A model generated the notes under the pieces. The model had not been told where the DNA came from and did no database searches. It worked only from the letters and a program-made list of their open reading frames with translations. From positions 124,001 through 188,000 of the forward strand of contig NZ_AUJU01000007.1 of the NCBI RefSeq assembly GCF_000424385.1: DNA of 64,000 bases, in the 5' to 3' direction. Below are positions 1 to 64,000 of this stretch, piece after piece. Positions within the stretch are counted from its first letter, which is position 1; the number at the start of each line of letters is the position of its first letter. The DNA is from Butyrivibrio sp. LC3010. GTDB lineage: Bacteria > Bacillota > Clostridia > Lachnospirales > Lachnospiraceae. Both the position numbers and the translations under genes were made by a program.

Positions 1-2
1 CT

Positions 3-158
3 AAGAATGCAGATTTTGACGGAAATATTATAAGAGCAATCATTCCTTCAGAGAGAAGACCACAGATTCTAAGCGGTGAAGTAGCATTTAGACTCAAACC
101 ATCAAAAGTGCATGTTTTTGATGAAGCAACCCAGATAAATCTTAGAATAAATAAGTAA
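3..158 (+). CDS. Sugar ABC transporter ATP-binding protein (C-terminal fragment)
   Basis: Only the last 51 residues are in the window. The frame runs open from base 3 to a TAA at 156-158 and reads as a TOBE/OB-fold tail with FRLKPSKVHVFD near the end, followed by a stretch ending in NLRINK. This closing pattern is typical of the MsmX/UgpC/MalK-type ATPases that energise carbohydrate importers. The next three genes are two permeases and a binding protein, which supports the assignment. The nucleotide-binding domain itself lies outside the window, so the family call rests on the tail and on context. Confidence 0.7.
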   Translation, partial: KNADFDGNIIRAIIPSERRPQILSGEVAFRLKPSKVHVFDEATQINLRINK

Positions 159-289
159 TCTAAGAAAGATAATTGAGGCTTTTTCTACAACAATAAGGAA
201 ATATGTTAAAGGTTCAATAACGCGAAAATAAGTCACAGATTTTAATTAGGAAGATGTCAGTGAAGCTGACGAATGAGGATGAAATTCCC

Positions 290-1189
290 ATGAGCAACAA
301 AAAACAGATATATACGGCATTTTTATGCTTGCTGCCTGCCATAATATTTCTTGGAGTTTTCCTTGTCTATCCGATGATAGATGTTTTCATATATTCCTTT
401 GAAGAGGGATATAACTACGCATCGGGAAGTTATATGGGAGTCGGGGGATATAATTATTCATATGTTCTTCATGACCCGTATTTTATTAAGGCATTGAAAA
501 ACACCTTCATTATCGTTCTTGTGACGGTTCCGCTGTCCACAGGAATCGCGCTTTTGATTTCACTGGCGCTAAGTTCTATTGAAAAGCTAAGAGACCTTTT
601 TCAGACTATATACTTTTTGCCATATGTGACAAATACCTTGGCGGTTGGCCTTGTTTTCATGATACTTTTTCAGAAGACAGCATATACAGACGGAATGGTA
701 AATGTGCTGATAAATCTCTTTGGAGGCGAGAGCGTGGACTTCATCGACGGACCATACTGGGCGAAGATGTTCGTCATGTGCTTTTACACCATCTGGATTG
801 TACTACCTTTTAAGATACTGATTTTAACCAGTGCTTTGGCATCTGTTGACAGAATATACTATAAAGCAGCTCAGATAGACGCTACTCCAAAATGGAGAGT
901 TTTTGTAAAAATTACATTGCCGATGATCTCACCTATGATCTTTTATCTTGTGATTACCGGATTTATCGGAGCCTTCAAAGCATACAGCGATGAGGTTGCA
1001 CTTTTTGGAACAGACCTGAATGCTGCCGGAATGAATACAATTGTCGGATACATCTACGACATGCTTTACGGAAATAGCGGTGGTTACCCGTCCTACGCAT
1101 CGGCAGCTGCCATAATCCTGTTTGCAATTGTCTTTACGATCACTGTCATAAATCTTCTTGTCAGTGAAAAGACCGTATACTATCAGTAG
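290..1189 (+). CDS. Carbohydrate ABC transporter permease, MalF/UgpA type
   Basis: Inner-membrane subunit of a sugar importer (binding-protein-dependent transport family). About six hydrophobic segments are visible, beginning with one around residues 8-30. The cytoplasmic EAA loop that docks on the ATPase is clear near residues 193-218, with YYKAAQIDATPKW followed by ITLPMISP. Length, about 300 residues, fits the family. I chose ATG 290 because GAGGA lies 10 bases upstream. An in-frame ATG at 254 exists, but its AGGAAG touches the start codon and it would add 12 hydrophilic residues. The gene sits between the ATPase tail and a second permease, 48 bases apart. The substrate cannot be read from sequence. 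Confidence 0.9.
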   Translation: MSNKKQIYTAFLCLLPAIIFLGVFLVYPMIDVFIYSFEEGYNYASGSYMGVGGYNYSYVLHDPYFIKALKNTFIIVLVTVPLSTGIALLISLALSSIEKLRDLFQTIYFLPYVTNTLAVGLVFMILFQKTAYTDGMVNVLINLFGGESVDFIDGPYWAKMFVMCFYTIWIVLPFKILILTSALASVDRIYYKAAQIDATPKWRVFVKITLPMISPMIFYLVITGFIGAFKAYSDEVALFGTDLNAAGMNTIVGYIYDMLYGNSGGYPSYASAAAIILFAIVFTITVINLLVSEKTVYYQ

Positions 1190-1237
1190 AGAAAAAAACA
1201 TGACTTCTGCATTAGCTCCGCAAGAAGTCCAAGTTTT

Positions 1238-2185
1238 ATGGAAAATGATTCAACAGAAACAAGATCTAAAGGAAATGATTCTATGGAAACAAGTTCAAAA
1301 GAAAATGATTCAATAGATAATAATTCAAGGGAAAAAATAATACGGAAAACATCGGTAAAGAATAATACTTCGACCGTTGTGAAATATCTTTTCCTTACAT
1401 TTTGGGCAATAATCGTATTGTTCCCTTTTTATTGGATGATCATTACGTCATTCAAGAGCTACAGCTCCTATAACAGCGAGTTTGTGCCCAGGCTTATCGC
1501 CACATCGCCCACATTTCAGAATTATGTCAGTGCCTTTACAGAGGTGTCACTTGGAAGGTACCTGATCAATTCAGTGATTTTTACAGTTCTGACAACGGCT
1601 ATCATGCTTGTGATAGTGGTTCTTTCAGCCTTCGCATTTTCAAGGCTCGAATTCCCGGGGAAAAACCTTTTGTTTGCATTTTTTCTCTCACTCATGATGA
1701 TTCCCAATGAGCTTGTCATTATAACCAATTATGTGACAATAACTGATCTTAATATGCGCAATTCATTTCCAGGGCTGGTGCTTCCTTCAGTTGTTGCGGT
1801 TTTCTATATTTATCTGTTAAAGGAAAACTTCGAGCAGATTCCGGATGAGCTATACAAGGCAGCAAAAGTTGATGGCACAAGTGATCTTCGATATTTGTGG
1901 CGTGTCATGATTCCTATTTCAAGACCAACAATTATCACGATCACCATCCTTAAAGTCATCGAATGCTGGAACTCCTATGTCTGGCCGAGACTCATCACTG
2001 ATGATTCTGCATATTTTCTTGTATCAAACGGAATCCAGGAGATTCGCGAAAATGGTTTTGGACGTGAAAACATTCCGGCAATGATGGCTGCGGTAGTTGT
2101 AATATCCATACCTCTTATGGTGCTGTTCCTTATTTTCAGGAAAAGGATTATGGCAGGAGTCGCAAGAGGAGGCACGAAGGGATGA
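1238..2185 (+). CDS. Carbohydrate ABC transporter permease, MalG/UgpE type
   Basis: Second permease of the sugar importer. The core from about residue 48 has six hydrophobic segments, and an EAA loop lies near residues 204-231 (ELYKAAKVDGTSDLRYLW, then IPISRP). The length of 315 is longer than usual because the first 31 residues are a hydrophilic repeat: ATG followed by three 10-residue units of the form ENDSxExxSK. These are encoded by a 30-bp tandem repeat and are not part of the family fold. Its stop overlaps the start of the binding-protein gene by four bases (ATGA), so the two are probably translationally coupled. A start inside the repeat is possible, because unit 2 contains an ATG, but no better ribosome site was seen there. 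Confidence 0.9.
   Translation: MENDSTETRSKGNDSMETSSKENDSIDNNSREKIIRKTSVKNNTSTVVKYLFLTFWAIIVLFPFYWMIITSFKSYSSYNSEFVPRLIATSPTFQNYVSAFTEVSLGRYLINSVIFTVLTTAIMLVIVVLSAFAFSRLEFPGKNLLFAFFLSLMMIPNELVIITNYVTITDLNMRNSFPGLVLPSVVAVFYIYLLKENFEQIPDELYKAAKVDGTSDLRYLWRVMIPISRPTIITITILKVIECWNSYVWPRLITDDSAYFLVSNGIQEIRENGFGRENIPAMMAAVVVISIPLMVLFLIFRKRIMAGVARGGTKG
1241..1330 (+). repeat. Three 30-bp tandem repeats at the 5' end of the MalG-type permease gene
   Basis: Units at 1241-1270, 1271-1300 and 1301-1330 each begin GRAAATGATTC and keep the reading frame, giving three ten-residue repeats (E/G-N-D-S-x-E/D-x-x-S-K/R). The third unit is the most diverged. They lengthen the cytoplasmic N terminus ahead of the first membrane helix. 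Confidence 0.9.
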
Positions 2186-3972
2186 GCTTTTATGTAATAG
2201 ATAGGATTCTGCGGCGGGATATAGGTGGAATTAAAAGTAAGCCGGATTTCCGTACGATTTTTTCTCGTTATCGTTCGGAAAGTCATACATTAAGGAAAAG
2301 TGTGAGCGGATATATTCTGGATAAAATGTCGGCTGCAGGTTCATGGGCAGGCGTTGGACTTAAAACTCGTATTCGGACAGTATCAATATCAATTTTGGTT
2401 ATTTTTGCATCACTGTCTCTTACTGCCTGCCACGGAAGCAGGAAAACTCAAGGGTTTGAAATCCCTGAGACTTTTGATGAATCAAAGAAATATGAGATTA
2501 CCTTCTGGGCCAAGAATGATACAAACAAGACCCAGACAAAGATATACGAAAAAGCGATTTCTGATTTTGAGAAAATATATCCAAATATCGATGTGACTAT
2601 TCGTTTATATACGGATTACGGAAAGATATATAATGACGTAATAACGAATATTTCTACAAATACTACACCGAATGTTTGTATAACTTATCCGGACCATATC
2701 GCAACATATCTGACCGGAGAGAATACGGTTGTGCCGTTGGATGACCTTTTTGCAAATGACAAGTATGGGCTTGGAGGAAGTGAAGTAAAATTTAATGCGC
2801 CCACCGGGGATGAAATTATTCCGCAGTTCCTTACAGAGTGCAAAATAGGGCAAAGCCATTATGCGGTGCCATATATGAGATCTACAGAGGCCTGCTATGT
2901 AAACAAGGATTTTGTGGAGAAACTTGGATTTGAGCTTCCGGAAGTACTTACCTGGGATTTCATATGGGAAGTGTCTGAGGCAGCCACCGAGAAAAATGAT
3001 GATGGAACCTTTAAGCTTAATGGACAGAAGGTTTTGATACCATTTATCTACAAATCTACCGATAACATGATGATTCATATGTTAAGGCAGCAGGGGGCAG
3101 AGTATTCCAATCCTGCAGGAGATATCCTTCTTTTTAATGATGATACAAAAAAGAATCTTGAAACAATAGCAAAGCATGCAAAAAGCGGAGCCTTTTCAAC
3201 CTTTAAGATTTCAGGATATCCTGCAAATTTCCTGAACGCAGGACAATGCATATTTGCTGTGGATTCAACTGCCGGATCAACCTGGATGGGCACCAATGCG
3301 CCGCTTTGCGATATCGCTGAGGATAAGATTGTTGACTTTGAGACCGTAGTTTATCCTGTACCGCAGGTTGCGACTTCACCAAATACTAATGATGGAAGTC
3401 AGTATGCCATGATTTCTCAGGGGCCTTCACTTTGTATTTTCAGTAAGGAAGATCCTCAGGAGGTACTTGCTTCATGGCTTTTTGCTCAATATATGCTGAC
3501 AAATGATGTCCAGATTGCTTATGCTGAAACAGAAGGATACGTTCCTGTTACTTCAAAGGCTCAGGAATCTGCTGAATATCAGGACTATCTGAGCAGAGCA
3601 GGTGAGGATAATTCCACTTATTACGATGTGAAGATAGATGCTACAAAGCTTCTTCTTAACAACCAGCAATACACATTCACAACAAGCGTTTTTAACGGTT
3701 CTACCTCACTTAGAGATGCAGCAGGACAGCTGATTGAAAATGTAACAAAGTCAGTTCGCAGAAAAACCAAGGTGGACGATGCTTACATAGAGAAGCTTTA
3801 TGAGGATACAAGAAGTCTCTATCATCTTGATCAGAGCAGTGCCGTTGTCTCAGGAAAGGCGGAGTTTGGAGAGCTTCCTGTCGAATCCAGAAGACTTATA
3901 GAAGGACTGGTTTTAGTCTGGATACTTATAGGGGCATACCTTGTAAGACGGGCTCTGAAACGGAAACGTTAA
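2182..3972 (+). CDS. Extracellular solute-binding lipoprotein with a C-terminal membrane anchor
   Basis: Binding protein of the sugar importer (bacterial extracellular solute-binding protein family 1). The mature part starts around residue 84 and reads YEITFWAKNDTNKTQ, typical of sugar binders. A lipobox L-T-A-C83 follows a hydrophobic stretch at 66-82, so the protein should be lipid-anchored. Two things are odd. The lipobox is preceded by about 65 basic residues, far longer than a normal signal peptide. The C terminus carries a second hydrophobic helix (about 574-590) followed by RRALKRKR, which would anchor the protein at both ends. Start 2182 is supported by GGAGG nine bases upstream and by the ATGA overlap with the permease stop. 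M49 (2326) would give a more ordinary signal peptide but has a poor ribosome site. Confidence 0.88.
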   Translation: MSFYVIDRILRRDIGGIKSKPDFRTIFSRYRSESHTLRKSVSGYILDKMSAAGSWAGVGLKTRIRTVSISILVIFASLSLTACHGSRKTQGFEIPETFDESKKYEITFWAKNDTNKTQTKIYEKAISDFEKIYPNIDVTIRLYTDYGKIYNDVITNISTNTTPNVCITYPDHIATYLTGENTVVPLDDLFANDKYGLGGSEVKFNAPTGDEIIPQFLTECKIGQSHYAVPYMRSTEACYVNKDFVEKLGFELPEVLTWDFIWEVSEAATEKNDDGTFKLNGQKVLIPFIYKSTDNMMIHMLRQQGAEYSNPAGDILLFNDDTKKNLETIAKHAKSGAFSTFKISGYPANFLNAGQCIFAVDSTAGSTWMGTNAPLCDIAEDKIVDFETVVYPVPQVATSPNTNDGSQYAMISQGPSLCIFSKEDPQEVLASWLFAQYMLTNDVQIAYAETEGYVPVTSKAQESAEYQDYLSRAGEDNSTYYDVKIDATKLLLNNQQYTFTTSVFNGSTSLRDAAGQLIENVTKSVRRKTKVDDAYIEKLYEDTRSLYHLDQSSAVVSGKAEFGELPVESRRLIEGLVLVWILIGAYLVRRALKRKR

Positions 3973-4065
3973 TATTCTATATTGATTTGAGCATGTGATT
4001 ACTGTGTTTGCTTGAAGGCAATATTTAATAAATTGTTGAAGAATTTCTCGCAAATAGGGAAATTG

Positions 4066-4074
4066 TGATATAAT
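4066..4074 (+). promoter_or_regulatory. Extended -10 promoter of the acidic lipoprotein gene
   Basis: TGATATAAT is an extended -10 element (TG at 4066-4067, TATAAT at 4069-4074). The region 17-18 bases upstream is only a weak -35 (TTCTCG). Transcription would start near 4081 and give a leader of about 60 bases that ends in an AGGAGG ribosome site just before ATG 4142. Confidence 0.65.
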
Positions 4075-4141
4075 AGGCGGCGGTAATGTAAATGGCAGAG
4101 AACATTTATATGTCCGCTGTCTTTTTATTAGGAGGATTATT

Positions 4142-5083
4142 ATGAAAAAGAAGACTATCGCAACATTATTAACACTTGGTCTTGCATTCAGCATGATCGG
4201 TTGTGGCGCTAAGAGCCAGCCTGCAGAAGAAGCTGCAGTTGAGGCTGAGACAGAAGAGAGCGCAGCTGAAGAAACTACTGAGGCTGAGGATGCAGCTGAA
4301 GAGACAACAGAAGAAGCAGAAGCTGAAGAGAGTGCTGAAGAAGAGACAACAGAAGAAGCAGCTAAAGAGAGCACAGAAGAAACTGATGCTGAGGAAGCTG
4401 AAGGCGAAGATGCTGAGAGCACAGCTTCAGGTGAAGTTATGACACATGATGATTATGTAGCTGCTGATCTTGATTCAGAGGTTACTGTTGAGACCTACGT
4501 TCAGGCTAAGCAGGGCTGGTGGGAGAATGAAGGCGTTGGTAACGCTACATTCTATACACAGGCTGAAGATGGTGCTTACTTCCTTTACAACATGCCTTGC
4601 ACACAGGAAGAGTATGATGAACTTAAGGAAGGCACAAAGATCAAGGTTACTGGTTATAAGTCAGAGTGGTCAGGTGAAGTAGAAATCACAGATGCTAAGT
4701 TTGAAATCGAGGATGGCAACTTTGTTGCTGAGCCTACAGACGTAACAGCACAGCTTGCGGATGAGAATCTTATTGATCACCAGAACGAATACGTATCTTT
4801 CACAGATATGGTAATCGAAGCAAGCAAGGATGCTGATGGTAATGATGTACCTTTCCTTTACAACTATGATGGTTCAGGTACTGAAGGTGATGACCTTTAC
4901 TTCAATGTTTCTGCTGATGGTAAGACATACACATTTACTGTTGAATCATACCTTTGCGACAAGACTTCAGATGCTTATAAGGCAGTTCAGAACCTTAAGG
5001 TTGGTGATACAGTTGATATGAAGGGCTTCCTTTACTGGTATGAAGGTGTTAACCCTCACATTACAGAAGTAACTGTTAAGTAA
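4142..5083 (+). CDS. Putative lipoprotein with a long acidic Ala/Glu/Thr linker
   Basis: A short signal peptide ends in the lipobox S-M-I-G-C (Cys21), so the protein is probably attached outside the membrane. Residues about 24-97 are a low-complexity run built almost only of E, A, T, D and S, likely an extended linker through the wall. Residues about 100-313 form a compact domain of repeated beta-strand patterns (VTVETYVQAKQGWW, TKIKVTGYK, DTVDMKGFLYWYEGVNP). These resemble tandem OB-fold-like strands, but I cannot name a family. Codon use is strongly biased (GCT, GAA, ACA) compared with its neighbours, which suggests high expression. It is a single-gene unit with its own promoter and terminator. 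Function unknown. Confidence 0.85.
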   Translation: MKKKTIATLLTLGLAFSMIGCGAKSQPAEEAAVEAETEESAAEETTEAEDAAEETTEEAEAEESAEEETTEEAAKESTEETDAEEAEGEDAESTASGEVMTHDDYVAADLDSEVTVETYVQAKQGWWENEGVGNATFYTQAEDGAYFLYNMPCTQEEYDELKEGTKIKVTGYKSEWSGEVEITDAKFEIEDGNFVAEPTDVTAQLADENLIDHQNEYVSFTDMVIEASKDADGNDVPFLYNYDGSGTEGDDLYFNVSADGKTYTFTVESYLCDKTSDAYKAVQNLKVGDTVDMKGFLYWYEGVNPHITEVTVK

Positions 5084-5115
5084 TTTTATGTATTGTTTAA
5101 TATGAATTATTCTGG

Positions 5116-5155
5116 GCAGCCGGAAAAATGCTGAGCATTTTTCCGGCTGCTTTTT
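5116..5155 (+). terminator. Rho-independent terminator after the acidic lipoprotein gene
   Basis: A perfect 16-bp stem (5116-5131 with 5135-5150) with a three-base loop TGA is followed by TTTTT. It lies 33 bases after the stop at 5083. Confidence 0.93.
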
Positions 5156-5262
5156 GTTCAGAACTCCCTTCGCGGGGATACTATTTCGGTCTGTAATCAG
5201 TCTGAGCGCGAAGAAATTTGAATTAGACTGAAAAGAGTGAATTAGAGTTTGGGGTTATGAAG

Positions 5263-5522
5263 AGTCCTTGAAGTAGGATGATATCTTTGGGACTGATATT
5301 CAAATAGAATATTTATATGATGAGTCAGTCCCATAAGACAATAACACGCAATAGACTTATCACTAACCGGAATAATATCTCCGTGAAGGGAGTCCTTATA
5401 AAACAAGTATGCGAATAGACTGCACGGCGGGCAGTAAGAAGTTCCCGCAGAGGGAGTCCCAATAAAACAAGTGCGCGAATAGACTGCACGGCGGGCAGTA
5501 AGTAGCCCCGCAGGGTGAGTCC
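5263..5522. repeat. Tandem array of four 64-bp units downstream of the PD-(D/E)XK-like gene
   Basis: The pentamer AGTCC recurs at 5263, 5327, 5391, 5455 and 5518, an almost exact 64-base period. Units at 5391 and 5455 are nearly identical, the unit at 5327 is clearly related, and the unit at 5263 is strongly diverged. On the minus strand the last two units can form a GCGGG/CCCGC hairpin. The unit at 5327 keeps a short hairpin in the same place with different bases (CGGA/TCCG). Sixty-four is not a multiple of three, so this is not a protein repeat. The array begins about six bases beyond the stop of the minus-strand gene at 5528. Bases 5156-5262 hold nothing else recognisable. Confidence 0.85.
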
Positions 5523-5527
5523 TACCA

Positions 5528-6319
5528 TTACTGCATGAAGTGGTGCTCAATCAGAGTCCATATCTGTTTCATGTTTAGGGGGCGCTTCGCTGTTTCTCTT
5601 GTTATGATTAGTCCGTCTCCAAGAAAGGCTCCGTTTGCCTCATAGTTATCCAGTTTCTCCATATTTTTGTTGAGATACAGGTCATCATCAAGCATTCCCA
5701 GGTGTTCCCAATAGATTATTTTTCTGCTTGGCATTTTTAATATTGTGAAGTCAGGATAAATCTTTTTATTGCCAATAAATGCAGGGCATTCGTACTTAAA
5801 AGGAATACCGGCTTTGTAGAGAGCATTGGCTATCATGACTTCTGATTTTGATCGGACCCGAATATCGTTGTCTGCATAGTGCAATACAGAACCATCTTCA
5901 AATTCAAGAGGATCATAGGGTTCTGCAAGCCATGTAGATACATATTCTTCATCAGGCACATAGTGGGGAATTACCAGAACTTTCCTTGCAATATTCAGAT
6001 TGTCATAGGTATGTTCGTAGGTGGCCTTTGGCATTTTGCGGTTATAAGACTGTATGGCAGATATTTCTTTACATATGGAATCCTTAACCTCAAGTTCATA
6101 GTCTCTTTGAGCAAGATTCCTTGCAGTATCAATATTCTGCTTTCTGATATATGTACCTACTTTATCTGTTCCTGATTTTCTAAGATAATAGCATGTAGCC
6201 TTTTTGGAATTGTTGACTTTTAAATTACCTGAAGGTGCTTTCTTTAGTTTTGAATCACAGTCTTTTAAGACCATGGTAAGTTCTTCTTCTCTTTTCTTAA
6301 ATGCTTTTCTCATGTCCAT
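5528..6319 (-). CDS. Hypothetical protein with PD-(D/E)XK nuclease-like C-terminal region
   Basis: A soluble protein of 263 residues. The N-terminal half is charged and helical, with several basic stretches. The C-terminal half has the arrangement of a restriction-endonuclease-like fold: a helix with RSKSEVMIANAL (about 157-168), then GNKKIYPDFTIL (PD motif, about 184-195), then KIIYWEHLGML, where the usual E-x-K is E-x-L. The missing lysine makes activity uncertain. The family is known from DNA-processing and mobile-element proteins, but no specific role can be given. It is monocistronic on the minus strand. The ATG at 6317-6319 is preceded on the minus strand by AAAGGATAAATCT, so AAGGA lies about 7 bases from the start. 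Confidence 0.7.
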   Translation of the reverse strand: MDMRKAFKKREEELTMVLKDCDSKLKKAPSGNLKVNNSKKATCYYLRKSGTDKVGTYIRKQNIDTARNLAQRDYELEVKDSICKEISAIQSYNRKMPKATYEHTYDNLNIARKVLVIPHYVPDEEYVSTWLAEPYDPLEFEDGSVLHYADNDIRVRSKSEVMIANALYKAGIPFKYECPAFIGNKKIYPDFTILKMPSRKIIYWEHLGMLDDDLYLNKNMEKLDNYEANGAFLGDGLIITRETAKRPLNMKQIWTLIEHHFMQ

Positions 6320-6610
6320 AGATTTATCCTTTCGGTTATATGCATAAAATAGTGTGAATTATCTGATATTCCGGAATTTCATCAGAAATATTTGTATGTG
6401 AAGTGCCAAAAACTTTGTACAAAAATAGAAAAATGTAAAACGTTTCGCATTATTGCTCAATGGTTTGAACTTCAAAAATAGCTTGCTTATTGAGCAAAAA
6501 TCAGTGTATCAATTCAATAGTCCCTCAGAACCGTCTGTTTATGATTTTGTAAATAATGGAAATCACAAGATGATTATCTTGTGAGCGATGCACTTCTCCC
6601 TTAAGTGCGT

Positions 6611-6619
6611 TGATATAAT
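6611..6619 (+). promoter_or_regulatory. Extended -10 promoter element (TGATATAAT)
   Basis: TG at 6611-6612 and TATAAT at 6614-6619, just after the GCACTT/AAGTGC hairpin. No good -35 is visible. What it transcribes is unclear: the inverted repeat at 6628-6669 lies at once downstream. Confidence 0.4.
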
Positions 6620-6733
6620 AAACCGAATCATATTAATTGTCAATAGTGAAAACAAGCGAAATAATATGATAATTAAATAAACGGTAAAAGTTTAGAATCC
6701 GTCAAAAAAACGAGTAGAAAAAAATCATAATTG

Positions 6734-6742
6734 TGGTATACT
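6734..6742 (+). promoter_or_regulatory. Extended -10 promoter element (TGGTATACT)
   Basis: TG at 6734-6735 and TATACT at 6737-6742, upstream of the unknown gene at 7023. No -35 match 17 bases upstream. The same nonamer occurs just ahead of the CapD/PglF-like gene (55690-55698). Confidence 0.45.
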
Positions 6743-7022
6743 ATTTATGGGGAAACTACTATATATTGTGGTTGATAATATATAGTGGCTGGATAGCTCT
6801 GTTGTATGAGAATTGTTATAGATACTCCTTGATCTATGGTAAACGACATAGGATTTTACCTGATGTCGATTGATGCGCCGGATTTTGATTGCTAAGTGCG
6901 ACATTTTCAAAGTCCCTGCGCAACAATACGTAGTGCTATGGTGGGCTGAAAATACTTTTGAAGCTTACTGTAGCCGGGGAGCGTTTTATATGGATCAGGG
7001 AATATCACGGGGGAGTCTTATT

Positions 7023-7817
7023 ATGGATTATGATTATCTTTCGTCCATAGTTTCAAATTACAGCAATTTAACTTCACTTAATTCCTTAAACAACAAAACA
7101 TTAACTGGGGGATCAGTTATCAAAGGCATAGCGGCACTTGCTGACCCTGGTGGTTCGCTTGAATCTTTAGATGCTACAAGTGAACTTACAGGAGCAAATA
7201 CTTTTTCGGCCATTCTGGAAGCAGCCATACAATCCGGCAGATTAGAAAATGCAAATATGAGTGATGAGACGTTGGAGACCTTGAAGACAGCGGCTGAGAG
7301 ATTATCAGAGGATTCAGCAGGGGAGAATATCTCTGAGAAACTGGCGCAGAAGCTTTCAGGTATTGCAGGAGCAGGTGCGGAGTCCGCTTTTGATGGCGAG
7401 GCCAGAAGTACACTGATAATGCAGAATTACCTTTATGCTGCGATGATGAAGGATTCACTTCAAAACTCTTTGACTGATAAAGCTGATTTTACATCAGGCT
7501 TGTTTTCAGATCTTGCGGTAGGAACAGAGGATAACAATACATCTTCGATTCTGGGAAGTCTCAGGGATAACACATTAGGAGCCATCAGTAATTTTACGGC
7601 GGATGGGAATAACGCTCTGGGAGCCATAAATAATTTGGGGGCGGATGTTGATAATCCCGTAACGGCATACGCTGAGCGTGGTTCACTACTTCGGGAGATG
7701 CTTAGCAGCCTTTCTAGTGAACTAAGGAATATTCCAGCTTCTGAACAAACTCAGGAATCTGATAGAAGCTTCGACTCACATCTAAGGCTTCGATCTGCTT
7801 CATATCATCAGGCGTAA
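7023..7817 (+). CDS. Hypothetical protein, soluble and Ser/Leu/Ala-rich
   Basis: No family recognised. With the start at 7023 it has 264 residues, no signal peptide and no membrane helix, and many short amphipathic helices (SAILEAAIQSG, TLETLKTAAERLSED, EKLAQKLSGIAG). Two internal stretches repeat the pattern LGAISNF-ADGNNALGAINNLGAD. ATG 7023 is preceded by GGGGGAG at the right distance. The frame is open further upstream to 6870, but those codons look non-coding. The last 17 or so residues are antisense to the conserved C-terminal part of the aldo/keto reductase on the other strand, so the original 3' end may have been lost. Confidence 0.6.
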   Translation: MDYDYLSSIVSNYSNLTSLNSLNNKTLTGGSVIKGIAALADPGGSLESLDATSELTGANTFSAILEAAIQSGRLENANMSDETLETLKTAAERLSEDSAGENISEKLAQKLSGIAGAGAESAFDGEARSTLIMQNYLYAAMMKDSLQNSLTDKADFTSGLFSDLAVGTEDNNTSSILGSLRDNTLGAISNFTADGNNALGAINNLGADVDNPVTAYAERGSLLREMLSSLSSELRNIPASEQTQESDRSFDSHLRLRSASYHQA

Positions 7818-8559
7818 GACATAAGTGATCCAGATGCAGATTCCTTTGAATATGATCCGGGTTTGATGACTTTGTGATATAGACATGCCCCATCTGCTGA
7901 TGCCATTTTAGAATTATCTGCGGAACAGTGGTATGATGCGCGGTAGCAATATCCATTAGAACAGAATTATTTAATAAAAGTGAATGTCCATGTCCTAGTG
8001 GATACCACGCTTCAAGCTGAATGTTTTTCTCATTCAGCTTTTTTTGTATATGACGCTGTTGTAAAAACGGATGGCATTGAATCTGGTCAACCACAGGCTT
8101 GATGTTCGCAATACTGCACAATTCATCCAGGGATTTTTCGGTCATAAAATTACAGACACCGATAGATTTTACAAGCCCCTTTTCAACAGCCTTTTCTAAT
8201 TGCTGCCAGGCATTTTGCCATCCTTTTATGATTGGAGTTTCTAATAAAGCAAGGTCGAGATAGTCAGTGCGAAGATTTTTTAAGGTTTTTTCGATACATC
8301 TAAGCGTTCTGTTTTTCTTATAATAAAAAGGACTGATTCGTGAGGTGATAAACAGCTCGGACCTGTCGATGGACAGCTCTGAAATAACAATTCCTATAGA
8401 GGCCTGATTATGGTAGGAAGGCGTCGTATCGATGAGCCTGTATCCGTTCATAAAAGAGAAAAGAACTACCTGCTCACAGATGTCAGGATCAGATAAGTCT
8501 TTTGTACCTATGCCCTGGATTGGCATTTCGATTTGATTGTTTAAACGAACAGTATCCAT
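7714..8559 (-). CDS. Aldo/keto reductase family protein with substituted catalytic residues
   Basis: A TIM-barrel NAD(P)H-dependent oxidoreductase by overall pattern: GYRLIDTTPSYHN (Asp44, Tyr49), LRTDYLDLALLETP, VKSIGVCNF and the cofactor-side ITKSSNPDHIQRNL are all in family order and spacing. Two of the four catalytic positions differ. The lysine expected in FITSK is Arg74, and the histidine expected in LIHWP is Glu107 (LLETP). In the family, His-to-Glu is known from 5-beta-steroid reductases (AKR1D). Lys-to-Arg together with it is unusual and may mean altered or lost activity. It lies nine bases after the hybrid kinase gene on the same strand with GAGGA before its ATG, so they probably form an operon. 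Its 3' end overlaps a convergent gene by 104 bases. Confidence 0.85.
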   Translation of the reverse strand: MDTVRLNNQIEMPIQGIGTKDLSDPDICEQVVLFSFMNGYRLIDTTPSYHNQASIGIVISELSIDRSELFITSRISPFYYKKNRTLRCIEKTLKNLRTDYLDLALLETPIIKGWQNAWQQLEKAVEKGLVKSIGVCNFMTEKSLDELCSIANIKPVVDQIQCHPFLQQRHIQKKLNEKNIQLEAWYPLGHGHSLLLNNSVLMDIATAHHTTVPQIILKWHQQMGHVYITKSSNPDHIQRNLHLDHLCLTPDDMKQIEALDVSRSFYQIPEFVQKLEYSLVH

Positions 8560-8568
8560 ATTTAATCC

Positions 8569-11500
8569 TCACAATAATTCCAAAAGCTTCTCACGGTCAA
8601 CACTGGCAAGGTATTTGCCGGTAAGGTTATATTTTTCCAGCTTATCAGCAGGAATGGTATAGTCAGATAGCATCTTATAAATCTCTGAAGCATTGTCATA
8701 ATCGAATGCCTCCATGAGTTCTTTTATATTATTAAAAGCGCTGTCCAGTTCATCAGGTGAAATAACGGGCTTTGAGTCTGACTCTTCGTTTGAGGATTCA
8801 TCAGCAGATAGTCCCCAGAAAGACAAGTATTCTCCGAGCATATCAAGGAGAACTATGGTCTTTTCGTGGATGGTATCCCGCATAGACGGATCCTTTGAGG
8901 ATTCATTCCACTTATCACCAAGCATCTCCAGCTCAGCTGCAAGTTCTGATAATTTGCCGGCTCCGATTATTCTGGCAGAACTTTTAAGAGAATGGACATG
9001 TATGGTGAAATTCTTTATATCATCTGTGCTTTCGAATTCTTTTATGGCAGAATACTTATCCGGAAGGTTTATTTTGAAATCATCAATTACCATGAGAGCA
9101 GTTTCTTTACTTCCACAGTTTTTAATGGCTTCTTCCATATTTATTCCGGAAAAAATGTTGAAATTAATAATTGACGAACCATTATCACTGGCGGTATTAA
9201 AATCTCCGGAGGATTCAGCCTCGTCAGCACCGGATGGATCAGCCTTATGTACTTTATCTTCAGGTAAGTACATGGCGAGCATGTTTTCAAGTCGCGCCGG
9301 ATCTATAGGTTTGGAAAGATAATCTTCAAAGCCTGCATTAAGATAAAATTCTCTGGCGCCTGCAACGGCATTTGCTGTGAGAGCGATGCACAGGGTATCA
9401 GAATTAGGATTATCGGGAAGCTTCTTTATGGCATCCAGGGTCTCGATTCCATCCATATCCGGCATTCTGTGATCCAGGAAAATTAGATCAAATTTTTCCT
9501 TAGCAACCAAACCAAGGGCTTCTCGTCCGCTTGTTGCAGTGATGATCTGTATAAGGGTTTTCTTAAGGAGACCTATAATAACCGTAAGATTCATGCTGGT
9601 ATCATCAACAACGAGTATTTTGGCGTCAGGTGCAACAAAACTCTCGTGATATTTTTTCCTGGTAGAGATAGTTTCCTTGTAACGCTTTTCAAAATCTCCG
9701 ATGGGCTCCCAGTCGCAGACTTCCTGCTCTACGACAAATGAAAAGTCAGAGCCTTCTCCGTAGACACTTTCGACGGTGAGGCGGGTATTCATCATGGCAA
9801 GAAGCTTCTTGACGATGCTCATGCCGAGGCCTGTGCCCTCAATTGAGCGATTGCGTATTTCTTCGATGCGCTCGAAGGGAGAGTACAATTTATTGATGTC
9901 CTCTTCTTTAATGCCGATTCCGGTGTCGATAACCCGTATTTTTAGAGCAATCTTACCGACAAAATTTCTTCGATTCTCAGATTCGACAGTGATATATTCA
10001 GTATTATCAGTCTTTTGCTTATCAGAGTTTGTTCCATTTGAAACAGTAGAATCCTTTACAGAACTGATAGTTTCATTATTTGCACCATATGAAACAGAAG
10101 AATCCTTTAAAGAACTTACAGTCACATCATTTGTGCCATTAGCATTAGTGTTCTCTTTCCCGGAATTATCATATTCTTCCAGCTTTTCAAACGAGATGTC
10201 CAGTGTAACAGAACCCTTTTCAGTGTATTTAACGGCATTTGTAAGGATGTTTGTAGCACACTGCTTAATCCTTATCTCGTCACCAAACAAAAGATCAGGG
10301 ATACTTTCTGATACATTTACTTTCAGCTCAAGGTTTTTGTCCTTTGCCCTGCGAAGGATCATGTTTACCAGGTCATTGATCACAGAGCTAAGGTTATATT
10401 GCACAGGCAGAATATCCATTTTTCCGGCTTCGATTTTTGAAAAATCAAGGATGTCATTTACCAGAGAGAGCAGAGTGTTCCCGGCACTCTGAATGGTGGA
10501 TGCATACTCAAGGGTCGAAGGCTCGAAGCTTTCACGAAGAATCATTTCATTCATTCCGAGCACGGCGTTTATAGGCGTGCGGATTTCGTGGGACATATTT
10601 GAAAGGAAAGATGACTTGGCTTCACTTGCAGCTTCAGCGACTCTCAGATCTTCCTCCAGCTTTTGTTCTTCCTTGATTCTCTCAATGTAGCCGGTTACTT
10701 CATTTAATGTGATCATCATGGAATAGTACAAGTCTGTGATCTCATCATGGGTGTTGATAGGATTGCTTTTTATGGTTTGAAGATATTCTGTGCGGTTTTC
10801 ATCGTTTGTGTCGGTGAATTTGAGCATATAATTAGACAATTGCCCAATAGGACTGCCGATTCTCGTTTTTGCATAGAAATGGATATTAGCTGCGATGGGG
10901 ACAGCAATGCTCAGTTCCATAAAAATCATTTTAACTGTAAACGCTATACCGTAATTATTGTATCTGAAAATAATGTCATCCCCTATTTTGCGTGTTTGTC
11001 TTAAGCCATCATTCATCATATGCCTAAGATCCGGGAACAGAATGCTTATAAAAATAATGGAGAACACGCTTAATAGCACAGTTTCAATGATGATAAGCGT
11101 GCTGATTTTAGTGCTGATGCGGGTCTTTTTTATGGAATTCTGCAGGATCAGATTTTCCACATACTCACGGGTGTACATGTAACCTAAAGGAAAAATCCCT
11201 TTTATGAAATCCGGTGCATGGTTAAAAAATATATATAGGAAAAAACATCCGACAAGACACGAAAAAAGCGGGCCGGTTGTGTGATTAAGAATGGTATTTA
11301 TCCGCCCCATCTCGAAATCATATTTGATCATATATTCGTTATTCAGACTTTCGAAAATAAGGCAAACCAAATAACTGCATATAAAAGCGCTGATAGTTTT
11401 TTCTTTGGTCCTAAACCACCTGTACTGTGAAAAAATAGAGTATAGGAATATAACTATCATATAAGGAGTCAGCAGAAATGCGTCCATGCTGTTTAAAAAG

Positions 11501-11730
11501 ACAGCCGTAATAAAGAGGACGAGATAGGCATTCAGAGCAAGAAAATAACCAAATAAGCTTCCTATTAGAATAAATGGAAGGTATCGGAAATTTATATCAA
11601 GTCCGAGTCTATGTACAAACATATAATTATCCAGAAAATATATGCTCACCATCTGTGAAAAGAGTGCGAGGAAAACGATAACATATATTGTTCTGATTAA
11701 CCATTTGTTCTTTCTGAATCTATCAGGCAT
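8569..11730 (-). CDS. Hybrid sensor histidine kinase with receiver and HPt domains
   Basis: A complete phosphorelay in one membrane protein. About six to eight hydrophobic segments fill residues 12-290 and form an integral-membrane sensor without a large extracellular domain. After a helical linker come HisKA with SHEIRTPINAVLG (phospho-His about 381), and HATPase with the N box NILTNAVKY, G1 VIDTGIGI and G2 GTGLGMSIV. Next is a receiver with VDD, LIFLDHRMP (phospho-Asp about 753) and LSKPID, and an HPt domain with HSLKSSA (His about 913). The HATPase domain is interrupted by a 17-residue tandem repeat. No response regulator with an output domain is adjacent; the aldo/keto reductase follows after nine bases. 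The signal is unknown. Confidence 0.93.
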   Translation of the reverse strand: MPDRFRKNKWLIRTIYVIVFLALFSQMVSIYFLDNYMFVHRLGLDINFRYLPFILIGSLFGYFLALNAYLVLFITAVFLNSMDAFLLTPYMIVIFLYSIFSQYRWFRTKEKTISAFICSYLVCLIFESLNNEYMIKYDFEMGRINTILNHTTGPLFSCLVGCFFLYIFFNHAPDFIKGIFPLGYMYTREYVENLILQNSIKKTRISTKISTLIIIETVLLSVFSIIFISILFPDLRHMMNDGLRQTRKIGDDIIFRYNNYGIAFTVKMIFMELSIAVPIAANIHFYAKTRIGSPIGQLSNYMLKFTDTNDENRTEYLQTIKSNPINTHDEITDLYYSMMITLNEVTGYIERIKEEQKLEEDLRVAEAASEAKSSFLSNMSHEIRTPINAVLGMNEMILRESFEPSTLEYASTIQSAGNTLLSLVNDILDFSKIEAGKMDILPVQYNLSSVINDLVNMILRRAKDKNLELKVNVSESIPDLLFGDEIRIKQCATNILTNAVKYTEKGSVTLDISFEKLEEYDNSGKENTNANGTNDVTVSSLKDSSVSYGANNETISSVKDSTVSNGTNSDKQKTDNTEYITVESENRRNFVGKIALKIRVIDTGIGIKEEDINKLYSPFERIEEIRNRSIEGTGLGMSIVKKLLAMMNTRLTVESVYGEGSDFSFVVEQEVCDWEPIGDFEKRYKETISTRKKYHESFVAPDAKILVVDDTSMNLTVIIGLLKKTLIQIITATSGREALGLVAKEKFDLIFLDHRMPDMDGIETLDAIKKLPDNPNSDTLCIALTANAVAGAREFYLNAGFEDYLSKPIDPARLENMLAMYLPEDKVHKADPSGADEAESSGDFNTASDNGSSIINFNIFSGINMEEAIKNCGSKETALMVIDDFKINLPDKYSAIKEFESTDDIKNFTIHVHSLKSSARIIGAGKLSELAAELEMLGDKWNESSKDPSMRDTIHEKTIVLLDMLGEYLSFWGLSADESSNEESDSKPVISPDELDSAFNNIKELMEAFDYDNASEIYKMLSDYTIPADKLEKYNLTGKYLASVDREKLLELL
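10018..10140 (-). repeat. 51-bp tandem repeat inside the kinase ATPase domain
   Basis: Two full 17-codon units (10090-10140 and 10039-10089 on the minus strand) and a partial third (10018-10038) encode NGTNDVTVSSLKDSSVS, then YGANNETISSVKDSTVS, then NGTNSDK. The insert is Ser/Asn/Thr-rich and lies between the N box and the G1 box, in what is normally a short beta-strand connection. Confidence 0.85.
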
Positions 11731-11896
11731 GAGAAGACCTCGTTAATATAAGAATCATCATTCAATAATCTGTAAGTCATCAATAAACATCCACATTAAT
11801 TTTACAAATCGGTTTTTGGTCAATCAATTATGAAAAAATGTAATTTGGTTAATTTTTTATAAAGTAATGGGAATTTCAAATAAAGATTTCCATGAC

Positions 11897-12015
11897 TTTT
11901 TGCGGGCAAAAGCGGAAATCGCCCGCAAAAATCCTGCCTTCGGCAGGACACGCCCCTCGCTTCGCGAGGACCTGGTCCAATACGATTCCCGTTTTTCTGA
12001 GGAAAAACAGGAATC
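11897..12015. repeat. GC-rich array of four back-to-back hairpins
   Basis: In 119 bases four stems follow one another: 11897-11907 with 11921-11931 (11 bp, GCGGGC core); 11932-11938 with 11942-11948 (7 bp, loop TTC); 11955-11960 with 11964-11969 (6 bp, loop TTC); and 11984-11997 with 12002-12015 (13 pairs with one mismatch, loop TGAG). GGACC-T-GGTCC at 11968-11978 offers an alternative fold. The block is clearly GC-richer than the AT-rich sequence around it and resembles REP/MITE-type palindromic elements. The rest of the 11731-12098 gap is AT-rich and shows only a weak -10 near 12060. Confidence 0.85.
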
Positions 12016-12059
12016 TATAATCTTTAACGGAATGTATTTAAGCAGTATTCATTAAAATA

Positions 12060-12068
12060 TGATAGAAT
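12060..12068 (+). promoter_or_regulatory. Possible extended -10 (TGATAGAAT) ahead of the polysaccharide locus
   Basis: TG at 12060-12061 with TAGAAT at 12063-12068, 31 bases before the proposed TTG start at 12099. No clear -35. It lies directly after the hairpin array. Confidence 0.35.
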
Positions 12069-12098
12069 GCGTATAGTGTGAAAAGCGGAGGAAAAGTC

Positions 12099-13676
12099 TT
12101 GAAACAAAGGGATAAATCAACAGCACAGATAATACATGAGTATGGCAGCGATGTAACTACTTATTATTTGATCGCCATGCTGGCAATTTTGCCGCTATAT
12201 TACAATAACGGATATATCGATATAGCTGATGCAAAATACAAGTTTTACAGGGGAATTACCATTGCATTCCTGGTTCTGGCAGGGGTAATATGCTTTACTG
12301 CTGAAAAAGTCTTTGGCAGGATATTTAAAGAGAAAGTGGCAGGTAAGGGAGCTGAAAAGGGGGATGGCAGAAAGCTAACCTCATATCCGATTCCAATTAT
12401 CCTTATTGCTGCGCATCTTCTATTTAATATGGTAACCTGGCTGTTTTCCGTGGACCGCGATTTATCAATTGTCGGAAACGGAAGCTGGCATATGGGTATC
12501 ATATCTCAGGGGTTGATTCTTTTGGCGGCTCTCCTTGTATACCATTATTTTGAAGATAAATTACTTATACTCATAGCCTTTTCAATAGGTGCGGGTCTAA
12601 GCAGTCTGTTTATTATTCTGAATGGCTTTGACATCTATCCCCTTGATATGGGTAAAAAATTCAATCTTTTTACATCAACACTTGGACAGACAAACTGGGC
12701 ATGTATTTATCTGGCAGTAATGCTGGGCGTAGCCATGGGAATGTTCATCCATGAAAAGGGACTTCTCAGAAGAACTATCGTGGTGATCACTCAGTTGTTT
12801 ATTTTTGCCGGAGCCTGGGAGATAGGAAGCGACACAATTCTTCTTGTTATGGCAGGAGAGTTTTTTGTAATTCTCGGGATATGCATAAGAGAAAGAGAGC
12901 TTATGAAAAGATTCTCAGAGCTTCTTATTACTTTTGGAATCTCCACGAGTGTAGTATATCTTCTTATTTATCATGTATTTACGGGCAAATTTACCTTTGT
13001 TGACGAATATAATGACGGACCCAATAAGCTCCTTAGAACAGGAGTGGGATTTCTGATCCTTGCCGCCGGAATCCTTTTGTATATGGTCATCTATTGCACT
13101 AAAAACAGAGAGTGGAAGGCCGGTATTTTCAAAAATATATACAGGGCATTGGTGGCTATTGGTGCCGTGCTTGTTATAGGGACCATTGCTGCAATAGTAA
13201 TAACCACAAATAATCCTGAAAAGGCAGGGACATTATCAGGAATAGGTCTTTTTAATTTTGATGTACACTGGGGGAACAGGCGAGGAGCCAACTGGAAATG
13301 CGCTGTAATGGCCTTTGGCAGAATGCCGTTTTTCAGACAACTTATCGGAATGGGGCAGGGATGCTATGAGCAGTATCTGAATTCTTTTGAGGATCTCAGA
13401 GTGATAATCGAAAGCGAATTTGGTGAAAAAGCGCTCATGACGGCTCACAACGAGTATTTGAACATGATTGTTGAGAACGGAATCCTGGGATGTTTTTCAT
13501 ATATAGGTATAATTGTGAGTTCTTTTATAATTATGTGGAAAAAGGCAGCAGAAGATAAGCACGCTTTAATGGGGCTTATTGCTGTAACGGGTTATGTGGT
13601 ATGCAGCATGTTCTGCTTCCAGCACGTGTATGGAACTTCGTTTATGTATATGTTCATTGCCATTGCCATGGCTTGA
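12099..13676 (+). CDS. O-antigen ligase/polymerase family membrane protein
   Basis: An integral membrane protein with about 11-12 hydrophobic segments, of the O-antigen ligase (Wzy_C/WaaL-like) type that joins or polymerises lipid-linked glycans outside the membrane. The family signature lies near the C-terminal third: a large loop with GQGCYEQYLNS and then LMTAHNEYLNMIVENGILG, where the H-N-E-Y pattern followed by a helix is characteristic. I place the start at TTG 12099 because GGAGG lies seven bases upstream. A GTG at 12078 would add seven residues and has no ribosome site. First gene of the polysaccharide locus. The exact donor and acceptor are unknown. Confidence 0.85.
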   Translation: MKQRDKSTAQIIHEYGSDVTTYYLIAMLAILPLYYNNGYIDIADAKYKFYRGITIAFLVLAGVICFTAEKVFGRIFKEKVAGKGAEKGDGRKLTSYPIPIILIAAHLLFNMVTWLFSVDRDLSIVGNGSWHMGIISQGLILLAALLVYHYFEDKLLILIAFSIGAGLSSLFIILNGFDIYPLDMGKKFNLFTSTLGQTNWACIYLAVMLGVAMGMFIHEKGLLRRTIVVITQLFIFAGAWEIGSDTILLVMAGEFFVILGICIRERELMKRFSELLITFGISTSVVYLLIYHVFTGKFTFVDEYNDGPNKLLRTGVGFLILAAGILLYMVIYCTKNREWKAGIFKNIYRALVAIGAVLVIGTIAAIVITTNNPEKAGTLSGIGLFNFDVHWGNRRGANWKCAVMAFGRMPFFRQLIGMGQGCYEQYLNSFEDLRVIIESEFGEKALMTAHNEYLNMIVENGILGCFSYIGIIVSSFIIMWKKAAEDKHALMGLIAVTGYVVCSMFCFQHVYGTSFMYMFIAIAMA

Positions 13677-13742
13677 CCAATCTGTGGCTTGTTGATAAAA
13701 TCTAAGTTTGATTAAAACCTCGCAAATTAAGGATAAATATAA

Positions 13743-16124
13743 ATGGAATATATTTTGGGTTTTTTAATAGTCTTTAATAAGTCGCTGGCAGCTTTCGGCC
13801 TGCCTGAACTGATCAGTGTGTTTTCAGTTCTGGTTCTGGCGTGGTATATCATAACCAGAAAACAACAGCTGAAGGGGATAGTTAGAACAACACTGGTTGC
13901 TGTAGTTTATGCAGTGGTGGTACAGCTGATTACGCACACCATGGATTTTCCTGCGACAGGGACGTTTATACTGACTGCGCTTTTGAACATAACCCTTGCA
14001 TCCTGGGTAATTAATAATTTTCAGAAATATGAACAGCATGCCTTTGTTTACAGCGTGGCACTGTGTCAGGGAGTGATGACTCTGGCAGCTTTTATGCTTC
14101 CGGGTTCAGTTTTGTGGAAGGTTGATGAATATGTATCAGGTACTTCCCTTAACAGACTTAAACTCCTGTATTCAGAGCCTTCGTATTTATCCTTTGTATC
14201 AGGAATTGCACTTATTATCTGTGTTTATCAGATTCTTGTATATAAATTGTCCTGGCAAATAGTTCTCGCAGGTCTTATTCTTCTTCTTGATATGTTGCTT
14301 TCTTATGGAATGGGAGGAATGATCTGTCTCGTACTTGCCATATCTGTAATGCTCATGGCACATGTTGCCAAGAACAGAGATAAGATTGTGGCTGATCCTG
14401 CAGCGAAATATAAATGGATTCTTTCCGCCACATTTATTGTGGTTGTGCTGATATCCATCATTGTTATTTCCCCGACTTATGGCTTTAGACTTGCATCCTT
14501 GATCCAGGGAACTGATTTGGGTCTCTTCTATATGATAAAGGAACCGGTTGGAGTATTTTCCGATATCATGAAGGAAACAGGATGGAAGGGAACCGGAATC
14601 GGACAGCTCCTTTATTCAGACAGACTAAGTCAGGCAGAGCTGGTAGAGGGCTTTAAAAATGCGTACTTCTACTTCATGGCAGAGGGTGGAATCGTAGGAT
14701 GTGTTCTGGTACTCGGAATAGTTATTTTCCTTATCGGATATGTGCTTCTTTATGGCGGAATTCTGCCACTTGCACTTTTCATCTATGTGACAGTATACAT
14801 GTTCACAGCAGGAAGATATGACGATCCGGTTAACTGGATTGCTTATGGAATAATACTTGCACATTGCCTGCTTTCAAGGAATGATGCCAGGATTCAGGAA
14901 GACGCTGAACTTGACGATTCAAGGGCAGGAGAGGTAGTAGTCGGTATTATAGGTGCCAAGGGTCTTGGTAATTACGGCGGATATGAGACCTTTGTTGATA
15001 AACTGACAGAATATCATGCTAACAATGTTAAAATAAGATACCTTGTTGCCTGCAAAGCTAACGGCCAGGGAGCAATGGATGAGACTAAGCTTAAGGGTGC
15101 TGTGCCTATCAGTGAAAGTGAGTTTACATATCACAATGCTCACTGCTTTAAGATAAATGTGCCTCAGATTGGTGCTGCTCAGGCGATAGTATATGACCTT
15201 ATGGCAGCAGCTTACTGTATCAGGTATTTCAGAAAACACAGGACTGAGAAACCGATTCTCTATGTGCTTACCTGCAGAATCGGACCTTTTATAGGAATTA
15301 TCGCCAACAAGATACATGAGCTTGGCGGTGAATACTACGTTAATCCAGACGGACATGAGTGGAGGAGATCCACCTGGAAGCCTGCTATCAGAAGATATTG
15401 GAAAATCTCTGAGAGACTGATGATAAAGCATTCGGATCTTGTAATATGTGACAGCAAGAACATTGAGACTTATATAAATGCTACATATGACTCTTATAAT
15501 CCTAAAACAACGTATATTTCATATGGCGCTGAGCTGGAAAAGAGTAAGCTTGCTGATGATGATGCCAAGTATACTGAGTGGATGCACGATCATTCATTAA
15601 ATGAGATTGGCTGGCTTATTGTAGGAAGATTTGTTCCTGAAAATAATTATGAGACAATGATCCGCGAGTATATGAAGAGCGGAAGTGACAGGAATCTTGT
15701 GATAATAACCAATATCAACAAGACCTATATGGATGAGCTGGAGGATATTCTTCACTTCAGCAGAGACAGACGTATAAGGTTTGTGGGCACGGTTTATGAT
15801 AAACAGCTTTTAAAGAAAATAAGAGAAAATGCTTTCGGATACATACACGGACACTCTGTAGGAGGAACAAACCCCAGCCTTTTGGAGGCTCTTGGCAGTA
15901 CGAAGATGAATCTGCTTCTGGATGTGGGATTTAACAGAGAATGTGGAGAAGACAGCGCTCTTTACTGGAGCAAAGAGTATGGAAGCCTGTCATCTCTTAT
16001 CGATAAGGTGGAAAAAATGCCATCCGACGAGATAGAGAAGTATTCCGAGAAGGCCAAGAACAGGATCAGAGAGGCCTATAGTTGGGAATATATCGCCGGA
16101 AAGTATGAGAAAGTCTTCAGGTAA
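13743..16124 (+). CDS. Fusion of a polymerase-like membrane domain and a DUF1972-type glycosyltransferase
   Basis: Residues 1 to about 385 contain about ten membrane segments and a Wzy-like layout (GTGIGQLLYS, then NAYFYFMAEGGIVGC). From about residue 398 a soluble glycosyltransferase begins with GIIGAKGLGNYGGYETFVDKL, the signature of DUF1972 followed by GT4, as in rhamnosyltransferase-like enzymes. It continues with YYVNPDGHEWRRSTW, a nucleotide-sugar region, and HGHSVGGTNPSLLEALG near the end. Both halves look complete, with no frame break or low-complexity join. A protein closely similar to the first half alone is encoded at 26762-27931, so the fusion is a real arrangement of two independent modules. 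It may couple chain growth to transfer of the first or last sugar. Confidence 0.88.
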   Translation: MEYILGFLIVFNKSLAAFGLPELISVFSVLVLAWYIITRKQQLKGIVRTTLVAVVYAVVVQLITHTMDFPATGTFILTALLNITLASWVINNFQKYEQHAFVYSVALCQGVMTLAAFMLPGSVLWKVDEYVSGTSLNRLKLLYSEPSYLSFVSGIALIICVYQILVYKLSWQIVLAGLILLLDMLLSYGMGGMICLVLAISVMLMAHVAKNRDKIVADPAAKYKWILSATFIVVVLISIIVISPTYGFRLASLIQGTDLGLFYMIKEPVGVFSDIMKETGWKGTGIGQLLYSDRLSQAELVEGFKNAYFYFMAEGGIVGCVLVLGIVIFLIGYVLLYGGILPLALFIYVTVYMFTAGRYDDPVNWIAYGIILAHCLLSRNDARIQEDAELDDSRAGEVVVGIIGAKGLGNYGGYETFVDKLTEYHANNVKIRYLVACKANGQGAMDETKLKGAVPISESEFTYHNAHCFKINVPQIGAAQAIVYDLMAAAYCIRYFRKHRTEKPILYVLTCRIGPFIGIIANKIHELGGEYYVNPDGHEWRRSTWKPAIRRYWKISERLMIKHSDLVICDSKNIETYINATYDSYNPKTTYISYGAELEKSKLADDDAKYTEWMHDHSLNEIGWLIVGRFVPENNYETMIREYMKSGSDRNLVIITNINKTYMDELEDILHFSRDRRIRFVGTVYDKQLLKKIRENAFGYIHGHSVGGTNPSLLEALGSTKMNLLLDVGFNRECGEDSALYWSKEYGSLSSLIDKVEKMPSDEIEKYSEKAKNRIREAYSWEYIAGKYEKVFR

Positions 16125-16212
16125 AACTCATATTTATAAATGGAGCAGATATCATTAGCGCTTAGGGTATCTGTATTAGACCGAGATAGACAAGCGTTTA
16201 TAGAGGAGAAAA

Positions 16213-16995
16213 ATGAAAATAACAAGAGAAGATATAAAGCTTATCCTAAGCCTTGTAAAAAATGACTTAAAATCAAGATATTCCGGATCAGCGCTGGGAA
16301 TAGTATGGGCATATGTACAGCCCCTTATCACCGTGCTTGTATTCTGGTATGTATTTCAGGTGGGCTTTAGGAATCCCCCGGTAAACAATGTACAGTTTAT
16401 ACTCTGGTTTGTAGCCGGCTATATACCATGGACATTTTTCAATGATGGATTATTGTCATCAACAAATGTATTTTACGAGTACTCCTATCTTGTAAAAAAG
16501 ATGAAGTTTAAAGTATGGCAGCTTCCTATTATTAAGGTTTTATCATCACTTTGCATACATTTGTTTTTGATGCTGTTTGTGATTTTTCTGTATCTGATTT
16601 ACGGATATAAACCGACAATAGCATGGCTCAGCGTGCCATATTATTCATTGTGTGTAATGATGCTCCTTGTGGGCTTGTCTTATCTGGTGGGCGCAGTATC
16701 AGTATTCTTTAAGGATGCAGCACAGCTCGTAAATATCATTTTGCAGTTGGGATTCTGGATGACTCCTGTATTCTGGGCTCCTGAATCAATGAATGCTAAA
16801 GTAATAAAGGTTTTAAGATTTAATCCTCTTTATTATATTTTTGAAGGTAACAGAGATGCCCTTATTGAAGGAAGAGGCTTCTGGCAGCAGTCTCCTATGA
16901 TGACTCTGTATTTCTGGATAGTTGTTGCAGTACTGATTTTACTGGGTATGAAAGTGTATAAGACACTTCGCATACATTTCTCTGATTTACTGTAA
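16213..16995 (+). CDS. wzm: Polysaccharide ABC transporter permease (Wzm/TagG type)
   Basis: An ABC-2 type membrane subunit of 260 residues with six hydrophobic segments. The N terminus LILSLVKNDLKSRYSGSALGIVWAYVQPL is the family signature split over its first helix. GFWMTPVFWAPE and FNPLYYIFEGNRDALI are the conserved loops before the last helices. With the ATPase that follows 73 bases later it forms the exporter that moves a finished lipid-linked polysaccharide across the membrane. GGAG lies seven bases before the ATG. Confidence 0.92.
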   Translation: MKITREDIKLILSLVKNDLKSRYSGSALGIVWAYVQPLITVLVFWYVFQVGFRNPPVNNVQFILWFVAGYIPWTFFNDGLLSSTNVFYEYSYLVKKMKFKVWQLPIIKVLSSLCIHLFLMLFVIFLYLIYGYKPTIAWLSVPYYSLCVMMLLVGLSYLVGAVSVFFKDAAQLVNIILQLGFWMTPVFWAPESMNAKVIKVLRFNPLYYIFEGNRDALIEGRGFWQQSPMMTLYFWIVVAVLILLGMKVYKTLRIHFSDLL

Positions 16996-17068
16996 CTACT
17001 GAGTCAAGATGTAACAACTGTAATAGATCCGGATAACGTGGAGATCTATTTTGATTAAGGAATAATAT

Positions 17069-18361
17069 ATGGACGAAATTGTTGTAAAAGCAGACAAATT
17101 AACTAAAGAATATAAGCTCTATGAGTCTGAAATGGACAGACTGAAAGAAGCATTTAACCCATTTAAGAAGAGCTATCATAAATCCTTTTTTGCATTAAAA
17201 AATGTATCCTTTGAGATAAGAAAAGGAGAGAAGGTAGGAATCATAGGCTCTAACGGAGCGGGTAAGTCTACACTTCTTAAGATGCTTACGGAAGTTCTCA
17301 CTGCCACCAGCGGAGAGATGAATATCAACGGTAAAATTGCCGCCCTTTTGGAGCTTGGTGCGGGATTTAACCCCGACTACACCGGTATAGAGAACATCAA
17401 TCTGAATGGAAAACTCCTTGGCTTTTCACAGGAAGAGATGAAGGAGAAGATGGAGAAAATAATAGAATTTGCAGATATAGGAGAGTTTATCAATCAGCCT
17501 GTAAAGAACTATTCAAGCGGAATGTTTGTACGTCTTGCATTCGCTACACAGATTTTCTCAGATCCGGATGTGCTTATTGTTGACGAAGCTCTTTCTGTAG
17601 GTGATATAAGATTCCAGCAAAAATGCTACAGAGCCATGGACAGACTCATGAAGGACAAGACAGTTCTTCTTGTTACTCATGATACTGCAGCGGTTACAAG
17701 GTTCTGCGACAGAGTTCTCTGGCTTGATCATGGCGAACTCAAATTTGATGGAGATGTGGGAGAAGGACTTCAGAAATATCAGGAGTATATCCTTAACAAA
17801 ATCGATGAAGAGAAGAAAAAAGCAGCATACGATGAGGATTATTATCGTCCCGCCAAAGGAAATATATCACTTAAGAAAAACGACAGAGGATTGAACATTC
17901 CTGAAGTAGTAAGTGGAATCAAAAATAAAGGAAATGGACAGGTTACCCTTACTCATTGCGGCCTCTACAATGAATTCTATAAAACTTCCGACGTTTTTGA
18001 GCCAGGAGATGTATTCAGGTTCATTGCCAAGGTTAAGTTTAATGAGATGGCGAACAGACCTATAATGGGACTTGGAATCAGGGACAGACTTGGCAACGAG
18101 GTCATAGGTATAAATACTAATACCATAGGGGTTGAACTTCCTGCTCTTGAGGGAGAAGCCGAGGTTGAGTTTACTTTTAAGCTTCCTGAGCTGAATAAGG
18201 GAGGCTATACCGTCACCGTTGGAATCGCTAACGGATTCCAGGATGACCATGTCCAGATGTGCTGGATGGATGATGTCTGCATATTCAGAGTACCAATGAG
18301 GGAATATGATATCCCCGGAACAATTTACCTGCAGAAGGGTAAGGTTGACGTATATAAATAG
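17069..18361 (+). CDS. wzt: Polysaccharide ABC transporter ATP-binding protein with carbohydrate-binding tail (Wzt type)
   Basis: The ATPase of the exporter. Walker A GSNGAGKST (60-68), signature SSGMFVRLAFA (about 149), Walker B VLIVDEAL (about 167-174) and the switch LVTHD are all intact. Residues about 245-430 form an extra beta-rich domain like the C-terminal domain of Wzt, which in O8/O9a systems recognises the modified non-reducing end of the glycan. Such a domain implies that the exported chain carries a terminal mark. No capping kinase or methyltransferase is recognisable nearby. Directly downstream of the permease. Confidence 0.93.
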   Translation: MDEIVVKADKLTKEYKLYESEMDRLKEAFNPFKKSYHKSFFALKNVSFEIRKGEKVGIIGSNGAGKSTLLKMLTEVLTATSGEMNINGKIAALLELGAGFNPDYTGIENINLNGKLLGFSQEEMKEKMEKIIEFADIGEFINQPVKNYSSGMFVRLAFATQIFSDPDVLIVDEALSVGDIRFQQKCYRAMDRLMKDKTVLLVTHDTAAVTRFCDRVLWLDHGELKFDGDVGEGLQKYQEYILNKIDEEKKKAAYDEDYYRPAKGNISLKKNDRGLNIPEVVSGIKNKGNGQVTLTHCGLYNEFYKTSDVFEPGDVFRFIAKVKFNEMANRPIMGLGIRDRLGNEVIGINTNTIGVELPALEGEAEVEFTFKLPELNKGGYTVTVGIANGFQDDHVQMCWMDDVCIFRVPMREYDIPGTIYLQKGKVDVYK

Positions 18362-18407
18362 ACTTTGGGAATATCATAAAAAATTTGTCTATATATGAGG
18401 AGTAGAA

Positions 18408-20645
18408 ATGGGAACAACAAACGACAATGATTCAAACAAGGATTCATTAAAATATAAATTATTTCCGCAGGGATCCAGGAGACTTTTCTTTGCAAAGGTA
18501 ATAAGAAGATGTGTGTTACATCCTGCGTTTATACTGAGCGCGCTTAGTCCGAGACACATTAAGAGCTTTATCAGAACTATTAAAAAGGAAGGCATGGAAG
18601 GTGTTTTCCTAAGATACAGATATGTTGAAGACATCGATGATAACAGAATTGAGAATAAAGGTGTTGTTTTACTTAAAGAGTATAAAATAAAAAAGATTAA
18701 GAAGCTTGAAGGATTGGAACCAATTAGTTTCAACCATTATGATAATCCCACGGTTTCTATAGTTATACCGGTATATAATCAGTTTGATTATACATATCAC
18801 TGCCTGAAATCAATAAAAGAACAGACAAAGAATATTTCCTACGAAATAATTATTGCTGATGATAACTCATTTGACTTTACTACCAGACTTGACGAGGTGG
18901 TAAAGGGAGTAAATCATATAAGGAATAAGGAGAATCTCAGATTCCTCTTAAACTGTAACAATGCAGCAAAACAGGCAAGAGGAAAATATATTCTCTTCCT
19001 TAATAATGACACCCAGGTACTTGAGAACTGGCTTGATGAACTGGTTAAGCTTATGGATGATGAGACTATAGGTATGGTTGGTTCAAAGCTCATATATCCT
19101 ACAGGTTATCTTCAGGAGGCAGGCGGAATTCTTTGGAATGACGGATCAGCCTGGAACTACGGAAACAGAAAGAATCCCAATGGACCTGAGTTTTGCTATG
19201 TGAAAGAGGCTGATTACATCTCGGGTGCGGCTATCATGATCAGGAGCAGCCTTTGGAAAGAGCTTGGCGGCTTTGATGAGAGATTTGTTCCAGCTTACTA
19301 CGAGGACACAGACCTTGCTTTTGAAGTCAGAAAGCATGGCTACAAGGTTGTCTATCAGCCGGCATCAGTTGTTGTTCATTTTGAAGGCGTATCAAATGGT
19401 ACTAACCTTACATCGGGACAAAAGGCATATCAGGTAGAAAATGCCAAGAAATTCTACGAGAAGTGGAAAGATGTTCTTGAAAAAGATCATTTCAAGAATG
19501 GTGAGAATGTCTTTGTAGCTAAGGACAGAAGCAGATACAAGAAGCATATCCTTGTTATAGACCAGTATGTTCCGCACTATGACCAGGATGCAGGCTGCAA
19601 ATGTACATACATGTACCTTAAGATGTTTGTGAAGATGGGATTCCAGGTGACCTTTATAGGTGACAACTTCTATAAACATGAGCCTTATACTACTACACTT
19701 AACCAGCTTGGAATTGAGGTGTTGTACGGAAACTACTACAATAACAATTGGCAGGAATTTTTGAAAGAAAACCTGAAGTACTTTGACTATATATACCTTC
19801 AGAGACCGCATATCTCCATTAAGTACATCGATCTTATAAAAGAGTACTGTGGTGATGCTAAGATAATATATTTCGCTCACGATCTTCATCATATAAGAGA
19901 AAAGCGTGAATATGAGATCACCGGCAAGAAGGAGAAGCTTGCATCTGCTGAAGAATGGAAGAAGATTGAGTACGAATTGTTCTCAAAGGCAGACGTGGGA
20001 CATGTGGTTGGAAGCTTTGAACAGGGAATAATGCAGAAGGCATTCCCGGACAAGCCTATAAGAAATATACCTCTTTATATATATGATGATAAGCCGGAGG
20101 GAATAAGGAAAGACTTCTCTCAGAGACAGGACCTTATGTATGTGGGAGGATTCGGACATCCGCCGAACATAGATGCTGTAATGTGGTTTGGTAAGGAAGT
20201 TATGCCTCTTATCGTTAAGAAGTATCCTGACATTAAGTGGCATGTTGTCGGAAGCAAGGCGAATGAAGAAGTAATGTCTCTTGCCAGCGATAACATAATT
20301 ATCGACGGATTCCTTTCCGATGAAGAACTTGCTGAAATGTATAAGAACACCAGAATAGATATAGTGCCTCTTAGATTTGGTGCAGGTGTAAAGGGCAAGG
20401 TTGTAGAAGCTGCTTACTATCAGATTCCTCTTGTTACCACATCGATCGGTGCAGAGGGGCTTGATGCCACAATGGGAAATATGCATGTTGTGGATGATGC
20501 ACAGGAAATGGCAGATTACATCTGCTCAATCTATGAGGATTATGACAAGCTTCGAGAGATGTCTGATGCAGGCGAGAAGTTTATAGAGCAGAACTTCACT
20601 TCTAAGGCTGCTGAGGATATCCTGAGACTTGATATAGACATATGA
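18408..20645 (+). CDS. Bifunctional glycosyltransferase (GT2 plus GT4)
   Basis: Residues about 113-330 are a GT2 domain: VSIVIPVYNQ, then IIADDNS, ILFLNNDTQ as the metal-binding D-x-D-like site, and GGFDERFVPAYYEDTDL as the acceptor-side motif, in the rhamnosyltransferase-like style. Residues about 380-745 are a GT-B domain with DLMYVGGFGHPPNIDAV and VPLRFGAGVKGKVVEAAYY, the GT4 donor site. The first about 110 residues are basic and may touch the membrane. Such two-domain enzymes often build a repeating disaccharide in ABC-exported polymers, which fits its place after wzm/wzt. Its end overlaps the next gene by four bases. Confidence 0.9.
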   Translation: MGTTNDNDSNKDSLKYKLFPQGSRRLFFAKVIRRCVLHPAFILSALSPRHIKSFIRTIKKEGMEGVFLRYRYVEDIDDNRIENKGVVLLKEYKIKKIKKLEGLEPISFNHYDNPTVSIVIPVYNQFDYTYHCLKSIKEQTKNISYEIIIADDNSFDFTTRLDEVVKGVNHIRNKENLRFLLNCNNAAKQARGKYILFLNNDTQVLENWLDELVKLMDDETIGMVGSKLIYPTGYLQEAGGILWNDGSAWNYGNRKNPNGPEFCYVKEADYISGAAIMIRSSLWKELGGFDERFVPAYYEDTDLAFEVRKHGYKVVYQPASVVVHFEGVSNGTNLTSGQKAYQVENAKKFYEKWKDVLEKDHFKNGENVFVAKDRSRYKKHILVIDQYVPHYDQDAGCKCTYMYLKMFVKMGFQVTFIGDNFYKHEPYTTTLNQLGIEVLYGNYYNNNWQEFLKENLKYFDYIYLQRPHISIKYIDLIKEYCGDAKIIYFAHDLHHIREKREYEITGKKEKLASAEEWKKIEYELFSKADVGHVVGSFEQGIMQKAFPDKPIRNIPLYIYDDKPEGIRKDFSQRQDLMYVGGFGHPPNIDAVMWFGKEVMPLIVKKYPDIKWHVVGSKANEEVMSLASDNIIIDGFLSDEELAEMYKNTRIDIVPLRFGAGVKGKVVEAAYYQIPLVTTSIGAEGLDATMGNMHVVDDAQEMADYICSIYEDYDKLREMSDAGEKFIEQNFTSKAAEDILRLDIDI

Positions 20646-21772
20646 AAATACTACTAATTGATCAAATTGCGAAGGTTAATTATAAATATACCTATAGCCT
20701 GGCTAATGCGTTAAAGACACTGGGCACCGATATAGAGCTCGTCATCGATGATAAGTCTGATAATGAGTATTGTAAGTGCCCTTGTCACAATGCGTTTAAT
20801 ACTTCGAGAAAAGATGTATCAAAACTGGATAAAGTCACCAATTACATAAAATCATATAGATACATTTGTAAAAAGCAAAAAGCAAACAATACGGATATAG
20901 TTCATTTGCAGTGGTTTCAGCTTTCTCCAATGGATTATCATTACATAAAAAGGTTAAAAGCACAGGGCGCCGGAATAGTTGTTACAGTGCATGATATACT
21001 GCCTTTTAATGAGAAATTCTATGACAGATACTATCATGGGAAAATCTATGAGGCAGCAGATGCAATAATTGTTCAGGCTAAGACGAATGTAACCAGGTTT
21101 AAGGAGCTGTTCCCTGAGTGTGCGGATAAAGTTTCATATATCCCACATGGGAATTTCCTTGATTTTGCTGACATTTATGAAAAAGATAAGGCGAGGGAAC
21201 ACCTTGGTATACCAAAGGATAAAAAGGTATTTCTGTTCTTTGGGCAGATAAAAAAGGTAAAAGGTGTTGCAGTTCTTCTTGAAGCCTTTGGGGAGCTGCT
21301 TAAGAAACGTGACGATATATATCTTGCGATTGCGGGAAGCGTCTGGAAGGATGACTTTGGCATATATCAGGAAGTTATAGACAGATACGGACTGACAGAT
21401 AAGAATCTTAAGACTGATATCGGATTCATACCTGATGAAGAAGTGGGATATTACTACTCAGCCTGTGATATTGCCGTTCTGCCATATCTTGATGTATATC
21501 AGAGCGGAGTTATTCAGCTCTCATATGCATATAAGAAACCTGTAATAGCAACCAATATTCCGGCATTTACCGAAATAGTTAAGGACAGAGAGACAGGTTA
21601 CGTCTGCGAGGCAGGAAATGCTGGTAGCCTTATGGAGACTATGGAAAGAACTATTGAAGACGAGTCAAACTGGAGAAACGTTGGCATCGCAGGGGCTGAT
21701 CTTATACGAGAGAAGTACTCCTGGGAAGATATTGCTGAGAAGATAAGTAAGGAATATAGTAAAATCAGATAA
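20642..21772 (+). CDS. Glycosyltransferase family 4 protein
   Basis: A GT-B fold enzyme of 376 residues. VVTVHDILPF, AIIVQAKTNVTRFKELFP, KVSYIPHGNF and KVFLFFGQIKKVKGVAVLLEAF are in family order. The donor site reads ADIAVLPYLD-like (CDIAVLPYLDVYQSGVIQLSY), where the usual E-x7-E is changed. ATGA overlap with the bifunctional transferase shows coupling. It ends the transcription unit that began near 12.1 kb; a terminator follows at once. Confidence 0.87.
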   Translation: MKILLIDQIAKVNYKYTYSLANALKTLGTDIELVIDDKSDNEYCKCPCHNAFNTSRKDVSKLDKVTNYIKSYRYICKKQKANNTDIVHLQWFQLSPMDYHYIKRLKAQGAGIVVTVHDILPFNEKFYDRYYHGKIYEAADAIIVQAKTNVTRFKELFPECADKVSYIPHGNFLDFADIYEKDKAREHLGIPKDKKVFLFFGQIKKVKGVAVLLEAFGELLKKRDDIYLAIAGSVWKDDFGIYQEVIDRYGLTDKNLKTDIGFIPDEEVGYYYSACDIAVLPYLDVYQSGVIQLSYAYKKPVIATNIPAFTEIVKDRETGYVCEAGNAGSLMETMERTIEDESNWRNVGIAGADLIREKYSWEDIAEKISKEYSKIR

Positions 21773-21778
21773 AAATCG

Positions 21779-21807
21779 AAAAGTCACGGAGTATTTCCGT
21801 GACTTTT
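21779..21807 (+). terminator. Terminator after the first polysaccharide sub-operon
   Basis: A 12-bp stem AAAAGTCACGGA/TCCGTGACTTTT with a five-base loop, six bases after the stop at 21772. The T run of the right arm serves as the tail, and the left A run makes it potentially bidirectional. Confidence 0.8.
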
Positions 21808-21815
21808 GATATAAT
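21807..21815 (+). promoter_or_regulatory. Extended -10 promoter that begins inside the terminator
   Basis: TGATATAAT with the TG taken from the last bases of the terminator arm. A transcript would begin near 21822 and reach ATG 21863 after about 40 bases. Confidence 0.55.
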
Positions 21816-21862
21816 AGAGAAGAATATTGTTAACGGCTAACAGTTTAAGGGATGTTTAGTGT

Positions 21863-22819
21863 ATGGAAAAAGCGGAGAATAAATCGGACATAACATGGAA
21901 TGAATATCCGGTCATTGGACTGCTGGTGGCAATGATGCTGTCAATATTGGATTTTTCAAGGGATGGGTTCTATCAGATAATACCGGTGGCCTTGTTTTTT
22001 GTATTTACCGGAATGAAGGAAAACAGTAGGGTCCTCTTCATTTTTGTAAGAAGATATTGGTATTTTAACCTAATTGTAATAGGGTATCTTGGATATTTTC
22101 GTTTTGTGAATAAGGTAGCAACTTCAGACAGATGGATCATCTCTATGTTCTTTGTTGTCTTTGCAGGTTTTGTTTTAGTAATCAGAAACGAAGGGGATAT
22201 TGAACCAGCTATCAATAAGCTATGGGTATTCCTCTTTGCAATAATAACCCTTGGCATAATAAAACATCTGGCAGACCATCAGACAGGATATTTTCTAATA
22301 AATGATATTGATCTTGCCGTGACCATCATATTTGCGGCGTTAACGATTCTCTTCATAAGTGATATTAAATATAAGGCAGCAGGTGCTGTATTGTCACTAT
22401 TTTCTGCAATAATCCTCATAAATGATGGAGCAATTAATGTAAATAATATTACATCATTTTGGCGCATACTACCTATATACCTCCAGGGAGGCATTCGAAA
22501 CATACTTCTGGGAAGAGGAATGTTACAAGCTCATGATATAGTTGAAGATTATTCATTTAACACTTTTTCATCTTTATTGTTTGATTTTGGTCTGATTGCT
22601 TTTGTGTTCTATGTGGGGCTTTTGGTCTATGCAATAGTGCTTATAATAAGAAGCAAGGATGTTGCACTTAGAAATATGGCCATACTTACATGTGTTACGT
22701 TGATTGTTAGCGCTTTGCATTTCTTGATATATAGCGTGAATGCGGCTTTTATAGTATATCTTGTGGTTGGAATGTTTATGGGAAATATTCCAATATCTGG
22801 TAGAAAAATGATGAGATAA
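21863..22819 (+). CDS. Polymerase-like membrane protein, short form
   Basis: 318 residues with about nine or ten hydrophobic segments. It is a shorter relative of the membrane half of the 924-residue protein at 36295: DGFYQIIPVALFFVFTGMKEN matches DGFLEIILVSLFFVVTGLKNN there. GGIRNILLGRGMLQAHD with FNTFSSLLFDFGLIAFVFY matches its GNLQHSIFGGGMLYTYS with SFISLLSDYGMAAFILY. About 100 residues in the middle and the whole C-terminal domain are absent. It may be a natural short polymerase or an internally deleted copy. The reading frame is intact and begins with a spaced GGGATG region, but no strong Shine-Dalgarno. Confidence 0.7.
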   Translation: MEKAENKSDITWNEYPVIGLLVAMMLSILDFSRDGFYQIIPVALFFVFTGMKENSRVLFIFVRRYWYFNLIVIGYLGYFRFVNKVATSDRWIISMFFVVFAGFVLVIRNEGDIEPAINKLWVFLFAIITLGIIKHLADHQTGYFLINDIDLAVTIIFAALTILFISDIKYKAAGAVLSLFSAIILINDGAINVNNITSFWRILPIYLQGGIRNILLGRGMLQAHDIVEDYSFNTFSSLLFDFGLIAFVFYVGLLVYAIVLIIRSKDVALRNMAILTCVTLIVSALHFLIYSVNAAFIVYLVVGMFMGNIPISGRKMMR

Positions 22820-22874
22820 CATTTTCATGTCTTGTTAATTATATGTATGAAAAGGCTCAAGGTTGGGAGAAAAA

Positions 22875-23649
22875 ATGGTTTTTAATTCTGTAATTTTCTT
22901 ATTTTCTTTTTTACCGATTTTTATCTTGGGAAACGATGATAAATATTTAGAGTTAAAAGAAGATGATTTCAATATTGAAAAAGAGATATAGGGCAGACAT
23001 TTTACAATGGAATACATCGGGTTGATAATGAGGAGATTTTTTCATTAAAGAAGCCACATGCGTTAAATGTGTCAGAAAAACTTCTTTATATACCTGAAGA
23101 AGGAAATCAAGCGCATGCAAAATACTATGAAAATTATCATGTCGATAACAATGATACAATATTGATTTTAGGGGATAGCTATTTTCATGATTACGGAGTT
23201 ATTAGTGATTTGGCAGAAAGCTTTCATACTACATTGATGTTTAATGGTACTGCCGCAACTAAAGATAGCTTAATTAAAATTATAACTACTTATCATCCAG
23301 ATATTGTTGTATTTGAAAACGCAGAACGCTGCAATTATAGATATGAGGAGATGCTTGAAAATGCAGATGATTTAAAAGATCGCAAATATAATATTGGAGA
23401 AGAAATAAAGTTTTATTCTGAAGATAGTGAAGCTGAAAAATATATTATAGATGGGTTTTCAAATAAAGAAGATGGATTTACATGGACTAATGGGAACAAT
23501 GCGAATTTGTTTTTTTATACGAGTGGGTTTGAAAAAATGCAAAAACAAAAATATACATAGACTTGATGGGTATCTATGATAGAAAACAAAACGTGAAAAT
23601 TTTTATAAATGGAAATGTAATTTTTGATCAAGATTATGATTTGGTATAA
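22875..23649 (+). pseudogene. Broken O-acetylation gene: MBOAT start joined to an SGNH (AlgX/AlgJ-like) domain
   Basis: ATG 22875 has a good GGGAG site and begins MVFNSVIFLFSFLPIFI, the typical first helix of MBOAT (AlgI/DltB-like) O-acyltransferases, but the rest of that 450-500-residue protein is missing. The sequence then runs straight into a secreted SGNH-type domain with ILGDSYFHDYG (the GDS serine), TYHPDIVVFENAER and a tail KIFINGNVIFDQDYDLV. Reading this domain needs two frame changes, one near 22980 and one near 23550, both in runs of A. Separate open pieces include 23069-23560. I read this as a deletion remnant of a two-gene acetylation system. Homopolymer sequencing errors could explain the shifts but not the missing MBOAT body. 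Confidence 0.75.
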
Positions 23650-23680
23650 GCTTTAGAAATGTAAAAGGAGAGTTTATGAT

Positions 23681-25258
23681 ATGAAATTAATGCGTGAAAT
23701 TGAACGACAATACGGGGACTTTTCAGAAAAAATGCAAGAATTTAATTTATTTCATGTAATGGGCTATGTTGTTTTTTGGACTTTTTTATCTCATGGGATG
23801 ATAATTTTTAATAAGTATTCTTTCCATGATGATATTGGATACTATCAATTTAACGTTGGTGGAACCTATACTTTAGGAAGATGGGCTTTGGGATTTTGTG
23901 GCGAGTTAGAAAAAAGAATTTTCGGTGGAGGCCATAATTTTAGTCTACCCGTAATTAATGTTTTTTGGTCTGTGTTTTTTATTGGATTAAGTTGTGTAAT
24001 TATATTTATAATATTTAACTTTAAATCCAAAATTGAGGAATTTTTGATTACAGGTATAGCGATATCCATACCAATGATTACTGGTCTTTTTGGTTACATG
24101 TTTACGGCTTCATATTATATGTTAGGAGCTTTTTTAACTTGTTTAGGATGTTGTTTTTGGATTATAAAAGGGAAAAGAATTTATAAGATATGCGCTATAG
24201 TATTAATGAGCTTTTCTATTGGTATTTATCAAGCAAATTTGGCTTTTGAAATTGCTTTTTTGATAACTTATGCACTTTTTACAACAATCAATAAAGACCT
24301 TAGTGTTAAGGAATATTTAAATTTATTATTTAAGGTTATTTCAGGAGTATTATTTTCATTGGTTTTGTATTTTGTAATCAATAGCCTTGTACTTAAGGTA
24401 AAAGGCCTTAGTATGTCAAGTTATGCGGGATTGAATACTGTAGGTAGCATTTCAATATTAACATATTTGAGAAGAATCCTAATTGCTTATAAAAGTTTTT
24501 TTGTAGTTGAAATTGATAAGACGTACTGCATGTTTCCATTTAATTTACATAAGTTATACTATGTTTCGGTTGTTATCGGAATAGGTTTAATGTTGTTGAT
24601 TATTCTTGATAAGTATAAGAAAAATAAAATTTGGGCACTAGAAATATTTATTTTAATGATAATGTTTCCTGCAGCCGTTAACTCAATATTTATTATGGTC
24701 CCGATAGAATCTATACATCAATTGACAATGTATTCCTATATTTTTCTGTTTGTTTTGTTTGTGTGTGAGCTGAATTACATACGTACGAACATACATATGA
24801 TATATGTAAAGTGTATAAGCGGATGTGCCTTTTTTATTCTTATGCTTTTCGGCTTAACTTATGCACGTTACTCAAATGTATGTTATTCACGTATTTGTTT
24901 TTCGATGGAAGAAGCAAATTCATACTTTAATACGTTGGTAACAAGAATTCAATCCGTAGAAGGATATAATGAGACAATTCCTATTGTGTATTTAAATGAG
25001 TATTCTAAAAAGTCAATTTCTTTTTATGATAACAGTGAATTTAGCAATGTTATAACTGATCCATATATTGATTCAAATGGGTTAATAAATAATTATTTAT
25101 GGAAGGATTACATGAAAAAATGGATTGGGTTTGCACAAGAATATGTACCTGAAAGTCAGATAGACAAAAATGAATATAGAGATATCCGTTCGATGAGCCA
25201 CTACCCGAATGATGGATCAATAAAGATGATTGACGGTTATTTGTTTGTGAAATTTTGA
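23681..25258 (+). CDS. GtrII-type glucosyltransferase family membrane protein
   Basis: 525 residues with about 11 membrane segments in the first 400, then an extracytoplasmic tail. FHDDIGYYQF followed by TYTLGRWALGFC near residues 49-75 resembles the first loop of the GtrII family, where D-D and G-R-W are conserved. GtrII enzymes transfer glucose from a lipid carrier to surface glycans outside the membrane. The region is strongly AT-rich. It follows the O-acetylation remnant with an AAAGGAG site, so both may have been a glycan-modification unit. Confidence 0.75.
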   Translation: MKLMREIERQYGDFSEKMQEFNLFHVMGYVVFWTFLSHGMIIFNKYSFHDDIGYYQFNVGGTYTLGRWALGFCGELEKRIFGGGHNFSLPVINVFWSVFFIGLSCVIIFIIFNFKSKIEEFLITGIAISIPMITGLFGYMFTASYYMLGAFLTCLGCCFWIIKGKRIYKICAIVLMSFSIGIYQANLAFEIAFLITYALFTTINKDLSVKEYLNLLFKVISGVLFSLVLYFVINSLVLKVKGLSMSSYAGLNTVGSISILTYLRRILIAYKSFFVVEIDKTYCMFPFNLHKLYYVSVVIGIGLMLLIILDKYKKNKIWALEIFILMIMFPAAVNSIFIMVPIESIHQLTMYSYIFLFVLFVCELNYIRTNIHMIYVKCISGCAFFILMLFGLTYARYSNVCYSRICFSMEEANSYFNTLVTRIQSVEGYNETIPIVYLNEYSKKSISFYDNSEFSNVITDPYIDSNGLINNYLWKDYMKKWIGFAQEYVPESQIDKNEYRDIRSMSHYPNDGSIKMIDGYLFVKF

Positions 25259-25910
25259 TACAGATTATTCTCTTGTTGAACAAATATTACTACATTTATC
25301 TAGTATTTAATTAATGTTAAGAAAAAGTGGGCGAATGTTTAGGCTATGATTAATTGAAAACCTTTGTAGAAATGGTATAACGAGGTAAATTAAAACGGAT
25401 GTTGCGGCAATGGTTAGGGGAATCCTCGAAATGGTATTACAAGAATAGAATTGTCGGATAATTAAAGTTTTTGTGGGTGAGCTAAGGATAATGTCATCAA
25501 GCTAAGGGCTTCGAACTAAACCAATGTATATAAGAGAGACTGATATTATTGTTTTAGTCTCTCTTTTGCAATTTATGACATGACTAAGGGACATAGCTTT
25601 AGATGAATAAAACAATCATACCATGAAAGTGGGTGCGTTACTTTTCAAGATTTTCACAGAATTTTTTGAATTTTGATTTAAATGATGCGAGAACAATTAG
25701 TGAGACTATAGTGTAAAAATAATTAGAAACAAACTGATAAGAATATTGATATTTACATGTGTTAAAATAAACTGTAAGTTTTATTTATTATATATACTAG
25801 AATTTGTAAATATCATTCATGTAGAAGATATTGGTTCTGATATTTATGATTTATTAGGGTATAGTAGTAACTTGCAAATAGTGCTTGATTACTAGTAAAA
25901 TTGGATAACG
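25259..25910. other. Gene-free AT-rich gap with one terminator-like hairpin
   Basis: About 650 bases with no open frame of note in either direction. The only clear structure is the hairpin at 25532-25567. The sequence around 25330-25500 has a more even base mix and could be decayed coding sequence, but I cannot recognise a product. Confidence 0.6.
25532..25567 (+). terminator. Terminator-like hairpin in the gap
   Basis: Stem AAGAGAGACT/AGTCTCTCTT (25532-25541 with 25556-25565) with a 14-base loop and a short T tail. It lies 270 bases beyond the GtrII-like stop, so it may belong to that transcript or to a lost gene. Confidence 0.6.
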
Positions 25911-26720
25911 ATGATAGATATAAAAATTATTATTGCAACGACAAAAGAATATAGAGTGCCGGATGATCCGGTTTATCTGCCTGTTGAGGTTGGTGCTGCT
26001 TTAAGAGATTCGCGGATACAGGGATATACTGCTGATGATACAGGAGACAATATCTCTGTAAAAAACGGAAGCTACTGTGAGCTTACAGGATTATACTGGG
26101 CATGGAAAAATCTTGATGCCGATTATATAGGCCTTGTGCATTACCGAAGGTATTTTGGGTCACCTGAAAGAGATTATGATTATGAACCCTTTGACCGGGT
26201 AATAGGTGGTGAGGAATTAAGGCAGATACTAAAGGATAAGGCTATCCTAATTCCGGGCAAAAGAAAATATTATATTGAGACAATTAAATCTCATTATGCA
26301 CATACTCATTACATAAGTCAGCTCGATGATACGAGGAGAGTAATTGAGAAAAAATATCCGGGTTATCTGGATTCATTTGACAGGGTATTGAATAGAGTTT
26401 ATGGATATATGTTCAATATGATGATAATGAGAAGAGATTTAGTTGACAGATATTGTTCATGGATGTTCTCAATACTACCGGAAGTGGAAGAGCTTCAAAA
26501 AGATAATGCATATGACGCATATCAGGGAAGATATATAGGACGAATTGGAGAAATATTATTCAATGTATGGCTTGATCACGAACTGACCGAGGGGACGGTA
26601 AGTGAAGATCAGATAACAGAACTGCCATGTGTTCATATTGAACGAATAAATTGGATAAAAAAGGGATGGGCATTTTTAGCTGCCAAGGTATTTCATATGA
26701 AATATAAGCATAGCTTTTAA
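25911..26720 (+). CDS. DUF4422 domain protein, capsule-type glycosyltransferase
   Basis: 269 residues covering one DUF4422 domain: DIKIIIATTKEYRVPDD at the start, NGSYCELTGLYWAWKNLDADYIGLVHYRRYF (seen here in two blocks around 47-78), then HTHYISQLDDTRRVI and MFNMMIMRRDLVDRYC. The family occurs in capsule and exopolysaccharide clusters and is regarded as glycosyltransferase-like. The detailed reaction is not established. No signal peptide or membrane helix. The ribosome site is weak (GGATAACG just before ATG). GC content rises relative to the gap before it. Confidence 0.85.
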   Translation: MIDIKIIIATTKEYRVPDDPVYLPVEVGAALRDSRIQGYTADDTGDNISVKNGSYCELTGLYWAWKNLDADYIGLVHYRRYFGSPERDYDYEPFDRVIGGEELRQILKDKAILIPGKRKYYIETIKSHYAHTHYISQLDDTRRVIEKKYPGYLDSFDRVLNRVYGYMFNMMIMRRDLVDRYCSWMFSILPEVEELQKDNAYDAYQGRYIGRIGEILFNVWLDHELTEGTVSEDQITELPCVHIERINWIKKGWAFLAAKVFHMKYKHSF

Positions 26721-26761
26721 ATGCGATAATGATTAAAGTAAGATTTCAAGGATGGGATATT

Positions 26762-27931
26762 ATGGAATATTTGTTGGGGTTATTACTCGTTTTTAATAAT
26801 AGTTTGAGTGCACTTGGGTTAAGCGGCACACATCTTCTATACATTTTCTCCGGAGCTATTCTAATATGGTATGTATTTAAAAGAAGCATGCTTGTAAAAA
26901 GTATTGGTGAAATATTTCTGTTTTTTGTAGCATATGCTTTGATTAGCCATTTTATCACCGGAGCGTCTGATAAAACAGCTATAGCAGTCTTTCTGATTCA
27001 CACCTTATTGAATATTACATTAACTATATGGGTAATTAATGAGCTTGAACATTTGGATATTGAAAAGCTTGTTTTTGTTGGAGCCATCCTACATTTTATA
27101 CTATGGGTTATTGCGTTATTCACACCGGGATCATTACTATGGCAGCATGCAGAATACATGACTGGAACAAAGGCGATGAGGTTAAAACTGCTATATAATG
27201 ATGCAGCTGAACTATCTGTTGTTTGCGGAGTGTTTCTCTTGTTATGTGTATATAGATTAGTGCATAAGATTAGCTGGAAAATAGTAGTGTCCAGTGCAGT
27301 TTTTCTTCTGACAATGTTCCTATCATATGGAATGACAGGAATCATCTCAGTTGCAATAGCAATGTTAATACTATTATTTGCTTATATTTCAAATAATAGA
27401 AACCAATTAGCCAAGGATTTTAAGTCAAAAATAAAATGGATCAGTATTATGACTGTGGCTTTGGCGATAATACTCACAATTGCTATGCTCTCTCCAATCT
27501 ATGGATTAAGAATTGGAAATTTATTCATGGGAACAGATACAGCAATGGCGTTTGAGATTACAAATCCCTTTAGAGCATTTATAGAGGCTATGCATGTTAC
27601 TAATTGGAGAGGCGTTGGGTTTGGGGGGCTGTCAATTTCTGGAGTCGGGAATGTTATTGGATACAGCCGCCCAATAAAAAACTCATTTCTTAATGTTATG
27701 ATAAATGGCGGTGCATTAGGCGTATTGCTTGTAGTAGTGTTAGTAGCGTTTTTGATAATTATGTGCCTGTTTTATGGCAATGTGCTGAATGTGGCATTTT
27801 TGACATATATTTTGATTGTACAGATTGTGCTGGGGACATTTGATGGACCTCTAAATTGGTTCGTATATGGACTTATTTTGGCTGATTGTATGAAAACGAG
27901 AGCAGTGTTAGAAGAAAAAAGGTACTATTAA
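26762..27931 (+). CDS. Polymerase-like membrane protein, free-standing paralogue of the fusion protein's N-terminal half
   Basis: About 389 residues and ten hydrophobic segments. It matches the first 390 residues of the fusion at 13743 along its whole length: MEYLLGLLLVFNNSLSALGL against MEYILGFLIVFNKSLAAFGL, then MRLKLLYNDAAELSVVCG, SYGMTGIISVAIAM and NWRGVGFGGLSIS. It stops where the glycosyltransferase begins in the fusion. ATG 26762 aligns with the paralogue's start and has AAGGA upstream; an ATG at 26729 would add 11 residues. Probably a Wzy-type polymerase or related glycan-handling protein. Confidence 0.8.
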   Translation: MEYLLGLLLVFNNSLSALGLSGTHLLYIFSGAILIWYVFKRSMLVKSIGEIFLFFVAYALISHFITGASDKTAIAVFLIHTLLNITLTIWVINELEHLDIEKLVFVGAILHFILWVIALFTPGSLLWQHAEYMTGTKAMRLKLLYNDAAELSVVCGVFLLLCVYRLVHKISWKIVVSSAVFLLTMFLSYGMTGIISVAIAMLILLFAYISNNRNQLAKDFKSKIKWISIMTVALAIILTIAMLSPIYGLRIGNLFMGTDTAMAFEITNPFRAFIEAMHVTNWRGVGFGGLSISGVGNVIGYSRPIKNSFLNVMINGGALGVLLVVVLVAFLIIMCLFYGNVLNVAFLTYILIVQIVLGTFDGPLNWFVYGLILADCMKTRAVLEEKRYY

Positions 27932-27995
27932 AGAAATTGCAAAGATTAAACAGAAAATAGGCTAGATAATATGACTTTTGATTGCTATCATAATA

Positions 27996-28004
27996 TGTTA
28001 TAAT
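27996..28004 (+). promoter_or_regulatory. Extended -10 promoter inside the locus
   Basis: TGTTATAAT with TG at 27996-27997 and a weak TTTTGA-type -35 17 bases upstream. It would start a transcript near 28011 with a leader of about 180 AT-rich bases before the glycosyltransferase at 28193. Confidence 0.5.
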
Positions 28005-28192
28005 ACCATTCTGTGTTTATATGCATGATTGAAATACTCTTTTAATATGAGTGTAATTAGTTGTAACATATAAGATAAGCTAATGATTTTATTTGTAGTT
28101 ATGCCATCTTGAGATTATATAAGTGTGGTTTGTGAAAACTATATAAATAATTTATTCCGCAGGAATTATGTATTATGTTTTTTGAGGAAAAT

Positions 28193-29314
28193 ATGAGTAT
28201 GAAAAAAGTTCTACATATATCTAAATACTATTACCCGTTTCGTGGAGGAACGGAGCAGATTGCTCAAGATTGTGTCAATTCTCTTGCGGGAAAGTTTGAG
28301 CAAAAAGTGATTTGTTTCAATGATTCAGCGGATGATAAGACGGATATAGTTGATGGGGTAGAAATCATTCGATGTGGAGTGTTTTCTACAGTATCATCAC
28401 AGGGATTATCTATAAGTATGGGGAAAAGAATTAAGGAGTTAATAGCATCTTTTTGCCCGGATATAATTATTTTTCATTATCCTAACCCTTTTGTGGCTAG
28501 ATATCTTTTGAGAAACATTCCTTTGTCAACAAAACTAGTTATATATTGGCATCTTGATATAGTTAAACAGAAAATTCTTAAAAACTTCTTTGTCTGTCAA
28601 AACAAAAAGCTGATAGAGAGGGCTAATGTGATAATTGCTACCAGTCCTAATTATGTTGATGGGAGTTCATGGCTTAAAAAGGCGAAAGAGAAATGTGTTG
28701 TCGTGCCAAATTGCATAAATGTTGAACGCCTTCAGTCAACACCAGAAGTTGAAGAGATGGCTGCTAAGATTAGGAGTATGAACGAAGGGAAGATTATTTG
28801 TTTAGCCGTTGGGCGTCATACGGAATATAAAGGGTTTAAGTATCTGATAAAGGCAGCACATCTTTTGGATGATAGATTTCAATTTTATATTACCGGTAAG
28901 GGAGAAGAAACTGATAATCTCAAAGCAGAGGCTGGGACTGATAAAAAAATACATTTTTTAGGACTTGTCGATGATGTAGAACTTAAAGGCTATTTAACTG
29001 CTATGGATATATTTTGCTTTCCATCTATTACTAAGAATGAAGCCTTTGGGTTAGCTCTGGCAGAAGGAATGTATTATGGGAAGCCGGCAGTGACCTTTAC
29101 TATCCCTGGTTCTGGCGTGAATTATGTGAACTTGAATGATATTACAGGTATAGAGGTGCCTAATAGAGATGTAAAAATGTATGCAAATGCTTTACAAAGG
29201 CTCGGTGAAGATTCAGAACTTAGGAAAAGCATGGGCGAAGCAGGAAAAAAACGTGTTGAAGAGAATTTTCTAGACACTCAATTTAAGGCGAATTTATTAA
29301 AAGTGATTAATTGA
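28193..29314 (+). CDS. Glycosyltransferase family 4 protein
   Basis: A GT-B enzyme of 373 residues. KVLHISKYYYPFRGGTEQIAQ is the classic N-terminal glycine-rich acceptor loop (seen in the first 25 residues). CLAVGRHTEYKGFKYLIKA and FLGLVDDVELKGYL lead to the donor site PSITKNEAFGLALAEGM, with the E-x7-E pair intact. I chose ATG 28193 because GAGG lies six bases upstream; an earlier ATG at 28175 has a poor site. Cytoplasmic, adds one sugar to the growing lipid-linked unit. Donor sugar unknown. Confidence 0.9.
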   Translation: MSMKKVLHISKYYYPFRGGTEQIAQDCVNSLAGKFEQKVICFNDSADDKTDIVDGVEIIRCGVFSTVSSQGLSISMGKRIKELIASFCPDIIIFHYPNPFVARYLLRNIPLSTKLVIYWHLDIVKQKILKNFFVCQNKKLIERANVIIATSPNYVDGSSWLKKAKEKCVVVPNCINVERLQSTPEVEEMAAKIRSMNEGKIICLAVGRHTEYKGFKYLIKAAHLLDDRFQFYITGKGEETDNLKAEAGTDKKIHFLGLVDDVELKGYLTAMDIFCFPSITKNEAFGLALAEGMYYGKPAVTFTIPGSGVNYVNLNDITGIEVPNRDVKMYANALQRLGEDSELRKSMGEAGKKRVEENFLDTQFKANLLKVIN

Positions 29315-29514
29315 TGAACTTAAGGAAATGTTAGAATATTTGGATTTAAATATAAATAAGATGATCAAATTAAATGCTCTGTAATTATCGTTGTTTTTGT
29401 TCGGAGCTGTATTTTCAATTTGTTCATCTTTGTTTATGCTTAAAGAAATATTTATACTTTGATCCTTGTTTGAAGAGTTCCAAATGAGATAGGCAAAAAT
29501 ATATAGGTGAAATT

Positions 29515-30549
29515 GTGAAAAAAATAATTATCAATGGCAGATTTCTTCTCCATAAGATTACCGGAGTGGAAAGGTATGCTCGGGAACTTCTTGAAGAGTT
29601 GGATAAGATAGTAAAACCGGGTGAGGTCGAAATGGCTATACCTCCGGAAATAGTTGAGGTCCCTGATTTTAAAAATATAAAAATCACGAAAGTTGGAAAG
29701 TTACATAATCGTCTTTGGGAGCATTTGTCATTTCCGCTATATGTAAATAAGAGAAATGCCATTTCTTTAAATCTATGCAATGTCGCTCCTATCCCTGCAC
29801 CGGGTATAGTATGTATACATGATGTTAAAATTAATGCATGCCCACAATTTTTTAGTAAAAAATTTATCGCTTGGTACACGGTTTTGTTTTGGAATGCGAT
29901 AAAGCGAAGCAATAAGATTCTCACAGTGTCCGAGTTTTCGAAAAAAGAATTATGTAAGTACTATAATGTTAATGCAGATAAAATAGTGGTTATTCCAGAT
30001 GCATGGCAACATTTTGAACGAATAGGATATGATGAAACAACGTTGAATAAGTACAATTTGCAAGAGAATGGCTATTTCTTTTCAATGTGTAGTTTAGAAC
30101 CAAACAAGAATTTTAAATGGATAGCAGAAGTAGCGAAAAGAAATCCAGATCAAACTTTTGTTGTGTCTGGCTCGATCAATAGGACAGTATTTGCTGAGGG
30201 GCTTGGTTTTGAATGTCCGAATAATATGAGATTGATTGGTTATGTTAGTGATGAAGAAGCTAAAACTTTGATGAGAGATTGCAAAGCCTTTTTATTCCCA
30301 ACGTATTATGAGGGGTTTGGGCTTCCTCCATTAGAGGCAATGAGTGCAGGGGCAAAGTGCATAGTTGTATCAGATACAATAATAATGCATGAAATATTTG
30401 GAGAAGCTGTCAATTATATAGATCCAAGAAACTGGGAGATAGATTTATCAACTGTTAAAGTGATTACTAATGAGCAAAGAGAGACAGTATTGGGGAAATA
30501 TAGTTGGAAAGGTTCAGCGTTTGATTTGTATCAAAAGATATTGACATGA
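29515..30549 (+). CDS. Glycosyltransferase family 4 protein (mannosyltransferase-like)
   Basis: 344 residues beginning KKIIINGRFLLHKITGVERYARELL, the start typical of GT4 enzymes that act like mannosyltransferases. LTVSEFSKKELCKYYNV, YFFSMCSLEPNKNFKWI and PTYYEGFGLPPLEAMSAG give the family order and an intact E-x7-E donor site. The start codon is GTG at 29515 with no strong ribosome site. A gap of 200 AT-rich bases separates it from the preceding enzyme. GDP-mannose can be made by ManC at the end of the locus, so mannose is a plausible donor, but this is inference. Confidence 0.88.
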   Translation: MKKIIINGRFLLHKITGVERYARELLEELDKIVKPGEVEMAIPPEIVEVPDFKNIKITKVGKLHNRLWEHLSFPLYVNKRNAISLNLCNVAPIPAPGIVCIHDVKINACPQFFSKKFIAWYTVLFWNAIKRSNKILTVSEFSKKELCKYYNVNADKIVVIPDAWQHFERIGYDETTLNKYNLQENGYFFSMCSLEPNKNFKWIAEVAKRNPDQTFVVSGSINRTVFAEGLGFECPNNMRLIGYVSDEEAKTLMRDCKAFLFPTYYEGFGLPPLEAMSAGAKCIVVSDTIIMHEIFGEAVNYIDPRNWEIDLSTVKVITNEQRETVLGKYSWKGSAFDLYQKILT

Positions 30550-30641
30550 TTTTGGTTTATTGCTTTATAGATTAAAACGTATATAAAATATGTTAAAAAA
30601 TTGGACTTATAATAATTTACAAAGAATTACGTGGTGAGATT

Positions 30642-31796
30642 ATGAGAGTACTGATATTTCGTACAAATGGAAATATAGTAAATTTAAAAACATACAACTT
30701 ACAGGAAATAGGAATAGCTAAGGCATTAATATCTAAAGGTATCGAGTGTGATGTAATGTATTATGGAGGAAATGCACCTACGCATGAAGACATCATACAA
30801 TATGAAGATTCACATATTCGGGTTATATGGGCTAAGGGATTCAGTATTGCGGGTAACGGTTTCTTTCCAAATGTTGGGGAAATTTTAAAGGAATATGACA
30901 TTATACAGGTTTGCGAATATGATCAGTTGTTTAGTAGATATCTTGCCTTTTTTAGTAAATACAAAAAAAGGGTATGTATGACTCATGGACCATATTATAA
31001 TGTGACAAATAGAAAATATAATTTGAAGATTAAATTGATTGATCGTTTATGGATTCCGAGAAAAGCAAAAGAGAATATTTGGATGTTTGCTAAAAGTAAT
31101 TATGCGAAGGAATTTTTGAGCGAACGAGGGTTTAAAAAGATTGCTGTAACAGGAGTAGGCCTCGACATAAAAAGGTTTGATGGTAATGAGACAGCAAAAA
31201 AAGGGAAGGTTGTAAAAGATTTAGAAGAATTCAAACAAAATGATAGGCTTCTTTTATATATTGGACAGATTTCAGAGAGAAGAAACATTATTTTTCTGTT
31301 AAATACTTTTAAAGAACTCTCTAAAGATATTCCAAATTGTAAGCTTGCAATATTGGGTGATGGTCCGGAAGACTATAAAGAAGCTTGTAAGAAGGAAATT
31401 AGTAAGTTAGGAATTGAAAAAAGCATATATTATGCTCAAAAAGTTCCGCAGGATCAGGTTCCGCTCATCTATAGGATGTCAGATTTGTTTCTTCTTCCGA
31501 CGAACTATGAAATATTTGGAATGGTAATGTTGGAAGCTATGTTTTTTGGGACACCCTTCTTAACAACAGATAATGGCGGATCAGCAACGGTTATAAAAGA
31601 TGGTGAAAATGGATTCATATTACCATTAGATGTTGAGAGATGGTGTGTCACGATAAAGGAATTATTGAGCAATAGAGATAAAGCAAAGGCAATTTCTATG
31701 AAGGCCCATGAGACAATAGTACAAGATTATACATGGGATAAAATTGTTAATAAAATGGTAGATGCTTATCATCAAATATTATTAGGCCTCCAATAA
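30642..31796 (+). CDS. Glycosyltransferase family 4 protein
   Basis: 384 residues. A short N-terminal acceptor domain (YNLQEIGIAKALISKGIECDVMYYGG) is followed by LLYIGQISERRNIIFLLNTF, KLAILGDGPEDY and the donor motif PTNYEIFGMVMLEAMFFG with both glutamates. No signal peptide. The start ATG is preceded by GTGGTGAGATT, a modest ribosome site. It stands alone between AT-rich gaps of about 95 bases. Donor and acceptor cannot be predicted. Confidence 0.88.
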   Translation: MRVLIFRTNGNIVNLKTYNLQEIGIAKALISKGIECDVMYYGGNAPTHEDIIQYEDSHIRVIWAKGFSIAGNGFFPNVGEILKEYDIIQVCEYDQLFSRYLAFFSKYKKRVCMTHGPYYNVTNRKYNLKIKLIDRLWIPRKAKENIWMFAKSNYAKEFLSERGFKKIAVTGVGLDIKRFDGNETAKKGKVVKDLEEFKQNDRLLLYIGQISERRNIIFLLNTFKELSKDIPNCKLAILGDGPEDYKEACKKEISKLGIEKSIYYAQKVPQDQVPLIYRMSDLFLLPTNYEIFGMVMLEAMFFGTPFLTTDNGGSATVIKDGENGFILPLDVERWCVTIKELLSNRDKAKAISMKAHETIVQDYTWDKIVNKMVDAYHQILLGLQ

Positions 31797-31893
31797 AATT
31801 GGGGGCTAGTTATTTTGAAATTAAGAGCTTCTGATTGAAAGAAATGCTTATAATAGGAAAACACTCATAATAATTCAATGGACGAAATATAAA

Positions 31894-33078
31894 ATGAAGA
31901 GAAAAGTAAAGATAACATATTTTTATATGCTTTTTTTTCTAATTGTGTTTACAAAACCTACATTTGTAGATGTGATGAGTGAATTGGCATTAATAAACTT
32001 CATATACGATGGTTTTAGAGTGATTTTGATGGGAGTGATTCCAGTGTATTACATTTGGAAACGCGACTACTCTAAAGTTGTTATACTAATTTCTTTACTG
32101 TATGTTGCTTTGTTTGTATCTACATACATTAATAGGGGCGATATCAGGTCTATTATTCTTACATCAGGAACGGTGATTACATGTAGTATGTTTGCCGATA
32201 TTTCGATGAGAAAGGATAAATATAGTTTATTCTTTGCTGTCGAAAGCCTGTTTTTTATTTATGTTATTTGTAATTTTTTCACTTTGATTATTTATCCAAA
32301 CGGATGGTTTATGAGTGGAGATGTCAATCCTGATAACTGGTTTTTGGGAAACAAAAACCTTTTTGTAATGTATCACATTCCGTATTTGTATAGTACTTTT
32401 CAAGCTAAAAAATTGGAAATGAGAAAATTCAATTTGTTAGAATATGTAGGTATTGCGGCAACAATCCTATCAACTTTGATTGCAAGATCTGCAACAGGTA
32501 TTGTTGGCATCATGGTCTTCTTTTTGATCTATTGCCTCAAAGAACTAATAAAAAGGTCAGTAACAGCATTTTTGGGTGTAATGATAGCATTAATGGTTTT
32601 TGTTTTGATTGTTTTATTAGATTTTGAAAGGCTTTTCTCATTTATTATTGTTGGGCTTTTGCATAAAGATTTGACATTAACAGTTAGGACTTATGTTTGG
32701 GATGCAGCGATACAATGGTTTAAAAGTTCACCAATGTATGGTGTTGGCGTACAATTTACAGATATAGCAAAACAGAATATGTTTGGTTATTACCATCCGC
32801 ATTGTACATATTTATATTTTCTTGTTTTTGGTGGAATTGTAGGTGGGATATTATTTTCCCTGATTATTTGGATTCTTTCTGTGAAAATTGATAAAGCAGA
32901 TGTACGGTTAAGTATTCCTGCAGTCAGCATGCTTTGGGCTATATTGATGATTTATATAACAGAGGTCTATTCTAGACCTGAGCTGTTCTTTATATGCTTC
33001 GTTACAGCATGGACTTTGGCTGACAAAGGGGGCAAAAAATCTATTTCTAGGGAAATGATTTATAAATTGGATGAATAA
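31894..33078 (+). CDS. O-antigen polymerase-like membrane protein (Wzy family)
   Basis: 394 residues with about ten hydrophobic segments. Late in the protein a loop reads TVRTYVWDAAIQWFKSSPMYGVG, then YYHPHCTYLYFLVFGGIVGGILF. This is the R-x-x-x-W then H-N/H-C-x-Y-L layout of Wzy/O-antigen ligase proteins. It would join repeat units on the outer face of the membrane after a Wzx flippase has turned them over. Two flippases (34830, 46556) are in the locus. Very AT-rich coding sequence. Sequence similarity to the other polymerase-like proteins here is low. Confidence 0.83.
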   Translation: MKRKVKITYFYMLFFLIVFTKPTFVDVMSELALINFIYDGFRVILMGVIPVYYIWKRDYSKVVILISLLYVALFVSTYINRGDIRSIILTSGTVITCSMFADISMRKDKYSLFFAVESLFFIYVICNFFTLIIYPNGWFMSGDVNPDNWFLGNKNLFVMYHIPYLYSTFQAKKLEMRKFNLLEYVGIAATILSTLIARSATGIVGIMVFFLIYCLKELIKRSVTAFLGVMIALMVFVLIVLLDFERLFSFIIVGLLHKDLTLTVRTYVWDAAIQWFKSSPMYGVGVQFTDIAKQNMFGYYHPHCTYLYFLVFGGIVGGILFSLIIWILSVKIDKADVRLSIPAVSMLWAILMIYITEVYSRPELFFICFVTAWTLADKGGKKSISREMIYKLDE

Positions 33079-33108
33079 AAATGATTGATTGAAAGGGTAA
33101 TTGTTAGA

Positions 33109-34194
33109 ATGAGAGTTATATTTTATCCACCACACAGTAATTCAAACGATTATGTTAAGCTAGCAACAGAAGCATTGGAAAGCAATGATTGTGAAATAAT
33201 CAATAAAAGGTGGGAAGGAGATCTAAATCTGATTCTCAAATCCATTTTGAGTGTACTAAAGAACAAAAAGGTTATTTTTCATTTTAATTGGTTAGAAGAA
33301 AATGCGGCTCATAAAGGAGCCGCTTCATTTGTGAAAAGTCGTTTAATCCTTCTTTTTTTGTATTTATTTCATATTTTAGGAGGAAAAGTGGTTTGGACAA
33401 TGCATAATGCCAAAAGTCATAATGGAATTAATGCAAGGCAAGATGAGTTCATAAGGTCTTTCTTAAAATGGACTAGCCTTGTAATTGTTCATTGTACGGA
33501 ATCAGCTGAAATTTTGACTAAAGATTATCATTTCCCGGAAAATAAGATATTATTTGTTCCACATGGTAACTATTGTAAGTCAATAAACAACTATGTTCAT
33601 GATAATAATCATAAAGATTCGAAAGTGCATTTTTTATATTTTGGGGCTATTTCCAAATATAAAGGGGTTCCATATCTGATTAAGGCATTTGATTGCGAAT
33701 ATCTACATAACAATGCGGAGTTGTTAATTTGTGGAAAGGTTAACAATGATGAATTAAAAAAGCGAATAGAAGATAGTGTTGAAGGGATAGATAACATAAA
33801 GCTAAAGCTGCATTTTCTATCCGATGAGGAATTAGGTAGTGCACTTGCAGGCTGTGATGCCACAGTGCTGCCTTATGAAAAAGATAGCATGCAAAATTCA
33901 GGCTCGGCAATTATGTCAATTTCAGCTGGAAAAGCAACGGTAATCCCAATCTTTGGGTATATAAAGGATATTGCTGATAAAGATTTTATAATTTCTTATG
34001 ATTATAAAAATAAAAAAGAGCAGGTCGAGAATTTAAGGAATGCTATGATTGAGTTTTGTGAAAAAAACAAAAAAGATCCAGATTATGCTCATCGGGTGGG
34101 CGAAGAAGCCAAAAGGTTTGCCGTTGATGAGCTTGATTGGGATAATATTATGGCAAAAGTTGCTAAAAGATATAATGACTGTTTTAGGGTGTAA
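33109..34194 (+). CDS. Glycosyltransferase family 4 protein
   Basis: 361 residues from ATG 33109 (MRVIFYPPHSNSN). An upstream non-ATG start would add eight residues of low quality. VIFHFNWLEENAA, GGKVVWTMHNAKSHNG, KILFVPHGNYCKS and FGAISKYKGVPYLIKAF follow the same order as the enzyme at 20642, and the donor region ATVLPYEKDSMQNSGSAIMS is similarly modified. It ends three bases before the acetyltransferase gene, so the two are co-transcribed. Confidence 0.85.
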   Translation: MRVIFYPPHSNSNDYVKLATEALESNDCEIINKRWEGDLNLILKSILSVLKNKKVIFHFNWLEENAAHKGAASFVKSRLILLFLYLFHILGGKVVWTMHNAKSHNGINARQDEFIRSFLKWTSLVIVHCTESAEILTKDYHFPENKILFVPHGNYCKSINNYVHDNNHKDSKVHFLYFGAISKYKGVPYLIKAFDCEYLHNNAELLICGKVNNDELKKRIEDSVEGIDNIKLKLHFLSDEELGSALAGCDATVLPYEKDSMQNSGSAIMSISAGKATVIPIFGYIKDIADKDFIISYDYKNKKEQVENLRNAMIEFCEKNKKDPDYAHRVGEEAKRFAVDELDWDNIMAKVAKRYNDCFRV

Positions 34195-34197
34195 TTA

Positions 34198-34782
34198 ATG
34201 AACAGGGAAGTACTAAAGAATATAAAAGACTCTAATATCGTTTTTGTTACATGTTTTGATTTCATCAAGAGCTTTTATGGTTGGTTTTTGAACTACATAG
34301 TTGCAATAATCCCTGTGTGGCATATACGAAAATTATTTTATGTCATATCAGGCATGAAAATTGGGAAAGGTTCAAGAATCGGGCTACGAACAAGAGTAAT
34401 ACGACCAAGTAAGATACAAATAGGTGAAAGAAGCATAATAAATGAATATTGCCATTTGGATGGCCGTGGTGGATTGACGATAGGAGATGATTGCTCAATA
34501 TCTATTTATTCAAAAATAATCACTGCTTCTCATAAAGCTAATAGTAAAGATTTTGAGTATTATGAGGCTCCTGTTAGCATGGGGGATCATGTTTGGATTG
34601 GGTGTAATGCAATTATCCTTGATGGATCAATTCTTAATGATGGGTGCATAATTGGTGCTGGAGCTGTAATAAAAGGTACAGTAGAGGAGAATGCAATATA
34701 TATTGGAAATCCAGCTACTAAAGTTAAAGAAAGGAATAAAGATTTGCAATATCAAATCAATTTTCATCCTTTCTTTAGGTGA
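34198..34782 (+). CDS. Hexapeptide-repeat acyltransferase (WcaF/Vat-like)
   Basis: 194 residues. An N-terminal hydrophobic stretch (about 29-52) precedes left-handed beta-helix repeats: MKIGKGSRIGLRTRVI, IQIGERSIINEYCHLDG and LTIGDDCSISIYSKII. The catalytic His lies in ITASHKAN, and the late repeats MGDHVWIGCNAIILDG, GCIIGAGAVIKGTV and YIGNPATKV complete the fold. Such enzymes O-acetylate sugars in the cytoplasm using acetyl-CoA. The N-terminal hydrophobic stretch is an addition to the plain family and may hold it at the membrane. It lies just before the flippase gene. Confidence 0.88.
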   Translation: MNREVLKNIKDSNIVFVTCFDFIKSFYGWFLNYIVAIIPVWHIRKLFYVISGMKIGKGSRIGLRTRVIRPSKIQIGERSIINEYCHLDGRGGLTIGDDCSISIYSKIITASHKANSKDFEYYEAPVSMGDHVWIGCNAIILDGSILNDGCIIGAGAVIKGTVEENAIYIGNPATKVKERNKDLQYQINFHPFFR

Positions 34783-34829
34783 GTTTTATTTTATGTGTTG
34801 CATTAACCAATGATATTAGGAGAAATTGC

Positions 34830-36221
34830 ATGAAGAAAAACATGGCTTATATACTGGTGGCAAATGTTTTGTATTTGTTTATTGGATTAGTATCAAGTTT
34901 TGTACTACCTAAATTTTTATCAGTTGATTCTTATTCATATTTTAAAACATTTACATTGTATGTTGGATATGCTGGCGTAATTCAGTTAGGATATGCGGAT
35001 GGTATGTATTTATATTACGGCGGAAAAGAGCTGGATGGTATAAATGATAAGACTATCGCAGTTGACATAAATAATTATATTATTTTGAACTTGATAGTTG
35101 GATTTTGTATATTTATAGTTTCTGCGATAATGCACAGTACAATTGGAGTTATTGTTTCTATTGCTATGATTTGTGATAATTTCCTGGGCTTTTTTAGATC
35201 ATTATTTCAAGCTATAGGAGAATTTAAGAATTATGGACTGGCACTAAATATTCAAAAGTTTTCTATATTGATTATACAATTGCTAATAATGTTCGTGTTT
35301 CATAGCGATAATTATTTACATTATTCAGCTGTATCAGTTTTTGTAACCTTTGGATGTGCTGTATATTTTTATCTGCAACTGTCGAAAAAAAAGACTATTA
35401 GACCTGGGATGCTGTCTTTCCAAAGGGCAATGGAGATGATAAAGCAGGGAATAGTTCTCTTAATTGGTAATTTTGCTAATCTATTATTTACTAGTTTGGA
35501 TAGATGGTTTATCAAAGCATTGATGGCAAATCTTCAGTTTGCACAATATTCCTTTGCTGTTAGTGCTGAAAGCTTGATCAATGCATTGATTTCTCCTATA
35601 ACAGTTTCTTTTTATAATGCATTTTGCAAAAATAGTAGTGCAGAATATATTAAAAAATCCAAGCGTATATCTATGATATTTGGAGTATTGGCAATTTCAA
35701 CTGTTTTTCCAATTGTCTGGGTTACTAAAATTTTCCTGCCTAAGTATACTGACTCTGTTACTCCATTAGTTTTTCTTTTTGGGGCACATTCATTTTATGC
35801 AGTGGTAAAGGGGGTTTACGTAAATTTATATAAAGTAAATAAGAAACAGAATAAATACTTATTTCAATTGATAGAACTTATAATTATCGCTACTTTATTA
35901 AACACAATATTATATTTCTTTTATAGGAAAATGGATGCATTTGCGATAGCCACATTCTTAACAGCTTTATTGTGGCTTATTATTTGTGAGGTACAAAATC
36001 CTAATTATCGCTTTGCTAAAAAAGAATGTGCGTATTTTTTGATAGTAATTTGTGTTTATTTTGCGTTGAATTTTTTCATTAATGAAGTTTTGGGATTCAT
36101 TATATATATTACGACTGTAATATTAGGCTTAAGGATGCTTTTGCCAGAGGTGTTTGAAGAAATACTGGGTTTGTTTAAAGAGGCATATTTGAAAATAGCT
36201 AAGAGGAAATTATCAAAATAA
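34830..36221 (+). CDS. Oligosaccharide flippase (Wzx-type)
   Basis: 463 residues with about 12-14 hydrophobic segments in the polysaccharide-biosynthesis/MATE-like layout. It opens KKNMAYILVANVLYLFIG, and the middle reads LIGNFANLLFTSLDRWFIKALM, the typical pair of helices seven and eight with the D-R-W-F motif. It would turn a lipid-linked repeat unit across the membrane for a Wzy polymerase. I chose ATG 34830 because AGGAG lies seven bases upstream. The open frame reaches back to 34779, but that start would overlap the acetyltransferase and lacks a ribosome site. Confidence 0.87.
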   Translation: MKKNMAYILVANVLYLFIGLVSSFVLPKFLSVDSYSYFKTFTLYVGYAGVIQLGYADGMYLYYGGKELDGINDKTIAVDINNYIILNLIVGFCIFIVSAIMHSTIGVIVSIAMICDNFLGFFRSLFQAIGEFKNYGLALNIQKFSILIIQLLIMFVFHSDNYLHYSAVSVFVTFGCAVYFYLQLSKKKTIRPGMLSFQRAMEMIKQGIVLLIGNFANLLFTSLDRWFIKALMANLQFAQYSFAVSAESLINALISPITVSFYNAFCKNSSAEYIKKSKRISMIFGVLAISTVFPIVWVTKIFLPKYTDSVTPLVFLFGAHSFYAVVKGVYVNLYKVNKKQNKYLFQLIELIIIATLLNTILYFFYRKMDAFAIATFLTALLWLIICEVQNPNYRFAKKECAYFLIVICVYFALNFFINEVLGFIIYITTVILGLRMLLPEVFEEILGLFKEAYLKIAKRKLSK

Positions 36222-36294
36222 ATAGGTCTTAAGGAAATATAGTAAATGCAATAAAAGTGTGCTATTTCAAAGTATGATTGGAAGGAACGAGCAT

Positions 36295-39069
36295 ATGAGA
36301 GAAAGATTAGTATCTTGGACTGATTATTTATATATTGGCATAGCATTTGCTGTTTTGCTTTCGATGAAAGATGAGTACAGAGATGGCTTTCTAGAAATTA
36401 TTCTAGTAAGCCTCTTTTTTGTAGTTACAGGGTTAAAAAATAATATTAGTAATTTATTTGCTTTTATTAAAAAGCATTCGATATTCGCTGTGTTGACAGT
36501 AATGTGGATGCTATATTTTTTGTTTATTGAACATGCTTCTAATATATCTTACAGGTATTCACTATCCATTTTTTTTATTGTATTTGCTGGATATAGTATT
36601 GCAGTTTCGACAAAAGGGGAGTTGACTGTCGTATTTAATAGACTATGGATGATTCTTTTTGTGACTTTATTGATTGGGACTTTGGATTATTTTGTAGTCC
36701 ATGATTTTTCTGACAGAATGCATATGGCATTTTTGCATCCTATTGCTGAAGGAAATGCGGCATTGGTATTGGCATTTGTTTCATTATTCTATGTTAAAGA
36801 CAAAAGGAAAATGATTGCTGGAACGATATTGTCAGCATTAATAATGATAATTGCTCAATTAAGGCATGTTTCTGCTTTATTATTAGTTTTATTGGTGATT
36901 TTTGTGGTTATAAATTGGCATGGAATTAAAGCCTTTTTTTGGAATAGTGTGCTACATAGTATTAAGGGGCGTATCATGTGGAGCATATTGTTTCTTCTGC
37001 TAGTCATTTTGGTATTATTTATATCCATTAAAGGTACTACTATTGAGGTTATTGAAAATCTAATAAATAGATTTGCAGTTATGTTTGCAGCTATAAATAA
37101 AGATGTTTATCTAAACTATTATGGTGACAAGGGATTTAGGAACAGAGTAGCTGACCTTGATTTTGCAATAAATGTGTGGAGAAATGGAAATCTTCAACAT
37201 AGTATATTTGGAGGGGGGATGCTATACACATATAGTATAATAAAGCCTCTTGCAGCATTGTTCCTTGGTATAACTGGTGATACTGCAGGTCCGGTAGAAA
37301 ACTCTTTTATATCACTTTTGTCCGACTATGGAATGGCTGCTTTTATTCTATATACAAGCTGTTTTATCTCTGCTATTAGCACTTCCATAAAATCAAAGAT
37401 AAAATCAGTCCGTACAATTTCATTGTTAGTGGCTTTTATAATGCTAGTAAGCGCTTTCTCAGACATGATTTATTGGATAAATATAGCGTTTCTAATTTTT
37501 GTTTTGATAGGTGTATACCTAGGAGAGTTAGCGGAATATGGAGAAACCAGGGCATTATATCCTGCTCTTGTTTTTGCATTCCTGCTTTCAATATTTATCT
37601 ATGCTTTACCAATTACTTATTTATGGCTAAGAACAGCAATAATGGTAACTATGGACAACATAGGTGTAATGGCAACAATGCTTGTTTTATTTATCACATT
37701 TGCAGTTGTATTGATTATTATTTGGAGTATAAGTTTTCTTCTAGTTTCATTAGTGTTTGATAAAAGAATTATAAAATCCAATGCTGTCACAGTAATCATA
37801 AGTACAGTAGCATTATTGCTGTTGCTTACTTGTGGTATGTTTGAAATAATTGCAGCAAAAAAATATGTAATCCCAAGAATCAATGATGAAAAGGAAGTAT
37901 TAACGACAATAGTAGAGCATGCTGATGGCGAAGTTTATAATGATACTTATCCTTACCTTTATAATAAAGAAATAGGAGGAATAAAGGCATCAATATTTAG
38001 TGGGGCTTCGCTTGGTGCACAGAGCAATACTACGGTTATAATGGATGTCAAGGATGAGGCTCAGGTACTTATAAATGCCGGGTTCTTATACACACCTATA
38101 TCTGAGACTGATGTGGTATATACAAATGATGACGCTGTTATTAAGGTGTTAGAGGATAGAGGGCATCATCTTACTGGTTACTGTACTAATGAGTATGCCG
38201 TTGATTTGGACGATTTAGCTGCGGCCAATGGCCTTGGTAAAGCAGATGATGGAGCTGTTATCATAGATGGTCAGGATCAGAATATAGAAAATGGAATTAT
38301 GATTGAAATCTATCCAGGTAAATATACCGCGACATACGAATTGGTGCTTAGAGATAATAATGCATATGTTGACGACTATCAGGTTTGCACAATTAAACTT
38401 ACGTTAGGAAAAGATAAAGAGAGTGCAAGTGAAGTGATATCTACACCAGTTATGCGAAGTGAGTTTGATGAAGCCGGGAAATTATCTAAATCGCTTATCT
38501 TTCAAGCAGGTGCGGTTGACTACAATTATCTTTTGGTTATGGATTCAAATGACAGTTTGGAACTAAGATCTATAAAATATAGAAGAACTCCTGATTTTGA
38601 CACTCGCCGTGAGTTGAACAACAATTATAAAGTAATTCAAGAGGAGTATTTTGATTTGGAAGGTAAACCCATAGTTATTGCAAATGGGTATCATGGAGCT
38701 AATTTTGAATACAAGGATCTGGGATACTGGACATCATGTAGTTTTTTTGATTTGAATTTTAATCCAATTGCGTCAATAAGCGGTGCTGCTAAAATAGAAA
38801 GAGAATATGATGAGGCAGGAAATATAATCGTTGAAAGATACTATGATGTGGAAAACGATCCGATTCTCAATTATGGAGAGTATTGGTATATTGTCAGAGC
38901 CTACAATGATAAACGACAGGTAATACATGAAGAGTTTTATGGACTTAATAATGAGCTGATATTAAGACCGGATGGCTACTGTAGCATTGATATACGTTAT
39001 GATGAGACAGGGGCTATTGCTGGTAAGACATATTATAATCTTGATGGAGAGATTGTAAATGAAGAATGA
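36295..39069 (+). CDS. Polymerase-like membrane protein with large C-terminal YD-like repeat domain
   Basis: 924 residues from ATG 36295 (AAGGA eight bases upstream). Residues 1 to about 520 hold some 13 membrane segments with an O-antigen-polymerase layout, related to the 318-residue protein at 21863. Residues about 525-780 are a soluble, probably extracytoplasmic region. From about 782 to the end come repeats of the type EEYFDLEGKPIVIANGYHG, then REYDEAGNIIVERYYDVEND, then IRYDETGAIAGKTYYNLDGE. These resemble YD/RHS-style repeats often seen in surface proteins of rumen Clostridia. Whether the repeat binds glycan or wall is unknown. The join is in frame, with no break. Confidence 0.82.
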   Translation: MRERLVSWTDYLYIGIAFAVLLSMKDEYRDGFLEIILVSLFFVVTGLKNNISNLFAFIKKHSIFAVLTVMWMLYFLFIEHASNISYRYSLSIFFIVFAGYSIAVSTKGELTVVFNRLWMILFVTLLIGTLDYFVVHDFSDRMHMAFLHPIAEGNAALVLAFVSLFYVKDKRKMIAGTILSALIMIIAQLRHVSALLLVLLVIFVVINWHGIKAFFWNSVLHSIKGRIMWSILFLLLVILVLFISIKGTTIEVIENLINRFAVMFAAINKDVYLNYYGDKGFRNRVADLDFAINVWRNGNLQHSIFGGGMLYTYSIIKPLAALFLGITGDTAGPVENSFISLLSDYGMAAFILYTSCFISAISTSIKSKIKSVRTISLLVAFIMLVSAFSDMIYWINIAFLIFVLIGVYLGELAEYGETRALYPALVFAFLLSIFIYALPITYLWLRTAIMVTMDNIGVMATMLVLFITFAVVLIIIWSISFLLVSLVFDKRIIKSNAVTVIISTVALLLLLTCGMFEIIAAKKYVIPRINDEKEVLTTIVEHADGEVYNDTYPYLYNKEIGGIKASIFSGASLGAQSNTTVIMDVKDEAQVLINAGFLYTPISETDVVYTNDDAVIKVLEDRGHHLTGYCTNEYAVDLDDLAAANGLGKADDGAVIIDGQDQNIENGIMIEIYPGKYTATYELVLRDNNAYVDDYQVCTIKLTLGKDKESASEVISTPVMRSEFDEAGKLSKSLIFQAGAVDYNYLLVMDSNDSLELRSIKYRRTPDFDTRRELNNNYKVIQEEYFDLEGKPIVIANGYHGANFEYKDLGYWTSCSFFDLNFNPIASISGAAKIEREYDEAGNIIVERYYDVENDPILNYGEYWYIVRAYNDKRQVIHEEFYGLNNELILRPDGYCSIDIRYDETGAIAGKTYYNLDGEIVNEE

Positions 39070-39285
39070 TTGTTATTGTTTGGGATAATGCAAGTTAATA
39101 GGATAGGGAAATTATGCTTATAGTAAAGAAAAAATAAACCAGTATTATGTGAGTAACAAAAATATAAGGCTAATACTTGGAGAATTCTTTAGCGATTTAT
39201 AAAGACAATTTTGTTTTTTTAAAGTGGCTGCCGTGGTGAAAGTTAAATAAGTTAATAATAACTAATTCTATGAGGAGGAAGAACT

Positions 39286-39909
39286 ATGGATAATAAGGCT
39301 ATGTACAAACTGTCGTATGGATTATTTGTTCTTACAGCAAAAGTTGGTGATAAAGAGAACGGCTGTATTACAAATACCGCAATTCAGGTGGCGTCTGAGC
39401 CAAATCAGATTTCTTTTGCTGTAAATAAAGCAAACTATACTCATGATATGGTTATGCAGACGAAGAAATGCAATATATCTGTAATAAGTGAGGCAGCAGA
39501 TTTTGAATTGTTCAAGCATTTCGGATTCCAGTCGGGAAGAGATGTCAATAAATTTGAAAGCTTTAGTGACTGCAAATATGCTGATAATGGAATACCGTAT
39601 ATCACAAGAGGAACAAATGCTTTCTTCTCAATTGAAGTGGAGCAGACAGTTGATCTTGGCTCTCATACTTTGTTTATTGGTAAGCCAACAGCTATGGAAG
39701 TGTTGGAGGCTACTCCATCAGCAACCTATAGCTACTATCAGGACAATATAAAGCCGAAGCCTGAAGCTGTAGGAACTACTCCAAAAGGCGAGACCATATG
39801 GCGCTGTAAGATATGTGGATATGAGTGGGTAGGAGAGGAACTTCCTGATGATTTCATCTGCCCGGTATGCAAACATCCTAAGGCTGATTTTGAGAAGGTA
39901 GTGAGATAA
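39286..39909 (+). CDS. High-molecular-weight rubredoxin (flavin reductase plus rubredoxin domain)
   Basis: Residues 1-155 are a flavin-reductase-like FMN-binding domain (YKLSYGLFVLTAK, NGCITNTAIQVAS, NISVISEAADFELFKHFGFQSG). Residues about 172-207 are a rubredoxin domain with C174-x2-C177 and C192-x2-C195 binding iron. This composition is that of Hrb-type proteins of anaerobes, which pass electrons from NAD(P)H to flavodiiron oxygen or NO reductases. AGGAGG lies before the ATG. The gene is a single unit with its own terminator and stands out because it has no obvious link to polysaccharide synthesis. Confidence 0.92.
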   Translation: MDNKAMYKLSYGLFVLTAKVGDKENGCITNTAIQVASEPNQISFAVNKANYTHDMVMQTKKCNISVISEAADFELFKHFGFQSGRDVNKFESFSDCKYADNGIPYITRGTNAFFSIEVEQTVDLGSHTLFIGKPTAMEVLEATPSATYSYYQDNIKPKPEAVGTTPKGETIWRCKICGYEWVGEELPDDFICPVCKHPKADFEKVVR

Positions 39910-39930
39910 GTAAATTAAGACTGTATTTCG

Positions 39931-39967
39931 AAAAAATATGAAGCAGAGGTGTGCTTCATATTTTTTT
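39931..39967 (+). terminator. Terminator after the rubredoxin-type gene
   Basis: A-rich left arm into ATATGAAGCA, loop GAGGTG, right arm TGCTTCATAT, then seven T. It lies 21 bases after the stop at 39909. Confidence 0.92.
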
Positions 39968-39994
39968 GTGGTAATATGACATATAAAGCAAAAA

Positions 39995-41725
39995 ATGAGG
40001 ATTGAATGCTTTAATTATATAAGGTGGAGTGTATTTAAGGTTGTGAAAAAGAATAAAAAGGTTGGATTAGTTTTATTGGTTATCATCTTGCTGGTAGCAG
40101 GATTTGCCGGTGGGAGCCTTATAAGGAGTAGACTTATCGGTCACAGGACAGAATCTGAATATAAGTATAATAGTAATTTTGGAAAAGATGAGTATGTTCG
40201 TTCAGTAACATATTTTGGTGAGAGTTGGCCTATTAATTTTTGGAATAGTGAACTTGAGACTCTTGATAGTGATTTTAAACAGATAAAAAGTGATGGTTTT
40301 AATAGTATTATTCTGGTTATTCCCTGGAAGGAATTTCAACCTTCTGTAGATCCAATAGAATATAATGATTATCCATTTGAAAAACTAGATGAAATCCTTA
40401 ATGCTGCAGAAAAGCATGATTTGGATGTATATGCCAGAGTTGGATATCTTTGGGATTTTTATAACGATCAAAATGAAAACATTGCCCTTAGATCTTTTGA
40501 TATTATGTGCAAAGGGCAGGCGTATACAGCATGGCTGGATTATTGTAAGCAGCTTTATGAAGCATTGTCAAAGCATCCCAATTATAAGGACTCTTTTTTG
40601 ACATGGGAAGATTTTTGGGGTGCATTAGGTGTATGTCTTGGCGGAGATGAGCAAATACGTCTTGAACATGCAAAGGTTGCAGGATATCAGGCATGGGTAG
40701 AGAATAAATTTGGATTGGATTCATATAATGAAGAATTCGGATATAATTATTCTGATATTTCAAGTGTTCCTTTTCCGGATAGATCTGAGCCGGGCATGAA
40801 GGCATTTTATAATTATTTTGATGATTTCCTTAATGGAATTCTTGCTGATACTCAGGAAGTTTTCCCTAATATGTCTATGGAAGTAAGACAGGATGCTGAT
40901 CCTATTGTTAAATTAGATGGAGGTTCTGCACATTATTCTCATGAGGAGACATATTCATGTGAAGACTCTGATTATGTTGCCACAATGTATGGTATTCACA
41001 TGGGATTTTCCAATAATGGAGAGCGTGTGACAGCAGAAGAGACATTACCATGTACAGAATACATTCTAAAAGATCTTACAGAGAAAAATGGTGGCAAACC
41101 GGTTTATGTTGAACAGTTCCTGTTTTATGATAATGCACAGGGCTTTGATCAAAATGCCAAACTTCAGGAAGGCGAAATCGGTAAATATTTGGAAAGCGTA
41201 TCAGGAGTATTAGCGAATTATACAAGAGGATATGCGCTATGGACTTATAGAGATTACAGAGGAAGCATGATATACAATCCTCAATTTGGAATAGGGGACG
41301 CTGGATGGGAAATAGAGGGTAATGCCACTGTAGAAAACTCATCAGAATATAACAGTAATGTTTGTAGACTTTCAAAAGGTGATGCATTGACTCAGTTCAT
41401 ACCGGGAGTTAGAAACCATTATCAAAATGATGTGTATAATCTGGAGTTTGATGTAAAAGAAGCAAATGGTGCAAAACTTGAGATATCTTTTGGTAATGAT
41501 ACAAAGGAGATTCAGATTGATTCTGCTGGAAATTATTCGCTTCAATTTAATATCAATGATTCCCTTGATTTAAAAATAAGGGTGACTGATGGTGATATTG
41601 TATTAGATAATTTGAATCTGTATTCCTTTATACAAAAAGGGCTCTTATATGATGAGAACAATGAAAGACAGCCCTTAGTTGATAGCATTAAAAAACTAAA
41701 TAAGCAATTATCAAAGATTGGGTGA
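39995..41725 (+). CDS. Membrane-anchored glycoside-hydrolase-like protein
   Basis: An N-terminal helix (about 24-43) after a basic stretch anchors an extracytoplasmic TIM-barrel-like domain. FNSIILVIPWKEFQPSV, LDVYARVGYLWDF and KPVYVEQFLFYDNAQGF resemble beta-galactosidase/endoglycanase-type barrels (GH5/GH42 style). Glu of YVEQF (about residue 373) is a candidate nucleophile, and the acid/base could be the Glu of TWEDFWGALG (about 205). Residues about 430-550 form a beta-sandwich like a carbohydrate-binding module. Such hydrolases sit in exopolysaccharide loci and trim or release chains. The start is uncertain: ATG 39995 has no ribosome site, and GTG 40043 directly before the helix is an alternative. 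It overlaps the next gene by four bases. Confidence 0.75.
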   Translation: MRIECFNYIRWSVFKVVKKNKKVGLVLLVIILLVAGFAGGSLIRSRLIGHRTESEYKYNSNFGKDEYVRSVTYFGESWPINFWNSELETLDSDFKQIKSDGFNSIILVIPWKEFQPSVDPIEYNDYPFEKLDEILNAAEKHDLDVYARVGYLWDFYNDQNENIALRSFDIMCKGQAYTAWLDYCKQLYEALSKHPNYKDSFLTWEDFWGALGVCLGGDEQIRLEHAKVAGYQAWVENKFGLDSYNEEFGYNYSDISSVPFPDRSEPGMKAFYNYFDDFLNGILADTQEVFPNMSMEVRQDADPIVKLDGGSAHYSHEETYSCEDSDYVATMYGIHMGFSNNGERVTAEETLPCTEYILKDLTEKNGGKPVYVEQFLFYDNAQGFDQNAKLQEGEIGKYLESVSGVLANYTRGYALWTYRDYRGSMIYNPQFGIGDAGWEIEGNATVENSSEYNSNVCRLSKGDALTQFIPGVRNHYQNDVYNLEFDVKEANGAKLEISFGNDTKEIQIDSAGNYSLQFNINDSLDLKIRVTDGDIVLDNLNLYSFIQKGLLYDENNERQPLVDSIKKLNKQLSKIG

Positions 41726-42771
41726 TTGAGTATATGAAGAATAATAATTTTACTATAATACATATTGCAGCAGCATTCATGGTTTTGATGGGACATCAGT
41801 TTGTTCTGTTAGGGAGTGCTCCATTAACACTGATGGGAATGGATTTACATGGGTTAGGAGTACGAGTCTTATTTATGGTAAGTGGTTTTTTAGTAAGCGC
41901 AAGTTATATGCGATCCAAGAACCCTGCTCATTTTCTTTGGAAAAGGCTGTCAAGATTGTACCCACCTTTAATTGTGTGTTTGGCATTGACAATAATAGTA
42001 TTTAGTTTTATAAGCAATTCTCCTGAATATTATTGGCACAGTGCAAAAAAATATTTTATTTATAATATAACAATGAGACCAATATTTGATCTGGCGGGCG
42101 TGTTTTCCGAAAACCCATATCCTTCGGCAGTAAATGGTTCATTATGGACATTGCCTATAGAGATTGCTTGGTATTTTGCACTTATACCGGTGCTGGGATT
42201 GTTTAAAATCTTAAAACGCTATTCAGATGTTGTTTCTAGGATTTTTCTAGTAGTTCTTCTCTGCATAATGACAGCTTTTGATTTTTGGATAACACGTAAT
42301 CCTGAAGGGATCAATCTTCTTTATTGGAACACAGATTGGAAATATGGCGTGATATTAGGAATTTACTTTATGATTGGTGTGACATTTCAGATGATGAACC
42401 TGAAAAAGTTGTGTAATATGCAAATAGCAGTAATTGTAATATTAGTTTATACTTGTCTGGCGCCGGATATTAAATACATATTAACCCCATATGTTGTTAG
42501 TTATGTTGTTTTATCATTTGCACTTGTGGAAAATCCGCTTTTTGCAAAATATATTAAGAAAGATATTTGTTATGGTCTATATCTCTATGCATTTCCGGTT
42601 CAACAATTGTTGATTTATGAAATATATGTCAGGAATAATACCTATGTTTCACCATTTATGATGGGACTAATTTCTGCGGTGATAGTCCTTGTTATAGCTG
42701 TAGCAGAATTCTACCTGATAGAAGAGAAAATATGGCTAAACAGATTAAAAGCTAAATTAAATAATAGATAG
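41722..42771 (+). CDS. Acyltransferase 3 family membrane protein (OafA-like)
   Basis: 349 residues with about ten hydrophobic segments. The family signature is clear: IIHIAAAFMVLMGHQ (catalytic His in helix one), LFMVSGFLVSASYMRSKN and FLWKRLSRLYPPL. These integral enzymes O-acylate sugars of surface glycans using a cytoplasmic acyl donor. GTG 41722 overlaps the stop of the glycosidase-like gene, and ATG 41734 is an alternative start. With the acetyltransferase at 34198 and the minus-strand acyltransferase at 47887 it points to an acylated polymer. Confidence 0.88.
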   Translation: MIEYMKNNNFTIIHIAAAFMVLMGHQFVLLGSAPLTLMGMDLHGLGVRVLFMVSGFLVSASYMRSKNPAHFLWKRLSRLYPPLIVCLALTIIVFSFISNSPEYYWHSAKKYFIYNITMRPIFDLAGVFSENPYPSAVNGSLWTLPIEIAWYFALIPVLGLFKILKRYSDVVSRIFLVVLLCIMTAFDFWITRNPEGINLLYWNTDWKYGVILGIYFMIGVTFQMMNLKKLCNMQIAVIVILVYTCLAPDIKYILTPYVVSYVVLSFALVENPLFAKYIKKDICYGLYLYAFPVQQLLIYEIYVRNNTYVSPFMMGLISAVIVLVIAVAEFYLIEEKIWLNRLKAKLNNR

Positions 42772-42791
42772 TTCGAGGAGATATAAAGGAT

Positions 42792-44627
42792 TTGAAAAAG
42801 GCTTTGGTTCAAAAAAATGAAATAATAGTTTTACTGGGAGTTTATTTAGCGATAGTAGCATTGCTCAATTTCTCTTTGAGATACGTGTTTTGTCCTGTGT
42901 ATGGAGATATCCTTTTATACACTGATGAGGCAAGGTCTCTTGCAGATTCCGGTACATTCAAATTTGCAAATACTTATGGGACCAGCGGAGCTTATGTATA
43001 TCCATTTATTATTTCATTTATTTATAAGTATTTTTATAATAGTTATAATATAGTTGATATGACGAGATTTTTGGGAATTGTTTTGATGACAACCACAATT
43101 TTTCCTGCATATCTACTTTTAGGGAAGATGAAGATTTTCGGCAGGAAAAGAGTTATTCTGTCAATTGCTTCAGTGGTTATTCCGGATATGCTTCAGTCAT
43201 GGTTACAGGTTACTGAAGTTATAGCATACCCTTTATTCATTTGGACCTTATTGCTATTTTATATAGATATTGAGCAAAAAGATAAGTTAATTACAACGGT
43301 TGGTATGGCACTTATTTGTTTCCTTGATTATTTAACAAGGGGACAATATCTGGTAATTGGTCTTGCATATATTTGTACATTATCAATATTTGTGTTACAG
43401 GAATTATTATCGAAGGGTAAGCCTGCGGTATTTTTAAAAAAACTTGGTGTGTTTTTAGTTTTATTTGCAGGCCTTTATATAGCTGTTCCTAAGGTGCTTA
43501 CTCAGTTACATGTTATTGCTGATACCGAAGATATGGGTGGCTCGTTTTTATCTGAAAGTATACAGAAGATACTTGAAAATCCGTCTTATTTCCTTGTTCA
43601 ATGGGGAAAAGGATTCTTTTGGTATGCATTCTTTATATCATTGGCATTTGGATTTGTTACAGTGCTTGTTCCGGCTTTTTACAGATCTTATGAAGATGAA
43701 ATTTGCAACAGATTAGTTGTTTTTGTAAATGCTATATTTCTTCTTACGCTTGCAATTGTTGTATTGATCATATATAGCATGGAAGAACCGCTGGAATATG
43801 ATACACACAGAATCCATCAGAGATATTTTTTCTTCTTGTTCACTCCTTATTTATATCTGTTCTACAGGATTGATTTTAGTAGATTTAAGTTTGGGAAGAT
43901 TCGTACTTTAATCATGGCTATATTCATGATTTTTATTGCTTTCGGAAGATTTATTTTTCAGCTAAGAGAAAACTTCTATCTTGGTGTTGAGTCTATAGCG
44001 CTTACTGCGTTTAGAATTGCAAAAGAAAAAATTACCATAGAGCCAAGATTAGAATATGTCTACACTATTGGTACTTTATTATTTTTAGGTATAGTATTTA
44101 CTCTTATTAAGGCAAAAGGATGGGTCAATTTTTCCAGGATAATATATCCAGTACTGTTTGTTGTAATTATTGCATTTAATACAAAAATATATACGGATAG
44201 ACAGATCTACATTACAGATACAGCTATGCATGATTATAGTAATCGATATGGTCATGCCGCGGATTTTCTTAAGGACTTCAATACTGGAGAGGTCGTTGCT
44301 ATAATAAACGAGTTATGTATTGACAGTGAGATACAGACTTTTCAGGTAGTTAATAAAAAATGTCTGGATGTAATAAGTATTGCGGAGTTAGATGCTCTAT
44401 ATGAGGAGACTCCGGGCAAGCTCAATATTAGAGAATTTGACAGGTTAGGTTATTTTTATTATAAACCGGATAAACATAGAGTGCTGTCAGATGCAAATTA
44501 TGTAGTAGTCCGTCGTGGTTATTTAAAAAATAAGTATAAAATTCAGAATGAAAAAGTCTATAAAGACGATTATTTTGTGATATATAAACTCGATGATGGC
44601 TATCTTAATGTCAATAAAGTAGAGTGA
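42792..44627 (+). CDS. GT-C type membrane glycosyltransferase (GT39/ArnT-like)
   Basis: 611 residues with about 12 membrane segments and a soluble C-terminal part. The first outer loop carries GDILLYTDEARSLADSGTF, where the acidic D-E pair is the catalytic mark of GT-C enzymes that use polyprenyl-phosphate sugars. GTSGAYVYPFIISFIYKYF follows as in the PMT/ArnT group. The next genes are a DPM1-like GT2 and a DUF2304 protein, which fits a set that makes polyprenyl-P-sugar and transfers it outside. Start TTG 42792 is preceded by GAGGAG and AAAGGA. Confidence 0.8.
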   Translation: MKKALVQKNEIIVLLGVYLAIVALLNFSLRYVFCPVYGDILLYTDEARSLADSGTFKFANTYGTSGAYVYPFIISFIYKYFYNSYNIVDMTRFLGIVLMTTTIFPAYLLLGKMKIFGRKRVILSIASVVIPDMLQSWLQVTEVIAYPLFIWTLLLFYIDIEQKDKLITTVGMALICFLDYLTRGQYLVIGLAYICTLSIFVLQELLSKGKPAVFLKKLGVFLVLFAGLYIAVPKVLTQLHVIADTEDMGGSFLSESIQKILENPSYFLVQWGKGFFWYAFFISLAFGFVTVLVPAFYRSYEDEICNRLVVFVNAIFLLTLAIVVLIIYSMEEPLEYDTHRIHQRYFFFLFTPYLYLFYRIDFSRFKFGKIRTLIMAIFMIFIAFGRFIFQLRENFYLGVESIALTAFRIAKEKITIEPRLEYVYTIGTLLFLGIVFTLIKAKGWVNFSRIIYPVLFVVIIAFNTKIYTDRQIYITDTAMHDYSNRYGHAADFLKDFNTGEVVAIINELCIDSEIQTFQVVNKKCLDVISIAELDALYEETPGKLNIREFDRLGYFYYKPDKHRVLSDANYVVVRRGYLKNKYKIQNEKVYKDDYFVIYKLDDGYLNVNKVE

Positions 44628-44657
44628 TTAAGCATATATCTACGGGAGAATGGGTTA

Positions 44658-45380
44658 ATGAGTGACAAGTTGATAATTATTCCTGCATATAATGAGGGTG
44701 AGAGCATTTGTGGAACGATTTCAAAAATAAAGGAAGATGCTCCGGACTTTGACTATATAATAATCAATGATTGTTCAACTGATGATACATTACAGAAGTG
44801 CATAAGTAATGGATATAATTATTTGAATCTTCCTATCAATTTAGGAATCGGTGGTGCTGTTCAAACAGGATATAAATATGCAGCTGAGAATAACTATAAA
44901 ATTGCTGTTCAGGTAGATGGAGATGGGCAGCACGATCCTTCATTTTTGAGCAAGATGGAAGAAACGTTAATAAAGGAAAATGCTGATATGGTAATTGGCT
45001 CCAGATTCATCACAAAAGAGGGGTTTCAATCTACATTGGCACGAAGAATCGGAATAGGATATTTTACAAAACTTATAAAACTATTTACAGGAGAAACTAT
45101 AACAGATCCAACATCCGGGCTTCGAATGGTTGGAAGAGATCTTATAGAACTTTTTGCTATAGATTATCCAAGAGATTATCCCGAGCCTGAAAGCCTTGTA
45201 AAAGCCATCAAGAACCAGAGGAAGGTTATCGAGATTCCTGTCATAATGAAGGAAAGACAAGGTGGTCAGTCTTCAATCAGATTAAAGAAGTCTGTTTATT
45301 ATATGATAAAAGTATCTCTGGCAATAGTTTTAGAGTTGTTGAGAAAGCATAAGAGTTTTAAGAATGGAGAAAATAAATGA
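44658..45380 (+). CDS. GT2 glycosyltransferase, polyprenyl-phosphate sugar synthase type (DPM1-like)
   Basis: 240 residues with the complete DPM1-like core: KLIIIPAYNEGESI, YIIINDCSTDDT, INLGIGGAVQTGYKYA, QVDGDGQHDP (D-x-D metal site), MVIGSRFI and DPTSGLRMVGRDL. These enzymes move a sugar from a nucleotide to a polyprenyl phosphate on the inner face. It lacks the C-terminal membrane helices of some homologues. It overlaps the DUF2304 gene by four bases, the usual pairing in many genomes. Confidence 0.92.
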   Translation: MSDKLIIIPAYNEGESICGTISKIKEDAPDFDYIIINDCSTDDTLQKCISNGYNYLNLPINLGIGGAVQTGYKYAAENNYKIAVQVDGDGQHDPSFLSKMEETLIKENADMVIGSRFITKEGFQSTLARRIGIGYFTKLIKLFTGETITDPTSGLRMVGRDLIELFAIDYPRDYPEPESLVKAIKNQRKVIEIPVIMKERQGGQSSIRLKKSVYYMIKVSLAIVLELLRKHKSFKNGENK

Positions 45381-45742
45381 GTAACAGACTTAGAATATCG
45401 ATTATCCTCTTGCTGCTGATTTGTGCGTTTTTGCTAGTCAGGCAGGCCAAAAAGAAGAAAGTAGATATAAGATACATCCTTTCCTGGATGCTATTAATTT
45501 TTGTTTTGTTCATATTAACATTGCTGCCTAATACTTTAGAGATATTGACTTTGGCGCTAGGAATTACTCTGCCAATAAATCTGTTATTCTTTTTTGGATC
45601 TGTTTTGATGCTTGTAATAATTTATTCTCTTACCATATCAGTCACTAAATTGAATGATGAGGTAAAGGAACTAGCGCAGAAACTTGCGATAATTGAGAAA
45701 AAGACAAGAGATACCACAGAAAAGGACAATGAAAATGAGTAA
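45377..45742 (+). CDS. DUF2304 small membrane protein
   Basis: 121 residues: three hydrophobic segments (about 7-21, 33-50 and 61-87) and a coiled-coil tail (TKLNDEVKELAQKLAIIEKK). DIRYILSWMLLIFVLFILTLLPN seen in the middle is typical of DUF2304. The family nearly always sits next to a DPM1-like GT2, as here, and may anchor or assist it. ATGA overlap upstream, eight-base overlap with the next gene. Confidence 0.88.
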   Translation: MSNRLRISIILLLLICAFLLVRQAKKKKVDIRYILSWMLLIFVLFILTLLPNTLEILTLALGITLPINLLFFFGSVLMLVIIYSLTISVTKLNDEVKELAQKLAIIEKKTRDTTEKDNENE

Positions 45743-46550
45743 AGACAGATATAGAGCAAATGATCATACATTTGCAATATGTGCTTATGGAGAGAGCCAA
45801 TTTTTAGAGGAATGTATTAAGTCGGTTTTAGATCAGAAACTTCGAACAAATGTAATAATGGCTACTTCTACACCAAGCCAGTACTTAACTGATTTGAGTA
45901 ATAAATATGGGATAAAGTTATTTGTTAATGAGGAGAAAATTGGTAAGAGTAATATAGCAACAGACTGGGAGTTTGCTGTTAGTTGTGCGGGAACTCCGCT
46001 TGTAACCATTGCTCATCAGGATGATATATATAAAAAGGATTTTTCCTATGAGGTTATTAATTGCATTAACAGAGCCCAAAAGCCTCTTATAGCATTTACA
46101 GATTATGCAGAACTTCGAAATGGAGAAGAAGTTGCTGATATAAGAAATCTAAACATCAAGAGAATCATGCTTTTTCCATTACGCAGCAGATTATTATGGG
46201 CATCAAAGTTTATAAGAAGGAGAATTCTTTCTATGGGGTCACCTATATGCTGTCCATCTGTTACTTATGTTATTGAAAATCTGCCGGATCAATTGTTTAT
46301 TCCGGGATATAAGGGCGGAATAGATTGGCAGGCATGGGAGCGATATTCAAGAGAAAAGGGTGACTTTGTTTTTGTAAATAATATTTTGATGTTGCATAGA
46401 ATTCATGCGGATTCTGAGACTTCAGCAATAATAAAAGGGCATGAGAGATCTGATGAAGATTACGCTATGTTCTGCATGTTTTGGCCTAAATGGATAGCCA
46501 GAATAATTGCACATTTCTATAGAAAAGGTGAGTTACAGAATAACTTGTAA
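45735..46550 (+). CDS. Glycosyltransferase family 2 protein
   Basis: About 271 residues from ATG 45735, which has AAAGGA eight bases upstream inside the end of the DUF2304 gene. HTFAICAYGESQFLEECIKSVLDQ is the GT2 start, and VTIAHQDDIYKKDFS supplies the Q-D-D metal-binding acidic pair. GGIDWQAWERYSREKG is a likely acceptor-side helix. The usual strand after the start (VIMATSTPSQYL) differs from the standard IDDGSTD pattern, so the enzyme is a divergent member. Cytoplasmic. Donor unknown. Confidence 0.85.
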   Translation: MSKDRYRANDHTFAICAYGESQFLEECIKSVLDQKLRTNVIMATSTPSQYLTDLSNKYGIKLFVNEEKIGKSNIATDWEFAVSCAGTPLVTIAHQDDIYKKDFSYEVINCINRAQKPLIAFTDYAELRNGEEVADIRNLNIKRIMLFPLRSRLLWASKFIRRRILSMGSPICCPSVTYVIENLPDQLFIPGYKGGIDWQAWERYSREKGDFVFVNNILMLHRIHADSETSAIIKGHERSDEDYAMFCMFWPKWIARIIAHFYRKGELQNNL

Positions 46551-46555
46551 GTAAT

Positions 46556-47794
46556 ATGGGGAATAAAAATCGAACTGTTAAGAATGTATTATGGAATACA
46601 ATAGGAAGTATTTACTATAGTTTTTGCCAATGGCTGATAACCGTAGTTGTTGTCCATATAGCTACATTTTCTGATGCCGGTTTCTTGTCTATCGCGATGA
46701 CGACAAGTAGTAGCTTTTCAGCAATCTCATTATTTAGTATGCGTAATTATCAGGTTTCGGATATAAATGGTGATTATTCGGTACATGAATATTTTGGCAG
46801 CAGGATATTAACCAGCATAGTTGCACTTGTTGCCTGTATTTGTGTTTCAGCGTTTGGAAATACGACTTATATGTTGATCTGTATTAGCTCCTTTATGCTA
46901 ATCAGAGTTGCAGAAGCAATAGCAGATGTATTACATGGACAAGATCAAAAATATAATAGATATGATTACATTGGCATTTCTTACATTTTGAGAGGAACAG
47001 CAACAGTCATTTCATTTGTGATTGCATTAAAGATTACAGGCGACATGATGATTACGCTGATTATTACTGCTGTAATAAACCTGGTGATCGCATTTTTATG
47101 GGATTATTTAAAAACAAATAGGATAGAAAATATAAGACCTGTTATTTATAGCAATAGAGTTAGACAATTATTAAAAAGTTGTGCACCTTTAGTAGTATTT
47201 TCTTTTTTGCTAAGTCTCGAAAACCTTGTTAGCAAAGTTGCTCTTGAGAAAATCCTGGGAACTGAGAAATTAGGAATATATTCAACCATAGCTACACCAA
47301 CTCTTGTAGTTCAGGTTTTCGCCATGGTTGCGTTTAATCCTTTTCTGCCTGCATTTTCATACAATTATATGAGCGGCAATATAGATAGGTTTAAAAAGGA
47401 TATATACAAGCTTATCGGAGCATTTGTCGGTATGTATGTAGCAGTGCTTATAGGAGCAACGTTATTAGGCAAGCCAGTGCTGTCACTTATATTTGGTAAG
47501 GGGATTCTTGAGAATTATGATCTGTTTATACCAATAATATGGGTAACACTGCTAACAGGAACCATATGGGTTCTTTCCGCAGTGCTTATAGGAATGAGAG
47601 AAATCTTTTTCTTGTTGATTGCAATATCTATAAGTTTTACTTTGTGTCTTATTATTGTGATGTCATGTATAAATAAATATGGGATGAATGGTGCAAGTGT
47701 AGCACAGATTATTCCTATGGCTATTCTTTGTCTGGCGATTGTGGTGAAGATTATAATGGCTATTATAAAAAAGGAAAAAGAGATTGCACGTTAA
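46556..47794 (+). CDS. Oligosaccharide flippase family protein (second Wzx-type)
   Basis: 412 residues with about 12 hydrophobic segments. TVKNVLWNTIGSIYYSFCQW at the start and LLKSCAPLVVFSFLLSLENLVSKVALEKILG in the middle follow the Wzx plan in two blocks. It is not close to the first flippase at 34830. Two flippases in one locus suggest two repeat units or two pathways. It is the last plus-strand gene of the central block and is followed by a terminator. Confidence 0.87.
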   Translation: MGNKNRTVKNVLWNTIGSIYYSFCQWLITVVVVHIATFSDAGFLSIAMTTSSSFSAISLFSMRNYQVSDINGDYSVHEYFGSRILTSIVALVACICVSAFGNTTYMLICISSFMLIRVAEAIADVLHGQDQKYNRYDYIGISYILRGTATVISFVIALKITGDMMITLIITAVINLVIAFLWDYLKTNRIENIRPVIYSNRVRQLLKSCAPLVVFSFLLSLENLVSKVALEKILGTEKLGIYSTIATPTLVVQVFAMVAFNPFLPAFSYNYMSGNIDRFKKDIYKLIGAFVGMYVAVLIGATLLGKPVLSLIFGKGILENYDLFIPIIWVTLLTGTIWVLSAVLIGMREIFFLLIAISISFTLCLIIVMSCINKYGMNGASVAQIIPMAILCLAIVVKIIMAIIKKEKEIAR

Positions 47795-47797
47795 ATG

Positions 47798-47832
47798 AAA
47801 AGGGAAACTGCGGTATATCGTAGTTTCCCTTT
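47798..47832. terminator. Terminator between converging genes
   Basis: Left arm AAAAGGGAAACTGCG, loop GTATAT, right arm CGTAGTTTCCCTTT, with one G-T pair. It lies four bases after the flippase stop and has A and T runs for use in both directions, serving the convergent acyltransferase too. Confidence 0.82.
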
Positions 47833-47886
47833 GCGGTTTGAGCTAAGCACTTAGACAGGTATTTAGTGAGCTGAGATTAAGTGTAT

Positions 47887-48981
47887 TTATGCAAGTTTAT
47901 GTTTTGTACTATTAAATTTACTGATTATTATGTTTATTATCCTTTGTACATTAAATGTTATGATGTTATCAAAAATAAAAGCAATGATACATGACTGGAT
48001 GAATACTACAAACGTTGCCACTAATATGCGGGCAACGTTTGCACTGTAATCAGGATTGTTATTTATATACATTTGCAATAAAACAATATGAATAAGATAA
48101 ATCGAAAAGGTGTATTTTGATATAGTAACTATTATCCAATTTATTATTTTAGATTTGGTTATGTATTTTTCAATCAACATAAAGCATGACCATACACCGC
48201 AACAAGCAATTATCATATGTGGAGCCAAATCGTAGAAATTCATACTTAAGTGATCAGGGAATTTCCATTTCCACACAAACATTACAAGAATGTCCAATAA
48301 TCCAGTAACCGTCATTACCTTATATGTATTTATGTCTTTGATGCTAATAAGGATATAGCCAAGAAGAGCATATGAAAGCCAATCAGCGAAGAAATTACTG
48401 ATTCCAATTGTAATTCCGAATAAAGGTAGATAATCTATTACGGCATATGTTATCAATAATAACCCAAGCAGAGCAAAATTGTCCTTTTGATCAAAAGCAG
48501 ACAATCCCTTTTTTAGAAATGGAGCTACTATATAGAATCCCATGATCATCAACATGAACCAAAGATGAGTGCTCTGATACGACTCTAATCCAAGCTTCAT
48601 TGAAAGAGGGATGTTTCTTAAAAATATTTTTATTGATTCTTTTGAAGGAATTTCTGCTATAGTATGCCCAAGGTTGAAATATCCCACATATAAAGCATTA
48701 TATATAAAATAGGGGATAAGAATTTTTATACATCTCTGTAGATAATATTGTATATAACCTTCTTCTTTTTTACTGCTTAAAGCAAGAGCTCCACTTAAAA
48801 CAACAAACATTGGAAGAGATATTCTTGATAATATCTGTAATACAATACCTTCAGGATCTACCCTCTCGCCGGTTGCATGTAAGCTTATTATTCCAATACA
48901 TGAAATAACTCTTATGTAATCAAAAATTATTTTTCTTTGTGATGAAATTAGAAATAAATCAGTTGGTTTCGATTTTGCCAT
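47887..48981 (-). CDS. Acyltransferase family membrane protein
   Basis: 364 residues with about ten hydrophobic segments. FDYIRVISCIGIISLHATGE is the first helix of the acyltransferase 3 family with its conserved His, followed by LSRISLPMFVVLSGALALSS and the R-C-I-K-I-L-I-P-Y box. STHLWFMLMIMGFYIVAPF matches the fourth helix. Such enzymes add O-acyl groups to surface sugars. It is transcribed against the locus and ends at a shared terminator. The minus-strand ribosome site is weak (AGGATAATTACTG). Confidence 0.87.
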   Translation of the reverse strand: MAKSKPTDLFLISSQRKIIFDYIRVISCIGIISLHATGERVDPEGIVLQILSRISLPMFVVLSGALALSSKKEEGYIQYYLQRCIKILIPYFIYNALYVGYFNLGHTIAEIPSKESIKIFLRNIPLSMKLGLESYQSTHLWFMLMIMGFYIVAPFLKKGLSAFDQKDNFALLGLLLITYAVIDYLPLFGITIGISNFFADWLSYALLGYILISIKDINTYKVMTVTGLLDILVMFVWKWKFPDHLSMNFYDLAPHMIIACCGVWSCFMLIEKYITKSKIINWIIVTISKYTFSIYLIHIVLLQMYINNNPDYSANVARILVATFVVFIQSCIIAFIFDNIITFNVQRIINIIISKFNSTKHKLA

Positions 48982-49083
48982 CAGTAATTATCCTATCTAT
49001 AGTGTACATTTAATTCATGATACTACATGGTGCTGGAATAAGAAATAGCCTAATATGAAATAGAGAATAGATAAATATGTTAA

Positions 49084-49118
49084 TAATGCGGACTGCTCAA
49101 TTTGAGTAGTCCGCATTA
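49084..49118 (-). terminator. Terminator after the secreted C39/ricin/LRR gene
   Basis: A 17-bp stem with one G-T pair (49084-49100 with 49102-49118), seven bases beyond the stop at 49126 in the gene's direction. The T tract on the minus strand is interrupted. Confidence 0.75.
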
Positions 49119-49125
49119 AACTATT

Positions 49126-51510
49126 TTATTTAGTTATTTTCTGAGATGCTCCGGAGATTCCTTTGCTCTTAAGAATCTTCTTATAATTCTTTAGATTACT
49201 TTTCGGAACAACAACCTTAGCTTTGGCGTTTATCTTTTTAAATGCGTTCTTACCGATGGAGTTCTTAGTAAGTGAGGTTGTTTCTATTTTAATCTTCTTA
49301 AGCTTCTTGCATCCGTAGAATGCCTGTTTGCCAATTCGCTGGATATTTTTTCCGATAACGATTTTCTTAATGTTCGTGTTGTTTTTGAATGCGTAATCGT
49401 TGATGTCGGTAACAATATATACATTGTTATCGATTGTGATGCTTTCAGGAATGGTAATCTCTTTTGCGAACGGAGCTGATGTTGAAGTATATATTACACT
49501 TCTGCTACCTTCATCTGTTGAGATGATGCTGTAAGTTGCATTTGTTATGACATCCTGAACTATGTCGCCTGCTTTGTGAGATGGTGCAGCATTTTCGATA
49601 GTTTCAGATTTAGTGTCTTTTGTACCTGAATTTTTGCTCTGCGAATTCTTGTTTTGGTTATTTGATCCTGTATTATTACTGCGTTGATTCTGAGGTTGCG
49701 TTGAGGCGAGTTTTACCCATTTTGCATAAAGAGTAATGGATGCATCCTTGTTGTAGAGAGCTCCGGGATTATAATCAACCCTTGTTGATGTTTTACTGGT
49801 ACTCCAGCCGGCAAAGCTATAGCCACTTCTTGTTGGTTTAGCAGAAGCTAAAGTTACAGCATTTTTATAGTATTTAATCTGAGATGAAGGAGCACCTGAT
49901 CCGCCGTTAGCATCATACTTAATGGAATATTCTGCAGGAACGAATTTCCAGGTCTGATTAGCTTGAATTGTATCGCCATTATAAGGCCACTGTTGTACAT
50001 TTGTTCCATTGGAGGTGCCGGAACCTTCAACGTCTACACAAAAACCGCTGCATCTTGGTATGAGTGCATAGCCGTTTCCAGAGTGTATGATTGCCCACTG
50101 CTGAGCAATTGATCCATTTGCATCGTGCACACATACATTTGCCTGGTAAGTGGTAGAAGCACCATATAAATCTAGAACTTTTCCTGAGGCAGCATGAGTA
50201 AGTTTGTAATAGCCGTTACTTAGCTTTTCTACATCGAAGGAATTGAATTTGCTTGGGCAGTTATCGTTCCAAACCCGCACATTAGTGGGATTAGGAATAT
50301 TTCCTGTATCTCCGACTACATCCAACTCGATATTGTTTGCTATTGCACTAGTTAAAATGTATCTCCCATTCTGTATCGGCTGTGATGGATTATAAGGAAT
50401 GAATACCCATGATTGAGCATTACTATCATTTCCTACATACTGAGTTACATTTGTGCCATCTGCGATGGTTCCATTTGAGATATCCAGGGAATAGCCACTG
50501 CATTTTGACTGTATACGATATCCGTTTCTTCCATTGGTAGATATTGCCCATTTCTGATTATCGCCGCCGTGGCTCTGATGAACCTGTACATTTGTTCCTG
50601 CAGCGGCGCTGGCTGCATACACATCTAATGCTGCGTCTGATCCAAGCTGAGTAATGGTATAAAAACCACCTTCATATTTGATATTCCATGCATCGTGTGT
50701 AGGCACATCCATGTTGTCTACATGCCACAAATTTACATTTTCACCATTGCTTGCAGGAACTGCACTTCCTGCAATATCAAGATAATAGGAAGGATCAGCT
50801 GCAGCGGCTATGATATAGTTTCCATCAGGAAGGGTTCTGTTATAGCCAGATGCCATAGCACTGCCTGTCGGTACCGGAGGAGCTGGAGACTCAGCGGTAA
50901 AAATTCTGATTTTATCATATTTGGTAAGGTTGTAACCGCCGGCTTTTGTTGTTACTTTCTGAACGCCGTATCCTGAATCATCAACCCACAATTCACCTGA
51001 TGCTCTTGTTCTTTCTTCATCAACATAAGTAAAGTGATTTGTTCCACAAATTACGACAAGATATCCGTTTCTGGAATAGTTTATTATTGTCTGCCTTCTT
51101 TGCTCATCTCCTCCGGATAAGCTTACGTAATTATGTTGTACTACAGTTTTTCCCAAGACATTTCTTGCATAATCCGGTGGAGTTGTTCCAATTGGACTAT
51201 ACTCATTAACATTGCTAAGAGAGACAACCTTATGGTTTGCAGCGCACCATTCAAAGAGTCTGTCAGGATTGAAATTTGGATCATTTACAAGTCCTGTAGC
51301 TTTGAGAAGCTTTGCATAAGAAACTATTCGGCATCCGCCACTTCTCATGGTTGCGTAATCGGATTGCTTCTGTTTCCAGTTTCTCCAGTCTGTTCCATAC
51401 GAAGCAGCCTTTGCAGTTAAGGATGAGAAAATTAGAATAAGCGAAAACAATAGTGACATGAAAAACACTCTGAGAAACGATTTCTCAGAATTAGAACTAA
51501 GATGTGACAT
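49126..51510 (-). CDS. Secreted multidomain protein: C39-like peptidase, ricin-type lectin, InlB-type repeat and BspA LRR
   Basis: 794 residues. A signal peptide (about 11-36, ending AKA-A) is followed by a papain/C39-like domain with SGGCRIVSYAKLL (Cys60), TNHFTYVD (His159) and LWVDDSG (Asp177 or 178). Residues about 224-525 hold two ricin-type beta-trefoils with repeated QKWAI/QSWVF/QQWAI/QTWKF motifs. Residues about 530-600 are a Listeria-Bacteroides (Flg_new) repeat, YDANGGSG to TLYAKW. A Gln/Asn/Ser linker leads to BspA-type leucine-rich repeats (KKIVIGKNIQRIGKQAFYGC) at about 650-794. It is probably exported to bind glycans and cut peptides or isopeptides at the surface. It has its own promoter and terminator. 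Confidence 0.88.
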   Translation of the reverse strand: MSHLSSNSEKSFLRVFFMSLLFSLILIFSSLTAKAASYGTDWRNWKQKQSDYATMRSGGCRIVSYAKLLKATGLVNDPNFNPDRLFEWCAANHKVVSLSNVNEYSPIGTTPPDYARNVLGKTVVQHNYVSLSGGDEQRRQTIINYSRNGYLVVICGTNHFTYVDEERTRASGELWVDDSGYGVQKVTTKAGGYNLTKYDKIRIFTAESPAPPVPTGSAMASGYNRTLPDGNYIIAAAADPSYYLDIAGSAVPASNGENVNLWHVDNMDVPTHDAWNIKYEGGFYTITQLGSDAALDVYAASAAAGTNVQVHQSHGGDNQKWAISTNGRNGYRIQSKCSGYSLDISNGTIADGTNVTQYVGNDSNAQSWVFIPYNPSQPIQNGRYILTSAIANNIELDVVGDTGNIPNPTNVRVWNDNCPSKFNSFDVEKLSNGYYKLTHAASGKVLDLYGASTTYQANVCVHDANGSIAQQWAIIHSGNGYALIPRCSGFCVDVEGSGTSNGTNVQQWPYNGDTIQANQTWKFVPAEYSIKYDANGGSGAPSSQIKYYKNAVTLASAKPTRSGYSFAGWSTSKTSTRVDYNPGALYNKDASITLYAKWVKLASTQPQNQRSNNTGSNNQNKNSQSKNSGTKDTKSETIENAAPSHKAGDIVQDVITNATYSIISTDEGSRSVIYTSTSAPFAKEITIPESITIDNNVYIVTDINDYAFKNNTNIKKIVIGKNIQRIGKQAFYGCKKLKKIKIETTSLTKNSIGKNAFKKINAKAKVVVPKSNLKNYKKILKSKGISGASQKITK

Positions 51511-51555
51511 TTTTTGACCCCCATTTGTAAAAACTTTTCTTCCGTGACGTAAAAT

Positions 51556-51564
51556 ATTATAGCA
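51556..51564 (-). promoter_or_regulatory. Extended -10 promoter of the secreted multidomain gene
   Basis: On the minus strand TGCTATAAT, with TTTATC as a weak -35 about 17 bases upstream. About 40 bases separate it from the ATG at 51510. Confidence 0.6.
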
Positions 51565-51784
51565 TTGAGAAGAATAGCGATAAAGATATTTATGATGGAG
51601 TTTAATAGAATTCTTTTCCTTTTATTTGAATGGGAAAGGGGCTGAGGGAACTAAAGAGCGAAAGGTTTATGTCGACAGTGGCCTTACAAATACAGGGGAG
51701 AGAATAGATGGTCTTAATACGGAGGCCTTTTTTATGAAGAAGTAAAGTAATTTCGCATGTAGTGCGGCAGCTCCATTATTTTTA

Positions 51785-51793
51785 TGATATAAT
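51785..51793 (+). promoter_or_regulatory. Extended -10 promoter of the sugar-nucleotide operon
   Basis: TGATATAAT, about 80 bases before the gmd ATG at 51872. AAAGGAATT precedes that ATG as the ribosome site. Confidence 0.6.
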
Positions 51794-51871
51794 TACTCAG
51801 ATTATTACAATGATTTAGGCTATATTTACTTTTAGGCCCTAATTCATTATGAAATTAGAAAAGGAATTATT

Positions 51872-52963
51872 ATGGCAAAGAAAGCACTGATAACAGGCGT
51901 AACAGGACAGGATGGCTCTTATCTCGCAGAGCTTCTACTGGGAAAAGGCTATGAGGTTCATGGCGTTATACGACGTTCATCTGTAGATTTTAGGGAGAGA
52001 ATAGCACATCTTGAGGGTGCACCGAATTTTCATCTTCACTATGGGGATCTTGGAGATTCCATGAGTATCATGCAGGTGGTAAGCCTTGTCAGACCTGATG
52101 AAATATATAACCTGGCAGCTCAGAGCCATGTTCAGGTTTCCTTTGATTCACCTGAATTTACGGCAGATGTTGATGCAACAGGTGTATTAAGAGTTCTTGA
52201 GGCTGTTCGTCTTTGTGGACTTGCTGATACATGCCGAATATATCAGGCATCAACTTCAGAACTTTATGGTAAGGTTGAGGAAGTTCCTCAGAACGAGAAT
52301 ACTCCCTTCCATCCCTACAGCCCTTATGCTGTTGCCAAGCAGTATGGATTCTGGATTGTTAAGGAATACAGAGAAGCTTACAACATGTTCTGCTGTTCGG
52401 GTATTCTGTTTAACCATGAGTCAGAAAGAAGAGGCGAGACTTTCGTTACAAGGAAGATAACTCTTGCAGCTGCAAGAATTTCCCAGGGAAAACAGGATAA
52501 GCTTTACCTTGGTAATCTGGATTCACTTCGTGACTGGGGTTATGCTAAGGATTACGTTGAATGTATGTGGCTGATTCTTCAGAATGACAAGCCTGAGGAC
52601 TTTGTAATTGCTACAGGAGTTCAGCATTCTGTAAGAGAATTTGCAACACTTGCCTTTCGCTATGCAGGAATAGAGCTTGAGTGGCAGGGTGAAGGCATAG
52701 ATGAGAAGGGTATAGATAAAGCCACAGGCAAGGTCATAATTGAGGTAAGTCCTGATTTTTACAGACCTACCGACGTAGTTAACCTTTGGGGAGATCCCAC
52801 TAAGGCTAAGAAAGAGCTTGGATGGAATCCGACAGCAACAACTTTTGAGCAGCTTGTTGAGATCATGGTGAAGCATGATATGGAGAAGGTTGCGGTTGAA
52901 CGTGCAGAGGAGCACATCAGAACCAATCTGGAAGAGTACCTTGAAAAGGGCGTTGTAAAATAA
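51872..52963 (+). CDS. gmd: GDP-mannose 4,6-dehydratase
   Basis: Converts GDP-D-mannose to GDP-4-keto-6-deoxy-D-mannose. A short-chain-dehydrogenase fold with [10 protein letters not shown] for NADP binding, [24 protein letters not shown] and the catalytic Y152-x3-K156 (YAVAK). [19 protein letters not shown] is the substrate loop specific to Gmd. The length of 363 matches the family. Its substrate can come from the ManC encoded at 61176. No GDP-fucose synthase, reductase (Rmd) or certain perosamine synthase is seen in the window, so the final deoxysugar is open. Confidence 0.96.
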
Positions 52964-53030
52964 TTTTATGACCCGAATATTTGTAGAATTGCGAGAATGA
53001 CGAAGTTATGAAGCAATTCGTATATCATAT

Positions 53031-53055
53031 GGTGTCAAAAATTACTTTTGACACC
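53031..53055 (+). other. Perfect hairpin between gmd and ugd without a T tail
   Basis: GGTGTCAAAA, loop ATTAC, TTTTGACACC: a 10-bp perfect stem 67 bases after gmd. There is no T tract, so it may be an RNA stability or processing element or a weak terminator. Confidence 0.6.
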
Positions 53056-53113
53056 CACATCATTTTATGGAATGAAACAAATTACATCATTAATTTTGGG
53101 AGGACAAAATAAT

Positions 53114-54346
53114 ATGAAAATCGCAGTTGCAGGAACAGGCTATGTAGGCCTTTCTTTGGCAGTACTTTTATCACAGCACAATGAGGTTACAGCAGTAGAC
53201 ATTCTTCCTGAAAAGGTTGAGAAATTAAACAATTGGAAAAGTCCTATACAGGATGATTATATTGAAAAGTTTTTGGATGAGCATGAAGAGAGAGGATTAA
53301 AACTTCATGCAACTACAGATGGTGCTGCAGCTTATGCAGATGCTGACTATGTTATCATAGCTGCACCCACTAACTATGATCCTCAGAAGAATTTCTTTGA
53401 CTGTTCAGCAGTTGAAGCCGTTATTGATCTCGTACTTAAATCATCAGACCGTGCGGTTATGATAATTAAATCCACCATCCCTGTAGGTTATACACAGAAG
53501 GTAAGGGAGCAGTTTAAGACAGACAGAATTCTGTTTAGTCCTGAGTTTCTTAGGGAATCCAAGGCACTTTATGACAATCTCTATCCCAGCCGTATAATTG
53601 TTGGCTGCGATGATAATAGTCGAAAAGCTGCAGAGACATTTGCATCTCTCCTTGTTGAAGGCGCAGAAAAAGAGAATATTGATACTCTGTTTATGGGCTT
53701 TACAGAGGCTGAGGCAGTTAAGCTTTTTGCTAATACATATCTTGCACTCCGTGTATCTTACTTTAATGAGCTTGATACATATGCTGAGCTTAAAGGTCTT
53801 GATACAAAGGATATTATTGAAGGTGTATGTCTGGATCCCAGAATAGGAACACACTATAACAATCCCAGTTTTGGATACGGTGGTTATTGCCTTCCTAAGG
53901 ATACAAAGCAGCTTCTTGCTAATTTCCAGGATGTTCCGGAAGATCTTATCAGAGCTATTGTTGAGAGTAACAGAACACGTAAGGATCATATTGCAGACAG
54001 AGTTCTTGAAAAAGCAGGCTATTATACTGCAAGCAGTATGTGGAATGCAGACAAAGAGCGTCCCATAACTGTTGGTGTATACAGACTTACTATGAAGAGC
54101 AACAGTGATAATTTCAGACAGAGCTCTATTCAGGGAGTTATGAAGCGCCTCAAGGCAAAGGGTGCAACGGTTATCATTTATGAGCCTACACTTCCTGACG
54201 GAACTACTTTCTTTGGATCTCTCGTTGTTAATGATATAAATAAGTTCAAGACTGGTTGTGACAGTATTATTGCAAACAGATACGATTCTGTTCTTGATGA
54301 CGTTGAGGAGAAGGTTTATACCAGAGACCTCTTCAGAAGAGATTGA
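53114..54346 (+). CDS. ugd: UDP-glucose 6-dehydrogenase family protein
   Basis: Two-step NAD-dependent oxidation of UDP-glucose to UDP-glucuronate. [18 protein letters not shown] is the NAD-binding start. [21 protein letters not shown] and [20 protein letters not shown] follow, and the catalytic Cys259 lies in [14 protein letters not shown]. The length of 410 matches the Ugd group with a short C-terminal domain. ATG 53114 is chosen because GGGAGGA lies nine bases upstream. The open frame extends back to 53048 through the hairpin, which I consider untranslated. The related GDP-mannose dehydrogenase is a less likely reading. Confidence 0.9.
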
Positions 54347-54429
54347 TTTTGTTCATTTATAATGATAGTAGATAAGGCTGGTCTAAATCTCAGCTCTATT
54401 TACCCTTGTGAAAGGATTTAAATATACTA

Positions 54430-55635
54430 ATGGAAGAGCTTGCAATTAATGGCGGAACTCCGGTCCGCAGTGAAAAAATTTATTATGGAAGCCAGTGCAT
54501 TACAAAAGAGGATGTTGATGCTGTTGCCCAAACTCTTGTGAGTCCGTTTATTACATGTGGTCCCAAGGTTGATGAAGCGGAGGAAAAGCTTAGAAAAATA
54601 ACCGGAGCAAAGCATGCGATAGTCTTGACAAATGATACCGCTGCTCTGCATACAGCATGTGTGATCGCAGGAGTTGGACCGGGTGATGAAGTTATAACCA
54701 CTCCACTTACATTTATGGCAAGTGCAAACTGCGCTCTATATTGTGGTGCTAAGCCTGTTTTTGCAGATATTAATCCCAAGACTTATCAGATTGATCCCAA
54801 GAGTATAAGGGAGCATATAACTGAGAAGACCAAGGCAATAGTTGCGGTTGATTACACCGGGCAGGTTGTGGAGGTTGAGGAGATAAGGAAAATCTGTGAT
54901 GAGTTCAATCTGGTATTCATAGAGGACGCAGCTCACTCCATAGGATCTAAATATAATGGAATACCTGTTGGATCATTGGCAGATATAACTACTTTTTCGT
55001 TTCATCCTGTGAAGACGGTAACAGCAGGTGAAGGTGGTGCTGTCATCACCAATAATGACGAATATGCCAGAAAAGCTTATCTTTTCCGTTCTCATGGTAT
55101 GGAACATGATCATTCCAAATTCCTGACTCCTGCTGACGAGGATAACGGGGGAGTCTGGTACTATGAGCAGCAGCTTTTAGGAATGAATCTGAGGATGACC
55201 GATATACAGGCTGCTCTTCTGTCAAGCCAGCTTGATAAACTTGATCGTTTTGTTAAGAGAAGAAAAGAAATTGTTGAGATGTATAATGCAGCTTTTGCTG
55301 ACGTGCCGGAAATTTTACTTGAGGAGGATATTCCTCAGTCGGATTCCAGCAGACATCTGTATGTCATAAGACTTGATCTTGAGAAACTAAGCTGCACAAG
55401 GCGTGAATTTTTTGAAGCAATGAGCGCTGAGAATGTTCAGTGCCAGGTACACTATATTCCGGTTTACTGGATGCCATTATACCAGGAGATGGGATATAAG
55501 AAGGGACTTTGTCCTGTTGCAGAGGATGTATATAAGGGAATCATGAGTATACCGCTTTATCCTATGATGACGGATGAAGATGTAGATGATGTTATCAGAG
55601 CTGTTAAAAAACTTGTAGACTATTACAGGAAGTAA
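54430..55635 (+). CDS. DegT/DnrJ/EryC1 aminotransferase, PseC-like
   Basis: A PLP-dependent sugar-4-aminotransferase of 401 residues. TNDTAALHTACVIAGVGPGDEVITTPLTF is the fold start (seen in two blocks), and FIEDAAHSIGSKY follows. Lys195 in FHPVKTVTAGEGGAV holds the PLP, and GMNLRMTDIQAAL is the dimer region. QVHYIPVYWMPLYQEMGY near residue 340-357 favours the PseC/PglE group, which aminates UDP-4-keto-6-deoxy-HexNAc. The dehydratase that would make this substrate is the next gene. Perosamine synthase acting on the Gmd product is an alternative that sequence alone does not exclude. Confidence 0.88.
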   Translation: MEELAINGGTPVRSEKIYYGSQCITKEDVDAVAQTLVSPFITCGPKVDEAEEKLRKITGAKHAIVLTNDTAALHTACVIAGVGPGDEVITTPLTFMASANCALYCGAKPVFADINPKTYQIDPKSIREHITEKTKAIVAVDYTGQVVEVEEIRKICDEFNLVFIEDAAHSIGSKYNGIPVGSLADITTFSFHPVKTVTAGEGGAVITNNDEYARKAYLFRSHGMEHDHSKFLTPADEDNGGVWYYEQQLLGMNLRMTDIQAALLSSQLDKLDRFVKRRKEIVEMYNAAFADVPEILLEEDIPQSDSSRHLYVIRLDLEKLSCTRREFFEAMSAENVQCQVHYIPVYWMPLYQEMGYKKGLCPVAEDVYKGIMSIPLYPMMTDEDVDDVIRAVKKLVDYYRK

Positions 55636-55689
55636 TCTTTTGTCGTTAAGTGTTCGTTAAATAGGAAGTGATAATTCGATAGCAAGGAT

Positions 55690-55698
55690 TGGTATACT
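55690..55698 (+). promoter_or_regulatory. Extended -10 element touching the next start codon
   Basis: TGGTATACT ends four bases before GTG 55702. If used, the transcript would start at or just after the GTG, giving a leaderless message or a downstream start. The same nonamer occurs at 6734-6742. Confidence 0.35.
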
Positions 55699-55701
55699 AT
55701 A

Positions 55702-57570
55702 GTGCCGGACTTATACAACAAACAGAAGACAGACGTTAGATATTATTGCAGGATTATTCTGATTTTGGTAGCAGATGCGCTTAGCGTTGTTGCAGCACAT
55801 CTGCTCTCTTTGCTTGTGCGTTTTGATTTCAAATATCGCGAAATACCTCAGATTTATACAGATAATATTTTGTATATGCTGCCGATAGCTACGTTGACAA
55901 CCCTTGCTGTATATTATGTTTTCAGGCTGTATCACAGCATTTGGAGATTTGCCTCACTTACTGAAGTATACAGGATTATTGGGGCATATTTTGTTATTGC
56001 GATCCTTCTTTTTACGGAGAACAGAATTGAAAGGATAAATCTTCCCAGAAGCTGCATGTTTATGGGAATAATACTTAATCTGATATTCTGTATGGGAATC
56101 AGATTTTCCTACAGAATATTCAGGGGCAGTGTATTTAGGATTAATCCTAAGGACAGAGAACTCATAGAACGTGCCAATGTTATGATAATTGGTGCCGGCG
56201 CAGCAGGACGTGAACTTATTACAGATTTAAAGCTCGACAAAAGATATAAAGTAAGGGTGATAATTGATGATAATAAGACTACCTGGGGCAGATATCTGGG
56301 AGGAATTAAGATAGGTGGCGGACGAAACAGCATAACTGAGCTTTGCGAAAAGTATGACATTGACAGGATTATATTCGCAATCCCTTCCGCCAGCGATAAA
56401 GACAGACGAGAAATCCTTAATATATGTAAGGAAACTGGATGTAAATTACAGACTGTTCCGGGATTGACCCAGATAGTATCTGAAGAAGTAAGTGTATCGA
56501 GACTTCGTGATGTAAATCTTGAGGACCTCTTGGAGAGAGATGAGGTAAGAGTTAATAATAGTGAGATCTTAGAAGCAATCAGTGACAAAGTAGTTATGGT
56601 CACAGGTGGTGGTGGCTCTATCGGGTCAGAACTGTGCAGACAGATAGCGGCTGCAAATCCCAAGTTGCTAATTATTTTTGATATATATGAGAATAATGCA
56701 TATGATATCGAGCAGGAGCTTAAGCGAAAATATCCGGATCTTAAGGTTGAAGCACTTATCGGATCTGTTCGAAACACGGACAGAATCAATAATGTACTTA
56801 AGCAGTACAGACCTGATATTATTTTTCATGCTGCTGCACACAAGCATGTTCCGCTTATGGAAAAGAGTCCGAACGAAGCAGTTAAGAACAATATTTTTGG
56901 AACCTATAAGACAGCTCTTGCGGCAGCTAAATATGGAGTCAAGAGATTTCTGCTTATTTCTACGGATAAAGCTGTTAACCCTACATCATTTATGGGGGCT
57001 TCGAAGCGAGTCTGTGAAATGATTGTCCAGATGATGAACAGAAAGAGCAGTGGTACGATTTTTGCAGCAGTGAGATTTGGCAATGTTCTTGGATCCAACG
57101 GATCCGTTATACCGCTGTTTAAGCAGCAGATTGCTGAAGGTGGGCCTGTTACAGTGACGCACAAGGACATAGTGAGATACTTCATGACGATTCCTGAAGC
57201 GGTTTCTCTGGTTTTACAGGCGTCATATTATGCGACCGGTGGTGAGATATTTATCCTTGATATGGGAAAACCGGTCAGAATAGACGATATGGCAAGGAAT
57301 CTCATTAAGCTCTCAGGTTATAAGCCGGATGAAGATATAGAGATAGTGTACACAGGACTTCGCCCGGGAGAGAAGCTGTACGAGGAGCTTCTTATGGATG
57401 ATGAGGGCAAAGAGAAGACTGCAAATAACATGATATATATTGGACATCCGATAGATATGAATGATTCAGAATTTGAAGAGAAGTTAAGAATGCTTGATGA
57501 GGCTTCTAAAAAGGATAGCGCAGAAGTGAAAAGTATGGTTGCTGATATAGTCGGGACATATCATCCTTGA
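55702..57570 (+). CDS. Membrane-bound nucleoside-diphosphate-sugar 4,6-dehydratase (CapD/PglF/FlaA1 family)
   Basis: 622 residues. Four membrane helices (about 10-120) are followed by a Rossmann-like domain (VMIIGAGAAGRELI). A large SDR domain then holds VMVTGGGGSIGSELC (about 298-312), LLISTDKAVNPTSFMGASKR (active-site region about 420-437), VRFGNVLGSNGSVIPLF and YTGLRPGEKLYEELL. The T-D-K and M-G-x-x-K pattern instead of S-Y-K is that of the UDP-GlcNAc C6-dehydratases of the PglF/CapD type. It would supply the PseC-like aminotransferase encoded directly upstream. The start is GTG with AAGGA 13 bases upstream, a weak arrangement. Confidence 0.92.
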   Translation: MPDLYNKQKTDVRYYCRIILILVADALSVVAAHLLSLLVRFDFKYREIPQIYTDNILYMLPIATLTTLAVYYVFRLYHSIWRFASLTEVYRIIGAYFVIAILLFTENRIERINLPRSCMFMGIILNLIFCMGIRFSYRIFRGSVFRINPKDRELIERANVMIIGAGAAGRELITDLKLDKRYKVRVIIDDNKTTWGRYLGGIKIGGGRNSITELCEKYDIDRIIFAIPSASDKDRREILNICKETGCKLQTVPGLTQIVSEEVSVSRLRDVNLEDLLERDEVRVNNSEILEAISDKVVMVTGGGGSIGSELCRQIAAANPKLLIIFDIYENNAYDIEQELKRKYPDLKVEALIGSVRNTDRINNVLKQYRPDIIFHAAAHKHVPLMEKSPNEAVKNNIFGTYKTALAAAKYGVKRFLLISTDKAVNPTSFMGASKRVCEMIVQMMNRKSSGTIFAAVRFGNVLGSNGSVIPLFKQQIAEGGPVTVTHKDIVRYFMTIPEAVSLVLQASYYATGGEIFILDMGKPVRIDDMARNLIKLSGYKPDEDIEIVYTGLRPGEKLYEELLMDDEGKEKTANNMIYIGHPIDMNDSEFEEKLRMLDEASKKDSAEVKSMVADIVGTYHP

Positions 57571-57637
57571 AAAATCTCTGAATTTCTGTTTATATAAAAA
57601 ATTAGTGACTAGTTAAGAAGTGAAAGGAGTTACTTTG

Positions 57638-59119
57638 ATGGATTACAAAGACAATATGGAGATAGATCTCATAGATCTTGCACTGTATCTTCTTCGCAGA
57701 TGGAAGGTAATGGTAGTATGTGCAATAGTGGGAGCTGTTCTTTTAGGTGCCTTCGGATATTTGAAGAGTGGAGTTGTTGTTGATAAGGAAACAGGTGAGC
57801 CTGTTACTGTTGCAAATTCAAGCAATTCCAATGCGGCAGAACTACGGGGTAAACTAACGGAGCCCAGCGCAAAGTATTGTGAAGTAGCTGCTGAACAGTA
57901 CGAAGATAATATGCAGAACTATATGCGTGCAATTGAGCATAATGAAAAATCTCCTGTTCTTACCATGAATGCCTACGATGTCTTCAGAGTAACAAAACAG
58001 TATGTAATGGATGATTTTGTAAATGGCAGTAACACATCTGTAAGCATCAGAGGTGCTGCTGATGGTATATCCTCACCTCTGGATTCGGATTTATCCGGTA
58101 ATACAATAGAAATAAGTAATGCAGAAAGCAGACTTAATAATATTGTTGTTGCATACAGTAATGAACTTATGACTGCTGATACCGTTGCTGAGATTAAAAA
58201 AGCAATCGGTGCAGATGAAGAACTTGATGCTACATCCATAAGAGAGATGGTTAGAATAGTGCTGGATGCTGATTCTATTTTGACAATTAGTACCTTTGGA
58301 AATACCAAGGAAGATGCTAAGGCTGTTATGGATGTTCTTGATAGTCATTTTGATGCTGCTACAGAAACTGTAAGTGGTGTATACAACTATGATATCACTC
58401 CTGTTGGAACATATTATTTTGAAGGCTATGACGGTTATATTCTTGGACTTCAGACCAACAGTGAGAATACTATTAATACATTGAGAAATTATATAACAGG
58501 TCTTTCAAATGCAATGTCTGTTGAGGAAAAAGCCTATTTTAATGCTATTGTGGCCGATTATTTAAATGAAAACGAAGAGGCTGATGCTACTGATGATTCT
58601 TCTGTAGAAACGATGGTTGTGAGAACTGTAAGCAAGAAATACATTGCTGCAGGCCTTGTAGGTGGAATTTTTATAGTAGCGTTCCTCTATGCCTTGTTTT
58701 ATGTCCTTTCAGGTAAGGTTCACACCGCTGATGATATAAGAAGAGCTTTTGGCATTTCTGTTATCGGAGAGGTTAAGAGTAATGCAGGCGAGTTTGGACT
58801 CGTATCCCAGGGGGCTGCCATTGGGGCTTCAAAACTTTCAAGTAATAGTGTATATATTATGGGTGCATCTGATGATGATATTTCTGTTAAGATCAGAAAT
58901 GCCATTTGTAAAGAGATGAATCAGGATGCTCATTTGTCAAGCGTAAAGGCTGGAAGCTCAGCAGTTAATGATGCTGTTTCCATGAAGGATCTCTCAGATT
59001 CTGATGCTGTTGTTCTTGTTGAAAAAATAGACAAATCACGTTTTGAGGATGTTGCAAGAGAAGTTGAGCTATGTAAGAAGTTTGGCGTGAATATTCTCGG
59101 CGCAGTGGTTGTAAGATAA
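57638..59119 (+). CDS. Wzz/YveK-type polysaccharide chain-length determinant
   Basis: 493 residues. An N-terminal helix (about 27-46) after IDLIDLALYLLRRWKVM and a C-terminal helix (about 338-360) frame a long extracytoplasmic helical part, the Wzz plan. The cytoplasmic tail after the second helix starts KVHTADDIRRAFGISVIGEV, as in the YveK/CpsC group, but continues about 120 residues as a degenerate domain ending VEKIDKSRFEDVAREVEL and NILGAVVV. This looks like a tyrosine-kinase (CpsD) remnant without Walker motifs. No separate kinase or phosphatase is seen nearby. ATG 57638 has AAAGGAG eight bases upstream. It fits the Wzx/Wzy genes of the locus. Confidence 0.87.
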   Translation: MDYKDNMEIDLIDLALYLLRRWKVMVVCAIVGAVLLGAFGYLKSGVVVDKETGEPVTVANSSNSNAAELRGKLTEPSAKYCEVAAEQYEDNMQNYMRAIEHNEKSPVLTMNAYDVFRVTKQYVMDDFVNGSNTSVSIRGAADGISSPLDSDLSGNTIEISNAESRLNNIVVAYSNELMTADTVAEIKKAIGADEELDATSIREMVRIVLDADSILTISTFGNTKEDAKAVMDVLDSHFDAATETVSGVYNYDITPVGTYYFEGYDGYILGLQTNSENTINTLRNYITGLSNAMSVEEKAYFNAIVADYLNENEEADATDDSSVETMVVRTVSKKYIAAGLVGGIFIVAFLYALFYVLSGKVHTADDIRRAFGISVIGEVKSNAGEFGLVSQGAAIGASKLSSNSVYIMGASDDDISVKIRNAICKEMNQDAHLSSVKAGSSAVNDAVSMKDLSDSDAVVLVEKIDKSRFEDVAREVELCKKFGVNILGAVVVR

Positions 59120-59134
59120 GAAAGGATATGTTTT

Positions 59135-61003
59135 ATGTGTGGAATAGTAGGATATGTAGGTAGAAAGCAGGCAGCTCCGATTCTTTTGGATGGTTTGTCT
59201 AAGCTCGAGTATCGCGGATATGATTCAGCAGGCCTGGCTGTTAGAGATTTAGACGGGAAGGTCAAGGTTGTAAAGGCAAAGGGCAGACTTAAGGTTCTTG
59301 CTGAAAAGACCAATGATGGAACTTCTCTTCAGGGAACTATCGGTATCGGTCATACCAGATGGGCAACTCATGGCGAACCCTCTGAAATCAATGCTCATCC
59401 TCATGTTTCAGCTAATGAGTTTGCACATGGCACAACAGTAGAAGAAGCAAATGTTGTCGGTGTTCATAACGGAATCATCGAGAATTATCAGGAACTTAGA
59501 GAAAAGCTTCTTCGTCATGGTTATGAATTCTATTCACAGACTGATACTGAGGTGGCAGTTAAGCTTGTTGACTACTATTACAAGAAGTATAATATCGGCC
59601 CCATAGATGCTATTGCTAAAACAATGGTACGTGTGCGCGGATCCTATGCACTTGCGCTTATGTTCAAGGATTATCCGGATCAGATATGGGTTGCCCGCAA
59701 AGACTCCCCTATGGTTATCGGTGTTGAGGATGGTGCTACCTATGTCGCATCTGATGTGCCTGCAATCCTTAAGTACACAAGAAATGTTTACTACATTGGC
59801 AATCAGGAAATGGCATGTCTTACAGAGGGCGATGCAAAGTTCTACAACCTTGATGGTGATGAAATCCAGAAGGATAAAGTAGAGATCAAATGGGATGCTG
59901 AGGCGGCTGAAAAAGGCGGATTTGAGCATTTCATGATGAAGGAAATCCATGAGCAGCCAAAGGCTGTTGAAGATACAATTAACTCTGTGGTTAAAGGCAA
60001 TAAAATAGACCTTTCAGAGTGCGGAATAAGTGATGAAAAGATTAAAAACATAAGACAGATTTACATTGTTGCCTGCGGTTCTGCATGGCATGTGGGTATG
60101 GCTGCCCAGTATGTGTTTGAGGAGCTTTCCCATATTCCTGTCAGAGTTGAACTTGCTTCAGAATTCAGATATAGAAAACCGCTTCTTGATAAAGATGATC
60201 TCGTAATGATCATTTCACAGTCAGGTGAGACAGCTGATTCTCTTGCTGCGCTCCGTGAGGCTAAGAATCAGGGTGTGGCTACTCTTGGAGTAGTAAATGT
60301 TGTGGGTTCATCAATCGCCAGAGAGGCTGATCACGTACTGTATACCCTCGCAGGACCAGAGATCGCAGTTGCTACTACAAAGGCATACAGCACTCAGCTT
60401 GTAGCATGCTATGCTCTTGCTGTTCATTTTGGATACGTGAGAGAACTTATCGATGATGAAAAATGTGCAGAGTATATCTCTGAGATGAAGACTATACCTG
60501 AAAAGATACAGAAGATTCTTGATGATAAGGAAAGACTTCAGTGGTTTGCAGCAAAATATGCAAATGCAAAGGATGTATTCTTTGTAGGACGTGGAATTGA
60601 TTATGCAGCTTCTCTTGAGGGAAGCCTTAAGATGAAAGAAATTTCATATATTCATTCAGAGGCTTATGCAGCAGGTGAGCTTAAGCATGGTACCATAAGC
60701 CTTATCGAGGATGGAATCCTGGTTATAGGTGTGCTTACTCAGAATGACCTTTATGAAAAGACAATCAGCAATATGGTTGAATGTAAGGCCAGAGGTGCTT
60801 ATCTGATGGGACTTACGACCTATGGCCACTATGAGATAGAGGATACGGTTGATTTTGCAGCATATGTCCCAAAGATTGATGAGCACTTTGCAGCATCTCT
60901 TGCGGTTATACCTCTTCAGCTTTTGGGTTATTACATAAGCGTTGCAAAGGGACTTGATGTAGATAAGCCAAGAAACCTTGCCAAGAGCGTAACTGTAGAA
61001 TAA
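59135..61003 (+). CDS. glmS: Glutamine--fructose-6-phosphate aminotransferase (isomerizing)
   Basis: Makes glucosamine-6-phosphate from fructose-6-phosphate and glutamine, the entry to UDP-GlcNAc. The N-terminal class II amidotransferase domain begins with Cys2 (MCGIVGYVG) and shows LEYRGYDSAGLA, HTRWATHG and VVGVHNGIIENYQ. Two SIS domains follow with ACGSAWHVGM, ISQSGETADSLAAL, TTKAYSTQLVA and the C-terminal KPRNLAKSVTVE. The length of 622 is somewhat longer than 600-609 in relatives. It lies 15 bases after the Wzz-like gene, so it appears to be part of the operon. No glmS ribozyme is present in such a short gap. Confidence 0.97.
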   Translation: MCGIVGYVGRKQAAPILLDGLSKLEYRGYDSAGLAVRDLDGKVKVVKAKGRLKVLAEKTNDGTSLQGTIGIGHTRWATHGEPSEINAHPHVSANEFAHGTTVEEANVVGVHNGIIENYQELREKLLRHGYEFYSQTDTEVAVKLVDYYYKKYNIGPIDAIAKTMVRVRGSYALALMFKDYPDQIWVARKDSPMVIGVEDGATYVASDVPAILKYTRNVYYIGNQEMACLTEGDAKFYNLDGDEIQKDKVEIKWDAEAAEKGGFEHFMMKEIHEQPKAVEDTINSVVKGNKIDLSECGISDEKIKNIRQIYIVACGSAWHVGMAAQYVFEELSHIPVRVELASEFRYRKPLLDKDDLVMIISQSGETADSLAALREAKNQGVATLGVVNVVGSSIAREADHVLYTLAGPEIAVATTKAYSTQLVACYALAVHFGYVRELIDDEKCAEYISEMKTIPEKIQKILDDKERLQWFAAKYANAKDVFFVGRGIDYAASLEGSLKMKEISYIHSEAYAAGELKHGTISLIEDGILVIGVLTQNDLYEKTISNMVECKARGAYLMGLTTYGHYEIEDTVDFAAYVPKIDEHFAASLAVIPLQLLGYYISVAKGLDVDKPRNLAKSVTVE

Positions 61004-61175
61004 AATAAAAAACTTGCAAAATGAGTAACTGAGGAGTAAAGTATATTACTCATAAGGTGAAAAGCTCTGCAGGATAAAAATTATATGATGATTAACCATT
61101 ATGATTGGATATACAGATTGTGCAGAACACTAGCCTATTGTGATACAAAGAAATAAAAGGAAAGATAGTATTTAG

Positions 61176-62492
61176 ATGAATATTGTATTATTATCCGGAG
61201 GATCAGGTCAGCGTCTTTGGCCTCTCTCCAACGATATAAGATCAAAGCAGTTTATTAAAATATTTAAGGATCAGAACGGTGATTATGAATCCATGGTTCA
61301 GCGTGTCTATCGTCAGCTTAAGGAAGTTGACAAGGATGCTAAGATCACGATAGCAACCAGTAAGACACAGATTTCAGCCATTCATAATCAGCTCGGAACA
61401 GACGTGGGAATATCAATCGAACCTTGCAGAAGAGATACATTTCCTGCAATAGCACTCGCCAGTGCCTATCTTCATGATAAGCAGGGAGTAGCACTTGATG
61501 AACCTGTGGTTGTATGCCCCGTGGATCCGTATGTTGACAGAGAGTATTTCCTAGCACTTGAAAAACTCTCTGACCTTGCAGCTAAAGGAGATGCGAATCT
61601 TACATTATTGGGAATGGATCCCACTTATCCTTCAGAGAAATATGGATATATTATTCCTGAGGATAAATCTGATGTATCAAAAGTAGTATCTTTCAAAGAA
61701 AAACCGGATGTAGCTACCGCAAAGGAATACATTTCAAAGGGCGCTCTTTGGAACGGCGGTATTTTTGCATATAAGCTTTCTTATCTTCTTGATAAGGCTC
61801 ATGAGATCATTGATTTCAAGGATTATGATGATCTTTTTGGAAAGTATGCAACCCTTGAAAAGATTTCCTTTGACTATGCAGTAGTTGAAAAGGAATCAAA
61901 TATCAGTGTTATGCGATTTGCAGGTCTCTGGAAAGATCTTGGAACCTGGAATACACTTACCGAAGCCATGGAAGAAAATGTAATCGGTGAGGCACTTTTA
62001 AATGATAAGTGTGATGGAGTTCATGTAATAAATGATCTCAATATTCCTGTTATTGTTATGGGACTAAAGGATGCAGTAGTTGCAGCTTCTCCGGAGGGTA
62101 TCCTTGTGTCTGATAAGGAACAGAGCTCATACATAAAGCCCTTCGTAGAAAAAATCGAGCAGCCGATAATGTTTGCTGAGAAATCCTGGGGAAGTTACAG
62201 AGTGCTGGATGCTGAAAAGGATTCTCTTACAATCAAGGTCACATTAAATCCTGGGCATGAGATGAACTATCATAGCCATGAGAGAAGAGATGAGGTCTGG
62301 AGTATTGTTCGAGGCGTAGGAAAAGTCATCATTGATGGACAGGAGCAGATAGTACGTCCAGGTGATGTGGTAAACATGAAAGCCGGAAGCAAGCACACCA
62401 TTATCAATGAAAGTGACGAGGAACTTCAGGTAATAGAAGTTCAGCTTGGAACCGACATTTCTGTTGAAGATAAGATAAAATACACTTTGTAA
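61176..62492 (+). CDS. manC: Mannose-1-phosphate guanylyltransferase / mannose-6-phosphate isomerase (type II)
   Basis: Makes GDP-mannose. The N-terminal nucleotidyltransferase has LLSGGSGQRLWPLSN, SKQFIKIF, EPCRRDTFPAIALA, PVDPYV, SEKYGYIIP, VVSFKEKP, LWNGGIFAY and FAGLWKDLGTW. The C-terminal cupin, EKSWGSYRVLD to MNYHSHERRDEVWSIVRG, is the type II isomerase. The 438 residues are slightly shorter than the 460-480 of many relatives. AAAGGAAAG precedes the ATG. Its product feeds Gmd at 51872. Last gene of the locus; a terminator follows 75 bases later. Confidence 0.95.
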   Translation: MNIVLLSGGSGQRLWPLSNDIRSKQFIKIFKDQNGDYESMVQRVYRQLKEVDKDAKITIATSKTQISAIHNQLGTDVGISIEPCRRDTFPAIALASAYLHDKQGVALDEPVVVCPVDPYVDREYFLALEKLSDLAAKGDANLTLLGMDPTYPSEKYGYIIPEDKSDVSKVVSFKEKPDVATAKEYISKGALWNGGIFAYKLSYLLDKAHEIIDFKDYDDLFGKYATLEKISFDYAVVEKESNISVMRFAGLWKDLGTWNTLTEAMEENVIGEALLNDKCDGVHVINDLNIPVIVMGLKDAVVAASPEGILVSDKEQSSYIKPFVEKIEQPIMFAEKSWGSYRVLDAEKDSLTIKVTLNPGHEMNYHSHERRDEVWSIVRGVGKVIIDGQEQIVRPGDVVNMKAGSKHTIINESDEELQVIEVQLGTDISVEDKIKYTL

Positions 62493-62567
62493 TTTCGGAA
62501 TCTGATTCGATACGATTTCTGAATTTTCGAGGGAATTCTGGAATCCGATTACATAATGATTACATAC

Positions 62568-62599
62568 AAAAAGAGCTTCGCGTTTGCGAAGCTCTTTTT
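62568..62599. terminator. Bidirectional terminator between manC and tRNA-Ser
   Basis: A 14-bp perfect stem AAAAAGAGCTTCGC/GCGAAGCTCTTTTT with loop GTTT. It stops the polysaccharide operon on the plus strand and the tRNA transcript on the minus strand, whose 3' end is four bases away. Confidence 0.93.
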
Positions 62600-62602
62600 G
62601 CG

Positions 62603-62689
62603 CGCAGAGCGTGGGATTCGAACCCACGCGCCGGAAACCGGCCTAAAGCATTTCGAGTGCTCCCTCTTGGACCTCTTGAGTAGCTCTGC
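62603..62689 (-). tRNA. tRNA-Ser (anticodon CGA)
   Basis: On the minus strand a full cloverleaf can be drawn: acceptor GCAGAGC/GCTCTGC (62683-62689 with 62604-62610), D stem CTC/GAG, anticodon stem GAGCA/TGCTT with loop CTCGAAA (anticodon CGA, reading UCG), long variable arm GCCGG-TTT-CCGGC, and T arm GTGGG-TTCGAAT-CCCAC. The long variable arm and discriminator G are serine features. CCA is not encoded. Confidence 0.95.
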
Positions 62690-62721
62690 ATAATTGTGCG
62701 CTGATTTTTACATGCTTTATT

Positions 62722-62750
62722 ATTATAAAAGGGTGGATAAGTTAAGTCAA
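62722..62750 (-). promoter_or_regulatory. Promoter of tRNA-Ser
   Basis: On the minus strand TTGACT (62745-62750), a 17-base spacer and TATAAT (62722-62727), 33 bases before the tRNA 5' end. It is the only near-consensus -35/-10 pair I found in the window. Confidence 0.85.
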
Positions 62751-62894
62751 TCAATATATTGTGATAGCACTGACATAAAAACGTATTGTTTTTCATATTT
62801 TATGATGCTCATATACGAACTATGATATGCGTGAATACATTCGAAAATAAGCCAATAAATTTACAAAATAATAATAATTACACTATATGGCCTA

Positions 62895-62903
62895 TGGTAT
62901 AAT
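62895..62903 (+). promoter_or_regulatory. Extended -10 promoter of the rubredoxin gene
   Basis: TGGTATAAT, about 48 bases before ATG 62951. AAAGGAG lies eight bases before that ATG. Confidence 0.6.
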
Positions 62904-62950
62904 ATGATTGTTGATATTACTTGTACATCTAACAGGAAAGGAGCTTTTCT

Positions 62951-63106
62951 ATGAAGTATGTATGTGGCACATGTGGCTATGTTTATGATGAGGCAGCAGG
63001 CGATCCGGATAACGGAATAGCACCCGGAACAAAGTGGGATGACCTCCCGGCAGATTTTGTTTGCCCGCTTTGCGGAGTAGGCAAGGACGAGTTTAAGCCC
63101 GAGTAA
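62951..63106 (+). CDS. Rubredoxin
   Basis: 51 residues, the full length of a classic rubredoxin: one-electron carrier with a single iron held by Cys5, Cys8, Cys38 and Cys41 ([12 protein letters not shown] and [13 protein letters not shown]). The core [18 protein letters not shown] is the family signature. Cytoplasmic, in anaerobes commonly an electron donor to oxygen- and peroxide-reducing enzymes. Own promoter and terminator. It is distinct from the rubredoxin domain of the protein at 39286. Confidence 0.97.
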
Positions 63107-63148
63107 TAATTTGAGTAACAAACAAAAGTGAATATAAAATTTTAGGTG

Positions 63149-63180
63149 AAGGTATGCGGTATGTGCTGCATACCTTTTTT
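63149..63180 (+). terminator. Terminator after rubredoxin
   Basis: Stem AAGGTATGC/GCATACCTT (63149-63157 with 63168-63176) followed by a run of T. Confidence 0.88.
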
Positions 63181-63292
63181 CTATTTGCAAAGTATTCATA
63201 GTGAGCTTTACAAATTTAATAAAGAGTTGTTGATGCCCTCGTAATTGAGTATAATTAGTTAGTTGAAGTTCAAAATATTTGGGGATTTTTAG

Positions 63293-64000
63293 ATGGCATA
63301 CGTAGCTTTATACAGAAAGTTCAGACCCCCTGTCTTTGATGATGTTAAGGGACAGGATCATATAGTAACTACGCTGAAGAATCAGATCAAATCAGACAGA
63401 ATCGGACACGCATACCTGTTTTGCGGAACCAGAGGAACTGGTAAGACCTCTGTTGCGAAGATCATGGCAAGAGCGGTTAACTGCGAAACACCAAGGGATG
63501 GAAGTCCCTGTGGAGAGTGTCCTACCTGCAAGGCGATAGAGTCCGGTGCGGCGATGGGGAATGTTATTGAAATTGATGCTGCATCAAATAACGGCGTAGA
63601 TAATATTCGTGAGATTATAGATGAGATTTCCTATTCCCCTACAGTTGGAAAATATAAGGTATACATTATCGATGAGGTTCATATGCTTTCAACGGGAGCA
63701 TTTAATGCACTGTTGAAGAGTCTTGAGGAACCGCCGTCTTATGTAATATTCATTTTGGCAACCACAGAGGTCCAGAAGATACCGATTACAATCCTTTCAA
63801 GATGTCAGAGGTATGATTTTCATAGAATAACCATAGATACCATTGCTGACAGACTTAGGGAAGTTGTTGATAAAGAAGGAATACAGGTTGAGGATAAAGC
63901 CTTAAGATATGTTGCCAAGGCAGCAGACGGATCCATGCGAGATTCTTTAAGTCTTCTGGATCAGTGTATAGCGTTTAATTATGGTGAAGAGCTGACCTAC
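63293..64000 (+). CDS. dnaX: DNA polymerase III subunit gamma/tau (N-terminal part, cut by window end)
   Basis: The first 236 residues of the clamp-loader ATPase are present and the frame is still open at 64000. YVALYRKFRPPVFDDVKGQ is the family start. Walker A GTRGTGKTS, the zinc-binding C-x8-C-x2-C-x2-C knot around CGECPTC, the DEAH-type box IIDEVHML with LLKSLEEPP, and the sensor I region ILATTEVQKIPITILSRC are intact. ATG 63293 has GGGG nine bases upstream. Housekeeping gene, marking the end of the accessory region. Confidence 0.97.
   Translation, partial: MAYVALYRKFRPPVFDDVKGQDHIVTTLKNQIKSDRIGHAYLFCGTRGTGKTSVAKIMARAVNCETPRDGSPCGECPTCKAIESGAAMGNVIEIDAASNNGVDNIREIIDEISYSPTVGKYKVYIIDEVHMLSTGAFNALLKSLEEPPSYVIFILATTEVQKIPITILSRCQRYDFHRITIDTIADRLREVVDKEGIQVEDKALRYVAKAADGSMRDSLSLLDQCIAFNYGEELTY

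Follow-up and report, generated by a model that had tools for sequence, protein, structure and literature searches.

Assembly of a surface polysaccharide starts in the cytosol and ends outside the cell, and the enzymes of the two ends are usually treated as separate, with a diffusing lipid carrier as their sole link. The question raised by the locus described here is whether the two ends can be held in one polypeptide. A 793-residue reading frame, carried by the rumen-type bacterium Butyrivibrio sp. LC3010, joins a membrane module to a glycosyltransferase, and it was analyzed within a stretch of 64,000 nucleotides that is referred to throughout as the window. The features of the locus are compiled in Table 1.

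Table 1 Features of the locus in window coordinates
Feature	Position	Strand	Basis
Separate ligase-like membrane protein with His motif AHNEY, immediately upstream of the fused gene	12078..13676	+	PF04932, 35.9 bits (cut-off 31.7)
AAGGA, possible ribosome-binding site, 9 bases 5' of ATG	13729..13733	+	Sequence only
Fused gene, 793 aa: WaaL-fold membrane module and Cps2T-type rhamnosyltransferase	13743..16124	+	ORF, domain matches
N-terminal module, residues 1-388, twelve predicted membrane helices, predicted WaaL fold	13743..14906	+	Models, profile comparison
Lys305 codon, column of the essential His in Wzy_C proteins	14655..14657	+	Alignment
C-terminal half, residues 398-792, DUF1972/GT4, Cps2T-type beta-1,4-rhamnosyltransferase	14934..16118	+	Pfam/NCBI profiles, model
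Wzm-type ABC exporter permease	16213..16995	+	PF01061, 73.1 bits
Wzt-type ATPase with Wzt_C domain	17069..18361	+	PF00005, PF14524
GT2-GT4 glycosyltransferase	18408..20645	+	Pfam
GT4 glycosyltransferase	20642..21772	+	Pfam
Membrane module encoded as a separate, free-standing gene (389 aa)	26762..27931	+	39% identity to fusion residues 1-379

Organization of the fused gene

Both halves are read in one frame. A scan of residues 340–440 for ATG, GTG and TTG (rare starts such as ATT lie outside it) found no in-frame start between residues 353 and 440 in the window fusion and none between 372 and 440 in its homologue from a second Butyrivibrio genome (G024). With its beginning near residue 398, the glycosyltransferase half thus lacks a usual start codon for itself. 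The homologue is a 798-residue fusion, 67% identical over residues 1–792, and the fusion is therefore not an assembly accident. A contig search of the named collection returned one relative, Butyrivibrio sp. NC2002 (contig NZ_JNKZ01000004.1), which is not counted as an extra copy beside the G024 fusion; among plasmid records 59 match P0001, and none of them covers 80% of it. That the gene yields two proteins or that the fusion is an assembly error has next to no probability: a AGGAGAGG stretch can be read close to the junction, but between it and residue 440 the frame is free of ATG, GTG and TTG, for which reason separate translation of the glycosyltransferase half was rejected, and the second genome carries the same fusion. 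The fusion is confirmed as real.

As an observation apart, the 243-kb plasmid pNP243 of Butyrivibrio fibrisolvens D1 (L183, NZ_CP146964.1) carries a locus of capsule type that encodes Cps2T, a Wzz-type protein, a CpsD-type kinase, an LCP protein and a flippase.

The glycosyltransferase half

Residues 400–792 match the Cps2T profile NF046071 at 546 bits (cut-off 500) over profile positions 4–384 of 384, and residues 400–597 match DUF1972 (PF09314) at 239 bits (cut-off 25), which bears out the complete cytosolic DUF1972/GT4 enzyme that an earlier note on this DNA had placed at the C terminus. This half has both the DUF1972 domain and a GT-B fold, its best matches among solved structures being GT-B transferases with GlgM first. 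It was modelled by AlphaFold2 with high confidence; the full chain reached a pLDDT of 83.9 and a pTM of 0.58, and at that pTM the placement of the halves relative to each other is not predicted.

According to the report on GacB, a DUF1972 protein of Streptococcus pyogenes, this enzyme adds a beta-1,4-linked rhamnose onto GlcNAc on undecaprenyl pyrophosphate; four catalytic candidates were mutated (positions 126, 160, 182 and 222), and changes of Asp160 or Tyr182 abolished activity (PMC6802508). These positions were mapped through a Lactococcus Cps2T: Asp, Asp, Tyr and Glu of the Lactococcus protein would fit the four mutated positions given one two-residue shift, and its alignment yields Asp536, Asp570, Tyr594 and Glu633 as the putative counterparts in the window fusion, the fit of Asp570 and Tyr594 needing two inserted residues. 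The four residues tested in GacB are apparently kept, and Tyr594 is unchanged throughout alignment A2 with its 32 rows. Sugar specificity of this half is what we infer, and a rhamnose-containing product is likely; RmlC and RmlD (dTDP-rhamnose) are encoded in the genome on a different contig, and their presence only makes the rhamnose donor possible.

The membrane module

Four copies of the module are known, namely those of the window fusion, the free-standing gene, the G024 fusion and a 772-residue protein with a different GT4 in a third genome (G021). Identity to the window module is 57% for G024, 30% for G021 and 38% for the free-standing copy, which was already pointed out in the earlier note at 26762 (Table 1). 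A profile of the four copies found the module in 3 of the 79 genomes of the genus, and one weak partial match (G357, E 2.8e-4) was obtained outside it in the family sample of 397 genomes. The same note had described a ten-helix Wzy-like module; the assignment to the Wzy/ligase superfamily has held, but the helix number has not, as both AlphaFold2 models give twelve helices (nine by a crude hydropathy scan). In the module model a large external loop lies between helices nine and ten, and the C terminus would be cytosolic, in line with where the positively charged loops lie.

Searching the solved structures by sequence returned no match for P0001 (E ≤ 0.01) or the module profile (E ≤ 1), and fold comparison was therefore needed. 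The AlphaFold2 model of the module alone, built from four sequences (mean pLDDT 80, pTM 0.81), had WaaL chain 7tpg_B as its only Foldseek match at E < 0.001 (8.9e-4), and VIA-align against this chain gave a Z of 21.5 over 333 residues at an rmsd of 4.7 Å, compared with 12.6 for the best FtsW chain. Against Wzy_C (PF04932, cut-off 31.7 bits) the window fusion and the G021 fusion score below the cut-off at 18.5 and 25.1 bits respectively, the G024 fusion gave no match at E ≤ 0.1, and the free-standing copy has no Pfam match at E ≤ 1.

In profile comparison the module matched a Wzy_C set of 31 rows at 97.5% and 94.2% in two runs, while the Wzx, GtrII-like, acyltransferase and Wzm control sets and the reversed Wzy_C set reached at most 1.4%. 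The Wzy_C set consists of 29 proteins drawn from 30 genus loci plus P0003 and P0005 (P0005 being also among the 29), each locus being represented by whichever frame on its listed strand had the most helices. The set also matched the ligases of genus g121 at 97.4% and the module of a further fusion (G494, below) at 48.0%, with both of which the module profile itself gave no match (0.8% and 0.2%). From these profile comparisons it can be deduced that the module is a far branch of the WaaL/Wzy_C superfamily.

Genomic surroundings

The genes that follow the fusion encode a Wzm/Wzt ABC exporter, and an ABC exporter route requires no polymerase. A polymerase is thus not expected in the membrane half, and by analogy a ligase-like role would be more natural beside Wzm/Wzt. 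The earlier proposal of a polymerase is abandoned here, given the missing His discussed below and a flanking exporter whose ATPase carries Wzt_C, and the alternative voiced alongside it, in which the membrane part is perhaps no polymerase at all, is the better fit. The flippase and chain-length regulator that accompany a polymerase in the Wzx/Wzy arrangement appear to be absent from beside the fusion: the only flippase-like gene in the window lies at 46556 (PF01943 28.8, cut-off 28.2), and no chain-length regulator family was found among the 39 distinct window proteins scanned, a subset of its ORFs. Wzm and Wzt occur near Cps2T in six of the 13 Butyrivibrio genomes in which Cps2T was matched strongly (E < 1e-100), that is, in the window and in five of the twelve others (G024, G070, G027, G046, G069), as read in stretches of 16–20 kb, the G061 stretch lying mainly on one side.

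Other features of the window deserve mention in their own right. Five Wzy/ligase-like membrane proteins are encoded within 21 kb (12078–33078, +), starting at 12078, 13743 (the N-terminal half), 21863, 26762 and 31894; the PF04932 cut-off is exceeded by just two of them, at 12078 and 31894, and that at 21863 was assigned by similarity to a Wzy_C protein of G024. A 794-aa protein (49126–51510, −) has ricin-type lectin, Listeria-Bacteroides repeat and leucine-rich repeat matches, and two large proteins of 936 and 611 aa (36259–39069 and 42792–44627, +) have no Pfam family at E ≤ 0.0001.

Comparable fusions in Lachnospiraceae

Among the 13 strong Cps2T genes of the genus, two are fused to the WaaL-fold module, three to a four-helix module (G076, G072, G061) and one is joined with membrane helices and GT26 (G008), the other seven being free-standing; three of these seven follow a gene above the Wzy_C cut-off (G070, G027 and G046, that of G046 being short). 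DUF1972 matches better than 1e-50 were found in 49 genomes of the family sample with five frames longer than 500 aa, namely the window fusion, G198, the four-helix fusions of G457 and G082, and a frame in G448 where no membrane helix was seen. DUF1972 occurred in 5 of the 299 genomes of the phylum sample, the window's being the only long frame. Two variants were observed in passing: the G008 protein (L035:8520-11129, +) is an 869-residue chain of three parts, in which membrane helices are joined to a GT26 of the WecG/TagA type and to a Cps2T domain, and G024 holds a second Cps2T copy with a four-helix module, split into two overlapping frames (L033:9010-10658, −), with more short Cps2T remnants near it.

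A Wzy/ligase-like membrane module followed by a cytosolic glycosyltransferase was also seen in other proteins. The G198 fusion (927 aa) carries such a module and Cps2T at 518.8 bits, in a genus where the Cps2T half was found at E < 1e-100 in 6 of 31 genomes; the G499 fusion (1002 aa) has Cps2T at 499.6 bits, just below the cut-off of 500; and the G494 fusion (812 aa) has a different Wzy-like module and Cps2T at 516 bits. The modules of these three have no Pfam match, and their place in the superfamily therefore depends on profile comparison, weakly so for G494. Other partners are met in G021, whose GT4 scores 41 bits against the window glycosyltransferase and up to 462 against other GT4s, in G015 (845 aa; Wzy_C 32.5 bits, cut-off 31.7, with a GT4) and in G490 (L169:2300-4894, −; 864 aa), where a sub-threshold Wzy_C match of 19.8 bits precedes an alpha-2,8-polysialyltransferase-like domain (32.2 bits, cut-off 23.3). 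In G500, the ligase-like and Cps2T genes keep the order of the fusion as two genes with 3 bases between them. Since modules and partners differ, several fusion events are likely, their count being an estimate, and from several different fusions together with an unfused adjacent pair in the same order it can be argued that the starting and ending enzymes work together physically.

The earlier note knew of no described protein with this order. No description of a Wzy/WaaL-glycosyltransferase fusion was found in the openly licensed literature, an absence that is weak evidence for that reason; the order itself is not unique, as the comparable fusions in other Lachnospiraceae demonstrate. Both halves belong to known families, and what is new is an architecture, recurrent in one bacterial family, and not a type of system.

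Several long proteins encountered in the search were set aside as other kinds. These comprise GT26-GT4 long frames (L080-L085; by eye), one of which shows just one hydrophobic stretch; a pair of proteins, 785 and 809 aa long, in which no helix was predicted (L078, L079); the G448 frame of 573 aa (L087), whose 540-aa ORF has no membrane helix; ligase-like proteins with charged or beta-propeller tails (L160-L168; the L160 tail by Pfam, the rest by eye); ligase-like proteins of 763-878 aa (L124, L126-L128, L130; by eye); and Wzy-like proteins that carry a long tail or have the module twice (L123, L129, L041; by eye). Some are of interest in themselves. G198 encodes a ligase-like module with a large tail that has LVIVD/beta-propeller matches (L160:5866-10086, −; 1406 aa), and G483 a ligase-like module with a large tail (L161:2303-6598, +; 1431 aa) as well as a similar module/tail pair as two abutting genes (L161:11957-15888). 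A Wzy-like protein of 1129 aa in G016 has a long, repetitive C-terminal tail (L123:1810-5199, +; by eye), and one of 1067 aa with 17 predicted helices in G008 resembles two Wzy-like modules in one chain (L129:2733-5936, +).

Role of the membrane half

Tentatively, with a probability of roughly 0.45, we favor a fusion that physically couples the first committed step inside the cell to the outside handling of the same lipid-linked chain. The cytosolic half would, like GacB, commit a sugar carried by undecaprenyl pyrophosphate through the addition of rhamnose, after which the neighboring transferases would extend the chain and Wzm/Wzt would export it. The twelve-helix half, presumably located with the exporter, would bind lipid-linked chains of this kind at the outer face and hold the starting enzyme where the chain re-emerges, beside the His-bearing ligase encoded immediately upstream, for which it may position the chain. 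Coupling is favored by the Cps2T/DUF1972 scores and apparently kept residues of the glycosyltransferase half, the predicted WaaL fold with its Wzy_C profile match and near-zero controls, the conservation of external positions at the level of membrane ones (counts below), the adjacent exporter here and in relatives, the G500 gene pair, the further fusions and a described Gram-positive rhamnan system (below). Against it, the membrane half is less conserved than the glycosyltransferase half between the window and G024 homologues (57% versus 77% identity), the module is rare in the genus, the G021 relative lies in a Wzx-type-looking locus (its neighbors, named by eye, resemble a phosphoglycosyl transferase and a flippase of the Wzx type), and the full-chain model leaves the mutual placement of the halves unpredicted. 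Moreover, as Cps2T occurs on a four-helix module, with GT26 or free-standing, a ligase-like partner is not generally needed.

The active-site column also weighs against coupling, and against an enzymatically active membrane half. The His of Wzy_C proteins is essential in WaaL and in Wzy-beta, which was not restored by a His300Arg variant (PMC4815439), and a catalytic His with three arginines was proposed for PglS from the WaaL structure (PMC12800693). In the corresponding column (His457 of P0003) H is found in 23 of the 31 Wzy_C rows, D in 6, E in 1 and S in 1, whereas three of the four module copies show K and the remaining one P, the window fusion having Lys305; the window's P0004 has F. Even so, the membrane half could be a ligase or polymerase that acts through residues other than His, so that one polypeptide would start a lipid-linked rhamnose chain inside and link or release it outside. 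The WaaL fold, the external residues invariant in the four copies (Asp68, Glu129, Arg138, Arg249, Asp258) and a free-standing copy with no glycosyltransferase to anchor are in keeping with this, as are the other fusions, whose modules have H in this column in G198, G499 and G490 and D in G494 and G015 (P in G021). With the Lys or Pro of the four copies and a His-bearing ligase-like gene immediately upstream, such catalysis on both faces seems doubtful to us. If true, the repeated joins in Lachnospiraceae would mean that the start and the end of glycan assembly are physically one machine.

Loss of the His would suit a ligase relative that has lost catalysis and only holds the glycosyltransferase at the membrane, and the four-helix modules on the same glycosyltransferase (G076, G072, G061, G457, G082) and the membrane association of GacB itself (PMC6802508) point the same way. 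Among the four copies, however, 24 of 118 positions outside the cell are invariant, as are 41 of 242 in the membrane and 3 of 28 in the cytosol (raw counts), and external positions thus appear as conserved as membrane ones, which argues against a mere anchor; in addition, the module also occurs without a glycosyltransferase, and twelve helices far exceed what an anchor needs. We consider a pure scaffold unlikely. A membrane half that senses the exported chain and regulates the glycosyltransferase, an option raised in the earlier note, is very improbable: only the domain order speaks for it, and no sensor domain or regulatory motif was found in the Pfam/NCBI profile scans.

The favored coupling can be approached experimentally, as the fused proteins offer a fixed 1:1 stoichiometry, one gene and a known linker. 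Since the module has lost the ligase His, it also provides a test, set up by nature, of activity in a WaaL-fold protein that lacks this residue.

Comparison with known systems

Likeness to GacB/Cps2T extends over the entire C-terminal half, which lies above the NCBI equivalog cut-off and has Asp, Asp, Tyr and Glu at positions that would fit the four residues tested in GacB. Known GacB/Cps2T proteins stop where the extra module of the window fusion starts: the N terminus of GacB is only short and hydrophobic (PMC6802508), whereas the window fusion has a twelve-helix module there. With WaaL and Wzy_C (PF04932) proteins the module shares its predicted fold, helix number and profile similarity, and it differs from them in that the fusion falls below the Pfam cut-off, has no His at the essential column and carries a C-terminal glycosyltransferase.

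The S-layer glycan cluster of Geobacillus is a Gram-positive system with rhamnose transferases in which Wzm/Wzt export a rhamnan and the last transfer is predicted to fall to WsaB, a Wzy_C protein; unlike in the window these are separate genes, and WsaB acts on an S-layer protein (PMC2943079). Also comparable are the fusions of G198, G499, G494, G021, G015 and G490, which share the order of a Wzy/ligase-like membrane module and then a cytosolic glycosyltransferase, and differ from the window fusion in the module (G198, G499, G494, G015, G490) or in the glycosyltransferase (G021, G015, G490).
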